The notes under the pieces are model-generated. The model worked only from the letters and a program-made list of their open reading frames with translations, did no database searches and was not told the origin of the DNA. A DNA stretch of 64,000 nucleotides from Polytrichum commune (lineage: Eukaryota; Streptophyta; Polytrichopsida; Polytrichales; Polytrichaceae): the NCBI GenBank assembly GCA_950295325.1, contig OX485806.1:42284001-42348000 (forward strand), read 5' to 3'. This document shows positions 1-64,000 of this stretch, in pieces; position 1 is the stretch's first letter; each line of letters starts with the position of its first letter. Position numbers and translations under genes: made by a program.

Positions 1-1700
1 CCCATGACGTGTTCGGTGCCATGCTCCAAAAAGACTCCAACCTTGCTCACTTTGCGGCCATGATGTTCTACATGTGGGAAAAGAACCATCGATTGATAGC
101 TTGGTGGAGACAAATCAATAAGCATCACTCCTTAGACAAAGATTGGCACATCTCCATTAACTGTATTTTCGTAGACCCAAGAAAATGCACCGTCATTTTC
201 CTTAATGCCATAAATGACATCGACTGGTGAGTTTGACATTTTTTGTTTTTTTTTACTTTGTCTTTGGTTAGGTCCACGGAGCATAACCACATTAATGACA
301 ACCTCCCCACCAAGTTGCTTTGCCTCCACACATTTGGAGAGATGAAGCTAGAGGAATTCAAAGACCTCATTTCTGTCACCGACTATAAGATGTACGAATC
401 CAAGATGGAGAAGAAACCTAATTGGTATTCCCTGATATTGGACGTCTTTGTCAAATTCTTGTACAAGAAAAAAAATTCTCTTCATTTTCCTCTTCATTTT
501 CCTCTTCATTTTTTTTATTTCCATTGTCTTTTATATATATTTTGTTTTGTTTTGTTTTTGTTTTTGTTTCAAAGAAAATTATTTGGGCCGCTAAAATATG
601 TTGATAAAAATCATTTGATCTTGGAACTTTGAGAAGTTCATTTCTATCGCCCACAAAGACAATGGCAAAGTCTTATTCCACAAGGTGCCTCTCCTACCTT
701 TGTGTTTTTATTTTTCTTCCATTTTTCTACAATTATTTCTATACTTGATGTTTTTTTTCTTACATAACACTCTTCTATGTTGCAGATTGACCATCATTTT
801 TCCACCTTCCTCATGACAGATATGACAATCAAGAATCTTCAAAAGGTGGCCACCACACATGTAGATGCCTCCTTCAAGGCCAAGTGGCTTTGATGGTGGA
901 ACTCCCCTGCCGAGGTCAAAATCAACAAGTTTCCTTCTTCTTTTCATTTCAAAGAGAAAGTCTTTGAAAACTCGCCTGGACAAAGTTTCTTTCTGGGCAC
1001 ATGTACATGTACACCTTATCTTTATTTATTTTATTTTTTATATTGTTTGTCATTTCTAACCATCGGTATTTCTTATCATAGTTGGAAAAGGGGGTTGAGG
1101 CTAAGATCGTATCATTTGAAAATGAGTGCTCCATCAACATTGACTAGCTTTCAATGGAGGATATTTTGCAACCCGCCAATTATGTCGAGCATTAGAGGCT
1201 CATTTTTTGGGACAAGGCTTTCCGGGTGTATTTTGATGACAAAGGAGTTTTGAAGTTTACTAAAGGATTCGATCTTATGGAGTTTGAGGAAGGCTCCAAA
1301 GCTATCAAGCCTGTCGCTTATCAATATTTTTTTTCCCGTTGTGTAGTCTATATTTTTTTGTTTTATTTCCTTTGTACCACTTTATTTTTTTGTTCAAATG
1401 TTCTTCATTTCATAGGTACATTCATTGTGAGTTTGTTGTGAAGAATGCTCTGCTTTCTTCGTCCTTGCCAACTTTCCTTGTAAATTGGGTCAACAACAAC
1501 TCCAGCCTTTGTGTGTACACAAACATGCAACTTGCTAAGTTGTGCATTTGGTGGTTGGTGGTTGGTGTTTGGATTGCTTTCATGGATTTCCTTGTTTTTA
1601 TGTTCATTTTATCAATCTATGCCACTTAGATAATTCATAGGCCACCCAGGAAAAGAAACTGAGAGGAGGAAAACAATGAAGGCCAAGAAACGACTTCTTG
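1..1700 (+). pseudogene. Decayed multi-exon gene of unknown family (5' end outside window)
   Basis: The first 226 bases encode a continuous stretch that reads into the window from the left, with residues such as FAAMMFYMWEKNHRLIAWW. The frame continues from base 226 across a putative 45-base intron (227-271, GT...AG, T-rich) into an exon at 272-467. A further intron (685-785, GT...TTGCAG) rejoins a coding stretch at 786 in frame. Later coding-like blocks lie at about 1082-1320 and 1420-1630. In-frame stops interrupt the 786-945 and 1082-1320 blocks (for example WL-stop-WWNS near 890), and the donor after about 467 is not recognisable. I do not recognise the family. A captured gene carried by a transposon is as likely as a host gene. 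Confidence 0.45.
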
Positions 1701-1730
1701 AATTGCTTCTAAAATATTCTTCCAAACCTA

Positions 1731-2534
1731 GATATGCGTAGGTAGACCTTCGATGGCAATCTACCACATTTTGAATGAGAGCATATAGTCACCCTTTCAA
1801 GATTTGAAAGAGTTAAAAGAAGGAATTTCTCTTAGCAAATTAGGAGAGTGACACATATTACATGTTATCTCCCAATATATACAAAATTAGGATTTATATT
1901 AACTTACATTATTCATGATGATAGGCTACACGAGAGCTACGTCCTTTGTATCTTTACCATTATGAATACAATAGCTTCATGCTCAAATCATCTTCTTAGT
2001 TATTCAAGGTAAAGGCAAAAAAATTGATATCATAGACATCATCAAGTTGACAAGTCCTATGAATAGAAACTCACATGAGGTGAGATAGTCACATGAGTTG
2101 AGAATTGAGTGTGATTGAGAAATTATTATAGAAATTACAAGCAATGAGAGAAATTGTAAGTGTTGAAAGGCAATTATGTAATGAAAGATCGTAGAAGCCC
2201 ACATGAGGTGAGAATAATTGCATTACAAAGTTGGTGAGTAGGGTTGGGTACTTTGAGACATTAGAGAAATTATTGAGAGAAAGATAAAATTAAATAATAT
2301 CAAAATATGAATGTATGAGGTTGCATGTAGGGACGTTTGATAATTGAATGCATGTATCTTCTTAAATCAATGTCATATGAGTCTAGAGTTATCAATTGCT
2401 TAGCCTGTACCAAATCATAATTGATTCCTTGCGTACCTATTTCATTCCATTATCATTATTTTTATTATAGTGATTTTTGAACCTACGTTGTCTAAGATCC
2501 AAAATCGTGATTGATTGCCTAAAAAAATGAATAC
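1731..2534. other. AT-rich spacer
   Basis: No coding stretch, RNA gene or clear repeat is visible. The sequence is AT-rich with scattered short open frames only. Confidence 0.5.
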
Positions 2535-2542
2535 AACGAGTG

Positions 2543-3394
2543 CACGGGGAGGTCACTTAGTGCATTTTAAAAACGACGTGCGGCATAATATAGGGAGGAT
2601 TAAAATCATTTGACATAAAAATTATAAAAGAATTCCAAATAATGAAGGGTCCATTAAAAGTACATAAGCCCATTACAAGTAAAATAGATAGGTATAAAAT
2701 ATGGACCATTCCCTTTTAGTAAAAATAATATAGGGGCTGAAAATAAGAATCTTAGGATGTATGTTTAGTAGAATCAATTTCGTACGCATGCCTCACGAGG
2801 GATGGATGAAAAATTACTCATCATTCACCCAAAAATGGATGAAATTGGAAGCCTAACTCTATGCCCGACTTCTCTTGGTGGTTTTTCTCCCCTTCTCTTT
2901 TGAAACTCTTCAACCCGATTGTAGGGCGCCCGTTTGTGCACAACATTTGAGCCTCACCGTTGTGTTTAGGGTTTATGGAGCGGGTGTTGTGTTTGTGAAC
3001 ACACACACAATCTTGTTGTGTTTGTAAACACACACTCAATCATGTTGTGTTCCATCCTAAGTCTTCTTTTTGTATTTTCACTTTAAGTTTTTGTACTTGG
3101 TTTTTGCAATGGTACGTAATTTTTATATTTTTTTGTTGCCATGCTTTTCCCATCACTTTTGCATTGCATACATTCTTAAATTCAGTTTTTTAAAATAAAA
3201 AGAATATAGACTACAAAAAAATTCAATGACATGGGCATTATAAGTAATGGTAGAGTACAAAAAAATAGGCCATTTTAGAATATTATGTAAGTAAAAGGAG
3301 CTTTTAATTCGTGCCTTGGAGGTAAATAGCCCCTAAACAAATACCCCTCCTCCGCACGTGGTACACAAAAATCCTACTGAGTGACCTCCCCGTG
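2543..3394. mobile_element. Non-autonomous TIR DNA transposon, 852 bp, 8-bp target duplication
   Basis: Both ends carry the same inverted sequence beginning CACGGGGAGGTCACT; the left end reads inward from 2543 and the right end is its complement, finishing at 3394. The match continues imperfectly for about 25 bases. The element is flanked by perfect copies of AACGAGTG at 2535-2542 and 3395-3402, so its limits are well defined. It has no transposase. An 8-bp duplication suits hAT (or a short MULE-type) mobilisation, but the first bases do not fit the usual hAT end consensus well, so the superfamily is left open. Confidence 0.8.
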
Positions 3395-3402
3395 AACGAG
3401 TG

Positions 3403-4039
3403 GTATGAATATTAAAAGTGTTAGGACGCAATTTTTAATTTGGTAAAGTTGAGTATATAAATATGTTGAAAATATTTTATTGTATCATTTTGTTTTAAAA
3501 TGGAACGTGGCCATTTATAACTAAACCTTCACAAAAGTCACATAGTTGCATTAAAAATATACTACACTCAAATTTTAGTTGAGATTGAGATATAAAGATT
3601 GTAGTATATGGATATTTATAGCCATAATATCATAAACTAATAAGATGCACAAAAAATATTTTAATCCATTTATAGATGAAATGATAACAAAATAATCATG
3701 AATATTCTATAAATAGAATGTAACATATATAACTATCATTCCCAAAATAATATAAATCAATCGTATGAGAAGAAAACTATCTCATAAAAGGGATTGAAAA
3801 TTTAGAGAAATTACTAAGTTCAAGAAAATGACTCAAAGATTTTTTTTCTAGAGTTGATGAGAAAATGGGAGGTTAGTAGAGGCATTATCTACATGGTAAG
3901 ATAGTGACCACTAACAACTTGATTATTATTAAATTAGTTTCCATATATGTTTCACTAGAAAGAAGTTATGGTAACAAAAACTAACAATTAGGAGACTAAA
4001 AATAAAAGTTGTTCCAAAAAAAAAATTTGGAACAAAAAC
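3403..4039. other. AT-rich spacer
   Basis: No gene or bounded element is seen in this stretch. Confidence 0.5.
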
Positions 4040-4445
4040 TTACATTGTTACTTGGACATTTAGCTATTTGCCACCCAAAAAATTTGTTACTTGGTCACTT
4101 GGTTAACTTGATTCTTGAAGAAAAAATATCTAGTTACTTGGACATTTAATTACTTGCTATGAGGGAGAAAATTACTTGTTACTTGGTTACTTATAAAAGA
4201 GACATTTAGCTATTTGTAAGATAAAAAGGAACTTGTTACTTGGCAACTTGGTTACTTGGTTACTTAAGATGTTTAGCTACTTGGAAGAGAAGAAAGAACT
4301 TATTATTTGGCAACGTGGTTACTTGAGTGCTTAGCTACTTGGAAAAGAGGAAAAAACTCGTTACTTGGTGACTTGGTTACTTAAGATATTTCGAAAAGAA
4401 GAGGAAATTGTTACTTGGATACTTGGCTAATTAATTACTTAAACA
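4040..4445. repeat. Degenerate tandem array of TTACTTGG-type words
   Basis: The words TTACTTGG, ACTTGGTTACTT and TAGCTACTTGGA recur many times in changing order with GAAAAGAGGAAA-type spacers, in units of roughly 55-60 bases. It looks like an old minisatellite. It ends about 45 bases before the solo LTR at 4492. Confidence 0.6.
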
Positions 4446-4491
4446 AGAAGAAAAACAACTGTGTCACATGAAAAAATTACAAGACTATGAC

Positions 4492-5669
4492 TGTGAGGCC
4501 AAACCACCCACCCTTATGCGTCGTAGTCCGGGTGAGGGCATGGAACTCACATTGATCCCTATGTCATTCTCAACGTCACATGGTCGAGCTCCACCGCATT
4601 ACACATTGATGTGGACACACCAGTTTTTTTATAACATGAGTACGAGCATTGAAAAATGCTCCTCTCCTTTATTGCACTCTTCCACACAAGCTCACAAAAC
4701 CACACACAATCCCTCACCTAAGATTCACTCCCTAATTTCACCACATTACATTGAGTGGCTCCCTAATCCTCCACTAACCCCATTTACTAGCCTAATCCCT
4801 TGTTTTCACCCTAGCCAACCCTTCCACCATGTAATGTAGTAATATTACTAACCCCCCCTCTACACTAATTAAGGTCAGCCTCGGTTCCCTAAGCACAAAA
4901 TTACGTTGTTCGGCTCTGGGACTCTGCCCGTCATCGCCCGTCACCGGGCAGGCAGTCGGCCACCGAGCTCACTCTTTGCTGTCTAGCCACCGAGCTTCCT
5001 CTTTGTTGTTCGGCCACCGAGCTCACTCTTTGCTGTCTAGCCACCGAGCTTCCTCTTTGTTGTTCGGCCACCGAGCTCACTCTTTGCTGTCTAGCCACCG
5101 AGCTTCCTCTTTGCTGTTCGGCCACCGAGCTCAGCTTTTTGCTGTCTAGCCACCGAGCTTCCACTCTTCAGAGCCTGGCCACCGAGCTTCAGCCCTTTGC
5201 CTTCTCATTCTGGCAACTCTAATAGGAACAACCACCACACAAAAAAACCCGCAATTTTCCTCTTTCTCCCCGCATTTCTCCACCCCCTTAGGAATCCGAA
5301 CCAAGCTTATCCATAAATCACCCTTCAAACCTTAAAACCAACACACTAAAGCCCTAATGCGAACATTAACCCCGAACCCTTTGTGGGCAAGCTCCACGCC
5401 CAATTCGGACACCTATCCCGGCCTTAAGCCCAAACTCACATCCCCTTTCCCAATAACAAAAGTACTAACTACCATTACTCTAACTAAAACTAATTAACAC
5501 TAACCCTCTCCCAACACACAAATGACATAAATCATTTGTTAACCCAAAAACACACAAAATCCAAGGGTTACACTCTTTTTAGTTTGAAATAACAAACACA
5601 ATAAAAAAGGACCAACTCCTAATAACTTTTGAAGTTAACCACACATGTGGGCACCATTTTGGGCTCACA
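4492..5669 (-). mobile_element. Solo LTR of the same family as the gypsy element at 12.2-20.5 kb
   Basis: The sequence begins TGTGAGGCCAAACC and ends TTTTGGGCTCACA. This is the reverse complement of the LTR ends of the gypsy element at 12187-20493, which start TGTGAGCCC and finish GGCCTCACA. The 5-bp target duplication ATGAC is perfect (4487-4491 and 5670-5674). No internal region is present, so it is a solo LTR left by LTR-LTR recombination. It carries a private minisatellite at 4957-5190. Confidence 0.88.
4957..5190. repeat. Minisatellite inside solo LTR, 54-bp unit
   Basis: A unit of about 54 bases, itself two similar halves each containing GCCACCGAGCT, repeats between three and four times. 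On the minus strand it produces a spurious open frame rich in SSVAEQQRGSS repeats, which I do not regard as a gene. Confidence 0.8.
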
Positions 5670-5674
5670 ATGAC

Positions 5675-6147
5675 GCAAGAGGGGAAGTTAATAAGATCTA
5701 GATCAATGTTTTGAGATAACGCTTGAACTTAAAAGGACAATTATGGCACATAAAAGGTTACAACACTATGATACACAAAGGAAAATTAGCATGATCTAAA
5801 AAAATGCTTGAGGAGTAACACTTGAGCTTAAAAGATAATTATGGCACATGAAGAAGACTGACACAATAAGAAAAGTACAAACAATCAAGTTAATAGATTG
5901 GAAACATCATTTAGTTGGACGAGACTACTTGAAGAGATTTCATCAAGAGAAGAATTCATTACAACAAAATGGACTTTAGATTAAACTTTATAAACCATCA
6001 TGATGAACACAAGAAAGAGGATTTTTTAAAAGATGAACTAAGACACTCTAGCAAAGGAAACCATCTTTGGAACCAAAGGAAGACAACAAACACTAAGGAG
6101 ATTAGGTGGTTCAACCATCTTAATCCGTATGACACTCTAAGTCACTA
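5675..6147. other. Spacer
   Basis: Nothing recognisable apart from a 69-codon open frame at 5969-6178 without known motifs. Confidence 0.4.
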
Positions 6148-6155
6148 CAATACGG

Positions 6156-7208
6156 CAAAGCCCAACATTTTCCTTTAAATTGCACCCATACCCAGACCAT
6201 GCCCATCAGCAGCGACCTATGCCCACCCATAGCATGACATGTGCGCACCCATGCCCACCCATGCCCACACATAGCATGACATGTGCCAACCCATGTCCAC
6301 CCATGCTATTCAAATTGCGCCCATGTATTAAAAATTTGTGTAATGTGTGTTACCCGCCTACACCAAGTATTGGTTGGATCGGACAAATAAAAGGTCATTC
6401 ACTATCGCTAGCTTCAGCCCGGAGCGCTTCTTGGTTAACGTATTCCTTGCATCCAAGAAGTTTGACTCCGATTTGGAGTTGGATGCAGGGATGCACAAAT
6501 TTGAATGCGCCACGCGCGGCATCATGGGGAATGTGGGGGCTCCAACTCAAAACCTTTTCTTCTCAGGCCACAAAAATTGGGTTAAGGATTGCAGGTGAAA
6601 AATTGCATCGACAAATCGAGAGAAATCAGGGAAGAATTTGCAACCAGATTCCATCGTAGTTGTTTCCGGCAGCGAGGGAGTTGTTTCCAGCATGCAGGTC
6701 ATGTCCTGATTCACAACATTTTTTCCTCTTGCTCCCTACCACTTTACAACATCGTCTATTTCTTGAGTTTTGGAATTCTCTTGGCAGGAACGGGTTTAAG
6801 GTAGGGTGGGAAAACCAAAAGCATAAGAAAGTGGCAAAAAAGAGACTGAGGATTTTTGGGAGCCTAGGGACACACTCAAGAAGGAGGAGGAGGAGGAGAA
6901 CAAGAAGAAGACACACTGAAGGATGGACTCACCTTACTGGGTGAAGGTGATTCAATGTTCTTACCCTCAAAAGCATTGAATGAGAGCTCATTCAATGACC
7001 CCTTCCAATATGCTTTGCTTTAGCCCATGCTCACCCATGAACAATAATATCGCAGCCATGCCCACCCATGCCCACCCATGAACAATAATATCGCAGCCAT
7101 GCCCACCCATGCCCACCCATAAACAATAATATCGCACCCATGTCCACCCAAAACCCATGGGCATGGGTGGGCATGGGCATGGGCATGGGCACCCAATGTA
7201 GGGCTCTG
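6156..7208. mobile_element. Non-autonomous hAT-type element carrying captured DNA (Pack-type)
   Basis: The element runs from CAAAGCCCAACATTTTCC to the inverted end AATGTAGGGCTCTG and is flanked by perfect 8-bp duplications CAATACGG (6148-6155 and 7209-7216), the length typical of hAT elements. Outer parts rich in CCCATGCCCACCC match the small element at 11467-11851. The middle (about 6340-7020) is absent from that relative. It contains coding-like fragments, including 6347-6598 with residues NLFFSGHKNW and a purine-rich stretch at 6875-6910. It looks like gene material picked up by the transposon; the source is unknown. Confidence 0.82.
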
Positions 7209-7216
7209 CAATACGG

Positions 7217-9330
7217 TCAACCCTAAGAACAAATAAAGGTAGTTGAGCTCTACAATGGCTTTGGTATTTAAGTTTGTGTGTTTGGTGTATGCTTTTAGGT
7301 GGGTAATATGAGGAGTTAATAGTTTTTAAGCTTTGTTTGTTAAGCATGAGTGTGATGGGATATTTGATGGAAAATAAAAGGATGTGTTGCATACATGCAT
7401 GGGTAGGCATGAGGGGGATGTAGCAATGTTAAGATAATTTAATGATTGTATTTGTATGTATCTCTCCCCAAATGCCAATGTGAGGATGGGTAGGGTAATA
7501 TACCAACCATCGTATCCTAGTGTATCAATCAACAATTGGTATTTGAGTTTTTTGCATTGAGATGTTGTGGTGCAGTCATAGTTGTGACAAAATGTCTATT
7601 CAATGAAGTGGGTGGTATGATGGGGAGAAGCAATATTGATTATTAATATGTCGGGTTTGAGTTGCATAAGGCATTTGCATGGGTATGTTGGGTAAATGTA
7701 GGGGCAAAACCATGTGGAAATTGTGTTATCTTATGGATTATTTAAATAGGTGTTGGTGATCATCATGATTTTAATTTAATTTTGGAGTGGAATAGGATGG
7801 GTTTGTGAAGTTGCCATATTTTATTGTGTTTATTTTTCTTGGATATTATGGGGTTTGTGCACATATATAGTAGGTGAATGCACATGTGAGAGGTCTAGAA
7901 TGGGCAAAGGATGGAAACAAAGATGGGAAATTGAGTGTATATTGGAAACGAAGATGGGAAGATGGCTAAATGATATATTTCCTTAGATTGCCCATGTATT
8001 GAATGTAGCGTAGTTTGGAAATTTGTGTAATTTGTGCATTTGCACATTTGGGAGATGGCCATAAGTAGTTGGAGATGGATGAGTGCACAAGCAAGTTACC
8101 TAACTTTTTTTCCACCTAGGGGTATTGAGGTGATATATTGTCATATTAATCCTTTATGTATATAAGATTTGTGGTATTTGATGGGGGTGGTGTCAAGGCG
8201 TTCCATGAATATTCTTGTGTGCATTGTAGGGATTGCTCATTGTGAGGTTTGTTGATACCAAATTTGGTAAGTTTATTGACAATATCATTGCTAAGGATAT
8301 GTGAGAATGCTCGATTTTTTGTAGGGTGATTTGGTGAGTTTGTTGAGAGAAACGCCTAATCATGGTTTGTATGAGGAGTTTATCATGGTGGTTGTATGTG
8401 AATGAGGGGCATCGGAAGTGGTTTTCAATAAGGTAGAGAGACTTGAGGTTGTATGTAAAATTATGTAAGTTTTTGTGGTTGTTTTTGGTGAGGTGCTCGT
8501 TTGTGGACTATCATTTTTTTCCCCAACAGAAGTTCTAGATCAATTGAAATTGGTCACACCAAATGCCACCATATTTATGTTCCAAGTATGCAATGAAGTT
8601 TTTTAGACGATTGAATGCATGTGGCTTGCAAATGTTGTTCTATACTTTATAAAAACATGAGTTGTGGTCCTTTGGAATCCAACTCCATGAATCAATGAGG
8701 CCCACTAGAGGAGGTTAATATCCTAAGAATTAACATGGTCCTCTTTGGAATTAACAAAATCCTCACACCAATATATCTCAAGGGGATGAATGTTTCTCAA
8801 CAATTAACACGGCCTTGCATGAACATCCAAGGCACAAACCAACATCCTATATAGCCCAAGAAACTAAGAGGATGTCAACCTAACCTAGGAGAATTTTTTG
8901 CAAAGACATAGAATGACCCACATTATAATGTCGTGTGACACAAACACATCTTTTGAAAAATTAGATTGTATGCATATATGAATTTATAATTTGCAATTTG
9001 ACATTTGGAACAAGGATTTTATTACTACCATGTGAATTTAGATGTGGTAAATGTCCTACAAAGAGTGCATCCTTTGGGCATATAACAAACATCATGCACG
9101 CACATATTTTTCAAACTTCTTTGTCATATAAGTTCAATAGAATGCCTCTCCCCATTTTAAAAATATTTTTGCAAAAACCTTTCATCACAAAGTTTAAAAC
9201 AATAGAATCCCCTCCCACCTTCAAATTCCCTTCTTAATGCATCTTAATTTTTGGTTGAAGAATTGAAGTATAATAGGCCATCATGGCATTATATGAAACA
9301 TTTCTACAAATAGAGAAAAAAACTTTGTGT
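7217..9330. other. AT-rich spacer
   Basis: No gene, RNA or bounded element is evident; only short open frames occur. Confidence 0.45.
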
Positions 9331-9344
9331 GATTGCCTACCTAC

Positions 9345-10545
9345 AATAATATGTGCAATGAAGGGTTGGGGCTAGAGTTCATGCCATGTGGGCAGGCCCT
9401 ACAATCCTGCACCTCCAAGCAACCCCATCAATTTTATTTATTTATTTAAATCTCAACCGACAATTGTTGCCCACCTTACCCGATTTTTTTTTTAAATCAC
9501 CTTTGCATTTTTTTAGGCCATTTGTCCGTAAATCCCATATTGAGTGCGTTTCACCTTGAAAGCCCAAAATTCAATATATGTGTTCACTCTCCCTTAATAA
9601 AAAAATTAAAAAGATTGGGATTTCATTCCAAAAGAGAAACTGAAAACATGTAAATGAACGTTAATAAAACATGTAATGAACATGGAAGTAAAAAATATTA
9701 AAAAATTCCTAGTAGCATTGAGATTATAATGTATGTGACTTACCATTTGAAAATGTCTTAATAAATTTGATATTAAATTTATAATAGTGTAATTTATGCT
9801 TTTTACTTTAAGAGGAATTCATACATATTCAAATTAATTAAACATGATCGGATGTAATAAATCATAATTAATTCTAGTATGCGCATTTTATATATAAAAA
9901 GGCTTAATTACCGTGGTAAGCATATTTTTATTTAATTGTATTTAAGTAGGTTTGATACACTTAATTAGTTCGAATATGTATGAATACTTGTGAAAGTAAA
10001 AAGCATCAACTAGAGTATTGCAAATTAAACAATTTAAATATAATTTTCATTTTAGAATGACAAAGGAAACTTTCAAATGGTAAGTCACATACATTTAAGC
10101 CTCAATGCTAATGAAGATTTTGTGATATTTTTCATTTCCAAGTCCATTACATGCTTTATTGACTTACATTCATATGCTTTTGGTTTCACTACGGGAATGA
10201 ATGCCTAGTTAATTGCTTATGTACCAAGGGGAAGTGAACATATATTGAATTTTGGGCCTTCAAGGTGAAATGCACTCAATATGGGATTTGTGGACAAATA
10301 ACTTTCAAGAATACAAACGCAATTTTTTTGAAATCGGGCAGGGTAGACATGAGTTGTTGTGCAAGATCAAAAATATTTAAAAAGTTTGGTGGGTTGCCCG
10401 AGGGTGTCAGAGCACAGGCCCCGACATTGAGACCCCCTTCCCCCCCCAATGATGGGGTCATGATTTGGCCAGGTGGGGCCCACCCAAATGGCATGAGCTC
10501 TAGCCCAAATTGCAATAATGTTGCTCCACACTATTATATTGATAT
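9345..10545. repeat. Long inverted repeat (fold-back element)
   Basis: The left arm (about 9345-9900) and right arm (about 9910-10545) are imperfect reverse complements around a centre near 9900. Matching blocks include the Left CATATTGAGTGCGTTTCACC against the right GGTGAAATGCACTCAATATG, and ATGTATGTGACTTACC against GGTAAGTCACATACAT. Outer blocks containing GGGGCTAGAGTTCATGCC and its complement extend the arms beyond 500 bases. It resembles a fold-back or long-TIR element. I could not define a target duplication, so the limits are approximate. Confidence 0.78.
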
Positions 10546-10559
10546 TCCGCACTAGTTTG

Positions 10560-11458
10560 TGTACTTACTTCCAAAGTATAAAACTACACTAGATGTATTT
10601 TCTATGATTGCTCTATAGGCAAATAAACAAAGTTATCAGTTTTTATTCTTTAATTTTGATCCAAGATAATTTATATGGGTAAAGAGGTAAGCTAATTTTT
10701 GAAGTCAACCTAATTGCACATATCAGTGTAGATATCAATATATCATGAGAGCGAAACTTATGGCCAAACACAAAGCAACATCCCTATCACACTCCAATGA
10801 AACTACCTACATATTTTAAAGAACAATTTGCAGTCTTCTATCTTTTTTAATGTAATAAAGCTCCCCATTAGCACATAGGGATCATTTAAACCAATTCATT
10901 TTAGAATAGTGGGGGATGTACATACTTTTATGTACCATATCAGGCACATTCAACCAAGGATATTACTAATCTGAGACAATCATCTTGAGGGCTTAAATTC
11001 CTCCTAGTAACTTTTGAAATATGATATGTATACTTAGGGTAGACATTTGTGCTTTGAGTAATTTGAAAAGAGTGCAATTGTTGGGCCTAAACATAATCTT
11101 TATGCAATCTGCATTTGACTCTCACCACAAACAAAGTCCTCAAGTTGTGATCCCACGTCAAAATTAAAGGAAATGAAAATGGCGACAAATAACCAAAAAT
11201 AAAACCACCTCAAATTCTAGCTAACACAACTAAATATATTATCCATGTCTTGCACATGTATATCTAGTACCTCGAGTCTTCACAAAAATAAGACTTTCAA
11301 TTGGGCCCCATCCACACAAAACATTAATCATATGTATTATGGTGCTCATGTTTCTATAATTGGCCATGATGCCCAAATGCCTACATGAATGGCCAAGTCC
11401 TTGGTTGAGGCATATAATTGGCCATGTATGGAGGGCGAACCAATCTCAGTCGTCCTAA
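10560..11458. other. AT-rich spacer
   Basis: No supported feature is seen here. Confidence 0.45.
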
Positions 11459-11466
11459 CTATACAT

Positions 11467-11851
11467 CAGAGCCCAACATTTTCCTTTTTAATTGCACCCA
11501 TACCCAGACCATGCCCATCAACAGTGACCTATGCCCACCCCTAGCATGACATGTGCACACCCATGCCCACACATAGCATGACATGTGGCCACCCATGGCC
11601 ACCCATGGCCACCCATGCTATTCAAATTGCGCCCATGTATTCAAAAATTGTGTAATGTGTATTGTGTACTTGTGTAATGTGTCTTGTATGATTGTGTAAT
11701 TGTGCCCCACCCATGCCCACCCATTATAATATCAAACCCATGCCCACCCATGAACAATAATATCGCAGCCATGCCCACCCATGCCCACACAAAAATGGCA
11801 TGGGTTGGTATGGGCATGGGCATGGGTATGGGCACCCAATGTAGGGCTCTG
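11467..11851. mobile_element. hAT-type MITE, 385 bp
   Basis: The ends CAGAGCCCAACATT and, inverted, CAGAGCCCTACATT differ at one position. Perfect 8-bp duplications CTATACAT flank it (11459-11466 and 11852-11859). The CAGAG start and 8-bp duplication are classic hAT features. The interior is a CCCATGCCCACCC-rich minisatellite shared with the larger relative at 6156-7208. It needs a transposase from elsewhere; the hAT gene at 49.6-55.7 kb is one possible type, but end compatibility is not shown. Confidence 0.9.
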
Positions 11852-11869
11852 CTATACATGCAGGATTCA

Positions 11870-11976
11870 AACGACATTTCCACTTTTTGGGTTGCTCAAA
11901 CATTTACCTCGCTGGTTGTCGGGTTGTATATAAGGTCAGTGATTGGGGAGATTTTTGGGCATACCCGTTTGAGATC
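11870..11976 (+). repeat. Left half of a dispersed repeat split by the Harbinger insertion
   Basis: The block GTGATTGGGGAGATTTTT...TTTGAGATC directly abuts the Harbinger end. It continues beyond the other Harbinger end at 28711 as GTGTTTGCAAGTCCAACCG. A joined, uninterrupted relative exists at 34785-34858, which identifies this as the pre-insertion target. The nature of the repeat is unknown. Confidence 0.7.
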
Positions 11977-12186
11977 TTAGGGCTGGTTTACACTATGGAC
12001 CATGAAATCGGACCATGGAAGATATCGTTTGTCAATGGTCTGAGTTCATGGTCCGACTTCCATGCTCCAACATCATAAAAAATTAGTTTTGAAAGCCATG
12101 GGCCCTTCACTAGGTGTAAACCGAATATGGACTAAGAGGAAAGACCTTGGAACAAAAAGTGAGGGTGTGGATTTTTTTAATATAAG

Positions 12187-13103
12187 TATGAGCCCAAAAT
12201 GGTGCCCACATGTGTTAGTAACCCTTTAAAACCATTAGGAGTTACATTTTGATGTTTTATGATTATTCTCAAAAATATAAAAAGAGTGGGGCTTGGTGTA
12301 AAGTTATGTTTAGGCCTTTGGCTTATGTGGTGTAGTTAATTAGAAGCTTAGCGTCATGAAGGAAGTTCTTTGGTTAGATGAGTGTAGCATGTGGTGGACC
12401 AAGGGGAGCTCCTTGAGTTTAAATATTTGAATTGGGATCCATCTTGTTGGTTTAGGAGTTGAAGGCTTAGCGGATAGGATGAGAGCATACGAAGTAGGCG
12501 AGGATCGAGGGGCTTACTTGGCGGATAGGATAAGAGCCTACGAAGTAGGAGAGGATTGAGGGGCTTATCTTGAGCTTTGACGGATGCTCACCCCTTCCCT
12601 TCCCCTATATATTCTTTTATCTCACCTTCTTCAGTCACGTGTGTTCCTATTCACTCTCTCTTCCTTCGCGCTCTTCCATCTTGCACGTGTGGGTGCACAC
12701 GTGTGTGTGGGTACATGAGCATGTTGTATTGAGAGGGGAGTGTGGGTAAAGGGAAGAGGTTCATATAAGGCCCCCTTCCCTTCTCCATTCCCCTCTCCTT
12801 CTTTCTCTCTCCCTCTTGTTGTTCCTCTCATAGAATTGAATTTTAGAATTAGAGTTGTGTGGGAATTAGTAGAAGGATTAGTAGAATTAATAGAATTCAT
12901 AGAGACTTGTAGAGGACTTAGTAAGGTTAAGTGTAGTCGTTGGTCAACCCTTGAGAACGCCAATGCTCTATCTATTCAAGAGACTAACATTAATAAAACA
13001 TCATGATTTCAAGTAAGTTGGGATCTTGTTGAGATGGAAGTACATTCTATGTTACCACGAGCTTTGGTATGACACATGTGATTCTCAAAACCATCACCCG
13101 AAC
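12187..13103 (+). repeat. 5' LTR of gypsy element (3' end deleted)
   Basis: It starts TATGAGCCCAAAATGG (the 3' LTR has TGTGAGCCC) and follows the 3' LTR until ACTAGGAC near 13103, where similarity ends. It contains two copies of a unit of about 51 bases with GCGGATAGGATAAGAGCC (about 12468-12565); the 3' LTR has three. Confidence 0.88.
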
Positions 13104-14162
13104 TAGGACCGAATTTGTACTATGACCATGGTAATGCAAGACAAACGTTTCATCCACCGGCGGGATTACCAACGTCGAATGGGTACATTCCGATTCAAGG
13201 TAGACAATGAGGTCCACAAAACTTTGACAATAAGCGCCAAACCCCTCCTACGGATCCGGATCCGTCTAATTCTGAAGACGTTAGATTTATGGATGGTGTG
13301 ATGGATGCTCATTATGATGACACGCTTCCTCTCCCAATGGGGATTGGAGAGGAACAAGATCAATGGTATCCACACACCAATATCATCACCTATGAGTTGA
13401 GGAATCTAGATGATGAGATCATTCATGAGGCACCAGCTTTGGCGGTCACAACTAGGGCTATGAGGGAGAAAAATCCATTAGAGGTAAGAGTGGAGGGTCA
13501 AGAGGAATATTCTTCGTACGAAGGCATTAACATTTCCGATTTGGACAAGGTGGCTAGAGTGGCTAGGAGGGTCACTAAAGAGTTGGAAAAGGAAAATGTG
13601 ATTCTCCATGATAGGGAGAGACCTAATGTCGTTCATGATTTAGAGGATAGTGATATGGGAGAATGGGAAGGACCGGAAATTCCTTTGGATGAGTTTGAAG
13701 GTGTCGGCAATGCCAAAGTGGAGAAGTCAAGTGTGTATGATTTATGGGCCGACCTTAGTTCGCTCAAGGCGGACATAACCTTTGGACAACTATTGGAGAT
13801 TTCACCCGTCGCACGGAAGACTCTCAATGACGGCATGCTGGTGAATAGAAGAACTAGGAAGGTGAAAACTAAAATTGCCGCTAGAATTCAATCACAAGGA
13901 GGTCGCAATGTGAAGGCTATAGAGATAGAGGTCATCATAGTGGACAAGGTGGTTCCCAATGTGCTAGTCGATGGAGGTAGTAGTTTGAACATCTTGCCGG
14001 AACACACTATGAGGAAATTGGGTCTTGGTCTTACGGGTCCTTCACCTTTGATTATAAACATGGCAAATCAAAGCTCAACCATACCTTTGGGAATGATTAA
14101 GGATTGTAGGATGACCACCGGGGGAGAGGAGTATTTAGTCACTTTTCATGTGATTAAGATGT
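13104..14162 (+). pseudogene. Gag tail and protease of gypsy element (5' part)
   Basis: An open frame at 13289-14200 encodes about 290 residues before entering the inserted LTR element. The aspartic protease signature VLVDGGSSLNILPE (D-G-G-S, as in many plant gypsy proteases) lies near 13960-14000. The upstream part at about 13104-13288 is the end of Gag with one stop (GRQ-stop-GPQ). Most of Gag, including any zinc knuckle, is deleted. The frame stops in the LTR insertion at 14163; ...VIKM continues in frame as HSNKDTFPILLGRPWL at 15937 once the insertion is removed. Confidence 0.8.
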
Positions 14163-15936
14163 TGTCGCAACCCTTGCTAGTTTTCCTTCACTTAGCTTGA
14201 CCGCCTCTCCAACCTAGCAAGTGCCATGAGCGCTAACCTGCACATCCCACGCACATGCATGGTTAGCTCCCAAAACCGCGGACCTTCAAGCTCATGGCTA
14301 GGTCACCAAACCCTCCTACACATGCATTCGGGACTCTCCCCTTAGTAGGTAGCCAATGGCTAAGGTGGACTTCCATCCATGAAAGTCCACTCTTGAGTTG
14401 ATCATCGTGTTGCCAAAACAACACTACAACTACCCGGAGCACATTGCCAAGTATGCTCCGGGGGGGGGGGGTCAGTCGGCTAAGCCGCCTCACCCATATA
14501 AGCCTCTAGGACTTTGGGCGGGGCCCCTACCCCACCATCAAGTATCCTTGTCTCTCTACAAGGGTTGGGGCCAAGTGGACATTTTCCCTTAGCCGCTGGG
14601 GCTAGAACCCCCCCAGCAGCTTCAGACCACCATAACTTCTACATATGATGTCTGATGCTATTAAGCAACCACTCTATCGTCACCTACTCTTTGCGTAGAT
14701 GCCGATGGACTCCTCACTTGCCCCATTCGGGCAAGTATTGAGGAAGTTATGGCTCTTCAAACCTTGGCAGTCCCGGGCACCACTCCCAGGTCACTGCTGT
14801 CCCAGGGTGCTGTCCCGGTACAGTGCCCCACTCAAATGGCCATATCTCCTAGCTAGCACCTCCGATTGAGGTGTTCCTTAGCATTCTAGAATTCCACCGC
14901 CATAAGCTACTCATAACTTATGGCCTTACCCTCATGACTCTTAGTCCCCGTGGGTGAAAGGCGTTCTCAACGCCCGGGGCCCTCACCCACACTAAGAGTA
15001 CTTGGGCCCTCTCACCAATGGCGCCACAAGTCCCGGGTGTCATTCCGGGGTCCCCCTTGTGCCCATGGTGTTGCGGGCACTCCTCATGGAGAGGTGCGCG
15101 ACACTCACCCCAACCAAATGGAGTCGATGCCCTCATCGACTATACTCATAGTCGGCACACCAATTCTCAAGTTGCCATCCTCTCTTGGTGTGGCATTGTG
15201 TTTCCCTCGGGGCGCTTCCCCCACAATGCATCTTCAAATTTGGCAAAGTCCCAAAGGTGTCGTTCCTAGTTGGTCCGTTTAGGTGACCCCGGACATCTTT
15301 GTCCAAGGACCTAAACTACACTATACCCGCCTACTTTGAGACTCACTTGGGTTGCCCTTGCTTTTGGGCCTCCCAAGTTAGGCTCCACTAGCCTAACTCT
15401 ACCATTTTGACACAACTAGGTTGGACCTCAACGTTTCCACTAAGTTGTCTCGGTTGCAACTCCGATATGGCTTTCCATTGTTAAGCCACGCCTCGATTGC
15501 ACGGGGGTGATGCCAAGTCCCGCCGGACTTGGTTCCCACTTTGCTTTTTCGAGACATGGGTTCATGACTCCCATGCGCCAACTCTCGTTAGCTCGCGGGT
15601 TGCACTTTTATGAGCACGCGCCATCACCTTGCCCCCACCCGGACAAGCCCATGGCTAAGAGATTTCTTAGTTTTATCCAAGCCCCCTCTAAGCCATGGCC
15701 CCCAATTACTCGGCCTACCCAACCTAGTTTGGCATATTTATTCCCCCTCTTCCACTAACCAAGCACAAGTACAAGACTAGGACTTCATCCCATACTTTTC
15801 TCTTTGCACCACTAAAGTTGAACTTTATTGCCTCAAGCCAAAGAACACCAATGGCGCCACAAGTCCCGGGTGTCACTCCAGGGTCCCCCTTGTGCCCATG
15901 GTGGTGCGGGCACTCCTCATGGAAAGGTGCGCGACA
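14163..15936 (+). mobile_element. Solo-LTR-like insertion (family B), 1774 bp
   Basis: It begins TGTCGCAACCC and ends GTGCGCGACA, giving TG...CA ends and the inverted pair TGTCGC/GCGACA. The flanking 5-mers are GATGT (14158-14162) and GATGC (15937-15941), a target duplication with one change. The host reading frame is restored when one copy plus the insert is removed. It carries no coding region. A block of about 85 bases beginning TGGCGCCACAAGTCCCGGG occurs twice inside (from about 15019 and 15850). TGGCGCC resembles a primer-binding site, but only one LTR copy is present. Related fragments lie at 31810-33418. Confidence 0.8.
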
Positions 15937-18900
15937 GATGCATTCCAACAAGGACACATTCCCCATCTTGTTGGGAAGGCCTTGGTTGAGAATGGCGGAC
16001 GCCATAGTAGAATGGGGAGGGGCGAAGTCATCCATTACTTATGGTCCTAAGGATAATCGAGTCATGGTATCAATTGGGTCATTAGGAGGGTGGATGAAGA
16101 AGGAATTGTACCTACCATTGGAGGAGGAAGGTGTTGACAAAGCCAAGGATGAGAGAGGGGAGGCTCTAGTGGGAGTTGTTCATCCCAAAAGTCAAAACAC
16201 TATCATGGATTCGGGTTCGGAAGGTTTAGGTCTTAGGTTCTACCATTATGGAGATAATGGGGAGTATGCATAATGGTTAAGGGAATATCCCGAGTCGGAG
16301 TTCGATATATTGGCAACATCTCACCATCCATGTTTGAATGATGAGAGGCTTAGTTATAGTGGCGAGGATTGTTCGTTGTTGGAGCCATGTGAGGTGTTCA
16401 CCGAAGAGGAGTGGATTTTAGGGGGTTTGACGCCTTGGGTGGATAGTGTTGATGATAGTGATGTTAATCTAGTACACGTGGATGGGACTCAAGAGGAGGA
16501 GGCTATCTTGGAGGCTTCTAAGTTAGAGGAACCTTTACATTTTAGGACTACGTCTACGGGGATAGTTGTCGGTCACGATATCAAGGATTATCCCAATGTG
16601 TCGGCGGATTGGTATAGAAACAAAGATGAGTAAAGCCACGTGTCGGAGGCGGATTGGCTGTATGTGAATGTGAAGTTGAAGAATGGCAAGGTTCGCCAAA
16701 TGAAGATGGGGTCTAAATTAGAAGAGAAGGAGGTTAGGGAGTATAGCGAATTGGTAGATGAGTTTAGTGACACCTTTACTTGGTCATACGATGAACTTAA
16801 AGGGATTCCTAGGGAAATGGTGGAACATCGTATTCCATTGATTCCGGGAGCGAAGCCAATTAGACAAAAGGAAAAAAGAATGAACCCGAAGTTGCAATTG
16901 GTGGTTAAGGCGGAATTGGAAAGATTGTTGAAGGCCGGGTTTATTAAGCCGGTGGAAATTACGGATTGGATGTCTTCAATGGTGTTGGTGAAGAAAAAGA
17001 ACGGAAAGTTAAGGGTGTGTGTCGATTATAGGAAATTGAACGCGTGCACACAAAAGATCATTTCCCCTTACCATTTATCACGTTGCTACTTGAGGAGGTG
17101 GGAGGTCATGCTAGATATACTTTTATGGATGGGTATACAGGCTACAATCAAATTTTGATCGCCCTACAAGATATCCATAAGACGGCTTTCACTACACCTT
17201 GGGGAACTTTTGTATGGATCGTAATACCATTTGGACTATGTAATGCCCCGGCTACTTTCCAACGATTAGTTATGTACATCTTCAACGACTTGTTGTTTAA
17301 ATCCATGACCGTGGTTGTGGATGATTTTAGCACTCAAAGTAATGTGAATGATCACTTACATTATATTAGAGAGACATTGGTGAGGTGTAGGAAGATGAGG
17401 TTAGCTTTGAACCCGGATAAAACATTCTTAGGAGTCAATAGGGGAGTATTGCTAGGCTATGTTGTTAGCGACAATGGTAGGGAACCGGATCCGGAAAAGG
17501 TTGTGGCCATAAGCGAGTTGGAGACTCCAACCAATTTCAAAGGGATCTCTAAATTACTAGCGCATGTTGGATGGTACCGGGAACTCATTCCAAATTTTTC
17601 AAAGATAGCGGTCCCTATTACACAATTGCTAAAAAATGATGTCAAGTTTGAGTGGACGGATGCATGCCAAAAGACTTTCAAGGAGTTGAAGGATAAATTA
17701 AGCACTTATCCCGTTTTGAGGCCACCCGATTGGAGTAAACCCTTCCATATTTTTTGTGACGCTAGCAATGTGGCGGTGGGTAGCGCACTTTGTCAATCTA
17801 CGGGAGAAAAAGAAAAAGATCAACCCATTGCTTACGCTAGCAAGCAATTGACACCGACCGAATGAAATTAGTCAACCACCGAGAGGGAATGCGATGGTGT
17901 TCTCTGTGAAAAAGTTTAGACATTACCTCTTGTGTAACCCGGTGGTCTTCTTCGTGGATCACATGGCCATTAAGTATTTGGTAAACAAGGCGGAGCTAAG
18001 TGGTAGGTTAGCGAGGTGACTTTTGCTATTAGAGGAATTTTATTACACGGTGGAATATAAACCGGGTCGCATGCACTTACAAGCCAACCACTTGTGTAGG
18101 TTGTCGGAAAATATGCGAGAAAATCCGGTGGATGATAAGTTAGTGGATGAGGATCTCTTTGTTGTTACTTCAAAACCGGATTGGTACGCGGGCATCGTGG
18201 AATTCTTGGCAACCCAAATGTTGCCCGAGGAGTGGTCCAAGGAAGAGAGAAGAAAAATGAGAGTTAATACTAGACATTTCATTGTGTTGGGACATAGGTT
18301 TTTTAGGAGGGGAACCGACGGCCTTCTTAGGAGGTGTGTGTCCGCAACGGAGGTTTCTTCCATTTTATTGGCATGCCACGATAGCGCATGCGGTGGGCAT
18401 TTCTTGGGTCAACTCACCGGCCAAAAAATCCTTAGGGCGGGTTACTTTTGGCCTACGTTATTTAAGGATGCACATGATTATGTAAAAAAATGTGATGCTT
18501 GCCAAAGGTATGCCCGAAACGATCTCCGCATGGAGATGCCACTCCATGTATCGTTACTGCTAGTTCCCTTTGAGAAATGGGGAATCGACTATGTCGGTGA
18601 AGTCCATCCCCATTCCTCAAAAGGGATGGCCTACATTGTGGTCGCTACCGAGTACCTTACCAAATGGGCGCAGGCTAAAGCAGTGAAAACCGACACGGCG
18701 GAGCACGCGGCCACATTTATGTATGAAAACATAATCTGAAGGTTCGGAGTGCCAAAAATTCTAGTGAGCAATCAGGGGAAGCATTTCTTGAATTCCTTAA
18801 TTCGAGAAATGACCGATAAATTTAAAATTGACCACCACAAGACTACCCCTTACCACCCCCAAACCAACGGTCAAACGGAATGAGTCAATGGCATCTTGGT

Positions 18901-19435
18901 AAGTATCCTACGCAAGACGGTTTTGGACTCAAAAAGGGATTGGGATACGAAATTAACGGCGGCACTATGGGCATACCAAACAACCTACAAGGTGACTACC
19001 CACGCTACACCTTTTTCATTGGTATACGGTTTGGAGGCCACACTTCCGATCGAGTATGAAGTGGAGTCACTTAGGGTGGCCATAGGTTCGCGACTTACCG
19101 AAAAACAATCCTTGAGGAATAGGCTCACCGACTTGGAGAAGCTTGACGAGCGTAGACGGACGGCCGCTCAACACATCGAGGCGATTCAACGTCGAAGAAA
19201 AATCATCTTCGACAAAAGGCATAAGAGAAGGGCACTCCAACCGGGAATGATGGTGATGATACAAGACGCGTGAAAACTTGAGTTCCCTGCAAAATTTGAC
19301 GCGGTTTGGTTGGGGCCTTACCTTGTGCATGCGGTTTCTCCCAACAACTCACTCCAATTGAAAACCTTGAATGGCGAATTCTTTCCTACCCGCACTTCGG
19401 GGAGTAGGTGTAAGGAGTACCAGGCTTGAATCGAC
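15937..19435 (+). pseudogene. Protease end, reverse transcriptase, RNase H and integrase of gypsy element
   Basis: The protease end contains ILLGRPWLR. Reverse transcriptase follows from about 16780, with LRVCVDYRKLNA, a one-base frameshift near 17055, FGLCNAPATFQR and the catalytic VVVDDFSTQS (normally x-V/I-D-D). RNase H residues HIFCDASN lie near 17750, with stops and a frameshift near 17863-17900. Integrase has its zinc-binding HX...CDACQ region (18350-18510), first Asp in WGIDYVGE, and E in NGQTE near 18880. The second catalytic Asp is changed (VSNQGKHF). Stops occur near 18018, 18737, 18882 and 19271. The polyprotein ends near 19430 without a chromodomain. Confidence 0.9.
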
Positions 19436-19489
19436 ACTTATCTTCGGAGCAAAAGATGTCGGGATCCATCCCCCGATGGTCGCCAATTA

Positions 19490-20493
19490 TGTGAGCCCAA
19501 AATGGTGCCCACATGTGTTATTAACCCTTTAAAACCATTAGGAGTTACATTTTGATGTTTTATGATTATTCTCAAAAATATAAAAAGAGTGAGGCTTGGT
19601 ATGAAGTTATGTTTAGGCCTTAGGTTTATGTGGTGTAGTTAATTAGAAGCTTAGCGTCATGAAGGAAGTTCTTTGGTTAGATGAGTGTAGCATGTGGTGG
19701 ACCAAGGGGAGCTCCTTGAGTTTAAATATTTGAATTGGGATCCATCTTGTTGGTTTAGGAGTTGAAGGCTTAGTGGATAGGATAAGAGCCTACAAAGTAA
19801 GAAGATGATCGAGGGGCTTACTTAGCGGATATGATAAGAGCCTACGAAGTAAGGAGAGGATCGAGGGGCTTACTTAGCGGATAGGATAAGAGCCTACGAA
19901 GTAGGAGAGGATTGAAGGGCTTATTTTGAGCTTTGAGGGGTGCTCACCCCTTCCCTTCCCTTATATATTCTTTTATCTCACCTTCTTCAGTCACGTGTAT
20001 TCCTATTCACTCTCTCTTCCTTCACGCTCTTCCATCTTGCACGTGTAGGTGCACACGTGTGTGTGGGCACATGAGCATGTTGTATTGAGAGGGGAGTATG
20101 GGTAAAGGGGAGAGGTTCATACAAGGCCCCCTTACCCTCTCCCTTCCCCTCTCCTTCTCTCTCTCTTGTTCTTGTTGTTCCTCTTATAGAATTCACTTTT
20201 AGAATTAAAGTTGTGTGGGAATTAGTAGAAGAATTAGTGGAATTAGTAGAATTCATAGAGACTTGTAGGGGACTTAGTAAGGTTAAGTGTAGTAGTTGGT
20301 CGACCCTTGAGAAGGCCAATGCTCTACCTATTCAAGAAACTAACATTAATAAAACATCATGATTTCAAGTGAGTTGGGAGCTTGTTGAAATGGAAGTACA
20401 TTCCATGTTACCACGAGCTTTGGTATGACACATGTGATTTTCAAAACCATCATCCGGACTAGGACGCTTAAGGGTGGTGGGTTTGGCCTCACA
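19490..20493 (+). repeat. 3' LTR of gypsy element
   Basis: A complete 1004-bp LTR, TGTGAGCCC to GGCCTCACA, followed by the ATAAG target duplication. It has three copies of the 51-base GCGGATA...AGCCTACGAAGTA unit (about 19771-19922). It shares its ends with the solo LTRs at 4492-5669, 43835-45343 and 58871-62157. Confidence 0.92.
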
Positions 20494-20712
20494 ATAAGCA
20501 CATAAAAATATATTTAAAAAAAAAATCAACTTTGACCATTTTCTTGGCTTCAATAATTTTGTCTTGACCTCACTTCTATTTTTTGCTTGTATTCATTTTG
20601 AATTTCAAAAAGTATGGTTGCAATGGAGGAGAGGAGGTAAAACTTTGTTTTGCATTTAGGATTATACATGTGTTTGTACATGCTTGTTAAACATGTTGTG
20701 GACATTAAATAA

Positions 20713-23700
20713 ATGCTTTTGAAAGGAGAATGGATGAAGGTTGTTATTTTGAGCTTGATGTATGAGAGTATGGGACATAGAGAAAGAAGCATATGGAGTC
20801 AAGAACGGATGTCTGGATTTGTAGAATGTTTATTGTTGGGATCGTGGACGGAGAAAGAGTTTAGCAAACGAACTCAAGTGACATATAATACTTTCATATT
20901 TTTGTGAGAGAGGTTGGGACCATATTTGAAGAAAGAAGAAATCCGATTTAAATTTATTGTACAAGTGCAAGAAAAAATAGCAATGTCATTGCACATGTTA
21001 AGTAGCGGTAATGGACTACAAAGTAGAGGAGACTTGTATGGAGTTCATAAGAGCACATTATAAAAAATAATGAGGAAATTCTGTAGGACTGTTAGGAAGC
21101 ATTTGCAGCCAATTTTTATACAAACTCCGGATGAATCACAATTTAGGGTTTTAGCCAGAAGGTTTGAACAATTGCATGGTATACCGTATGTTATAGGGGC
21201 GATAGATGGTTCACATATTATTGTTTTAGCTTCAATAATCGGTGAAAAAAATTATTACTATAGGAAATCATTTCACTCAGCAATTTTACAAGGGATTGTT
21301 GAACCAGATTGTATGTTTTAGGATTATGAATTTGGATGGGCAAGAAGTCTACACGATTGGGCCGTATTTCAGGTGACAAAAATTGGACGGGCATATGTAG
21401 AGGAAAATTACCATCCATACAAGCTTGTAGGCGATGCTACGTATCCGGTGAGGCCGTGGATGTACTGTCTGTTTAAAGGTGAAAAGACTGCATTGTCCGA
21501 GAAAAAGATAAACTGGAATTTTATACAGTCTTCAACATAAATGTGTGTAGAAAGGGCATTTCGTATACTGAAGGATAGATGGAGGTTGGTAATGAAGTGA
21601 TCGGAGATGCCATTGAGAAATATGCCAAATATTGTAGTTACGTGTATAGTGTTGTATAATTTATGTATTGTGAACAATGAAGGTCTTGAAAAAGATTGGA
21701 TTGTGGAAGCAAAAAAAAACTAGCTAGAAGAGTTACTGATGGAGAATTACGAAAAGGAAGCGAACTGCGGGGAGAAATAGTGGGGCTTGTGTGGTACTTT
21801 TGGGCCACCCCCTTTCGAGGGAGCCTAAAAGTATCACACAAGCCCTTCGGTGAAGGTGGCCTGCATTTGCAGGCGCCCAAGCCGAACCCGGATGATAGGT
21901 GTATAACGTGAGTAGTTAGATTTTTAAGGGAGATTAAATATGCGTCGTAGTACCTCCGGAGGTTAGGCCTTAGTTTTTTACTAGTGTGGCTTTAAACTCC
22001 ACTAACCAATTTCATATCTAGTTCTAACCTTAACCTACAACCTATTCTACGCGCAGACGCACCAGCCTTGAAACCAAGGCAATCCTAATTTGTGAATTGG
22101 GATGGTTCTGATACACCCAACCGGGTGTGACTCATACCACCCTAACTCAACGAACGGAATAACGACAATTTGATGGACCATTCAATTCTTCCTATTTCTT
22201 TATTTAGTTTTATTTAGTTTTCTAAGCGGGGGAACTTGGCCTAAGTCCCACCCTTCACACAAATTCCTTCTTAATTACTTACTTTTGTTTGCACGTCCTA
22301 ACTTACTACATTAACATATTAGGCATCACCCCTTACCTCGGGTCTCTTGCCAACAAGGGTTTACGATTTATTTTGTATGTTTTGATTGTTAAATGTGTTT
22401 ACACTGGATAGACCACGAAATGCAACTCAATGGGACCAGGGTGACGGGCGACCTGTAGGTTCAACATGTTGCGCAATCTTCATAAATTGGGGCCATTACT
22501 CCCAATCTATGGGGCCAACAACATAATAGTGGATTCGCGGGTCATTAACCCCACCTTTCCACCAACAACATTCAGAGTGGTCGTGTCGGTGATTAATCCG
22601 ACTTACCACACACGAAACTTGCTAATAAATGAAGCTACTACCACAAAACATACCAAGGGCCCCGAAAACAATGGAATTGGGTACTCCCTTGGCGGTCAAG
22701 TGGTCAAGCCACTTGACCTTACGAGATAGGTGAGTGGGTTTAGAGATGCGTACCTTAGCCGTGCTCCCTCCGATCCTAAATGGAAGGCTTAAGGTTAGTT
22801 AATTTACCTCAATTTTCCTCGGTTGATTTGGGCTTGATGTAGGCCGAGCCGCTACCTCCTTCCTTGCTCCACTTTCCGAGCGTCGACCTTGCCTCCTTCT
22901 TTGTAACTAGTTTGGTAGTAAGCGTACCTTAGTTAACAATTAAAATATAAAGTGTTATTCTGCCCTGTAATTTAATCCTAAGCATAATATTTATACTTAG
23001 TGCACCAAATTATCTTTCCAATGATCTAAAAATCACTCTAATCGGATAAGAAATGCAAAAGTTATGAGGGTTGGAAGTGTGAGGTCGATTCAACCGACCC
23101 TTCCAACCCACCTATCTACCTTCTAACTTCAAGAATTCATAGCACATTCCTTACTACTTGGATCTAGGCTTTCCTTATACCATTGGAAAGCTATGAACAA
23201 GCTCTAACTAGAAAAATTATGACATCAGCAGGTTAAGCTAATAGAAATTCAGCGGACTCCTTGTAACACAGCAGTCAATCAAGAAGGCTTAAACTATGTA
23301 TCTCGCCTTCAACAATTCATATCTAATTCAAATCTTAGTCAAATCAAACGTTCTATATGACCCTGGAGAGATATTAAAAATATGTATTTGATAAAAATAT
23401 GTGATTAGAAAGGTAAGCCGAAGTGAACCCAGCAGGTCCTCTGTAATGCAGCAGTCAACCAAAAGTTCTCAAACTATGTGTCCCATCTTGCACAATTCAT
23501 ATCTAATTCAAATCATGCTCAAATCAAATGTTCTAAGCCATTTTGGAAAGCTACACAAAAGTTCTACTTGGGAAAAATATAATTTCTTGGAATTAAAATT
23601 CCTATTGGGCTCGCAGGTCTGATCCAGCAGCCGCTACCCACAAGACCACCCAGTTTTTCTACTCCATCTTTGAAAATCCATAACTAATTGTCATCTCAAC

Positions 23701-24717
23701 CAAATCACAAATGGGAAACGGCTATGGATAGCTATATGAAATCTCTCTAAGAGAAAAATGATAAGTATCTTGTTCTAGCTTTTGAACTAAGCCTTCAGGG
23801 CATTGGCAGATGAGGTCTATAATGCCTCTACTCAAAACTCTACCATCCAACCTACCTCTACAAAAGAAGGAATAATTTTGTTGGTGTGTTAATAAACACA
23901 CAACCTAACTAGGAGAGAGAGAGTAGAGGAGGTTCTCAAGCCTTTCTTTTAGACCATTGAGAATACATGCTAAAGGATTTTTTCCTAACTACATTGAAGC
24001 AGGGCTTCGCCCAAAAACTAGAAAAAGAAAGAGAGCTACAAAGTGGAAGGAGGGGTTTTTAAACCCTCTCACAAAAGGGTTGGACCCCTCCTCCACCGGA
24101 TCCATTTTTCAAACCCTTTCCCGAAATTTTGGCTCGGGGGTTTTTCCGGTTGAGGTTGCCACCCTCTCGCCGAGGTGGCTCCGACAAAAAACCTTTAGAA
24201 ATCTTTCTAATTTTTCCGCCATCGAGTTGGCAAGGGGGCAAGTGGGCAAGTATCCCCCTTGCTCTCTTTCTTTTTTGTCTTCAAAATTCTTCACGCCGAT
24301 TTTATCTTCTTACGTAAAACACCTCCAATAGTCTTGTGTGCCTCACACTAACTAATAAACTAACACTTGCTTAGCTAGCATCTACTAACATTTGCTTAAT
24401 AACTAGCATCTACTAATATTTGCTTAGCTAGTTGTTTTTACTAGCTAGCACATTTTTTCTACTTTGCTATCTTCTAGCACTACTTAGTTTCATTTTGACC
24501 TTCCTTCTTCTAGGCTAAATGCTAAATGAACTAATTTTTCCTAAATTCCCTATCAATTCTAACTTTTAATGCTAACATTCTAACTAAAAGTGATCCCGCA
24601 GAGTGGTGGACCACTCAAAGGGTTCACAGCTTGCTAAAGTGAAGAGAAGGATTATGGCCAAAGATGATGCTCCAATTCCAGACGAAATCAATGATGTTGC
24701 AAATATTTATTTTTATT
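20713..24717 (+). pseudogene. PIF/Harbinger transposase (DDE nuclease), split by a solo LTR
   Basis: Reading from 20713 in one frame gives a Harbinger-type nuclease. The first Asp is in VIGAIDGSHI (about 21193-21220), then EFGWARSLHDWAVF, the second Asp in KLVGDATYP (about 21423) and the Glu in CVERAFRILKDRWR (about 21543-21585). In-frame stops lie near 20905, 21060, 21319, 21538, 21598 and 21721; several fit a single C-to-T or G-to-A change. The frame is interrupted at 21790 by a 2839-bp solo LTR and resumes at 24634 as AKVKRRIMAKDD, ending near 24717. The gene supplied the transposase of the surrounding TIR element. It is not functional as found. Confidence 0.88.
21790..24628 (+). mobile_element. 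2839-bp solo LTR (family S), copy 1
   Basis: It begins TGTGGTACTTTTGGGCC and ends AAAGGGTTCACA, with perfect 5-bp target duplications GCTTG (21785-21789 and 24629-24633). A second copy of exactly the same length lies inverted at 52318-55156, and their small open frames differ by only one or two residues, so both are recent. No protein domain is visible. Inside are diverged internal repeats of the TTCATATCTAATTCAAATC type (about 23120-23700). It most resembles a long LTR left alone after recombination; a non-autonomous LTR element is possible. Confidence 0.88.
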
Positions 24718-25404
24718 GAGAGAAAATAAGAAGACAAATAACCTTCTAAGAGAAGCCATAGTTGTGCATAATTTACTAGCAGAATGTTTGTGGCAATATC
24801 AAATATGGTATAAATATAGTATACTGGATACATATAACGATAGTGATATGATAGAGCAGTAACTAAAATTTATCTTAGATAGAAGAAAAAATTCTATCTA
24901 TGTTTTTGAAAAATATAATAAATTCTTGGAATGATGCAAGAAAAGCTTTGAAATTGCCGACAACGTGTTCTAGTTTTTTTTTTTTTAGTATTTTTTTTGA
25001 ACCAACTGTTGTTACTAATCCATATTGTTTGACATGATATAAGTGTAGGAGGAATAACATCTTTTACAAATGACTTCATTGCACTTGCTGGAATTTGATT
25101 TTGTACACTTGCCTTATTTCCATGCTATTCGTTTATTTTTTGAAACCATTTACATTTTTGCACTGTATCTTAACCAAAAACTTCATTTGCCTTCTTGTTA
25201 GACCAATATTATTTCAGGATGATTTTTTTTTTTAACGAGACAACCAAGAACGATTAAAACCTTTGATTGTTGGCACCAAACAAATCTGCAATTTAATCCA
25301 ATTGTTTACACCTGCACATGACAACAAAAGACTATAAAAATGCTAATTAAACATAACATATACAAAGTAACCACATAATATTGATTTTATGAAGCATGTT
25401 GAAT
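24718..25404. other. Harbinger interior without recognisable gene
   Basis: Low-complexity, AT-rich sequence inside the Harbinger element. Short minus-strand frames at 24875-25079 show no motif. Confidence 0.4.
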
Positions 25405-25625
25405 AAAGTAGATAGTGGTTAACGTGTTGGGCCGGTGGTATTTTAGAACCGGTAGATCGAGGGTTCAAAATCTTACGCGCGTGCGAGCTCGGATAGGGAG
25501 AGATCCAAATCTCGAAGCCACCGTGGTAGCAGCTAATGTTATTTTGGGGGGAGAGGGGCATAAGGGCTATACGGCTAAGGCTAAGGCTTTCTATAACCCA
25601 CATACTTCCTCATACATCCACATTC
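25405..25625 (+). mobile_element. tRNA-derived SINE-like element
   Basis: A tRNA-like head carries an A-box-like TAGTGGTTAAC at 25413-25423 and a B-box-like GGGTTCAAAATCT at 25461-25473, spaced as in RNA polymerase III promoters. GCCGGTGG and GAACCGGT between them could form a stem. A tail of about 130 bases unlike tRNA follows, as in plant SINEs. No clean target duplication was found, so the borders are approximate. It is not a functional tRNA because the acceptor stem cannot be drawn. Confidence 0.5.
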
Positions 25626-25649
25626 AACTTCATTCAACTTGCTTTTTAT

Positions 25650-25984
25650 TAAAATAATTATTTATTTCAAAAAACATTACTGAAACATAATTTATCTTGT
25701 TTGTTTGCAATTTTTGCAAACTTTTCGTCCATTTCGCCTTGAATGGCAATGAGCTGATGCACTTTAAAGTCCCTCCAATTTATTGTCACCGTCTCTTTTC
25801 CTTCCTCTTCTTCAGACGCACCAACTTCAATCATGTCGTTTTTTGTCCTCTTCGTCTTCTTCTTTTGTTACCCTCATTCTCTTCTTTTTTAGAACAAATT
25901 TTGGTGTTGTTGTTGTTGTTGTTGTTACTGTTCTTGTTGTCTCAAATTGCCCATTCATTTGTTGACCTTCTAAAAAATTAAACA
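25650..25984 (-). pseudogene. Possible C-terminal part of Harbinger accessory protein (Myb/SANT ORF1)
   Basis: On the minus strand a broken frame gives a Lys/Glu-rich stretch (KKKRMRVTKEEDEEDKKR), a Thr run from the GTT repeat at about 25905-25925, and residues resembling IAIQGEMDEKFAKIANKQ. Harbinger elements normally carry a Myb/SANT-like second protein whose C-terminal region looks like this. No Myb helix was found, so the call rests on position and composition. Confidence 0.3.
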
Positions 25985-27720
25985 TTAGTGGTTGTCAAAA
26001 TACATTGGAAAGTATAACTTTAACCATAACTTTAACCCATACACTGGCCCATTCTTGGACACACACATCATTGCCCACTTTGCAGCAGACACCATCATAT
26101 ACAAAGAACCCACAATTCCCCCCAAACTCAATATCACGAGAAAACAATTATCAACACTACGAATATTCTGTATCCACCACCAAAACAATCACATCGGTAC
26201 GTACGAAGAAATGAATCAACTCACCAATATAGCAAATAACCTCCAAATATTACAAATTCACACACAAATTGCACCACCCACCCCCTTAAATACCGCCGTT
26301 AATCCTAGCAAAAAATGGGCTTAATCTAATTATCCAAACACACCCAATAATAATAACATACTTATTCCACAATTCCCTAATTACCAAACCAACTTACCAT
26401 TAAAATTCCATCCACAATTCAACTACTATACAAGGCCTTAACATCTCCAAAAGACTACATGGACTCCAAAACATACTACAAGCAGAAATGATAGCCATAC
26501 ATGAAACACTCTATACAAAGTCAGAGCACACGTCAACATTAACGGCAACAAACAAGCATACAAATTGGCAAAAGAAGGGCTAGAACTAAAGCACAAAATT
26601 GCCATTCACCCATATGAACATGCCCATGCCACCCCATACTACTACCAAAAGGACGTTTGGGCCTCAATGATGGATGTTCCTGATAAAGGCCTTGTTAGAT
26701 TCCTAGAAAAACAAATTATTAAATACGACAGGGAAAACAACTTGGAAAACATGGCCACACAAACCCCCAACACTTACAAATGGACAGGAAATGCAGATAT
26801 AGACAAAGAACTTTCTAATGAATTATGGGAAAACCCGGAAATCACGGATAAACAAAAATCATGCCTCATCAAATTCCAAACATGAACCTATATGGGCAAT
26901 GCTCGAAAACAACTGTTCTTCGGTAGACAATCATATCCCTCTATTACGTGCCCCATTTGCAACTCATACGAACCGGACACGTGGTTACATGTACTACTTA
27001 CGTGTAAACAACAACATATACATTCACTTCACGTCAAAAGACACAACAAAACTGTATGGGAAATTAGGAAATTACTAATCTCATCTGAAAAATCTCGATG
27101 TTATATTCTCATGAACGCTAGCACCTTCAATAATACATCCCAGGAAAACACCGTTCCCAACTAGCTACTCCCTTGCACATGTGGTACACAAAGATGCCAT
27201 TGTAACTCCAGATTTAGACTTGACATCCTTTGTGTTAGAGGATTACCGTACCAAAATGACCCCCCCACAGACATGGACCCCAACCTCACCATACAATTCA
27301 TCGAATTCACATATTGTAATGATAGATTCTCTCCAGAAACACTCGAAGCAAAAATTAACAAATATAAACCATTAATCGATAGTATTGCTGCTAGAGGATG
27401 GAAAGTTGACCCCCTTATTATAATCACCGCAGGCACTAGAGCCACTACACACATTCCTTCAATGAAATCACTCGAAAATAAATTTAAAATGCCTATGCCT
27501 ATCATTAAAAATACTTTTAAAAACATCAATACTATCGCTATTAAATATGCCATGTCTATCCTCCTACACAAAAGAAGAATAGAAAACCACCAACCCCTAC
27601 CCCAAACACTAGACCCCCCATAGACAAAGCCATAAAACTTTGGTAACTAAGCCACTCTACTCCATCCACTAACAAATGCACTAGAGACTTGGCGACCCAA
27701 ACCATACTAACAATCCCCCC
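25985..27720 (+). pseudogene. LINE fragment: RNase H and zinc-binding C-terminal region
   Basis: Frames at 25992-26324, 26565-26885, 26892-27164 and 27273-27623 follow one another on the plus strand with stops and frameshifts between. Residues QAEMIAIHETL (about 26488) and RAHVNINGNKQAYKLAKEG (about 26525-26580) resemble the centre and end of an RNase HI domain, as found in many plant LINEs. A cysteine/histidine group CPICNSYEPDTWLHVLLTC (about 26951-27007) suits the zinc-binding tail of such elements. Reverse transcriptase and endonuclease are missing, so it is 5'-truncated. A poly(A) run at 28072-28081 may be the 3' end, but the bases between are not assigned. Confidence 0.55.
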
Positions 27721-28580
27721 TAAAAACTAACCATTTTGGTTCTTGTTACTAGTAACTGGTGACTATAGTGTCTACTCTTGAAAAGGAGGAAGAGATCTTT
27801 ACCTCCATACCTTTGTCCTGTGGGCATCGGATTGGAGGAGGATCGAACAGACACTTCATTCACGTCGGTCTCCTCCGGAGACCGAAGTTTTTCTTCTTCT
27901 TTGGAAAGTGTAAGCAGCAAATTGGGACCATGCAACATTTATGAAATGGACGATTGTTTGCTCTCAAAAAATCAAAGTCTCATATCTTCTATCCATTGCG
28001 AATTCTCTGACCACTCTCTTTGTGACTCTATACGTGATTTTTCATATGCAGTGTATTACTCTATTTTTGCCAAAAAAAAAAGTTGAGATTACTATATAAT
28101 GCCACAACATGTTGAAAAAAAATAAGAGCATGTAGTATACAACAACCTTATATATAGATTTTAGTTTAGGGGTCGTTTTACTATTTCATTGTTTATTGTA
28201 CTTTGTTTTTTTATTGTCTTCATGTTATTTTTTTATTTTTTAACGTTTTATTTTTTATTTTTAAAATTACCATTTTAATGTTTTATGTTCCATTTAATAT
28301 TTTAATATTTTTAGTTAACTTAATATTTTCCTATATTTTTGAATTTGGACGTTACATTGGTTTTTTGAATTATAATGTTTTTGTGTAATGAAGGGCAACC
28401 GCCATATCACGCACAACCCCAAGAAATTATTTATTAAAAATTTATTAAAATAACAATTTTTTGCCATGGGCCCTTGCATTTTCCTACCGGACCACCCTCT
28501 TGCCTTTCTCAACGCAAAACCCGTTGGACCATGCTAGTGTATTTATTAGGCTTAAAAAAAAATATTTTGGGGACCTAGAC
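27721..28580. other. Harbinger interior, no recognisable gene
   Basis: Contains a possible 102-codon frame at 27778-28086 and an A10 run at 28072. T-rich sequence fills 28200-28330. Nothing else is assignable. Confidence 0.35.
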
Positions 28581-28710
28581 CTTCATGGTCCCTCTACCAT
28601 TTTTTTTTCTAGTGTAAACCGAAGTTGTCCGGGGACGACCTTAGCAGCCAATCAATGCTCTTAGATCGCCATGGGACAACTTCATGGTCCATAGTGTAAA
28701 CTGGCCCTTA

Positions 28711-28760
28711 GTGTTTGCAAGTCCAACCGATGGCATGTTGACATCCTCCGGGTTTTTTAA
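28711..28760 (+). repeat. Right half of the dispersed repeat split by Harbinger
   Basis: GTGTTTGCAAGTCCAACCG follows the TTA duplication and matches the continuation of the uninterrupted copy at 34785-34858. Confidence 0.7.
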
Positions 28761-29559
28761 AATTGAATTGGGGTATATTCTATAAATCTCTCTAAAATGA
28801 TCAGTAATTTTTATTTAGTCTTGAATTTCAACCAATTCATATGTAACTAACTGATGGTTCACCCCGATCATTGTATAAGACGGGTATGTAGCCACACTAG
28901 GGGAACTTGCAGCTCCACATGACAACGTGGACGGGTCTTAAATGGTTATTCCTTCTCCAACTAACCCGCGTCTCCTAGGATATGGAACACACAATTAGCA
29001 CGAGATGGTTAGCAAATCTAAATTGAATTTGGAGTTTGTACAAATAGATAAATATTCATGTGACACACTTTTGAAAAAATATAGCATGATTTGACAAAAC
29101 CTTAGAGAGCAATGCATCACCAAAATTTAGTCGACTTCACAAATTTACGCATCACTACAAAATCTATGCATTGATTATGTATATCAAAATGATACTATAC
29201 ATGTCATAAAAGTATATGTAAGTGTATATATATATATATAATAATAAATATATACAACATTCAATATTTAATATTCTAGGTACAATGTCCAAAATAAAAC
29301 CTTGATTTTTTTTTCCAAAATGGTGTTGAATGAAATCGGTCACATTGTACACTAGTACCATACATTTTCGTTTGGAAATTGTATTGCCCATATAACCACT
29401 CCATTTTTAAAATCAATCCTATATGATTGATAATGCTCACTTGAAATGATATAATTGAAATCAATTTATTTTCTTGGATATTATTTATCCTCATTTGTGA
29501 AATATATTTCTACTGCATGACCAATGAAAGATCCATTTGTTCCATTTACACATGGAGGT
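28761..29559. other. AT-rich spacer
   Basis: No bounded feature; it contains a short TA repeat near 29225-29242. Confidence 0.4.
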
Positions 29560-31800
29560 TGAATATTCCTATTCATCTCAAGAATGTTTTTTTGCAAAAT
29601 ACAATTCTCTCTTCTTTAAGCATGACATTGTGAGTGCCACAAGCAGTACAAGTTTGTTTTTTCAATTTTGGTAAGCAAGAGAAACTACGTCTTTTTGCCA
29701 CATATTAACTTCGATGACTTTCAAAAGTTGGCATTTGGTTGAAAAATTTGAAGTTTTAAAAGTACCGTCGTGGCAGTAGACGACTCACCAATATCATGAA
29801 TATGTTTTGTTTTTGACACATTAAATCCAAGTCTTGTCCATGTCACATTCTTTTGTTGAGTCTTTTTGTTACTTCAGGCATGCGACATAAAGTTTCTAAG
29901 TGACTGAGCTATCATTTTTTCCACTACAACCATCAATTTTTTCAATTTTAAACTTAGCTCACAAAATGTTTTTTGATCAATAGATTATGTTCCAATATTA
30001 AAAAAATTCAATGATTTTTGAACATCTTCAACCTCCTTATAGAATTCAACATCATCATTGACCGTCCTGAAGGTTCTCGCATTTTATTTTTGTTAAAAGA
30101 TAGATCCTCATATATTGCATTGTCTATGCAAAAGGTATCCTCTTTAATAAAACCTTGTACATTGTAGTATTTTTTGTCAACAATTTTTCTTAAAGCCAAA
30201 ATGTGTTTGCACTTTGATTGAGTTTTGACAAAACCACATTGTTTGGATCACATTGATATTGTGTACCATAAATACTCTTTAATTATAGACCAATTTCAAA
30301 TATTAAACAAAATATGTCCACTTCACAAAGAAGTTGCTAAGAATCGTCCAAATATTTTTCAAAAATCTTTAAAGTTTTTTGTAATTTATTGGTGACAAAT
30401 TTGGTAGATCAATGAAGAGAATTTTTCCTAATTCATTTATCTTTTGTCAGTCCTTATAATGTTCAATCTAAATCATACCCCCCAATTCATTGTCCATTCA
30501 AACTTGGGTCACTTGTAATAATTATAAATAATTCATTCAACCTACGATTGATTATTCTTTGCAATAATGTGTATTTGATAAAATGCCACATTCAATCTAC
30601 AAAGTTAATGGTATCAACAAACTCATGGGAAATCAACCTTCCAAATACAGTGCACATTGTTCTACAATAATAATTTTGGCATGTCTGACCTACATCATCC
30701 ACATATATCATAACAACTGCAATATGCCCATAATCTTCTTTGAATGTATTGTACTTCTTTACAAATTCTATTTCAAACTCCGCATCCATTAACGTACACA
30801 TTGTTTTATATAATTCATCTCTTTTATTTCACCAACTTTAGGTAGAAGATTTTCCACCCATTTTTTTGTATCAAAATTGCACAACAAAAAATTACATAAA
30901 ATTTTTATTTGTGTCCCTCCCACAACACCATACCTCCAAGAATGTGGATCCATTTGAATAATGGCTCTATAAGAATTGTACTCTGTTTTGTTCATTGTCA
31001 ATAACAATCGCATTGGAACGAATGTCTCTCATAACGTCAAATATTTTCTCATTGTTAATTGTAAAACAACTTCGTCATGTCCATTATTTCTATCATTGAA
31101 ACATCACATCAAACATACAGAACATTCCGATGCCTTCCGCGTTAGGACATACAACTTTAAATAGTTGCATGTTATATTGGCCAGTCTTGAAAATTGAATA
31201 AGTTGTCTACGTTGAATTAGGTATAAAAATCTTTGCCAGTTGTAACATCCAATCATCCATCATAATAAGGACAAATGGATGTTTGTAAGGATTCACATTA
31301 CATGATTATGATTATGATTATGATTATTATTATTATTATTATTATCCTTCCAATAAAAATGGTAAGCATATGCATTTGTCCAATCATTTCATGATATCAC
31401 ATTATGCACTTGGGGATTCTATGCAATATTTTCAACATCATTTGAGGTAAGTCAAAACATAAATTAAACTTGCTCATAAGGAGGTGCAACTTCATTTAAA
31501 AACCTTGCTCTTTGTTTCAATGCCAAAAGAGCATGTTGTACACATTTAAAGACTGTCAAACTTTCTTTGCAATAATAAATGGCCCGAGGATGTATTGGAA
31601 GGAAGAAATAATCAACATCAAATCATGGTTCATGTCCAATATGGTTTCTTAAGTATAATTTAGCTTGAGGACCTTTGATTTCCTCCACATCCAAGGACAA
31701 GCTTGCATCCTTCTCTTCTACATATGGTTTTACTACCTTCAAAATAAACTCACACCCGCAATGCTTTGAAACAAATTCCTCACGTGTGATTACGTTTTGT
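29560..31800 (-). pseudogene. MULE/FAR1-like transposase remnant
   Basis: Read on the minus strand from about 31800 downward, broken frames give IKGPQAKLYLRNHIGHEP (about 31630), NKTEYNSYRAIIQ (about 30980), LCNFDTKKWVENLLPKVGE (about 30850), then after a frameshift LMDAEFEIEFVKKYNTFKE (about 30785) and FGRLISHEFVDTINFVD (about 30610). A cysteine group CTACGTHN occurs near 29645. The order and spacing resemble the C-terminal half of a MULE-type transposase, in which a conserved W-x2-H region and a zinc-binding tail follow the nuclease. Many stops are present and no catalytic residues were placed with certainty. Confidence 0.42.
31302..31345. repeat. Microsatellite (ATGATT)n then (ATT)n
   Basis: Four ATGATT-type units run directly into about seven ATT units. 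Confidence 0.95.
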
Positions 31801-31809
31801 AAATTGGGC

Positions 31810-32448
31810 AACCGGGATTTGTGGCGCCATTGGTGAGAAGGCGCAAGTGACATAATGTGGGTGATGGTCCCGAGCATTGAAAACGCCTCCCACACTCAAA
31901 GACTAAGAGTCATGAGGGTAAGGCCATGAGCTATGAGTAGTTTATGGCATCCAAATTCTAGAACGGTTAAGAACTACCTAATTGGAGGTGTAAGCTAGGA
32001 GATATGGCAATTTAAATGAGGCGTTGTCTAGGGACAATAGTGATTTGGGAGTGGCTCCTGAGACTACCTAGGTTTGAACAGCCATAACTTCTTTAATACT
32101 TGTTTGAATGGGGCAAGTAAGGATTTCATCAAACTTTACGCAAAGAGTAAATATTGATAGAGTGGTCGCTTGATAGCATTAGAGATCATAGGAAAAAGTT
32201 ATGATGGTTTGAAGCTGTCGGGGGCTTCTAGCCCTTGCGGCTTAGGGAAAATTTCTATTTGGCCCCAACCCTTAGGAGAGAGACAAAAGATTTATTGACG
32301 GTGGGATAGCGGCCTTGTTTAAAGTCCTAAATGGTTTTATGAGTAAGCCAGTATGGCTGACCGAACACTCCCGAGGCTGAACGACACGGCCTCCATGGGC
32401 TTTGGCCCAACATGGGGGCATAGTTGTCTAGTATGATTCGGGTTGTTG
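31810..32448 (-). repeat. Family B LTR fragment, inverted
   Basis: It is the reverse complement of the interior of the family B LTR. It includes the complement of the TGGCGCCACAAGTC block near 31820, the run of CCTTACCCTCATGACTC near 31910, and the ATACTAGGCAACTATGGCC region near 32420. It abuts a plus-strand copy starting at 32450. Confidence 0.75.
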
Positions 32449-32449
32449 T

Positions 32450-33418
32450 TGTCGCAACCCTTGCTAGCCCCCCTTGACAATCTTGCCAATTTTCAATTCT
32501 AGCAAAGGTTACGAGCGCTAACCATTCGCATTCCGCCATGCTAATGGTTAGCTCCTCCTACCCCGGACCTTATAGTTCATAGGAGGGAACCAACCCTCCT
32601 ACTTTGCTTTCGGGACTCACCCCTTAATCGGTAACCCATTCCTAGATGTGGACTTCCGTCCTTGGAAGTCCAATCCCATGTTGATCATCGCGTTGCCGGA
32701 GCAACACTACAACAACCCGAACCATACTAGGCAACTATGGCCTCACAATGGGCCAAAGCCCATCGAGGCTGAGCCGTTCGACCTCGGGTGGGTGAGGCCA
32801 CACCACCTCACCCATATAAGCCTCTAGGACTTCACGCGGGGCCCCTACCCCTCCGTCAACCAACCTCTTGTCTCTCTACCAAGAGTTGGGGCCAAGTGGA
32901 CATTTTCCTTTAGCTGCTGGGCCTAGAACCCCCCAGCAGCTTCAGACCATCATAACTTCCTTGTATGATGTCTGATCATAACAACCAACCACTCCATCTT
33001 CATCTATGCTTCACGTAGATGCCGATGGGCTCCTCACTTGCCCCATTCGGGCAAGTATTGAGGAAGTTATGCCTGTTTGAACCTTGGCAGTCCCGGGAAT
33101 CACTCCCAGGCACTGCTGTACCAGGGCGCTGTCCCGGGACAGCGCCCCACTCAAATGGCCATAACTCCTAGATCACACCTCCGATTGAGGTGTTTTTGAG
33201 CTTTCTAGAATCACCATGCCATGAGCTACGCATAACTCATGGCCTTACCCTTGTGCCTCCTAGTCTTCGTGGGTGGGAGGCGTTCCCAACGCCCGGGGCC
33301 CTCACCCACACTAGGATCACTTGGGCCCTCTCACCAACGGCGCCACAAGTCCCGGGTGTCACTCCGGGGTCCCCCTTGTGCCCATGGTGTTTCGGGCACT
33401 CCTCATGGAGAGGTGTCG
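32450..33418 (+). repeat. Family B LTR fragment, direct
   Basis: It begins TGTCGCAACCCTTGCTAG and follows the element at 14163-15936 as far as CTCATGGAGAGGTG, where it is cut off by the methyltransferase fragment. It lacks the second half of the 14163 copy, so the first GGTGCGCGAC near 15090 corresponds to its end. Confidence 0.78.
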
Positions 33419-34121
33419 TAAGTTGGCCTCACTGATGAGTGTGACATCACGAGGGAGATGTGAAAAACACCCACGAATGGCAGTCGGGTGTAACTGCTGT
33501 GGGTACAACACCATCAACTGGTGAAGATGACGACGAGCCACACGGGTGGACACTTGCGAGTTGTCCACATAGACATACCGCTTGACTGTAAGGCCAGCTT
33601 CCAATACGGCTGCTAATCATGTGCCAATGCCCCCAAACAGCTTCACCAAAGTAATCCTAGTGTCTGGAGGGCACCACAAAATGGGGAGTGCCAATGTGGA
33701 TAGACTATCCGATATGATTGGTGTGGTAGAACTGAGAGAGAGGACAATGTTTTCACAGCGTTGGAACAAGTCGGAGGAATCACGCCACAGAGGTAGAGGG
33801 TCCTTAGAATGGCGTACCAAGGTATGCCTAGGTGTCATCTCTCGTGGGTCTTCAACACTCCCCATGAATGCCAATGACTCCTCCAATAATGCGGATCCAT
33901 GAGGCAATGTATCCACCATAGCACTGGATCCAAAAACCATGGATAATGGTGCGATGGTTGCAGCCGTTGCGAATGCCACAGGAATGAGTTCCCTACGACC
34001 GTCTCCAGCCGACCAACCTGGGCGGATCCAAGCCTCCTCAGTCCAGTTGTCCAATCCAAAACCAAGGGGGTAAAGTGCTTGCTGACCAACTAAAATATCA
34101 TAGTTGGTCGCATCCGTCACC
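33418..34121 (-). pseudogene. Inverted fragment of retrotransposon protease-methyltransferase region
   Basis: On the minus strand this matches 38083-38790 of the methyltransferase retrotransposon. It runs from the protease end TDATNYDILVGQQALYP through the linker to KLFGGIGT (motif I) and stops just after LISEANL. A frameshift separates the motif I part (33359-33604 frame) from the linker (33617-34120 frame). The catalytic PCQ motif and everything downstream are absent. Both junctions are abrupt, with a family B LTR on one side and an LTR piece of the same retrotransposon on the other. Confidence 0.85.
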
Positions 34122-34250
34122 CTCTATTTACACTATTGGATTCTCCCTTGGTGGAGTGAGAGATAGCTTGATTAATTGTGTACATTTGAAGAGAGATGTA
34201 GAGCTCTTGTGAGTGTTCTACTCTCTTCCTTCTCACTTCGCAAGAATGCG
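34122..34250 (+). repeat. LTR fragment of the methyltransferase retrotransposon
   Basis: CTATTTACACTATTGGATTC and the next 110 bases match 42722-42832 inside the 3' LTR, then diverge after CTCTCTTCCTT. It may be what is left of the 5' LTR of the element, its first half having been replaced by the inverted fragment at 33418-34121. The LTR 3' border cannot be fixed because the 3' LTR is also incomplete. Confidence 0.65.
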
Positions 34251-35100
34251 CATGATTCCTTTTCTTTTCTTCCAATCTTGAGTTACAACACTCAAGAAAG
34301 AGTGTGAGAACAAGTGGTGGCGGGATTGTGGAGTGGAGAACGACAAACATCGCGGATTAGCGGAGCAACAAGAAGAAAGAGGTGTATTTGTGAAGTGCAC
34401 ACATCACTTTGAATTGTGGTGAGAAATCTTTGAATTTTTCACGGAATTTTGTACCATTTGTTTGCCCACAAGCATGAATTTGTGAAGTGGGAGGCGTACA
34501 AGTATTTGTGATCTTCAAAGAGATCAAAATCTTCCCAAAAAAAAAAAAAAATTGAAAGGAAGAAGAGGGAGGCGGCCTGCCTCCCTCCGCTGCTGGGTCT
34601 GTTGTAAGAGTTGGTCTGCGGTTGCCCGCGGCGGCGGTGGCTTGCATGCCTGCCAACCATCAAAGGCACCAGGCCCTTTAATTAACTAACTCGGGAGGCA
34701 GTGACAATAAATAACAATACTAGGCTTTCACAAGGAATGAATACAATGTAAATCCCTAAACAAGGATCCATAGGAGGCTAGTGATCGGGGAGAGATTTTT
34801 TGGGTATCATCGGTTGAGACCCGGGTGTTTGCAAATCCAACCGGTTACGTAGTGACAATTCGTTTTATTTTTATTTTTATTTTATTTTATAAATGAATTA
34901 ATGCCTTAATTAATTAAAAACCGGACTTTTTAAAATTAAAAATTAAAAAACCGGATTTTTAATTTTTAATTACATTAATTATTTATTTTATGTTTTCCTT
35001 CAACTTCTCATTTTTCTTTTCTCTCTAAGAGGTCAATTTCTTGTTTTCATTAATCATGAACACAAGATGAAACCAAATTTCTTATGAAATATTAAGGTGT
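34251..35100. other. Unassigned, includes uninterrupted copy of Harbinger target repeat
   Basis: Bases 34785-34858 match the joined sequences on either side of the Harbinger element (11930-11976 plus 28711-28750). An A15 run lies at about 34538 and an AT-rich palindromic zone at 34900-34985. No coding region is seen. Confidence 0.5.
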
Positions 35101-35735
35101 TTGGGATTGCTTTTAGGAATCGTGTTGCACGAAATTTCTGAGGAGTGTCATTGGAAATTGGGTGGAATATGGAATTCCGTTCGGCCTAAAATAAATTATT
35201 ATTAGGGTCGAATTGTGTTTGTCAACACATATTCCCGGCATTCTTGTGAGGAGGGATTCTTAGGTTGTAGTGGGAAGATGAGAGATGTACATAGGTAATA
35301 TTTCATTTTCTTAAGCAACAGGGGCTCTTCATTTTGACCACCAACCGCAGGCGGGTGCCGGTTGGTCGCGGTCGCTTTCAATTGTTTAAGTGTTGTTTTG
35401 GGGAAAAGGATCCAATGTTGTTATTGCATTGTTCCTTGTATTTTGTTGTGGTACCTTTCCCCGTGGCGGGCTGTTGTGTTGGAGTTTTTCAACATTGCCC
35501 CATTTTTGTGTTGTCCTAGTTTGTGATAGGGTATTGTGGGGGTGAGGTCGGAGTAATGACCGAGGAGACCCTTGTGTGTGTACCAAGTGGGCGGTGCTTG
35601 TATTCCCTTATAGTGAGGCTGGATTGATGACCAGCAGACCATAAGATTTGGTGGTGGTTGCAGGTGCAGGTTGCTTTTACCCTAATACCACATTAGTTTA
35701 GGTTGTTGGCTCCAGTGACCAAATCCATTGCGGGT
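35101..35735 (+). other. Leader (non-coding 5' region) of the methyltransferase retrotransposon
   Basis: This stretch aligns along its length with 63040-63610, including GGGTATTGTGGGGGTGAGG and GACCCTTGTGTGTG, although the frames differ, so it is conserved as nucleotide sequence. It precedes Gag in both copies. A primer-binding site was not recognised. Confidence 0.6.
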
Positions 35736-37769
35736 TTATGGTTACAACTCGGAGCCAACATCATCGTTCTCCGTCTCCGGCATCATCGCAAGGTCAATCT
35801 TTATACCCGTGATAGCACCCGACGAGGTTTTTTAGCCTACTTCGGCGTGGGGGACTGCCACTCGGTCTCACGTCCTTTGGGTGGGATCCTTTGACGAGAT
35901 GGAGGAGGAGACGCGAGGCGGCATCCGGGACCGATTTTCTGGTCCAGCGGGGACCATTTCCTTGCAAGATTGGAAAATTTGGTTCAGAATATGGATGAGG
36001 GAGAAGCGTCAACGCAATACCAACTTCAATGATTGGTATGCGTTCGAGCTTCTGTCACAGCATTTGGAGCACGAAGCTCTCCAAACCTATGAGTAATGGA
36101 CGGATGCTCATTGGATGGAGTTGTGCCAAGTGGAGCGGTACTGGGAGACTCGGGTTGAGTTGGTGTCCGCATTGAAGGAAGGCGCAGCTTCCAGTTTGAT
36201 GGCCGTTCCTGAAGTTAAGCCAGAGGTACCGGAGGGAGATATGTGGTGGATGTGGAGGGAGCTCCTCCTGGTGAGTCGAGGGCTAGGGGTCCTGCTCTTG
36301 CCGCGGCGAGTACTTCGAGCCCCATTCTTCCACTGTCACGTTATGCCCAGGCTACCCAGGCGGCATTAGCTTCTTTAGGAGCTCCGCCGGATTTTGGTCC
36401 TCTGCAGGAATTCCAACTCCATTTGGAGGAGGAATATGGAGGCTTCCGCCGCGATCAAATGCAGCGTATCCAGGACTTTCGACGGGAGAAAGATGACACA
36501 CCTCGTACCATGTACACGAGGTTGGTGAGGTTTGCCAGGGAATCTGGAGGTGTTTTTGCTAAGAGCCAGTTGGTAAAGGTGTTTTTGTCAAAGATTGACA
36601 AACGCCTCATTGACTTAGCTTTGCCCAGGATCATCATGGATTTTGGTGGCCAAGCGACATTTGCGGAAGCTTTCGCCATTGTTGAGCAGTGTGATCGTGC
36701 ATTGTGTCAGCACGACTCCACTGACTTGGTGTCCATGCTAGTGGATTCTAGCAAATCCCGGAAAGTTCCGGTTGCGACTGCGGGGTTGGCGGAGGCAGAA
36801 ATGGACAGGACCTTGCATTGTTCGTCTTGTGGGCAGGCGGGCCATGCTAAGAAAGATTGTCCTTCAAAGCAAAAGCAAGCCCAGACCGTCACTACTCCGA
36901 AGCGGAAACCATTTGTTCCCTCTAAGGGCGCGGCAAAGGGGGCGGGTAATCAGTTACCCAAACAGTTGAAGTGTTCCCATTGTGGGCGGAACAATCACGC
37001 AGTGGAGAACTGCTTCGCTCTCCATCCAGAGAAACGTCCTTCTTCCGAACGGGAAAAGACGTTGAAGGCGAAGATTGGTGTCTTAGAGGAGAGGTTCAAA
37101 ACTTTGGCATCATCTAGCCAAATTTTGGACTCACCATCTACCTCCGGAACTAAGGCTAGTTCTTCCACTCCAGATTATTATATGTTTGGAGCTTCTGGAC
37201 AGGTGGTGAGTTCCGCAGCGGTGACACGTGCTCAAACCGTGTCACAATCCACGCCTCCGACCACAGGGGAGTCTGTGGACAACTTACGCGCTCGGAACAA
37301 TGGTCCTGCGGATCAAATTGGCCAGGCACGTCTTCCATTGTCTTTTGGATTGGCTGACGCTGCCCAATCTATCAGTGGTCGTAATCCGAGCTTGGAGGCT
37401 TCGAATCCGGAGACCGACGTGGTGCACACTTTGGCATCCAAAGTGTTGCACATCCCTTTGTTCACAGCGATGGAGTGGTCGTCATCAGATGTCCAACCTG
37501 CTAAGGTTTTTCACCTAGCAGGTAGGATTTTGGAGGGAAAGGCATCCCCATCTTCTTTGACTGTGGCTCAAGCTGCCGCGGACCTTCCTACCACGGAGGA
37601 TCCGGAGGAAGCGGCCAAACGGCGAGCGAGGCTTGCGGCTGAGGCCATTATGTCTTTTGACGCACACACCTCAGATGGCCAAGAGCCCACCTCATCTTAT
37701 GATTCACCAGCCTCCGCAGGTGCAGCTTATCTCTCAAATGTAGCTGCTCGACCTGCTCGCGAGTGTTAA
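35736..37769 (+). pseudogene. Gag of methyltransferase retrotransposon
   Basis: The N-terminal part includes APDEVF (about 35815) and SFDEMEEET (about 35890), also seen at 63740-63835. It continues through GGIRDRF and LSQHLEHEALQTYE, with a stop at 36094. A frameshift near 36240 moves to the frame of 36243-37769. The capsid-like region includes EEYGGFRRDQMQRIQDFRRE and FAKSQLVKVFLSKI. Two CX2CX4HX4C zinc knuckles lie at 36819-36860 and 36972-37013. A low-complexity Ser/Thr/Ala stretch follows. The stop at 37767-37769 (TAA) breaks the link to the protease; the same frame continues beyond it. Confidence 0.85.
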
Positions 37770-38112
37770 CGCATTCGACCTGGCTTTGTACGGATGGTGA
37801 ATGATTCCGAGATTTTGATGGTCCATCGGACTAGGGGCAACCCTATTCGCGTTGCTCCCCAGTGTGTGATGATGGATTCAGGAGCACAACCTGTTATGAT
37901 CGGCAAGACGCTTGGCGCAGGCATTGCGGTTGACAACCGACGACTTGGCTCCATGCCCATTTACCATCGTCACATCTATTGGCCACGTGGAGCGGGCCAC
38001 TGGTTGTACTTGGGAGCCATTACAGCTTAGCTTCTAAGTGAAGCCTGGAGATTCACCCGCACCTCTTTTTCTTAGGTGTGCGGTGACGGATGCGACCAAC
38101 TATGACATTTTA
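37770..38112 (+). pseudogene. Aspartic protease of methyltransferase retrotransposon
   Basis: The catalytic DSGA motif is at 37875-37886, within CVMMDSGAQPVMIGKTLG. The domain ends with NYDILVGQQTLYPLGF (about 38098-38145), the usual D-I-L-x-G close of retropepsins. A frameshift near 38030 separates the halves: the first is in the frame of 37794-38030, the second in that of 38038-38787. Confidence 0.8.
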
Positions 38113-39534
38113 GTTGGTCAGCAAACACTTTATCCCCTCGGTTTTGGTTTGGACAACTGGACAGAGGAGGCTTGGATTCGACCAGGTTGGTCAGCTGGAG
38201 ACGGCCGTAAGGAATTTATTCCTCTGGCCTTTGCCGCGGCCGCCACCATCGAACCATTATCCATGGTTTTTGGGTGCAATACTATTGTGGATACATTGCC
38301 TTATGGATCCGCATTATTGGAGGAGTCATTGGCATTCATGGGGGATGTTGAAGACCCACGAGAGATGGCACCTAGACGTGCCTTGGTGCACCATCCTAAG
38401 GACCCTCTACCTCCGTGGCATGATTCCTCTGGCTTGTTCCAAAAATGTGAGGACATTGTCCTCTCCCTTGGTTCTACCACACATTTCATTCCGGATGGTT
38501 CATCCACGTTGGCACGTCCCATTTTGTGGCGGCCGCCAGACACTGGAATTACTTTAGTGGAGTTGTTTGGGGGCATCGGCACGGGATTAGCAGCCGTATT
38601 GGAGGCTGGCCTTACACTCACACGGTATGTCTATGTGGACAACTCTCAAGTGTCCACCCGTGTGGCTCGTCACCATCTTCACCAATTAATGGTGTTGTAC
38701 CCTCAACAGTTGCCTTCAACTGCCATTCATGGGTGTTTTTCACGTCTACCTTGTGATGTCACACTCATCAGTGATGCCGACTTATGACACTTGGATCCAG
38801 TGGATATGGTGATTGCGGGATGGCCATGCCAGGGCCATTCACATGCTGGAACAGGCGGAGGACTAGAGGATCCCAAGTCTAGTCTATTTTGGGACCTCAT
38901 TCGCCTCATGCAGTGGTGGTAGTCCCACCAACCTTTCCGTCCAGGGTATATTTTCGAGAATGTACCTTTGTTGGGAGACTCTCGGGACAAGGTGTTGGAA
39001 GGCGATTATTATGTTCGTCAACACCTTAGAGATCCCATTTTTGTGGATGCCACGAGCATTGGTTCTTATGCCCACCGGCCTCGGTGGATTTGGACCAACC
39101 TCGCACCATCATCTACTTTAGCTACAGCATTTTCTGCGGTGCCTCCACCTTTTGATCAAAAGGTGGATGACATCTTGGATCCAAACCGGACTTCTTTGCC
39201 GGTTGTTCGAGATAATTTACCCCCGTTGGCATTGGTCAACAAAATGGGGGCACCACGGCGGGCCTTTCCCACATTTATGACGTTTCCACAGTCATTCGCT
39301 TTCCGCGATAGGGGGCCGGGTATGGTGTGGGATGTTCACACCAAAACCCACACCGAACCATTGGCTGACGAACGGGAGCGTGCCATGGGATTCCGCAGTG
39401 GCACCACCGCAGCTCCCGGCCTTTCTGAGGGCCAACGACGCTTCGTGTTGGGCCAAACTATGGATCTTCATACCATGGTGTGGACTGTTGCTTTATGCCT
39501 TTCATTGCCAAGGCATCGTGGTGACCAATAGTTG
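38113..39534 (+). pseudogene. C5 cytosine DNA methyltransferase domain (DNMT3/DRM-like) in polyprotein
   Basis: After a linker, the domain begins with motif I LVELFGGIGTGL (core 38563-38586), the SAM-binding loop. Motif IV is AGWPCQGHS with the catalytic Cys codon at 38827-38829. Motif VI is FENVP with its Glu at 38956-38958. Motif VIII AHRPRW has RxR at 39076-39084. The end carries RAMGFRSG and RRFVLGQTMDLHT, matching motifs IX-X of DNMT3-type enzymes. Motifs are in order I-IV-VI-VIII-IX-X with no DRM-style rearrangement. Catalytic residues are intact, but stops at 38785 (TGA), 38920 (TAG) and about 39529 (TAG) break the frame. It would transfer a methyl group from S-adenosylmethionine to cytosine C5. 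Confidence 0.9.
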
Positions 39535-40645
39535 TCTCTGGGGGCAGAGGACTCTGGTCAGGGGGCACAGCAGTCCACACCCATGGAGGAAGGAATTCAC
39601 GCCATGGTTGGAGAAGCCGAACGAATTTCTCAATTCGAGCAGCATGTGATGGAGGAGCTTTGAGCTCAATATTTTTACACTGCTTCAGTTTCTTCGCCTC
39701 CGGTGGTGGCTTCATCATCACATATTGGTGGTTATGAAGAAATGTCAGACTCTAGTGCTAGCACCGAGACTGGGGGCATGGTTAAGGCCCCCTCCTCTCA
39801 TTAGCAATTAGAGTCTGTGCCAGCATCAGGTGGTTCTCCTTTGGTGGAGAGGGAGACTACAGAGTTTGATGATTGGCTACTTGAATTAGGCCTTCGTCTC
39901 ACTGGTGCTGAGGCACGGAAGGTACGAGCATTTATTCGCTCGTACCGTAGATGTTTTGCTTTTAGCCTTCAGGATCTTAAAGGTTATAAAGGAAAACCCT
40001 ACCACATTCAGTTGGAGGACGACCATCCCATTTTTCGGAGACCTTACAGGCTCGTTGCCGAGAGCTCTTGGCAGCAGGGCTAATCGAACTTTCCAACGGG
40101 AAATATGCTTGTGCTACGGTTATGCCATCAAAGAAGGATATCTTTGGCAATTGGACGGAGAAACGGATGTGTGGGGATTACCGTCCAGTTAATCGGAAGA
40201 CCAAGTTGGATCGGTATCCCATGCCAATCTCGGAGGAGTTGTTCGATGCCATTGAATTTTCTCGGGTCTTCAGCACCTTGGACTTGAGATCCGGATATCA
40301 CCAACTTCCATTACTTAGGGGAGATCGGGTGAAGACCGCATTTTGGGGAGTTGATCATGATGGGAAAGATCAACTATACCATTGGAAGTTTCTTCCATTT
40401 GGCCTCAAGAATGCGCCTGCTGAGTTTCAGAGAGTGATGGACGAAGTTCTCTCTAGCTCGTCTTTTGCTCGGTGTTACATTGATGACGTAATCATTTTCA
40501 GCAAAACACCACAAGAGCATGTAAAGCATCTTCAAGCCGTTTTTGAGCGATTATGGCGGTGGGGATTGCGCTTGCACCATGGCAAGTGCAAGTTTTTCCA
40601 TGACCGACTAGCATATCTAGGTCATATGATTATCCCATGAGGTCT
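39535..40645 (+). pseudogene. Reverse transcriptase of methyltransferase retrotransposon
   Basis: A linker with stops at 39661 and 39802 joins the methyltransferase to RT in the same frame. RT residues include KGKPYHIQLEDDHPIFRRPYRL (about 39980-40050), a frameshift near 40065, then RMCGDYRPVNRKT, FSTLDLRSGYHQ, FGLKNAPAEFQR and the catalytic CYIDDVIIFS (YIDD at 40476-40487). A TGA stop near 40638 interrupts the connection to RNase H. Confidence 0.9.
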
Positions 40646-41201
40646 TGGGGTGCAACAAGCTAAGGTGGACGCCTTGCAGAAGATCCCGGCACCGGTCGAT
40701 GTGTCGAGACTTTGTGCTTTCTTGGGCTTGGCGAATTACTATCGTCGATTCGTCAAGAACTTCAGCTTGATCGCCAAGCCTCTTACCATTCTCACGAGCA
40801 AGGACCAACCTTGGGCTTGGGGTCGTGAGCAGCAACAGGCATTTGAGACATTGAAGCAGAAACTGGGTGCAGCTCCAGTGCTTCGACGTCCGGATGTTTC
40901 CAAATCCTTCCAGTTGCATACGGATTGGAGTTTATTGGGTTTGGGAGTAGTTCTCACTCAGAAGGATGATTTTGGCCGGGAGTATGTTGTTGCTTACGCT
41001 TCGCGAAGAAATAACACGGCGGAGGTTAATTATTCGTCCTACGAAGGAGAAGCATTGGCGGCGGTATGGGCTATTGCCCATTTTCGGCCGTATCTTTATG
41101 GTGAGCACTTTACTTTAGTGACTGACCATCAGCCGTTACGGTGGCTCATGGAGTCGGATAAGCTTACTGGCAAGCTTGCCAAGTGGGCTTTGTTGCTCTA
41201 G
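40646..41201 (+). pseudogene. RNase H of methyltransferase retrotransposon (C-terminus deleted)
   Basis: It starts with the RT connection (VDVSRLCAFLGLANYYRRFV) and continues with FQLHTDWSLLGLG (first Asp), YSSYEGEALAAVWAI (Glu) and FTLVTDHQPLRWL (Asp). It stops at 41199 (TAG, expected CAG). The Asn/Asp-containing end of the domain is missing because of the deletion at about 41225. Confidence 0.88.
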
Positions 41202-41935
41202 GAATATGACTTTGAGTTGGATCGTGTGTTGGTACGTTTTGGAGCACCGGCTGAGGTGTTGACGGACCAAGGGAAGGAGTTCCTTGGTACTTTTGAGGAG
41301 TTGTGCACCAAGGCGCTCATAGATCACCGCACCACCTCTCGGGATCATCCGGAGGCAGATGGCTTGGCTGAACAGGTTGTTCAGACAACCAAGCATGGTT
41401 TGAGGAAGTATGGATTACTTTGGGGAAGCCACCGGGATTGGGACCTTATGTTGCCTTGGATTGCTATGGGCTATCGATTTGGTAGGCAGGCCTCTTTGGC
41501 ATCCTACAGCCCGTATAAGTTATTGTATGGACGTGAGCCTATTCCCCCGAGTTCTATTCGGGAAAAGTTAGCTCCTGTTGTGGACTTGGATGACCCAAAC
41601 ATTTGGGCAGAGTGTTTGCAGGAGCGGGCTCAATTCTTCCAGAGAGCCATGCCTATGGCCATGGAGAATTTGTCCATTGCTCAACACTGTGACACATTGC
41701 GTTATGCACGCATTTGCAGTGGTGCTTACCGACCTCAGTTGCGGAGATTTCGGCAAGGGGATTATGTTTATCTCCAACTTGAGGCGCCTACAACATTGGA
41801 TGTCAGGGCGGGGCGCACTATCCTTCGGGTGAAGGAGGTGTTGCCGAGTGGTTTGTTGTTGTTGGAAGGCAAGGATGGCAGGGAATGTCGCGAGCATTCC
41901 AAAAACTGTGCCCATGTCATCTACCCATTGAGGGT
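41202..41935 (+). pseudogene. Integrase, C-terminal half only
   Basis: After YDFELD, sequence that should continue RNase H jumps at about 41225 to RFGAPAEVLTDQGKEF, the second catalytic Asp region of the integrase. The HHCC zinc finger and first catalytic Asp are absent. Downstream come HPEADGLAEQ (Glu), YSPYKLLYGREP and FRQGDYVYL in the C-terminal SH3-like part. The join is in frame, as though a deletion (I guess near 0.8-1 kb) fused RNase H to integrase. Confidence 0.85.
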
Positions 41936-42127
41936 ACAGTTCATCCTGAACTGGCCGTCGTGCCAGAGGGTCTTCCATGTTTTGTGTGTGGAGAGAAGAA
42001 AGGAGCGGCTACTATGCTCTTGTATGATCAGTGTCAACGTGGTTGGCACATGACATGTTTGAGGCCACCTTTGACTTCTCTACCATCTGGACAGTGGAGT
42101 TGTCCTCGCTGTCGAGGATCTTCATGA
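41936..42127 (+). pseudogene. PHD-type zinc finger at C-terminus of polyprotein
   Basis: After the integrase, a frameshift near 41910 leads into PCFVCGEKKGAA...DQCQRGWHMTC...QWSCPRC (41978-42112) and a TGA stop at 42125-42127. The Cys/His spacing and the W near the end are those of PHD fingers, which bind histone H3 tails. It sits where chromoviruses carry a chromodomain. The third zinc ligand is Tyr (TAT at 42023-42025) where LLCDxC is expected; a G-to-A change of TGT explains it, so this copy would not fold correctly. Confidence 0.85.
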
Positions 42128-42388
42128 TCATGTGTGCTCAGGCCTGCCTAAATGGAAGATGAGGAGTTATGGCTTAGAAACGCAATCGACATGAGGCGGT
42201 GAAATTAATTCTGTGGAATCTGATGGCCAACCATCAGAGGCGATTAAGGATGGGGCTCACATTGCACCTAGCCTACAGTTCTTTGGGATGACGTTCGCCA
42301 CGCTAGTTTGTTGCGGAGCAATCCGTCATTATCCATACCCTTGGCTTAGCATTGGTCCTAGCTGCTTGGCGGGACTCCATAGTCAGCT
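42128..42388 (+). other. 3' untranslated part of retrotransposon
   Basis: No coding sequence lies between the PHD stop and the polypurine tract. Confidence 0.6.
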
Positions 42389-42398
42389 AAGGGGGGCA
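42389..42398 (+). promoter_or_regulatory. Polypurine tract (plus-strand primer)
   Basis: AAGGGGGGCA stands immediately before the LTR start TGTCGAG, the usual position of the plus-strand priming site. Confidence 0.75.
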
Positions 42399-42834
42399 TG
42401 TCGAGATGTGTTGTTCATGTGTGACCATGTTATGTTTTAGTGTTGTTTATTAATGGTGGTTGGTACTCGAGCTGCAGTGACACACGATCGGTATTTACAT
42501 GACAGCTGTGACGGTATGCGGCGTCAGCGATCACACCTTATCCGTTGGACTTCATCCATGTTTTGGATGAACCTTAGTTTTGGAAAGTGAGGCTCCTAAG
42601 TGAGGAGCCTCCTCCTTGGCTTGGCATTCTTGCCAAGTCAAGTCTTGTAAGTTAGTGTGTGAAGAGAGCTTGTGTGAGGTGTAGATTGCGTGATTTTGCA
42701 ATAAATTTTGAGTTCTTCTCCCTTTATTTACACTCTTGGATTCTCCCTTGGTGGAGTGAGAGATAGCTTGACTAATTGTGTGCATTTGAAGAGAGATTTA
42801 GAGCTCTTGATAGTGTTCCACTCTCTTCCTTGTC
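42399..42834 (+). repeat. 3' LTR of methyltransferase retrotransposon (3' end lost)
   Basis: It starts TGTCGAGATGTG directly after the polypurine tract. The stretch 42722-42832 is shared with 34122-34232. It stops abruptly at CTTCCTTGTC without a CA end, where a second LTR start begins. Confidence 0.78.
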
Positions 42835-42941
42835 TGTCGAGGTGTGTTGTTTATGTGTGACCTTGCTATGTTTTAGTGTTGTTTGTTAGTGGTGGTTGGT
42901 ACTCGAGCTGCAGTGACACACGATCGGTATTTACACGACAA
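42835..42941 (+). repeat. Second copy of the first 107 bp of the LTR
   Basis: TGTCGAGGTGTG...TTTACACGACA repeats 42399-42505 with a few differences. Its ends form TGTCG/CGACA. It may come from template switching during reverse transcription or from recombination between tandem elements. Confidence 0.75.
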
Positions 42942-43595
42942 TGCGAAGACAAGAATTTTGTGTATCAAGGGACAGGGAGGTCATTGCGTGGTAGAGGAAC
43001 ATGCTTAAATAATGACAAATCCGTGTTAGATGGACGTGTGCTTTCTTAAATTGATCGCCTAACCTCAAATTCATGTTGAATTTGAATGGAAGGAAGGATC
43101 AAAGGGCATAATGCCTTCCTAAAGCATGGGCCCATTGTACATTAATACATTGCTTGATAATGTTATGTAACCTAGGGCATGGCCACACTAGGGGTGTTGG
43201 GCTGGAACCAAAGAAGGCCAAGTGAGTTGGGAAGCTCCCAACCAGGTAGGGGGTTTAGTTATGGGTGTAGACCGCAACAGGCGGGTTTCTGATGGAGACG
43301 ACAACTGATCATTCAACCTCTTTTCTGTTATTGGGCTTCCAAGCTCCGAGGGCTCTCCGACCTCCCATGATGATGATGGTGGGCGCCAAAAATGCGATGG
43401 AGTAAGTCAGCCACAACTATGGCCTCTTATCAGCTTCAGTTTCAGCTATGTAACATTTGGGCGGGCTTTTCCTTTTGCAAAACAAGTTGGAAACGGAGCA
43501 TTTTTGGCAGCAACAAGGTGGATGATGGAGCCCTTGCTTGGTCGTTAAGTTAGGGTTGCAAAAAAAAATTCAGATGGTTATGGTCAGAAATGTGG
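42942..43595. other. Spacer
   Basis: No supported feature is seen. Confidence 0.4.
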
Positions 43596-43834
43596 TCAAG
43601 GTTGTCTATTGTGTCGTGACAGAGGCTAATCTCGGCATAATGTCGTGCCGTCACGACACGTATCCGTCACTACATTATGCCGGATGTTGTCTTTATCCTG
43701 ACGGACTTGAATTTTACCGAATTCTGTGTGTAATTACATTACCCCATTTCGGACACGTAGGATGTAAGATGTCCACGTGTGATGACTTGTCAGCAAAGTA
43801 GAGGTAAAGTGGGGAAAAAATTACTAGCCCCCGT
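43596..43834 (-). repeat. Long inverted repeat, left copy
   Basis: About 240 bases match the reverse complement of 56044-56287 at well above 90 percent by eye. They contain ATTGTGTCGTGACAG, CACGTGTGATGAC and TTACTAGCCCCCG. The repeat is cut at its inner end by the solo LTR at 43835. Confidence 0.85.
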
Positions 43835-45343
43835 TGTGAGGCCAAACCGCCCACCCTTAAGCGTCCTAGTCCGGGTGAGGGAATGGATCTCACATTCGTG
43901 TTCCCATGACTCCATCTTACCAACCTCGTGAGAATCCATCACATTTCCCATCAAATCTTGCACACCAATTTATTCCATAATGAGATTATAAGCATTAAAA
44001 AATGCTCTACCTTATCTATCCCCTTCTCTCTACACTAACTTACACACCAACTTCACTCATTACAAAAAGTTCATCCCTAGACCACCCTCTAATGATGGAG
44101 CAATACCCCCATTAAGTCCTTGGCCCTACCCGGTCCGTAACCGGCTCGTGCCCGGTATTCTACCCGGTGCAATGACCTTCTCATACCCGGTCTTCCCTCA
44201 GGGCATCAGTCCTTACCCCGTAGCAGCAACTATTTGCATTTCAGTCCGAGCTCCTGGATTCAGTCCGAGCTCCTTACCCATTAACAGCAACTACTTGCAT
44301 TTCAGTCTGAGCACCTGGATTCAGTCCGAGCTCCCCAGCATCTGCAACTACTTGCATTTCAGTCCGAGCTCCTGGATTCAATTCGAGCTCCCCAGCAGCT
44401 GCAACTACTTACATTTCAGTCCGAGCTCCTCAGCAACTGCAACTACTAGCATTTCAGTCCGAGCTCCTGGATTCAGTCCGAGCTCCCCAACAACTGCAAC
44501 TACTTGCATTTCAGACCGAGCTCCTGGATTCAATCCGAGCTCCCCAGCAACTGCAACTACTTGCATTTCAGTCCGAGCTCCTGGATTCAGTCCGAGCTCC
44601 TCAGTAGCTGCAACTACTTGCATTTCAGTCCGATCTCCAGGATTCATTCCGAGCTCCTCAGCAGCTACAACTATTTGCATTTCAGTCCGAGCTCCAAGAT
44701 TCAGTCCGAGCTCCCCAGCAGCTGCAACTACTTGCATTTCAGTCCGAGCTCCTTAGCCCTTCTTAATATGGTCGTCCCCTACCTAAATTCCACTAAGTTC
44801 CCCTACTTACTTCCCCTCCTAATTTCACTAATTCCACTAAGTCCCCCTACTTACTTCCCCTCCTAATTTCACTAATTCCACTAAGTCCCCCTACTTAATT
44901 CCCACATTTTTTTCCAACCTCTAAGAGCTGAACCTCCTAGAGAAGAGAGAGAGAGAGAGGAGAGGAGGAAGAAGAGAGGAAGAGAGAAGGAAAGAGAGGG
45001 GAGGGCACCCAAGACCACAAATCCCCTCAACCTTCACCTACTTAGTAGGACCTTATCCTATCCACTAAACCCTCACCCCTAAACCAACATAAACGTGTTC
45101 TAAATCAAACATTTAAATCAAAAGCACTTCTCCTTGCTTCACCAAAAACTACTCACTCAACCAAAACACTTCCTAATGTCACTAAGCTTCTACTTAACCA
45201 CACAAAATAGGCTTAAGGCCTAAAACATAAACCACACCAAACCTCACTCTTTTTATACTTTTGATTGTTTCAATAACACTTCAATTGCAATTCTAAATGA
45301 ATTCTAAACATAAAACACATATGAGCACTCATTTTGGGCTCCT
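43835..45343 (-). mobile_element. Solo LTR of gypsy family with large minisatellite
   Basis: It starts TGTGAGGCCAAACCGCC like the solo LTR at 4492 and finishes in a diverged ATTTTGGGCTCC near 45343. Because the last bases are changed, no target duplication could be matched (left 5-mer CCCGT). The interior is expanded by the repeat array at 44215-44756. Confidence 0.75.
44215..44756. repeat. Minisatellite, about 57-bp unit
   Basis: The unit contains GCAACTACTTGCATTTCAG and two GTCCGAGCTCC words. It is repeated about nine times, some units shortened. Both strands are open for 110-200 codons only because the unit length is a multiple of three; I do not call genes here. Confidence 0.9.
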
Positions 45344-46546
45344 TTGATCCTCCACTTGCCATGTTAAAAAATTTAGCACATCCTTCGAGTACCCCGTTAC
45401 CCGCGCTCACACAGAGGCGAGTTGACTGGGCGCGTCAGAAGGAATGTGCCAAAAAAACGGCCACCCTAAATACACCCACAAAACACGTGAATAATACTGT
45501 TTGTGAAAAAAAAAGTCCCCATAAAGGGACCCCACACTCCCCTGAGCACCCCGCTGGCACGCGCTCTTTGTCAGAGGAGGGCCGTCCGGGCGCCCACAAG
45601 GAATGGAATGGGGTATAACAAGTGGTCCCTTCCACTTATATACCCCATCCGCCTCCCCTCCCCCGTACCCGTCCCCCCCCCTCCCCCCCCGTCCGCTCCC
45701 CCTCTGCCACATGTCCCGACTAAAAGTAGGTGGCTGATAAAAATATTTATCTCATCTATTTATGACCGATTGAAAATAGGCATATATTTTCATCTATTTA
45801 CGAGCCGATTCAAAAGTGGGGTTGGATACGAATGGAATGGAATTCCACACATTTGGATATTAGGACTGTCATTTGTTTAAGACACATTTGTATATGAGTT
45901 ATACATACAAATGGAATTCAACACATTATTATGGATTCGATTTCCATTCGTTTAGGAGCAGGGTTTAGGGTGTTGGATATAAATGGAATTCACCACATTA
46001 TCTTGAGACCTTAAACTATTTGTTGGAATACTAGTGTGTTGATGGAATTAGTATATATAAACATGTCCAAAATTTAAAAAATGAAGACCTACTTACCCTT
46101 CAAAAAAATAGATGAATTTTTCTATCCTTCATGTTTCTCCAAACAAACATCACTACATTCCAATTGATGTTTTCAACTGGAATATTTGCACATAAAATGA
46201 AAAACTTCAAACTAGTACATAGATGACTTTTGATTAGGTTTTGTTTGTAAAAATCCCTCTCACATATTACTGTGCATGACACAAAAAGGTAGGTTGAATC
46301 TCCTTGACCGCGAAGCCTATTATTTCTTGTTAAAAATAAAACTCAAATCCTTCATCCAAAGTCATAGAAGTATGCAATAATAAACGGTTGGTTGAATTTC
46401 AAAATTAAAGAAAACTAAAAAATCATAAAGTTGGTACAACATATTATACAAGTACTAACTTTATTACTGCGACGACGATACAAATGCCCTTTGAAAATCA
46501 TATACATGAACAAACCATGCATAATCTAATATTCCACTTCATTCCA
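45344..46546. other. Spacer with C-rich tract
   Basis: A CCCGTCCGCC-type tract lies at about 45650-45712. Weak direct repeats of about 90 bases (45379-45470 and 45515-45605) share GCGCTC and AAGGAATG words. No gene is seen. Confidence 0.5.
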
Positions 46547-47125
46547 TCAACTTGACTTCCGTGGCTTCCGTCGAAGGTCCGTTCTTGGCCGAACAAGATC
46601 CGGCCGAAGTAAATCAACATAACTTATCGTTCGGTCTTTCATCCGTTCCTTCAACGGTAGTCGATGAGGCGATAATCCTCTCATCTTCATACGAAAAGGC
46701 AAAGTTCTTGAAGATTCCCCCGCTACCTTGAGTTCTTCAATGTCGATTAAATTGTCATCCACATCCACATCCCCGGGCTTCCGTTCCATATGCGCATTCA
46801 AATCAACCACATCATTTGGATCTCCACCCACGCAGTTTGTTAGGTCCTTCTCCACCGCATCGATCTCCAATTTGTCCGCATTTCGTCGTTCGTCTTCTTT
46901 CACCCTCAACTTCCATGCTTGTGTAAATTGTGAGAAGGGGGTCATGACATACTCATCACGAAATCGATCTCTAGCACTTCTCTCATTTCTTTCACGCTCA
47001 GGTGATGGATTGAATGGAATATAAGAATCCCCTAAATTCACGCACTCCTGATCCCATCCAAGACCCTCAAACATGTCTCTCTTTTCTCCCATCCTATCCA
47101 TATTACTGTACCTCGTCATATGCAT
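46547..47125 (-). CDS. Intact 192-codon open reading frame, unknown function
   Basis: It runs from ATG at 47125 to a stop at 46547 without interruption, notable in a region where other frames are broken. The protein is hydrophilic and charged, with RERNERSARDRFRDEY, an acidic middle (DVDVDDNLIDIEELK) and a basic end (RPRTDLRRKPRKS). No zinc finger, membrane segment or known motif is recognised. It points away from the RING-like gene at 47641. It may be an accessory protein of the transposon that also holds the hAT gene, or a conserved exon of a longer gene. Confidence 0.5.
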   Translation of the reverse strand: MHMTRYSNMDRMGEKRDMFEGLGWDQECVNLGDSYIPFNPSPERERNERSARDRFRDEYVMTPFSQFTQAWKLRVKEDERRNADKLEIDAVEKDLTNCVGGDPNDVVDLNAHMERKPGDVDVDDNLIDIEELKVAGESSRTLPFRMKMRGLSPHRLPLKERMKDRTISYVDLLRPDLVRPRTDLRRKPRKSS

Positions 47126-47394
47126 GAGTCTAAATGCTCTACTTATATATTGAGCTCAAAGGACTTCATGAAATATACAATAATTGATGTAATCCAAGAT
47201 GTAGAGGATCCAATTCTCGTTGGTGAAATAAAGACAACACAATTAGAACAAAAAAGGTTTGTGAAGTAAAAAATGAAGTTGCATTTTTTGGAAAAGTCGT
47301 TTGACATCCGCATTGGAAACCTCTTTGATACCTCTTTGAAGCTTCTATATTTCATATGTTATCCATTCATTCAACAAATCACATAGTGGTGCTT

Positions 47395-47590
47395 CAACCT
47401 TAGTGGTTCATATGGTTTCACAACCCACACGCATACGAAGGCCACTTTCATTCAACAAATCATATATATATGCTTCAATCATAGTCGTTCATATGGTTTC
47501 ACAACCCATGTCACGCATGCGAAGGCCACTTTCATTCAACAAATCACATATTGGTGCTTCAAATTTAATGGTTCATATGGTTTCACAACC
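47395..47590 (+). repeat. Tandem array, about 80-bp unit
   Basis: Units share GGTTCATATGGTTTCACAAC, CGAAGGCCACTTTCATTC and AACAAATCACATAT. Between two and three units are present. The same array occurs at 56283-56560. Confidence 0.85.
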
Positions 47591-47607
47591 CTAAACCCTA
47601 AACCCTT
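47588..47607 (+). promoter_or_regulatory. Telomere-like (telo-box) motif upstream of RING-like gene
   Basis: CCCTAAACCCTAAACCC is 2.5 units of the plant telomere repeat. Telo-boxes occur in plant promoters, and here it stands about 40 bases before the first Met of the RING-like gene. A shorter version lies at about 56557 after the second array. Confidence 0.5.
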
Positions 47608-47649
47608 TCAAATCACAAACCAACAATAATATTGAATGAAATAATGCAA

Positions 47650-48973
47650 AGAAAGATGGAGGCTTTGCAAAAAGAGGTGGTGCACATGCGGCAACAACTT
47701 CAAGTGATCAATGAAGTTATTGTTGATTACAAAGCGAAGATTGACCTTGACTGGAGGAGCGAAATGCAAGGTTGAAGAAATTTCTGTTGGATGCGATTAT
47801 GGAACGCGACAATATGAGGACAAGCACATTGTTTGCTATGGCAAAGGCCCGTCAATTTAAACCTGAATTTGAGAGCATCCGGAAATAATGGAACCGCAAT
47901 CAAAGAATGTGGAACATGATGCTCACGTGATGGCCAGAAGGTGAGCAGATGTACCATAGTAGGTCGGATGAGAATAGGGAGTGGACATTGCCAAATGGGA
48001 GCATTGATTGGCAGCAAGTGTCCGATGAGGATCACCATTGGGATGTGGAACAAGTGCATGAATATCCATTCCACATGGCTGGTGAAAAGTTATGGCCTAA
48101 TTCAAATGGAATGGTTTCAGACGGATCCGTGTGTGCGATTTGCTAATGTCCATTTGGCTCAGAGGGATGTTTTTAAGTTGGATCATGTAAGGCCCAATTT
48201 CATCCACAATGTCTAATAGGGAATATGATTAAGAAACGCCAGTGTCCTCATTGTAGATCACCCTTCCACCCTCGTTTGTACCTTCAATTTGGCCTTCGGG
48301 ATTACATGCCTGACGTGTGGGTGTTAAAACCTGAGGACTTTCCCTTCGCACTTCAAGAGTTTGATGGGGAGAATGTTGAGTGGAATTGGTTATACAATTG
48401 TGCCAAGGTTCAGCTATGGAACGAGCACAAAAATAGAGCATGGCACGGAGTGCACATCTAATTACGTATGTTGCAGATGAGTTATATCCCAACAAGCCCC
48501 CCGAGCATGGCTTGAAAATATTTTTTTACCAATCTCTTGATTGGCATTGGGATACAACAAGCAGACAATTAAAAAGAGATAATCATCCTCCTTGGTACAA
48601 TGCAGTAAGTCTCCAATCAGTATCGGAGCATGATTTGGAAGAAGATGCAGATGACATGCCTATGGAACGAGATCCGAGACTTGAATTGGAGTTGGAGCAA
48701 GGGTACCACCAGAACAGGCTGCAGTTGAGTGCAATTGATGCACTATTGCATAGAGTTACGGATGATGCGGTTTTGAAATGGCTAAATGGTGGGCCTAGAC
48801 CACGTAATGCCGTTTCATTGTCTCCTAGAAGTCGTCCATATCTCACCCGTGGAGCAGCGCAAAGCATGGAAGGTGCAGGGGAATCATCACGAGCACGACG
48901 AGGACTTCAACAGTACGGCGGTCTTGATCCATCAACTCCAATTGCAATAGATCTCGATTCAGATTCAGATTAG
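47650..48973 (+). pseudogene. Coiled-coil and RING-like zinc-finger protein (broken)
   Basis: It begins MQRKMEALQKEVVHMRQQL, a heptad-like coiled coil, with a frameshift near 47750. A middle region includes WTLPNGSIDWQQVSDEDHH. The zinc-binding part (48135-48270) has CAIC, then CPFGSEGC, C-x3-FHPQC and QCPHCRSPFH, the order of a RING-H2 finger with the first His position replaced by Ala. A region DYMPDVWVLKPEDFPFAL follows, then a frameshift near 48440 and a C-terminal part ending in an acidic tail (AIDLDSDSD) at 48973. Stops near 48145, 48172 and 47885 occur. It is tail-to-tail with the hAT gene. Its role is unknown; ubiquitin ligase activity is only a guess. Confidence 0.65.
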
Positions 48974-49640
48974 GAAATTTTGTATGATGTTTAGGAAGTT
49001 GTATAGGAAGGGAGGAAGACTTTGGACATAATGAACATATTTATTGTTCAAATAATATGTAATATGAAGAGGATTTACCGGCAAGTTGTCACTTCTAAGT
49101 GATTAGAATGTGTAAAAGATAGCATATGGATGCCACATGTTCTAGTGTTTTTCGACACTTTTAAAAACTTACTTAAATATTAGTAATTCATATGATAGTC
49201 TAACCAAAAGTACTATTAATTACATAGTCAATATTAAAACCACATAACGATATAATTATATAAAACACATAGAAATGTTCCCAAAAAGTGGAAGTCACCA
49301 ACGAAGCATGTACAATCGAGCAATAGGGGGCTTGCAATATTTATAAAAGCATTTGCTTTAAGAAGCTCAAGAAATAAAAATAAACTCCATGCACAGTAAT
49401 ATTATACTAATAATGGCATAACATTCTGTTGGAAATTAATTGCAACGACAAGTTGACAACCATATGGTATTTTAAAATTTTAAAAACATGCAATAAATAA
49501 CTTTATTACTATAATAAACGATACAACTGCAAAGGTAGCGTTTGCTTTGTGGTCTAAATATCTTACCGAAGGCCCTAATGTTGTATCAATTTTGACGTAA
49601 GTAAAAAAAATTACGGGAGTACGTATAAGCACCGAACGAC
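48974..49640. other. Spacer between convergent genes
   Basis: AT-rich sequence between the RING-like gene and the end of the hAT gene; nothing else is seen. Confidence 0.4.
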
Positions 49641-52600
49641 CACATTTGTGCAAAACCATTACGTTCGAATCCGTACGGTGGGATCATTTGCTTCGACACA
49701 CCTTAGGTCCTCTTCAGACTCGTCTGTGCTGAAATCATCATTTGTTTGGGGAGTCGCGCTCCGAAGGTGCAACTCTCGGTCAAGTTGTGAGATAATTATC
49801 TTCTTGGCGGGCCGGGAGCCCTCTACATCCTGTATGTCATTTTCATCTAGATGTGGTCTACCCTCATCTTCATTGTAGTCTTCTACAATAAACGGAAGCG
49901 ATCTTCCCTAATACCTCTTCCTAGTACATTTGATACCTCTCATAGTTTTCAGGCGCCCTCCACCCGTACCAGGACTTGAATGCACTTCATCTCTACTTCC
50001 ATCTATAATTGCATCCCCCACTGTACTTCCACCTCCAACTCCGAGACCACCTCTTCCATCGGATTGACTGTGTGGAAGCGAAACTGATGCGGGTGGAATT
50101 GCAATTGGTATGTTCTCAACAACATGTCGATGAACAGATGGACGGCGTGGCGCCTCTATAGCAACATTTCTTGAAATATTGTGTATAGCAACCAAAGTAG
50201 CACCCACAGCAATTGCACGTAAAACACCCAATCAAGAAGTATTGGCAATACTTCGAGTGAGAGGACGATGTTGACGTTGTACATGCACTTGCACCGTAGA
50301 GGTGGATGCAATTTCTTGAAGAGCACGAAATCGAGTTATAGGCATTTCAGCAACATTGGGCGTTTGAACTTCTATACGATGGTTGGATATGAGGGAGGCT
50401 TCCATGGATTCAGAATGTACTATGGCTGGAAGTGGATCCTGTTGAACATGCGTTGGCTCATTTGCGGGTAGTACATTGTCACCTCCACCAAAAGAAAGAT
50501 AATCGCTATGAGGTTGCAAGGAATCTACTTCAATTCCTACATTCTCTGTTGCCCCCATAACAACATTATGGTCAGAGGGAAAACCTTATTCAGTATGGAG
50601 GGTTTCAAAAGGTGGTCCTCCAATAGACCCCTCATGATCGTCATGCATTCCGTCGTTATGATGGGGGACATCCGTTTCATCAAAATCAAACACCCCAAGG
50701 TTTCCATCACTACCATTGCCATCATCATCTTCTGAATTATGATTCTCTGAATCGAGATCATCCAAATCAAAGTCAATGTCATCAACATTGTTGTCATCAT
50801 CATTTCCGGCCCTATCATTTGGATCCACGTCATCTTCGTTGTCATCTTCTTTGTCAAGGTCATCGTCAGAATGGACCTCATTCAATTCGTACCATTGCGC
50901 AGGTTTTGGGCCCCTCCGATGTCAAATGAGCCTACTATTGGTATATATGTAGACGAGGTCCTCAACACGACTATGCTTCAAGCGATTGCGACTCTTGTTG
51001 TGAACATATGAGTACATGCTCCAATTGCGCTCACATGCGGATGCGGAACATACTTGTGCAAGGATATGTCTTGCTATTGTTTGGAGGGCCTTAGCTCCAC
51101 CTCCCATTGCATCCCACCATTCATGGAGAGGTGCGGCATGCACGTTCGGGTCTGTAGAATCAACAAAAGGCCCTCGATTTTCAAGGAAATCTTGGTACTG
51201 GTGGAGGATTTGGACATAAGTGTCCTCATCTGGAGCAAGCCTACGAATAACTTGATTTAGGATTGTACTCGAATTCTCATCCTCATGGAGTGGGGCCCAA
51301 CCACGTAGAAGTGGATTTAACATCGCTCCAGCCCAATGAAGATCATTCAACATCAACCTCCATCTATTTTGAAACATTAGCATAGCATTTGCAGCAAGCT
51401 CAAGGCTTAAACGAAATGGAGGTTTATTGAATCCACGAATATGGGTTTGTAAATCATGCATGACCTTCCAAGCCAATCCCATTGGAGGCGCCTTGCCATC
51501 AAATACACAAAGAGCTTTAACAACCGGGATCACCATATACAAGAAATTTTCACACGTGTTCCAGAATCCATCGGAATGTATAAAACGTCGCACTACAAAG
51601 CCCTTCATGTAAGCGGTGCGAGATCTCCTCCTCAAGTCACGCATTAGAGTAAGCCAATCCTCATCAACCACCATTCTTTCCAAAGCATTGCGTATTTGAA
51701 GAAGACGTTCTATCATGATGAAGTTCGTTGCAAAACGGGTCTCTACAGGTAGGCGGAGTGAGAGATTTGGTGATAACCTCCGGAATATAGCTTGATAAGC
51801 ATGATGGTTTTTAACAAAAACACAAATATGGCACGCTTTTTTTACCAACTTTTTCACCCATTCCTCCTTCCCCCAATCTTCTAAGAGGAGATCTAGGCAA
51901 TGCGCAGCACATCCTTGAGAATATAGATCGGGATTTGCTCGAATCAAGTCGCGAGCAGCGGAGGCCATAACTGGGGCATTGTCGGTGCAAACTTGGACCA
52001 CATTATGTCGACCAACCTTTTCCACAAATGGTTGAATTTGAGCAGCAACGTAGACATGATCCTTGTGATTTCCCGTAGTATCAATGGTACCCAAGAGAAC
52101 GTCTCCCTTTGTGCCACATTGAAGAACGTTTAGGAGAGGTCGGTTTTGCACGTTGTCCCATCCATCACAACATATTGTAACGCCATATTTGTCAATGGAA
52201 TTCCCCAGCTTCTCCTTCACTTGCCTATCTAGATCAACTTTTTTAGCAGTTAACAACTTCGTACGGATTGCATTGTACGATGGTGGTGTGTAGGCTGGCA
52301 TTCGATGGCGAGCAGTTTGTGAACCCTTTGAGTGGTCCACCACTCTGCGGGATCACCTTTAGTTAGAATGTTAGCATTAAAAGTTAGAATTGATAGGGAA
52401 TTTAGGAAAAATTAGTTCATTTAGCATTTAGCCTAGAAGAAGGAAGGTTAAAATGAAACTAAGTAGTGCTAGAAGATAGCAAAGTAGAAAAAATGTGCTA
52501 GCTAGTAAAAACAACTAGCTAAGCAAATATTAGTAGATGCTAGTTATTAAGCAAATATTAGTAGATGCTAGCTAAGCAAGTGTTAGTTTATTAGTTAGTG

Positions 52601-55600
52601 TGAGGCACACAAGACTATTGGAGGTGTTTTACGTAAGAAGATAAAATCGGCGTGAAGAATTTTGAAGACAAAAAAGAAAGAGAGCAAGGGGGATACTTGC
52701 CCACTTGCCCCCTTGCCAACTCGATGGCGGAAAAATTAGAAAGATTTCTAAAGGTTTTTTGTCGGAGCCACCTCGGCGAGAGGGTGGCAACCTCAACCGG
52801 AAAAACCCCCGAGCCAAAATTTCGGGAAAGGGTTTGAAAAATGGATCCGGTGGAGGAGGGGTCCAACCCTTTTGTGAGAGGGTTTAAAAACCCCTCCTTC
52901 CACCTTGTAGCTCTCTTTCTTTCTCTAGTTTTTGGGCGAAGCCCTGCTTCAATGTAGTTAGGAAAAAATCCTTTAGCATGTATTCTCAATGGTCTAGAAG
53001 AAAGGCTTGAGAACCTCCTCTACTCTCTCTCTCCTAGTTAGGTTGTGTGTTTATTAACACACCAACAAAATTATTCCTTCTTTTGTAGAGGTAGGTTGGA
53101 TGGTAGAGTTTTGAGTAGAGGCATTATAGACCTCATCTGCCAATGCCCTGAAGGCTTAGTTCAAAAGCTAGAACAAGATACTTATCATTTTTCTCTTAGA
53201 GAGATTTCATATAGCTATCCATAGCCGTTTCCCATTTGTGATTTGGTTGAGATGACAATTAGTTATGGATTTTCAAAGATGGAGTAGAAAAACTGGGTGG
53301 TCTTGTGGGTAGCGGCTGCTGGATCAGACCTGCGAGCCCAATAGGAATTTTAATTCCAAGAAATTATATTTTTCCCAAGTAGAACTTTTGTGTAGCTTTC
53401 CAAAATGGCTTAGAACATTTGATTTGAGCATGATTTGAATTAGATATGAATTGTGCAAGATGGGACACATAGTTTGAGAACTTTTGGTTGACTGCTGCAT
53501 TACAGAGGACCTGCTGGGTTCACTTCGGCTTACCTTTCTAATCACATATTTTTATCAAATACATCTTTTTAATATCTCTCCAGGGTCATATAGAACGTTT
53601 GATTTGACTAAGATTTGAATTAGATATGAATTGTTGAAGGCGAGATACATAGTTTAAGCCTTCTTGATTGACTGCTGTGTTACAAGGAGTCCGCTGAATT
53701 TCTATTAGCTTAACCTGCTGATGTCATAATTTTTCTAGTTAGAGCTTGTTCATAGCTTTCCAATGGTATAAGGAAAGCCTAGATCCAAGTAGTAAGGAAT
53801 GTGCTATGAATTCTTGAAGTTAGAAGGTAGATAGGTGGGTTGGAAGGGTCGGTTGAATCGACCTCACACTTCCAACCCTCATAACTTTTGCATTTCTTAT
53901 CCGATTAGAGTGATTTTTAGATCATTGGAAAGATAATTTGGTGCACTAAGTATAAATATTATGCTTAGGATTAAATTACAGGGCAGAATAACACTTTATA
54001 TTTTAATTGTTAACTAAGGTACGCTTACTACCAAACTAGTTACAAAGAAGGAGGCAAGGTCGACGCTCGGAAAGTGGAGCAAGGAAGGAGGTAGCGGCTC
54101 GGCCTACATCAAGCCCAAATCAACCGAGGAAAATTGAGGTAAATTAACTAACCTTAAGCCTTCCATTTAGGATCGGAGGGAGCACGGCTAAGGTACGCAT
54201 CTCTAAACCCACTCACCTATCTCGTAAGGTCAAGTGGCTTGACCACTTGACCGCCAAGGGAGTACCCAATTCCATTGTTTTCGGGGCCCTTGGTATGTTT
54301 TGTGGTAGTAGCTTCATTTATTAGCAAGTTTCGTGTGTGGTAAGTCGGATTAATCACCGACACGACCACTCTGAATGTTGTTGGTGGAAAGGTGGGGTTA
54401 ATGACCCGCGAATCCACTATTATGTTGTTGGCCCCATAGATTGGGAGTAATGGCCCCAATTTATGAAGATTGCGCAACATGTTGAACCTACAGGTCGCCC
54501 GTCACCCTGGTCCCATTGAGTTGCATTTCGTGGTCTATCCAGTGTAAACACATTTAACAATCAAAACATACAAAATAAATCGTAAACCCTTGTTGGCAAG
54601 AGACCCGAGGTAAGGGGTGATGCCTAATATGTTAATGTAGTAAGTTAGGACGTGCAAACAAAAGTAAGTAATTAAGAAGGAATTTGTGTGAAGGGTGGGA
54701 CTTAGGCCAAGTTCCCCCGCTTAGAAAACTAAATAAAACTAAATAAAGAAATAGGAAGAATTGAATGGTCCATCAAATTGTCGTTATTCCGTTCGTTGAG
54801 TTAGGGTGGTATGAGTCACACCCGGTTGGGTGTATCAGAACCATCCCAATTCACAAATTAGGATTGCCTTGGTTTCAAGGCTGGTGCGTCTGCGCGTAGA
54901 ATAGGTTGTAGGTTAAGGTTAGAACTAGATATGAAATTGGTTAGTGGAGTTTAAAGCCACACTAGTAAAAAACTAAGGCCTAACCTCCGGAGGTACTACG
55001 ACGCATATTTAATCTCCCTTAAAAATCTAACTACTCACGTTATACACCTATCATCCGGGTTCGGCTTGGGCGCCTGCAAATGCAGGCCACCTTCACCGAA
55101 GGGCTTGTGTGATACTTTTAGGCTCCCTCGAAAGGGGGTGGCCCAAAAGTACCACACAGTTTCACGCACAACATGAACAAATGCAGGATGTCTCACAATG
55201 TTGAAAGGAATGTTAGCTTCATAAAAAACCGTTGCCCATGCTCTATCAAGGAGTTGTCTTGTTGACACATTGAACCCCTCCGTTATGTTGAGTTGACGTA
55301 ATTCACGAGGAGGTGTGCCATGTGCCACAACACCAGAATGCTGTGTGGATTGGGACATAAGCAAAGGCTCTGTTTCACTATCTACAGAGTCCGCTATAAT
55401 AGGCTCCAGAGGTACATCATCTCGCACCGGAGGGTCCTCATTTACAATGCCTACATGTAAGGGCACAACGCCTCCGCAATGTTCAAACAAGACCCTAATA
55501 TGCGGAGGTACCATCCTACATGTGGAAACATCACTAGGACCCCCTAAAGGAGGTCTATAACCAAGGTGTGCCAACATTCTATTTCCTCGGTAAGATATGA

Positions 55601-55700
55601 CGAACGAGCAAAACCTACATTTAACATGTCTTTATGATTTACCGGGAACCATCCCCTTATCCTGGTACCAATGATCCCATGCATCATTTCGGCGTGGCAT
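49640..55700 (-). pseudogene. hAT-superfamily transposase, split by a solo LTR
   Basis: ATG is at 55700 on the minus strand. A BED-type zinc finger follows (KCRFCSF...HLGY, about 55560-55630). The frame then reaches VVRET at the insertion and resumes at 52317 as ARHRMPAY, so the 2844 extra bases cost no phase. The catalytic part has ICCDGWDNVQNRPLLN and VCTDNAPVMASAARDL, and CAAHCLDLLLEDW. The dimerisation region near the end has SASACERNWSMYSYVHNK. A long acidic C-terminal extension (about 50885-50586) and further tail continue in the same frame to about 49640. Stops interrupt at about 55635, 50922, 50586, 50232 and 49908. In hAT elements this protein cuts and pastes the element at 8-bp targets. 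Confidence 0.9.
52318..55156 (-). mobile_element. 2839-bp solo LTR (family S), copy 2, inside hAT gene
   Basis: On the minus strand it runs TGTGGTAC...GGTTCACA, identical in length to copy 1 at 21790-24628. Perfect target duplications CAGTT (plus strand, 52313-52317 and 55157-55161) flank it. The 124-codon open frame at 52615-52989 differs from that at 23957-24331 by about two residues. It splits the hAT gene between VVRET and ARHRM. Confidence 0.9.
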
Positions 55701-55944
55701 GACTTCAACAAAACTTGCAAATATAAACAAGGTAGAGCAAGTAACTTTGATCGCATACTAGGTCCTGTTCAAGAGTGCCACAAGGGCAACCCTAATTCAC
55801 AGTCACTAGAGTGGACAAAGTATCCTCTGCAATTGGGTCTCATGCATTCAATCCTCACTCCTTAGAAGAGAATCAAAAGTCTTGAGACACACTATAACAG
55901 TGGAGGCAAAAATGGCACCTTGAACCCTCAATTTATAAAGGTTG
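55701..55944. other. Upstream region of hAT gene
   Basis: No clear TATA element or further coding sequence; a promoter here is expected but not visible. Confidence 0.3.
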
Positions 55945-56050
55945 AGCGCAGACGGGGGGGCGGACGGGGCGCGGGGGGGCGGACGGGGGGGGGATGTGGG
56001 AACGGGGCGAAAACAAGGCGGGCCGGATGCAGGAACGGGGGCGGACGGGG
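55945..56050. repeat. G-rich GGCGGACGGGG tract
   Basis: Irregular GGGCGGACGGG words for about 100 bases. It is the complement of the C-rich tract at 45650-45712; a similar C-rich tract is at 58360-58440. Confidence 0.7.
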
Positions 56051-56287
56051 GCTAGTAATTTTTTCCCCACTTTACCTCTACTTTGCTGACATGTCATCAC
56101 ACGTGGACATCTTACATCATACGTGTCCGAAATGGGGTAATGTAATTACACACAGAATTCGGTAAAATTCAAGTCCGTCAGGATAAAGACAGCATCCGGC
56201 ATAATGTCATGACGGATACATGTCGTGACGGTACGACATTATACCGACATTAGCCTCCATCACGACACAATAGACAACCCTGAACCT
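56044..56287 (+). repeat. Long inverted repeat, right copy
   Basis: Reverse-complement partner of 43596-43837. Together the two copies frame a 12.7-kb segment with the RING-like and hAT genes. Confidence 0.85.
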
Positions 56288-56640
56288 TAGTGGTTCATAT
56301 CGTTTCACAACCCACACGCATACAAAGGCCACTTTCATTCAACAAATCACATATTTGTGCTTCAACCATAGTAGTTCATATGGTTTCACAACCCATGTTA
56401 CGCATCCGAAGGCCATTTTTATTCAAAAAATCACATATTGGTGCTTCAACCTTAATGGTTCATATGGTTTCACAACCCATACGCGTACGAAGGCCACTTT
56501 CATTCAACAAATCACATATTTGTACTTCAACCATAGTAGTTCATATGGTTTCACAATCCTAAACCCTAAAATTCTAAATTCTAAACCCTTTCAAATCACA
56601 AACCAACAACAATATTGCTTCCAATCTATATTCAATTAAG
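56283..56640 (+). repeat. Second copy of the 80-bp tandem array and telo-box region
   Basis: Three to four units of the array at 47395-47590 (CAACCCACACGCATAC, CATTCAACAAATCACATAT), followed by AACCCTAAA words and CTTTCAAATCACAAACC as before the RING-like gene. The RING-like coding region is not present after it. Confidence 0.85.
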
Positions 56641-56841
56641 GCATTGTGAATTGTACATTGTACATCACACTTAAATTGAAGGGGATCTCTGCATTTTGCA
56701 AAGTCTACCTCAAATCATCCCACTGTCAAGCTAAGATGCCTCATAATTAACCCAATATTTAACCAGCCAAAGCATTACTAGCATGTCAATTGACGTGTGG
56801 TTTTTTCTTCACAAGTCACAGTACGTGTCAACTTCTCAATT

Positions 56842-56863
56842 ATGCATGTCAATTGACATGCAT
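56842..56863. repeat. 22-bp perfect palindrome
   Basis: The centre is TGTCAATTGACA, extended perfectly on both sides to 22 bases. A partial copy (CATGTCAATTGACGTG) is at about 56783. It lies in an AT-rich spacer without a gene. Confidence 0.7.
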
Positions 56864-57079
56864 TTTTTTTTGCGAGTTTTTGCGTGTCAAAAGTGAATAA
56901 CTTGCAAAAACTTGTCAAACATACAAACTGCTTCCCCCCATCCCCCAGCCTTCCCCCCCTATGTTCCCGTACAGTGTGTAAGTTTGACAAATTTCATTTG
57001 ACGTTCAACTCCAAATACAAAGTGTCATGTGACATTTAAAAAAAATGAATGTCAAAATGACATATACATTTAATTCTAA

Positions 57080-57960
57080 AATGTCACCTCAATTTTGGGT
57101 TACACAACATTTTAGAAAAACTAATATTTTAAATAATAAAAAATACAATGTTGATTTGTAACAAAAAACTATCAATCGGGCATAAGGGCCAAGTTCCATG
57201 TACCGGTCCCGATCCGTTTATTTTGAAATAAATGGGTGGGCCGGTGAAAAGAGGATGGTGCCATGTGCCCATCCCCCTCACCCAAGGACTTCCCTAAAAC
57301 CCGGGTAAAGCTCCCTCGGTTATAGCGGACACGTCCGGCTATCCCAATACACCTACAAGAACTTGTTCCGGAGATTTCCAAATAGCTTTTAGTTAAGTAG
57401 CTTTCACACATGGTCATTGTTTTATCTACCAACCAATGAATATTAGATAGTTTTTGTCCCATACCCAAATGCCTTAATCCTTACCATCGGTTTTTGTTAA
57501 TGGAGCTCCTCGTGCCCTCATAGCTAAGACTAAAAGCAACCAATCACAAGAGCGGGAGGCAACACTTTTAGAGGTCCTACATTCTTGCCTCATGTCTAGG
57601 TACCGATGGGAGGGTCCGTAGTTTTAGCTTAAAACCTCTACTTTTCGTCTCGGTAGGTTCATTATTCATCATTTTCCTAAAAGGACATTCATTCACGTAT
57701 TTTTTCCGGATTAAGCCATGCCACATCATTTGCCAACTAGGCTTGGCACTAGATAATGTCGATGGTGTGAACGCTCAGTTTTAAGGACCCACTTTTAGGC
57801 TTAGCTAATGTCAAGTGGGGAGGGGGCATAAGTAATATATTTATATATAGAGGAAAATATCAAAAGAAATATTCATAAAATATTTAAAACATTGTTTTGG
57901 TATCATTTAGGGGTTACACTTCAATTGTAGTAAAATAATCACATGATTATTTGTTTTTAT
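57080..57960. other. Spacer
   Basis: No supported feature; several short open frames only. Confidence 0.4.
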
Positions 57961-57980
57961 GAAATAGTTACATGGAACTC

Positions 57981-58353
57981 GGATTCCAGTGAACATCGTA
58001 GAATTGCGGTTGCACATTCTCTTGCAGTACAAATGTTATTTCATATTTGTATAGAGGACTTCATTACCTATCCGTGGACACCACGAACTCATTTTTTGGA
58101 ATTCGTATGATTTTTTGAGAGCCAAAAAACCGAGACTATGTCTTAAAATTTCGAAAAAAAAGTGAAAAGGTGTTGATTCCAACGAACAGCGTAGAATTGC
58201 AATCGCACATTCTCTTGTAGTACAAATGTTATTACATATTTGTATAGAGGACTTCATTACCTATCCGTGGACACCAAGAACTCATTTTTTGGAGTTCATA
58301 TGATTTTTTGAGAGCCAAAAAACAGAGACTTTGTCTTCAATTTCAAAAAAAAA
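57981..58353. repeat. Direct duplication of a 186-bp unit
   Basis: Two adjacent copies (about 57981-58167 and 58168-58353) share GTAGAATTGC, GTATAGAGGACTTCATTACC and TTTTTTGAGAGCCAAAAAAC. They differ at a minority of positions. A C-rich tract (CCCGTCCGCC words) follows at 58360-58440. Confidence 0.85.
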
Positions 58354-58870
58354 GTGAAAATCCCCCCCCGTCCACCCCTCCCCGTCCGCCCATCCCCGTC
58401 CGCTGTCCGCCCCCGCCCCCCCGTCCGCCCCACCGCCCTCTTACGTCCGTCCCATACACTCCTTAGTCATATTTTACTACTTTGATTTTAACAGAATGAT
58501 AACAGAATGGCAAAATGGTTTACCTAGCGCTAGGCATATCCACGTCCACGTCGGTCTTTTCTGCCACATAGGACGCCACATTGGCAAGAAGGTAAGTATT
58601 TTACCCACCCTACTATCTGACCCCTAGGTTGACCCTACGTGGACCTTATTGCAATCTCGATGTTGTTGCATCTCTGGCTCCACCTGCAGCGATTCCGAAC
58701 ACCCAGCACTCGGCTGTTGACTACCCCACTCCTTCACAACACACAATGCTCATCTACAACAGAAACATAGTACAATTGCTCCCGCAGCTCAGCACTGTAC
58801 ATCGCTGGTTGTGCCCGATTTCGTTATTCTTGTTGGCTTTAGCTTGTCATTAGTCCCAGACGAACCCACC

Positions 58871-61800
58871 TGTCAGCCACAAACCCCCACCCCTGTGCGT
58901 CGTAGTCCGGGTGAGAATTAGTGGCTCACATGTCCTTGCTTGATGTCACTCAACCCTTGGACTTGAGCTCCAGTTACTCCAATAACACGAATATTGAACA
59001 CACAACTTTTTATTCAAAGAGCATGAAGTGACAAGTATTTAGAAATACTTTACTCATCCTCAGTAGGCATCACACCCACTCGCATGTTTCTACCTACAAC
59101 AGTGAAATGATCAACAAGCCTAAACTATTTCATAATGGCCTTCAGGCAACACCTCATTACACCATTGGTAGCCCATGCTCATTAGGCATTCCATCCACTC
59201 ACCTAATCGGCATTTAGCTCAATCCCTAATTATTGCCACACACTAAAGTCACTAAATTCTACACTAATAAAGACGTGAAGGCTAGTATGTGTCATTTTTT
59301 GACGGTTGGCAGCAATGATGCCATGCTGAGATTCTTCGCCCTTCCGTAGTATCTGAAGCCTTGAGCTCCATTCCAGTAGCTCGGCCATGGCCATTCGGAA
59401 TCCCTTCTTGCAGGAGATTCTCTCTCCCTCAGACTCTTGCTGGACCAACTTCTCCTCCCATCTTCCCCGCTCGATGATATACCTTGTCACCCACTACTGC
59501 TCGGCGCAATCCATAAGAATTCTGACAGCACCCTATAAGCCTCAATCACCCTCACCCTTCGATGCGTCCTAGTCCGGGTGAGGGGTCATGGACTACAGTC
59601 AAGTTTGCAATTCCCATGTGCAATAAATAGAAGGAAGATTAGGAGAAGTGGTGTGTATAACACCCTTTTCTTTTTATTACTTATGCAAGCATTTACAAAT
59701 GCTTTATGCCACACAATGTCAATGCACAATGAACTAACTAAGCCCCCCTTCCTTATAACTCATTGCATCAATCCTTCTCAAGTAGAAAGTAAGCTTCTCC
59801 CCTCTAGCACAATTACTACTAACCACCAATTCCAGTGCGATGCCAATCCGTGGACCCTTCCGTCCACCTCCCTGCTACCCTAGTTTACCCTAGCGTCCTA
59901 CTCGTAAGCTCTTCCTTTCCATCGCAGGCTCATTCACACCCAGCTGTGGAGTAACCTCCTCCTGTTCCCGCACATTCTCCTTATTGTCCGCCAGTAACCT
60001 CCCTCGAAGGTGGCCTTTCAAATCATCAAAACTCCCTCAGCATTACTTGTCCTCGTGTATTCTGCCGGCCCTTGGCTCTCATTTCCACCTTGTGCCTTGC
60101 CGCGGCTCTGCTAAATGCTCAATCTTCCCCAATAAGGACCTTCACCAACCCCACTGAGTCAGAGCAACAAAAGAATTATGTAAATGACAGCTCCCTCTCG
60201 ATCAGACCATTATTGTGCGAGACCACCGTAAGCTAACCATTACCTACCAATTGCATTTGATTTGCGGCCCGATCCATGATGAAGGAATCGTCCCATTCAA
60301 ATGGTTGTTACTGACATCCACTCTTGTGGTGGGCTAAATAAGAGCTTCAGCAACCATGGAAATGGTCCAGAAAATTCAGTGTTAGGGACACGAGATTGCT
60401 GAAGTCTTCAAGTTGCTGGCTCCCCCCACACATACAAGAGCAATGCTGGCGATGAAGATGATCAGTTGGAGGGCAAGTGCAAGATTCGTGACCCTCTTCC
60501 CCGCACCCACGTCGCCTGCCGCAACATTAGCACATACACATCGAAGGAGTTTTCTTACGGAGGGATTGAAGTATGCATGGTGAGACGCCAATTTCACGTC
60601 TTGCACCACCCAGTCGTCCCCATCTCAGTATGACCGCCTCTCCGATGTTCTCCTTCCCGCTGCTGTCAACACTCCTCCCTGATCCTCTCCCTTGTGCAAG
60701 CGAATCCCCACACAACACTTCCAAACCCCATTGCTTCGCTCCGACTCCCTCCGTCCTCCTCCTATTTGCAGCAATCTCCATCCATCTCTTCTTCTCACTT
60801 GCAATGTCCGCAGTGAAGCCTCGTGGTCCCTAATGCCCCTGCTAGCTGTGAGATAAAGTTCCGATCCACAGCCTCACTTATTTCATCCTTCCTGATCTCA
60901 ACACCATCGGACTGCCGTCGGGAATGCGACCACTTTGTCGCTCTTCAACCATCCTCGAACGTCACCTGGCACCCCACAACTCCGCCTTTCCTGCCTATGA
61001 AGCTAAAACTGTCATCCTAGGAGGAAGCCTCCGATCCACCGCCTCCATCTCTATTACTCCAAACCTCAGTCAACCGAGATCCAACCCACGATAAGGGTAC
61101 ACCTCCGATGCTATCAACAATTCCCAGCGCTGTGCCACCTAATGATCGACCAGCGCAGCGCCTCCACTCCCAATGGTTTTTCGATTGTCGCTCCACCGAC
61201 AACTATAAAAGAGGATGTGACCGCAGCCAGGTGAGATGCCCACCGTCGCAATGGCAGCTTCTGCCTCTATGATCCTAAGTCACCCTCCACTACCAATCTG
61301 CCTTCAATTCACACCTGGTATCCATCCTCCATAAATTCTAGAGAGCGGCAGGGCTTCGCCTCTCCTCTCCTTCACCTACCAACAATTTTTGGCAGGGCTT
61401 CGCCCTCTTGCCCCTTCTCCCTCCTCTACCTCTAAACATGCATAATGAGGCTCCTTGCCTCTACCTCCCGAGACCCCTCCAACCTCTCATTTTTTCCCAA
61501 GTTGCCCGACATCTTTTCGGGCCGTCCGAGAGAAAAAACGGGTTGAGACCTTTTCTCTTGGCCTCTCCCCCTTTCAAACCCACTTTCCCTCTTCTTCACT
61601 TGACTTCTTCTCCCCCTAGACTCATAGATAATTAAAACTCATAGATAGATAGATAGATTGATAGATAGGTAGGACAATTAAGAATAACCCATCGTAGTTG
61701 TTAACAAATAATCACGCTTGGGTCATAGTATAAATTGTGATTTGTTGTGTTGGTGGTCACCAAGTCATGTTTCCTCGGTTGGTTGAGGAAGGATGTTTGT

Positions 61801-62157
61801 ATTACACTTAGACGGTCCGGGTTCAATTCCCGTTGAGTTCGTCTGATCGTTTAGTGTATTACGCATGACTTGGCGCTGCTAGTGATTTCTAGGCAGGAAA
61901 ATTGTATCAACCAACCGGCTCCTACTTGTTTTACACTCAAGCCCCACCTAAGCCTTAACAACCATCTACGAATCATAATTTTAACCACACAAGCCTCGAC
62001 TCCTTGTAACACCGATTCAAGTTTTTAACCTCACTCTAATTTAAACATAAAAACTTCACTATTTTTATCTTTTTGAATGACTGAATAAATACCAAAGCCT
62101 AAGTTCTAATGGTTTTTTGGGATTGAGAACACATGTGGGCACCAATTTGGGCTCACA
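58871..62157 (-). mobile_element. LTR of gypsy family, enlarged, with perfect target duplication
   Basis: It starts TGTCAGCCACAAACCCCCACCC (a changed TGTGAGGCC end) and closes ACCAATTTGGGCTCACA. CCACC stands on both sides (58866-58870 and 62158-62162). A second start-like sequence (TATAAGCCTCAATCACCCTCACCC) at 59534 inside suggests a nested or duplicated LTR piece. The interior (59600-61640) is pyrimidine-rich and has many short frames but no recognisable protein. Confidence 0.65.
61760..61873 (+). ncRNA. tRNA-like structured sequence
   Basis: Perfect 10-base arms CCAAGTCATG (61760-61769) and CATGACTTGG (61864-61873) enclose a hairpin TTCCTC/GAGGAA, a 9-of-10 pair GTATTACACT/AGTGTATTAC (61799-61808, 61853-61862), an AGACG/CGTCT stem and a T-arm-like GGGTTCAATTCCC (61819-61831). 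The last fits an RNA polymerase III B box. The length and extra stem are unlike a normal tRNA, so a tRNA-derived element or structured RNA is more likely. Confidence 0.45.
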
Positions 62158-62162
62158 CCACC

Positions 62163-62945
62163 TCAAAAATCCGCCAGGGCTTCCGCCTTTTGTGCAACCC
62201 TCCAGTGTGCCGTGCTCAAGATTCCCCCTGCCCCCATATAAGCAAAATAACAACAACGAGAATTCAATCTCCGCTCAGGCTGCGGATCTGCAATGTACCT
62301 TCACTCAGAACCTGATTAGGGGATTGTGGCTTTTGCCCTTCCTCCTAACTTGGACCCCCATTTGAATCGCGCACTACCTTCCCCTCACCAGAATAGAACA
62401 TCGCCGCCACCACAGAGTTGTTCATCTTCACTCCAGTTGCCAATGTCGGCATTCCCGAGCCATCCCAACTCTCACCCACCTTTCCATCCAATTCCCTCTC
62501 ACCCATTCTTTCTACTGTGCTCAGCCATCGCCATCACGCATTCTTGTTCTTCCTCTCCCATTCACAGTTCCACAGCTCCCCTGCTCCTTCTCTGTTCTCC
62601 CTCGAGTCCTTAGCTCAAGTCGCTCCTGGTTCTCCCTGGCCCCAAATCTGGAGGAGGTTATCTGCTTCCGAAGCTCCCCTTAAATGAACAGGGCCCTCCC
62701 CTTCAACCACCACTTGGCCTTTTATGGCTTGCCTTAAAGCATCGCCTACCTAACTAATTCCCAAATCACCCTTCCAAGCCTCACACCCTAATTAACTCCC
62801 ACCCTAACCTTTTAATTCAATTCAAAACTTATCTTTAAGACATTACTCTTTTTATCTTTTTGAAATACTCAATGCAAATACAAAGCCTAAGGTTTTAATA
62901 ATTTTTAAGATTAAGGACACATGTGGGCACCATATTGGGCTCACA
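62163..62945 (-). repeat. LTR fragment of gypsy family
   Basis: The end ACATGTGGGCACCATATTGGG then CTCACA at 62945 matches the start of the family LTR read on the minus strand. Its other end is not identified; the flanking bases at 62946 are ACTTG. Confidence 0.6.
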
Positions 62946-63039
62946 ACTTGGCATAAGATGGGATTTTTTTTCTGATTCTTAAATAAAAAATAAAAATAAA
63001 AGAGAAAAATTGAACAACCACATACTTGTTTTTTGGGAC

Positions 63040-64000
63040 GCGAGTTGTAGGCGTTGGAATTTATTTGGAATTATGTGTATGCGATTGCCGAGGAATTGTC
63101 ATTGGGAGAATTGGCACATGAAATCACCATTCGACTAAACAACATAATTGTTAAGGTCGAACTGTATTAATAAACACAAATTTCAAGCATTTTTTGAAGG
63201 AAAACCTTTTTATATTGTAGCAGGGGATGAAAGATGTATTTATTTGCAATTATTTTCCAATGCAACAGAGATGTTCCATATTTTTGCTTAAGTATTGTTT
63301 TGAAAAGAGGATCCAGTGCTGTAATTGCGTTGTTTTCTGTATTTTGTCATGGCACCTTCGCCCGTAGCGGGCTGTATTATTGGAAATTGCCAACTTGCCC
63401 CATTTTGTGTTGTGATAGGATATTGTGGGGGTGAGGACGGAGAGATGACCGACGAGACCCTTGTGTGTGCACTAAGTGGGCGGTGCTTATATTGCCTCAT
63501 GATGAGGCTAGAGTAATGACCAGTAGACCATAAGGTTGGTGATGATCGCTGGTGCAGGTTTTCCTTTTGTTTTTTATTTTACCTTGACACTAGAATAGTG
63601 TAGGTTATCGGCTTCAGTGATCATATTCATTATGGCTTTATGGTTACGATTTGGAGCCAATATTATTGTTTGTCATCTTTAGGAGCATCGGAAGGTCGAT
63701 CATCAGACCTCTCAGACGTTGAACTAGTGATAGCACCCGACGAGGTTTTCTCAGCTTATTTCGGTGTGTGTGGGACTACCAGTCGGTCTCACGTCCATTG
63801 GATAAGGACCTTTGATGATATGAAGGAGGAGACGTGATGTGAAGTCCGAGGCCGGTTTTCCATTTGAACAGGAACCATTTCCCTAAAATACTAGAAAATT
63901 GGCATAGGATATGGATACGGGAGAAATGTTAACGCAATACCAGTTTTAATGATTGGTATGCGTTCGAGATTTTGTCCCAACATTTGGAGCACGAAACACT
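63040..64000 (+). mobile_element. Leader and Gag start of a second methyltransferase-type retrotransposon (runs off window)
   Basis: Aligns with 35101-36080. Shared landmarks are GATATTGTGGGGGTGAGG, GACCCTTGTGTGTG, AGTGGGCGGTGCTT and the Gag residues APDEVFSAYFGV (about 63740) and TFDDMKEET (about 63810). Copies differ at many positions, so this is an older or separate copy. Stops occur in the Gag part (for example the TGA near 63836). The region that would show whether it carries the methyltransferase lies beyond the window. Confidence 0.78.

Follow-up and report, generated by a model that had tools for sequence, protein, structure and literature searches.

Gypsy elements that bear a DNA methyltransferase (DNMT) are on record for one charophyte. 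KnitGypsy-Dnmt3 was described from Klebsormidium nitens, and DNMT3 or other DNMTs are found in DIRS elements and LINEs of dinoflagellates (de Mendoza et al. 2018, PMC5890265). Methylation of the cDNA was proposed there as the role of the element methyltransferases (MTs). When assayed in yeast, the MT of the K. nitens element produced no methylation, a result that the authors judged inconclusive, and the DNMT3-type enzyme of SymbioDIRS-Dnmt3 methylated CG. According to the figure legends of the same paper, the repeats of KnitGypsy-Dnmt3 are built as in a DIRS element, in the order A-coding-B-A-B.

The element described here lies in a window of Polytrichum commune DNA, the window being the whole stretch of 64,000 nucleotides that was analysed. 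It resembles KnitGypsy-Dnmt3 in its Ty3/Gypsy domains, its DNMT3-type MT with unrearranged motifs, and the position of the MT before the reverse transcriptase (RT). A repeat order readable as A-coding-B-A-B is also seen around the window element, where ordinary LTRs may explain it as well. In contrast, the K. nitens MT is 32% identical to that of the window, and the window element and its intact relative, the contig L054, have the MT in the Gag ORF, ahead of a putative leaky stop, and finish Pol with a PHD finger. Neither the word PHD nor the word readthrough appears in the main text of PMC5890265, and no PHD finger was found in P0093, an incomplete protein from K. nitens. SymbioDIRS-Dnmt3 and SymbioLINE-Dnmt of dinoflagellates likewise carry a DNMT inside a retrotransposon, but have a tyrosine recombinase or an endonuclease in place of the DDE integrase (PMC5890265).

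Animal DNMT3A, DNMT3B and DNMT3C and plant DNMT3 have the same motif order in the catalytic domain and the same AHRxRxxWxNL motif VIII as the element MTs. In the alignment, motif IV is PCN in DNMT3A, whereas it is PCQ in the element MTs. No ADD or PWWP domain was seen in the MT-bearing proteins scanned, in contrast to animal and plant DNMT3. Chromoviruses carry a chromatin-reader module, the chromodomain, at the end of the integrase. The plant chromodomain lineages of Gypsy thus have a reader at the same place as the present element, which has a PHD finger instead of a chromodomain. The main text of a survey of plant LTR elements (PMC6317226) contains neither the word PHD nor the word methyltransferase.

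Transposon methylases are stated to be absent from land plants such as tracheophytes in PMC6338049, and PMC12344493 refers to streptophytes and dinoflagellates. No report of land-plant elements of this kind was found among the matches listed from the literature searched, to which subscription papers mostly did not belong. The occurrence of relatives in liverworts and green algae suggests that this algal oddity persists in land plants too. The reading preferred here, with a probability of roughly 0.7, is that the locus is a decayed Ty3/Gypsy copy in which a DNMT3-type MT is a regular, conserved domain, one that would be packaged at Gag level and mark the cDNA of the element, with insertion steered by the PHD finger.

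Anatomy of the window element

The window element is a pseudogene copy of a Ty3/Gypsy LTR retrotransposon and is incapable of acting itself. The order Gag, protease, RT, RNase H, and integrase, with matching Pfam domains, is that of Ty3/Gypsy elements, and the integrase is truncated. Decay comprises two stops within the MT, frame changes in Gag, protease, and RT, and a deletion in the integrase. The part of Pol that matches residues 483-735 of L054 ORF2 is missing (tblastn). The features of the element and of two further family copies are as follows.

33413-34121, - strand: second, partial family copy with protease end, linker, and MT start; 87% identical to 38082-38790
34120-34234, + strand: repeat A, the truncated end of the 5' LTR; abuts the inverted second copy; 92% identical to 42717-42834
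35738-37766, + strand: Gag, with frame changes and stops; ATG at 35738; located by tblastn with pieces of L054 ORF1
near 36816-37011, + strand: two zinc knuckles of Gag; zf-CCHC E=0.0062, 17 bits, below the Pfam cut-off of 20.8
37770-38150, + strand: aspartic protease; DSGAQ at 37875; frame change between 37906 and 37958
38542-39510, + strand: DNMT3-type C5 cytosine MT domain; stops at 38785 (TGA) and 38920 (TAG); catalytic residues kept
39802-39810, + strand: TAG CAA TTA, a putative leaky stop of tobamovirus type at the ORF1/ORF2 boundary
39805-40637, + strand: RT; PF00078 E=2.3e-30 and tblastn; frame change between 40005 and 40053
40641-41198, + strand: RNase H; PF17917 E=1.8e-34, PF17919 E=1.6e-34
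41202-41930, + strand: integrase, C-terminal part only; rve E=0.00086, 20 bits, below the Pfam cut-off of 32.6
41978-42112, + strand: PHD finger ending the polyprotein; PF00628 E=2.9e-10
42389-42398, + strand: polypurine tract, AAGGGGGGCA, immediately before the LTR
42399-42834, + strand: 3' LTR in the order B-C-A; AATAAA at 42700
42835-42940, + strand: B', second copy of the LTR start; 93% identical to 42399-42504
63284-64000, + strand: third family copy with leader and Gag start, ending at the window edge; 74% identical to 35382-36075

The MT is read in a single + frame (38038-39531), which comprises the protease tail, a linker, and then a full set of C5 MT motifs. Motif I is TGITLVELFGGIGTG, motif IV is GWPCQ, motif VI is FENV, motif VIII is AHRPRWIWTNL (HRPR), and motifs IX-X are DERERAMGF...VLGQTMDLH. 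The order I-IV-VI-VIII-IX-X is unrearranged, and the PC of motif IV, the ENV of motif VI, and the RxR of motif VIII, by which C5 MTs are recognised, are all present. The original prediction, made from the DNA letters, had claimed a continuous motif order with the catalytic Cys, the Glu, and the RxR intact; reading of the sequence places them at 38827, 38956, and 39076 as predicted. Its span of 38113-39534 is slightly wide. The MT domain proper occupies 38542-39510, and 38113-38541 consists of the protease tail and linker.

Pfam recognises the domain as PF00145 in the 44-aa stretch between the two stops (E = 1.4e-9), and no family was returned at E <= 1 for the MT pieces on either side of it. 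A local MT profile, built from 14 relatives (16 rows less P0044 and P0051), matches the window frame over its full length (E = 3e-150, profile positions 2-328). The PHD finger has lost one zinc cysteine to Tyr and reads YDQC, as against CDHC in L054.

The second window copy keeps the order of protease end, linker, and MT start, and is without the RT side. The third copy matches the Gag of L054 in two pieces, at 35% and 55% (tblastn). Between the main and second copies, dN is 0.096 and dS is 0.323 over 235 codons (NG86), a comparison confined to the stretch from protease end to MT start. These values reflect constraint that preceded decay, together with neutral change since.

The repeats are ordered as A (34120-34234), coding, B (42399-42504), C, A (42717-42834), and B' (42835-42940). 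The start of the LTR is repeated straight after the LTR end, and the 5' side retains the LTR end only, which gives the DIRS-like order A-coding-B-A-B. Because B-C-A appears once in L054, this order would also be accounted for by ordinary LTRs, the 5' one truncated and the start of the 3' one repeated in tandem.

Relatives and the intact copy

At E <= 0.001, a protein search with just the MT frame gave 55 proteins and another that let in longer candidates gave 71, 120 of them distinct; each search scored the 8000 candidates sharing most words. The MT is present in 113 of the 120 (local profile). Named relatives comprise Marchantia polymorpha with 8 proteins, Calypogeia fissa with 1, Klebsormidium nitens with 1, and Closterium with 3. 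A land-plant element of this kind, which the original prediction said would extend the known range, is supported by named relatives from Calypogeia and Marchantia among the 120. The contigs that carry Marchantia P0073, P0074, and P0084 measure 21 to 27 Mb, a length that speaks against contamination in these cases, and Calypogeia P0072 lies on a contig of 8.8 Mb. These four contigs show land-plant elements of this kind. One relative filed under a bacterial MAG (P0009) is taken as contamination. Since three of the 8 Marchantia proteins come from such large contigs, the question of why transposons encode a silencing mark is testable in a genetic model land plant. At least one of these proteins, P0074, has a UniRef name that begins with 'DNA (cytosine-5' and is therefore open to mistake for a host methyltransferase gene.

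The order CCHC-protease-MT occurs in 22 of the 120 proteins and protease-MT in 6, with the protease and CCHC located by pattern; these are the 28 proteins with protease and MT in one ORF without RT. The MT stands before the RT in K. nitens P0093, Marchantia P0077, and Closterium P0110. The predicted location between protease and RT of a retrotransposon polyprotein is supported; the element is of Ty3/Gypsy type, and relatives have the MT in the same place.

A genome scan yielded one locus, the intact relative L054, a public contig of 9285 bp. Both of its ORFs are open. ORF1, which encodes Gag, protease, and MT, runs without a stop from 8609 through the contig end as far as 3488. ORF2, with RT, RNase H, integrase, and PHD finger, follows TAG CAA TCA in the same frame and is open to 6635. 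The two ends of the contig repeat the same 127 bp, which fits a circular assembly of a single-LTR element, either a real circle or an assembly collapse. The contig (CADCWO010000201.1) is a plant-type retrotransposon filed with a cyanobacterial MAG, where it is probably a contaminant.

The window element is 87% identical to L054 in RT-RNase H and 84% in the integrase, compared with 62.5% in the MT and 54.5% in the protease end and linker. The lower identity in ORF1 would fit faster evolution of ORF1 or exchange between lineages. That conservation is weaker in the MT than in Pol counts against the preferred reading. The dS of the MT is saturated between the two.

Classification and origin of the methyltransferase

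The enzyme had been predicted to be DNMT3-like, and comparison with PDB points the same way. A profile of 16 relatives matched 56 PDB sequences, and the best 29 are DNMT3A, DNMT3B, or DNMT3C, with E from 1e-23. Below them are 4onj (2e-11), HhaI (1e-9), DRM2-labelled chains (5e-8), and the best tRNA cytosine-38 methyltransferase, of the DNMT2 type (3e-6). The molecule 4onj is labelled only 'DNA methyltransferase' and is presumably tobacco DRM. The L054 MT domain taken singly also has DNMT3 as the top 29 of 49 matches, more weakly (best E = 2e-8), with HaeIII and HhaI ahead of DRM.

Other sources were considered and rejected. The DRM type is ruled out by the canonical, unrearranged motif order. 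The CMT/DNMT1 type is rejected on the motif order and the PDB matches, as no molecule named as DNMT1 or chromomethylase is among the 56 of the profile or the 49 of the L054 domain. A recent bacterial or viral source is rejected on the tree, in which ten viral-contig MTs (the best ten of 53 loci by profile) fall outside. Two scans of viral contigs gave 53 and 28 loci with local identities of 27 to 59%, and no close relative among them.

The MT tree has 103 rows, 28 of them without an assigned architecture, and omits 24 of the 113 MT-bearing proteins, which have <250 aa of the domain. Its outgroups are two mammalian DNMT3 fragments and the ten viral-contig MTs, with no plant DNMT3 gene, and it carries a warning of long outgroup branches. 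All 91 element MTs form one set (99/83) apart from the outgroups. The tree with algal element enzymes that had been called for thus places K. nitens P0093 within the 91. In view of the long outgroup branches, this topology suggests rather than shows a single capture of the MT by the element lineage. The window element and L054 belong to one set of 22 (100/99), and the join of this set to the Marchantia set has 83/91. In the RT tree, built from those 24 of the 120 proteins in which RT and RNase H together span at least 250 aa, the window element groups with L054 (100/99) and then with Marchantia (100/98).

A second architecture has the order RT-RNase H-MT-integrase-PHD, which was found in 15 of the 120 proteins by profile order; others are fragments of that order. 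In the MT tree, all 27 rows with RNase H-MT-integrase are in one set of 29 (100/96), together with two unassigned rows. This set sits in a larger set of 35 that includes K. nitens (97/88). The RT tree likewise groups the 20 such rows and one unassigned row (98/100). Provided that the MT tree is rightly rooted by its outgroups, the protease-MT-RT order would be the older one and the RNase H-MT-integrase order derived.

The Pro of motif IV is replaced by Glu in 23 of 105 sequences, which have ECQ, or ECS/ECK, as against PCQ. The ECQ-type motif is seen in P0083, P0086, P0090, P0091, P0094, P0103, P0110, and others. A pattern search found 14 proteins with Glu in motif IV, namely 2 from Closterium and 12 of the second order (P0116 being a fragment of that order). 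This Glu may alter or end activity. P0118 has an MT at its N-terminus, followed by RT, with Pfam labels of RNase H type (PF00075, PF13456), and is perhaps a different retrotransposon group with an MT.

A wider history can be put forward tentatively. A Gypsy element might have captured a DNMT3 once, before Klebsormidium and land plants diverged, and the enzyme might have been retained from then on as part of a portable marking kit, with Gag-level MT by way of the leaky stop, in-particle methylation of cDNA, and site choice by the PHD finger. A later move from protease/RT to RNase H/integrase would have given the second lineage.

Putative leaky stop and possible roles of the enzyme

The window element and L054 alike place the MT before TAG-CAA-TYA, on the Gag side, and close the polyprotein with a PHD finger. 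The boundary reads TAG CAA TTA in the window (39802) and TAG CAA TCA in L054, a difference within the allowed YYA. Tobacco mosaic virus has UAG-CAR-YYA as the context of its leaky stop, and in plants readthrough reached 32 and 11% at two viral CAA-UYA sites (PMC2754532). Since that paper already mentions candidates for readthrough among the Gypsy elements of rice, leaky stops as such are no novelty in this group. TAG-CAR-YYA accounts for 1 of 101 TAGs on the + strand of L054, the boundary site alone, and for 5 of 887 TAGs in the window, where it is not rare. The ORF1 proteins P0056, P0058-P0064, and others, as well as Marchantia P0073 and P0074, end 70 to 110 residues past the MT. In P0034, P0077, P0093, and P0110, the MT and RT share one ORF, which means that some members of the family, but not all, have the MT on the Gag side. 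The putative leaky stop is a concrete prediction on when and where the MT acts.

The preferred reading can be spelled out as a series of steps. Most ribosomes would halt at the TAG, and the MT would be made within Gag-protease-MT in the amount of the coat protein. A minority would read through the TAG to make Pol. The protease would release the MT inside the particle, where it may methylate the new double-stranded cDNA, or it may act on the new insertion once in the nucleus. The PHD finger on the integrase is predicted to read a histone tail and so steer insertion. A methylated copy would resemble resident silenced DNA, and might in this way avoid damage or a fresh silencing response and limit harm to the host.

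Conservation was counted over 115 sequences, with the window element and L054 included and those gapped at a site left out of its count. The catalytic Cys is kept in 104 of 105 covering sequences, the Glu in 104 of 105, and the RxR arginines in 100 and 99 of 102. This conservation is also compatible with an MT kept to restrain the element or to help the host, by self-silencing of copy number or defence against other DNA, rather than to protect the cDNA. Both ideas have been proposed in print (section 11 of PMC5890265; PMC6338049). The three family pieces in 64 kb speak weakly against strong self-restraint; the anatomy expected is the same as under the preferred reading, and nothing in the data separates the two. 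Restraint or host help is judged unlikely on balance.

The RNA of the element or a primer tRNA in the particle, rather than DNA, would be an improbable target. Such a role was raised for LINE DNMTs in section 11 of PMC5890265, and expression on the Gag side would place the MT with packaged RNA. Against this, the best tRNA cytosine-38 methyltransferase reaches no more than 3e-6 in the PDB profile, compared with 1e-23 for DNMT3. DNMT2, which has the same fold, methylates tRNA.

Chance landing of a host DNMT3 gene or retrocopy in this one retrotransposon copy, the one-off accident against which the original prediction had asked to be checked, has nothing for it beyond the single element taken alone and is ruled out by the second window copy with its MT after the protease, the intact L054, the 28 of 120 proteins with protease and MT in one ORF, and the relatives that keep the MT between protease and RT.

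A depletion of CpG specific to the element was not found, with values of 0.70 in the element, 0.61 in the whole window, and 0.82 in L054. There is thus no footprint of CG self-methylation, a result that tells against a simple account in which the element methylates itself. CAG/CTG stands at 0.75 in the MT element, as against 0.16 of expectation in another Gypsy element at 13211-18739 and 0.41 in a hAT element, and is also high at 44-46 and 58-64 kb. The loss of CAG/CTG in the Gypsy element at 13211-18739 is perhaps due to decay of CHG methylation.

The window has no Rfam match at gathering score, and no tRNA was found in it. Its hAT transposase at 50922-52352 has its best named match in the moss Ceratodon purpureus (58% over 98%, among the best 120 of 202 matches). 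Together with the liverwort relatives of the element, this match favours a bryophyte source, and a streptophyte alga or a mixed assembly is unlikely. An element of 2841 bp occurs in two inverted copies, 21788-24628 and 52318-55158, which are 99.75% identical. The copy at 52318-55158 splits the hAT transposase (55035-55631 and 50922-52352), and this insertion, together with the near identity of the copies, indicates that the 2841-bp element moved recently.
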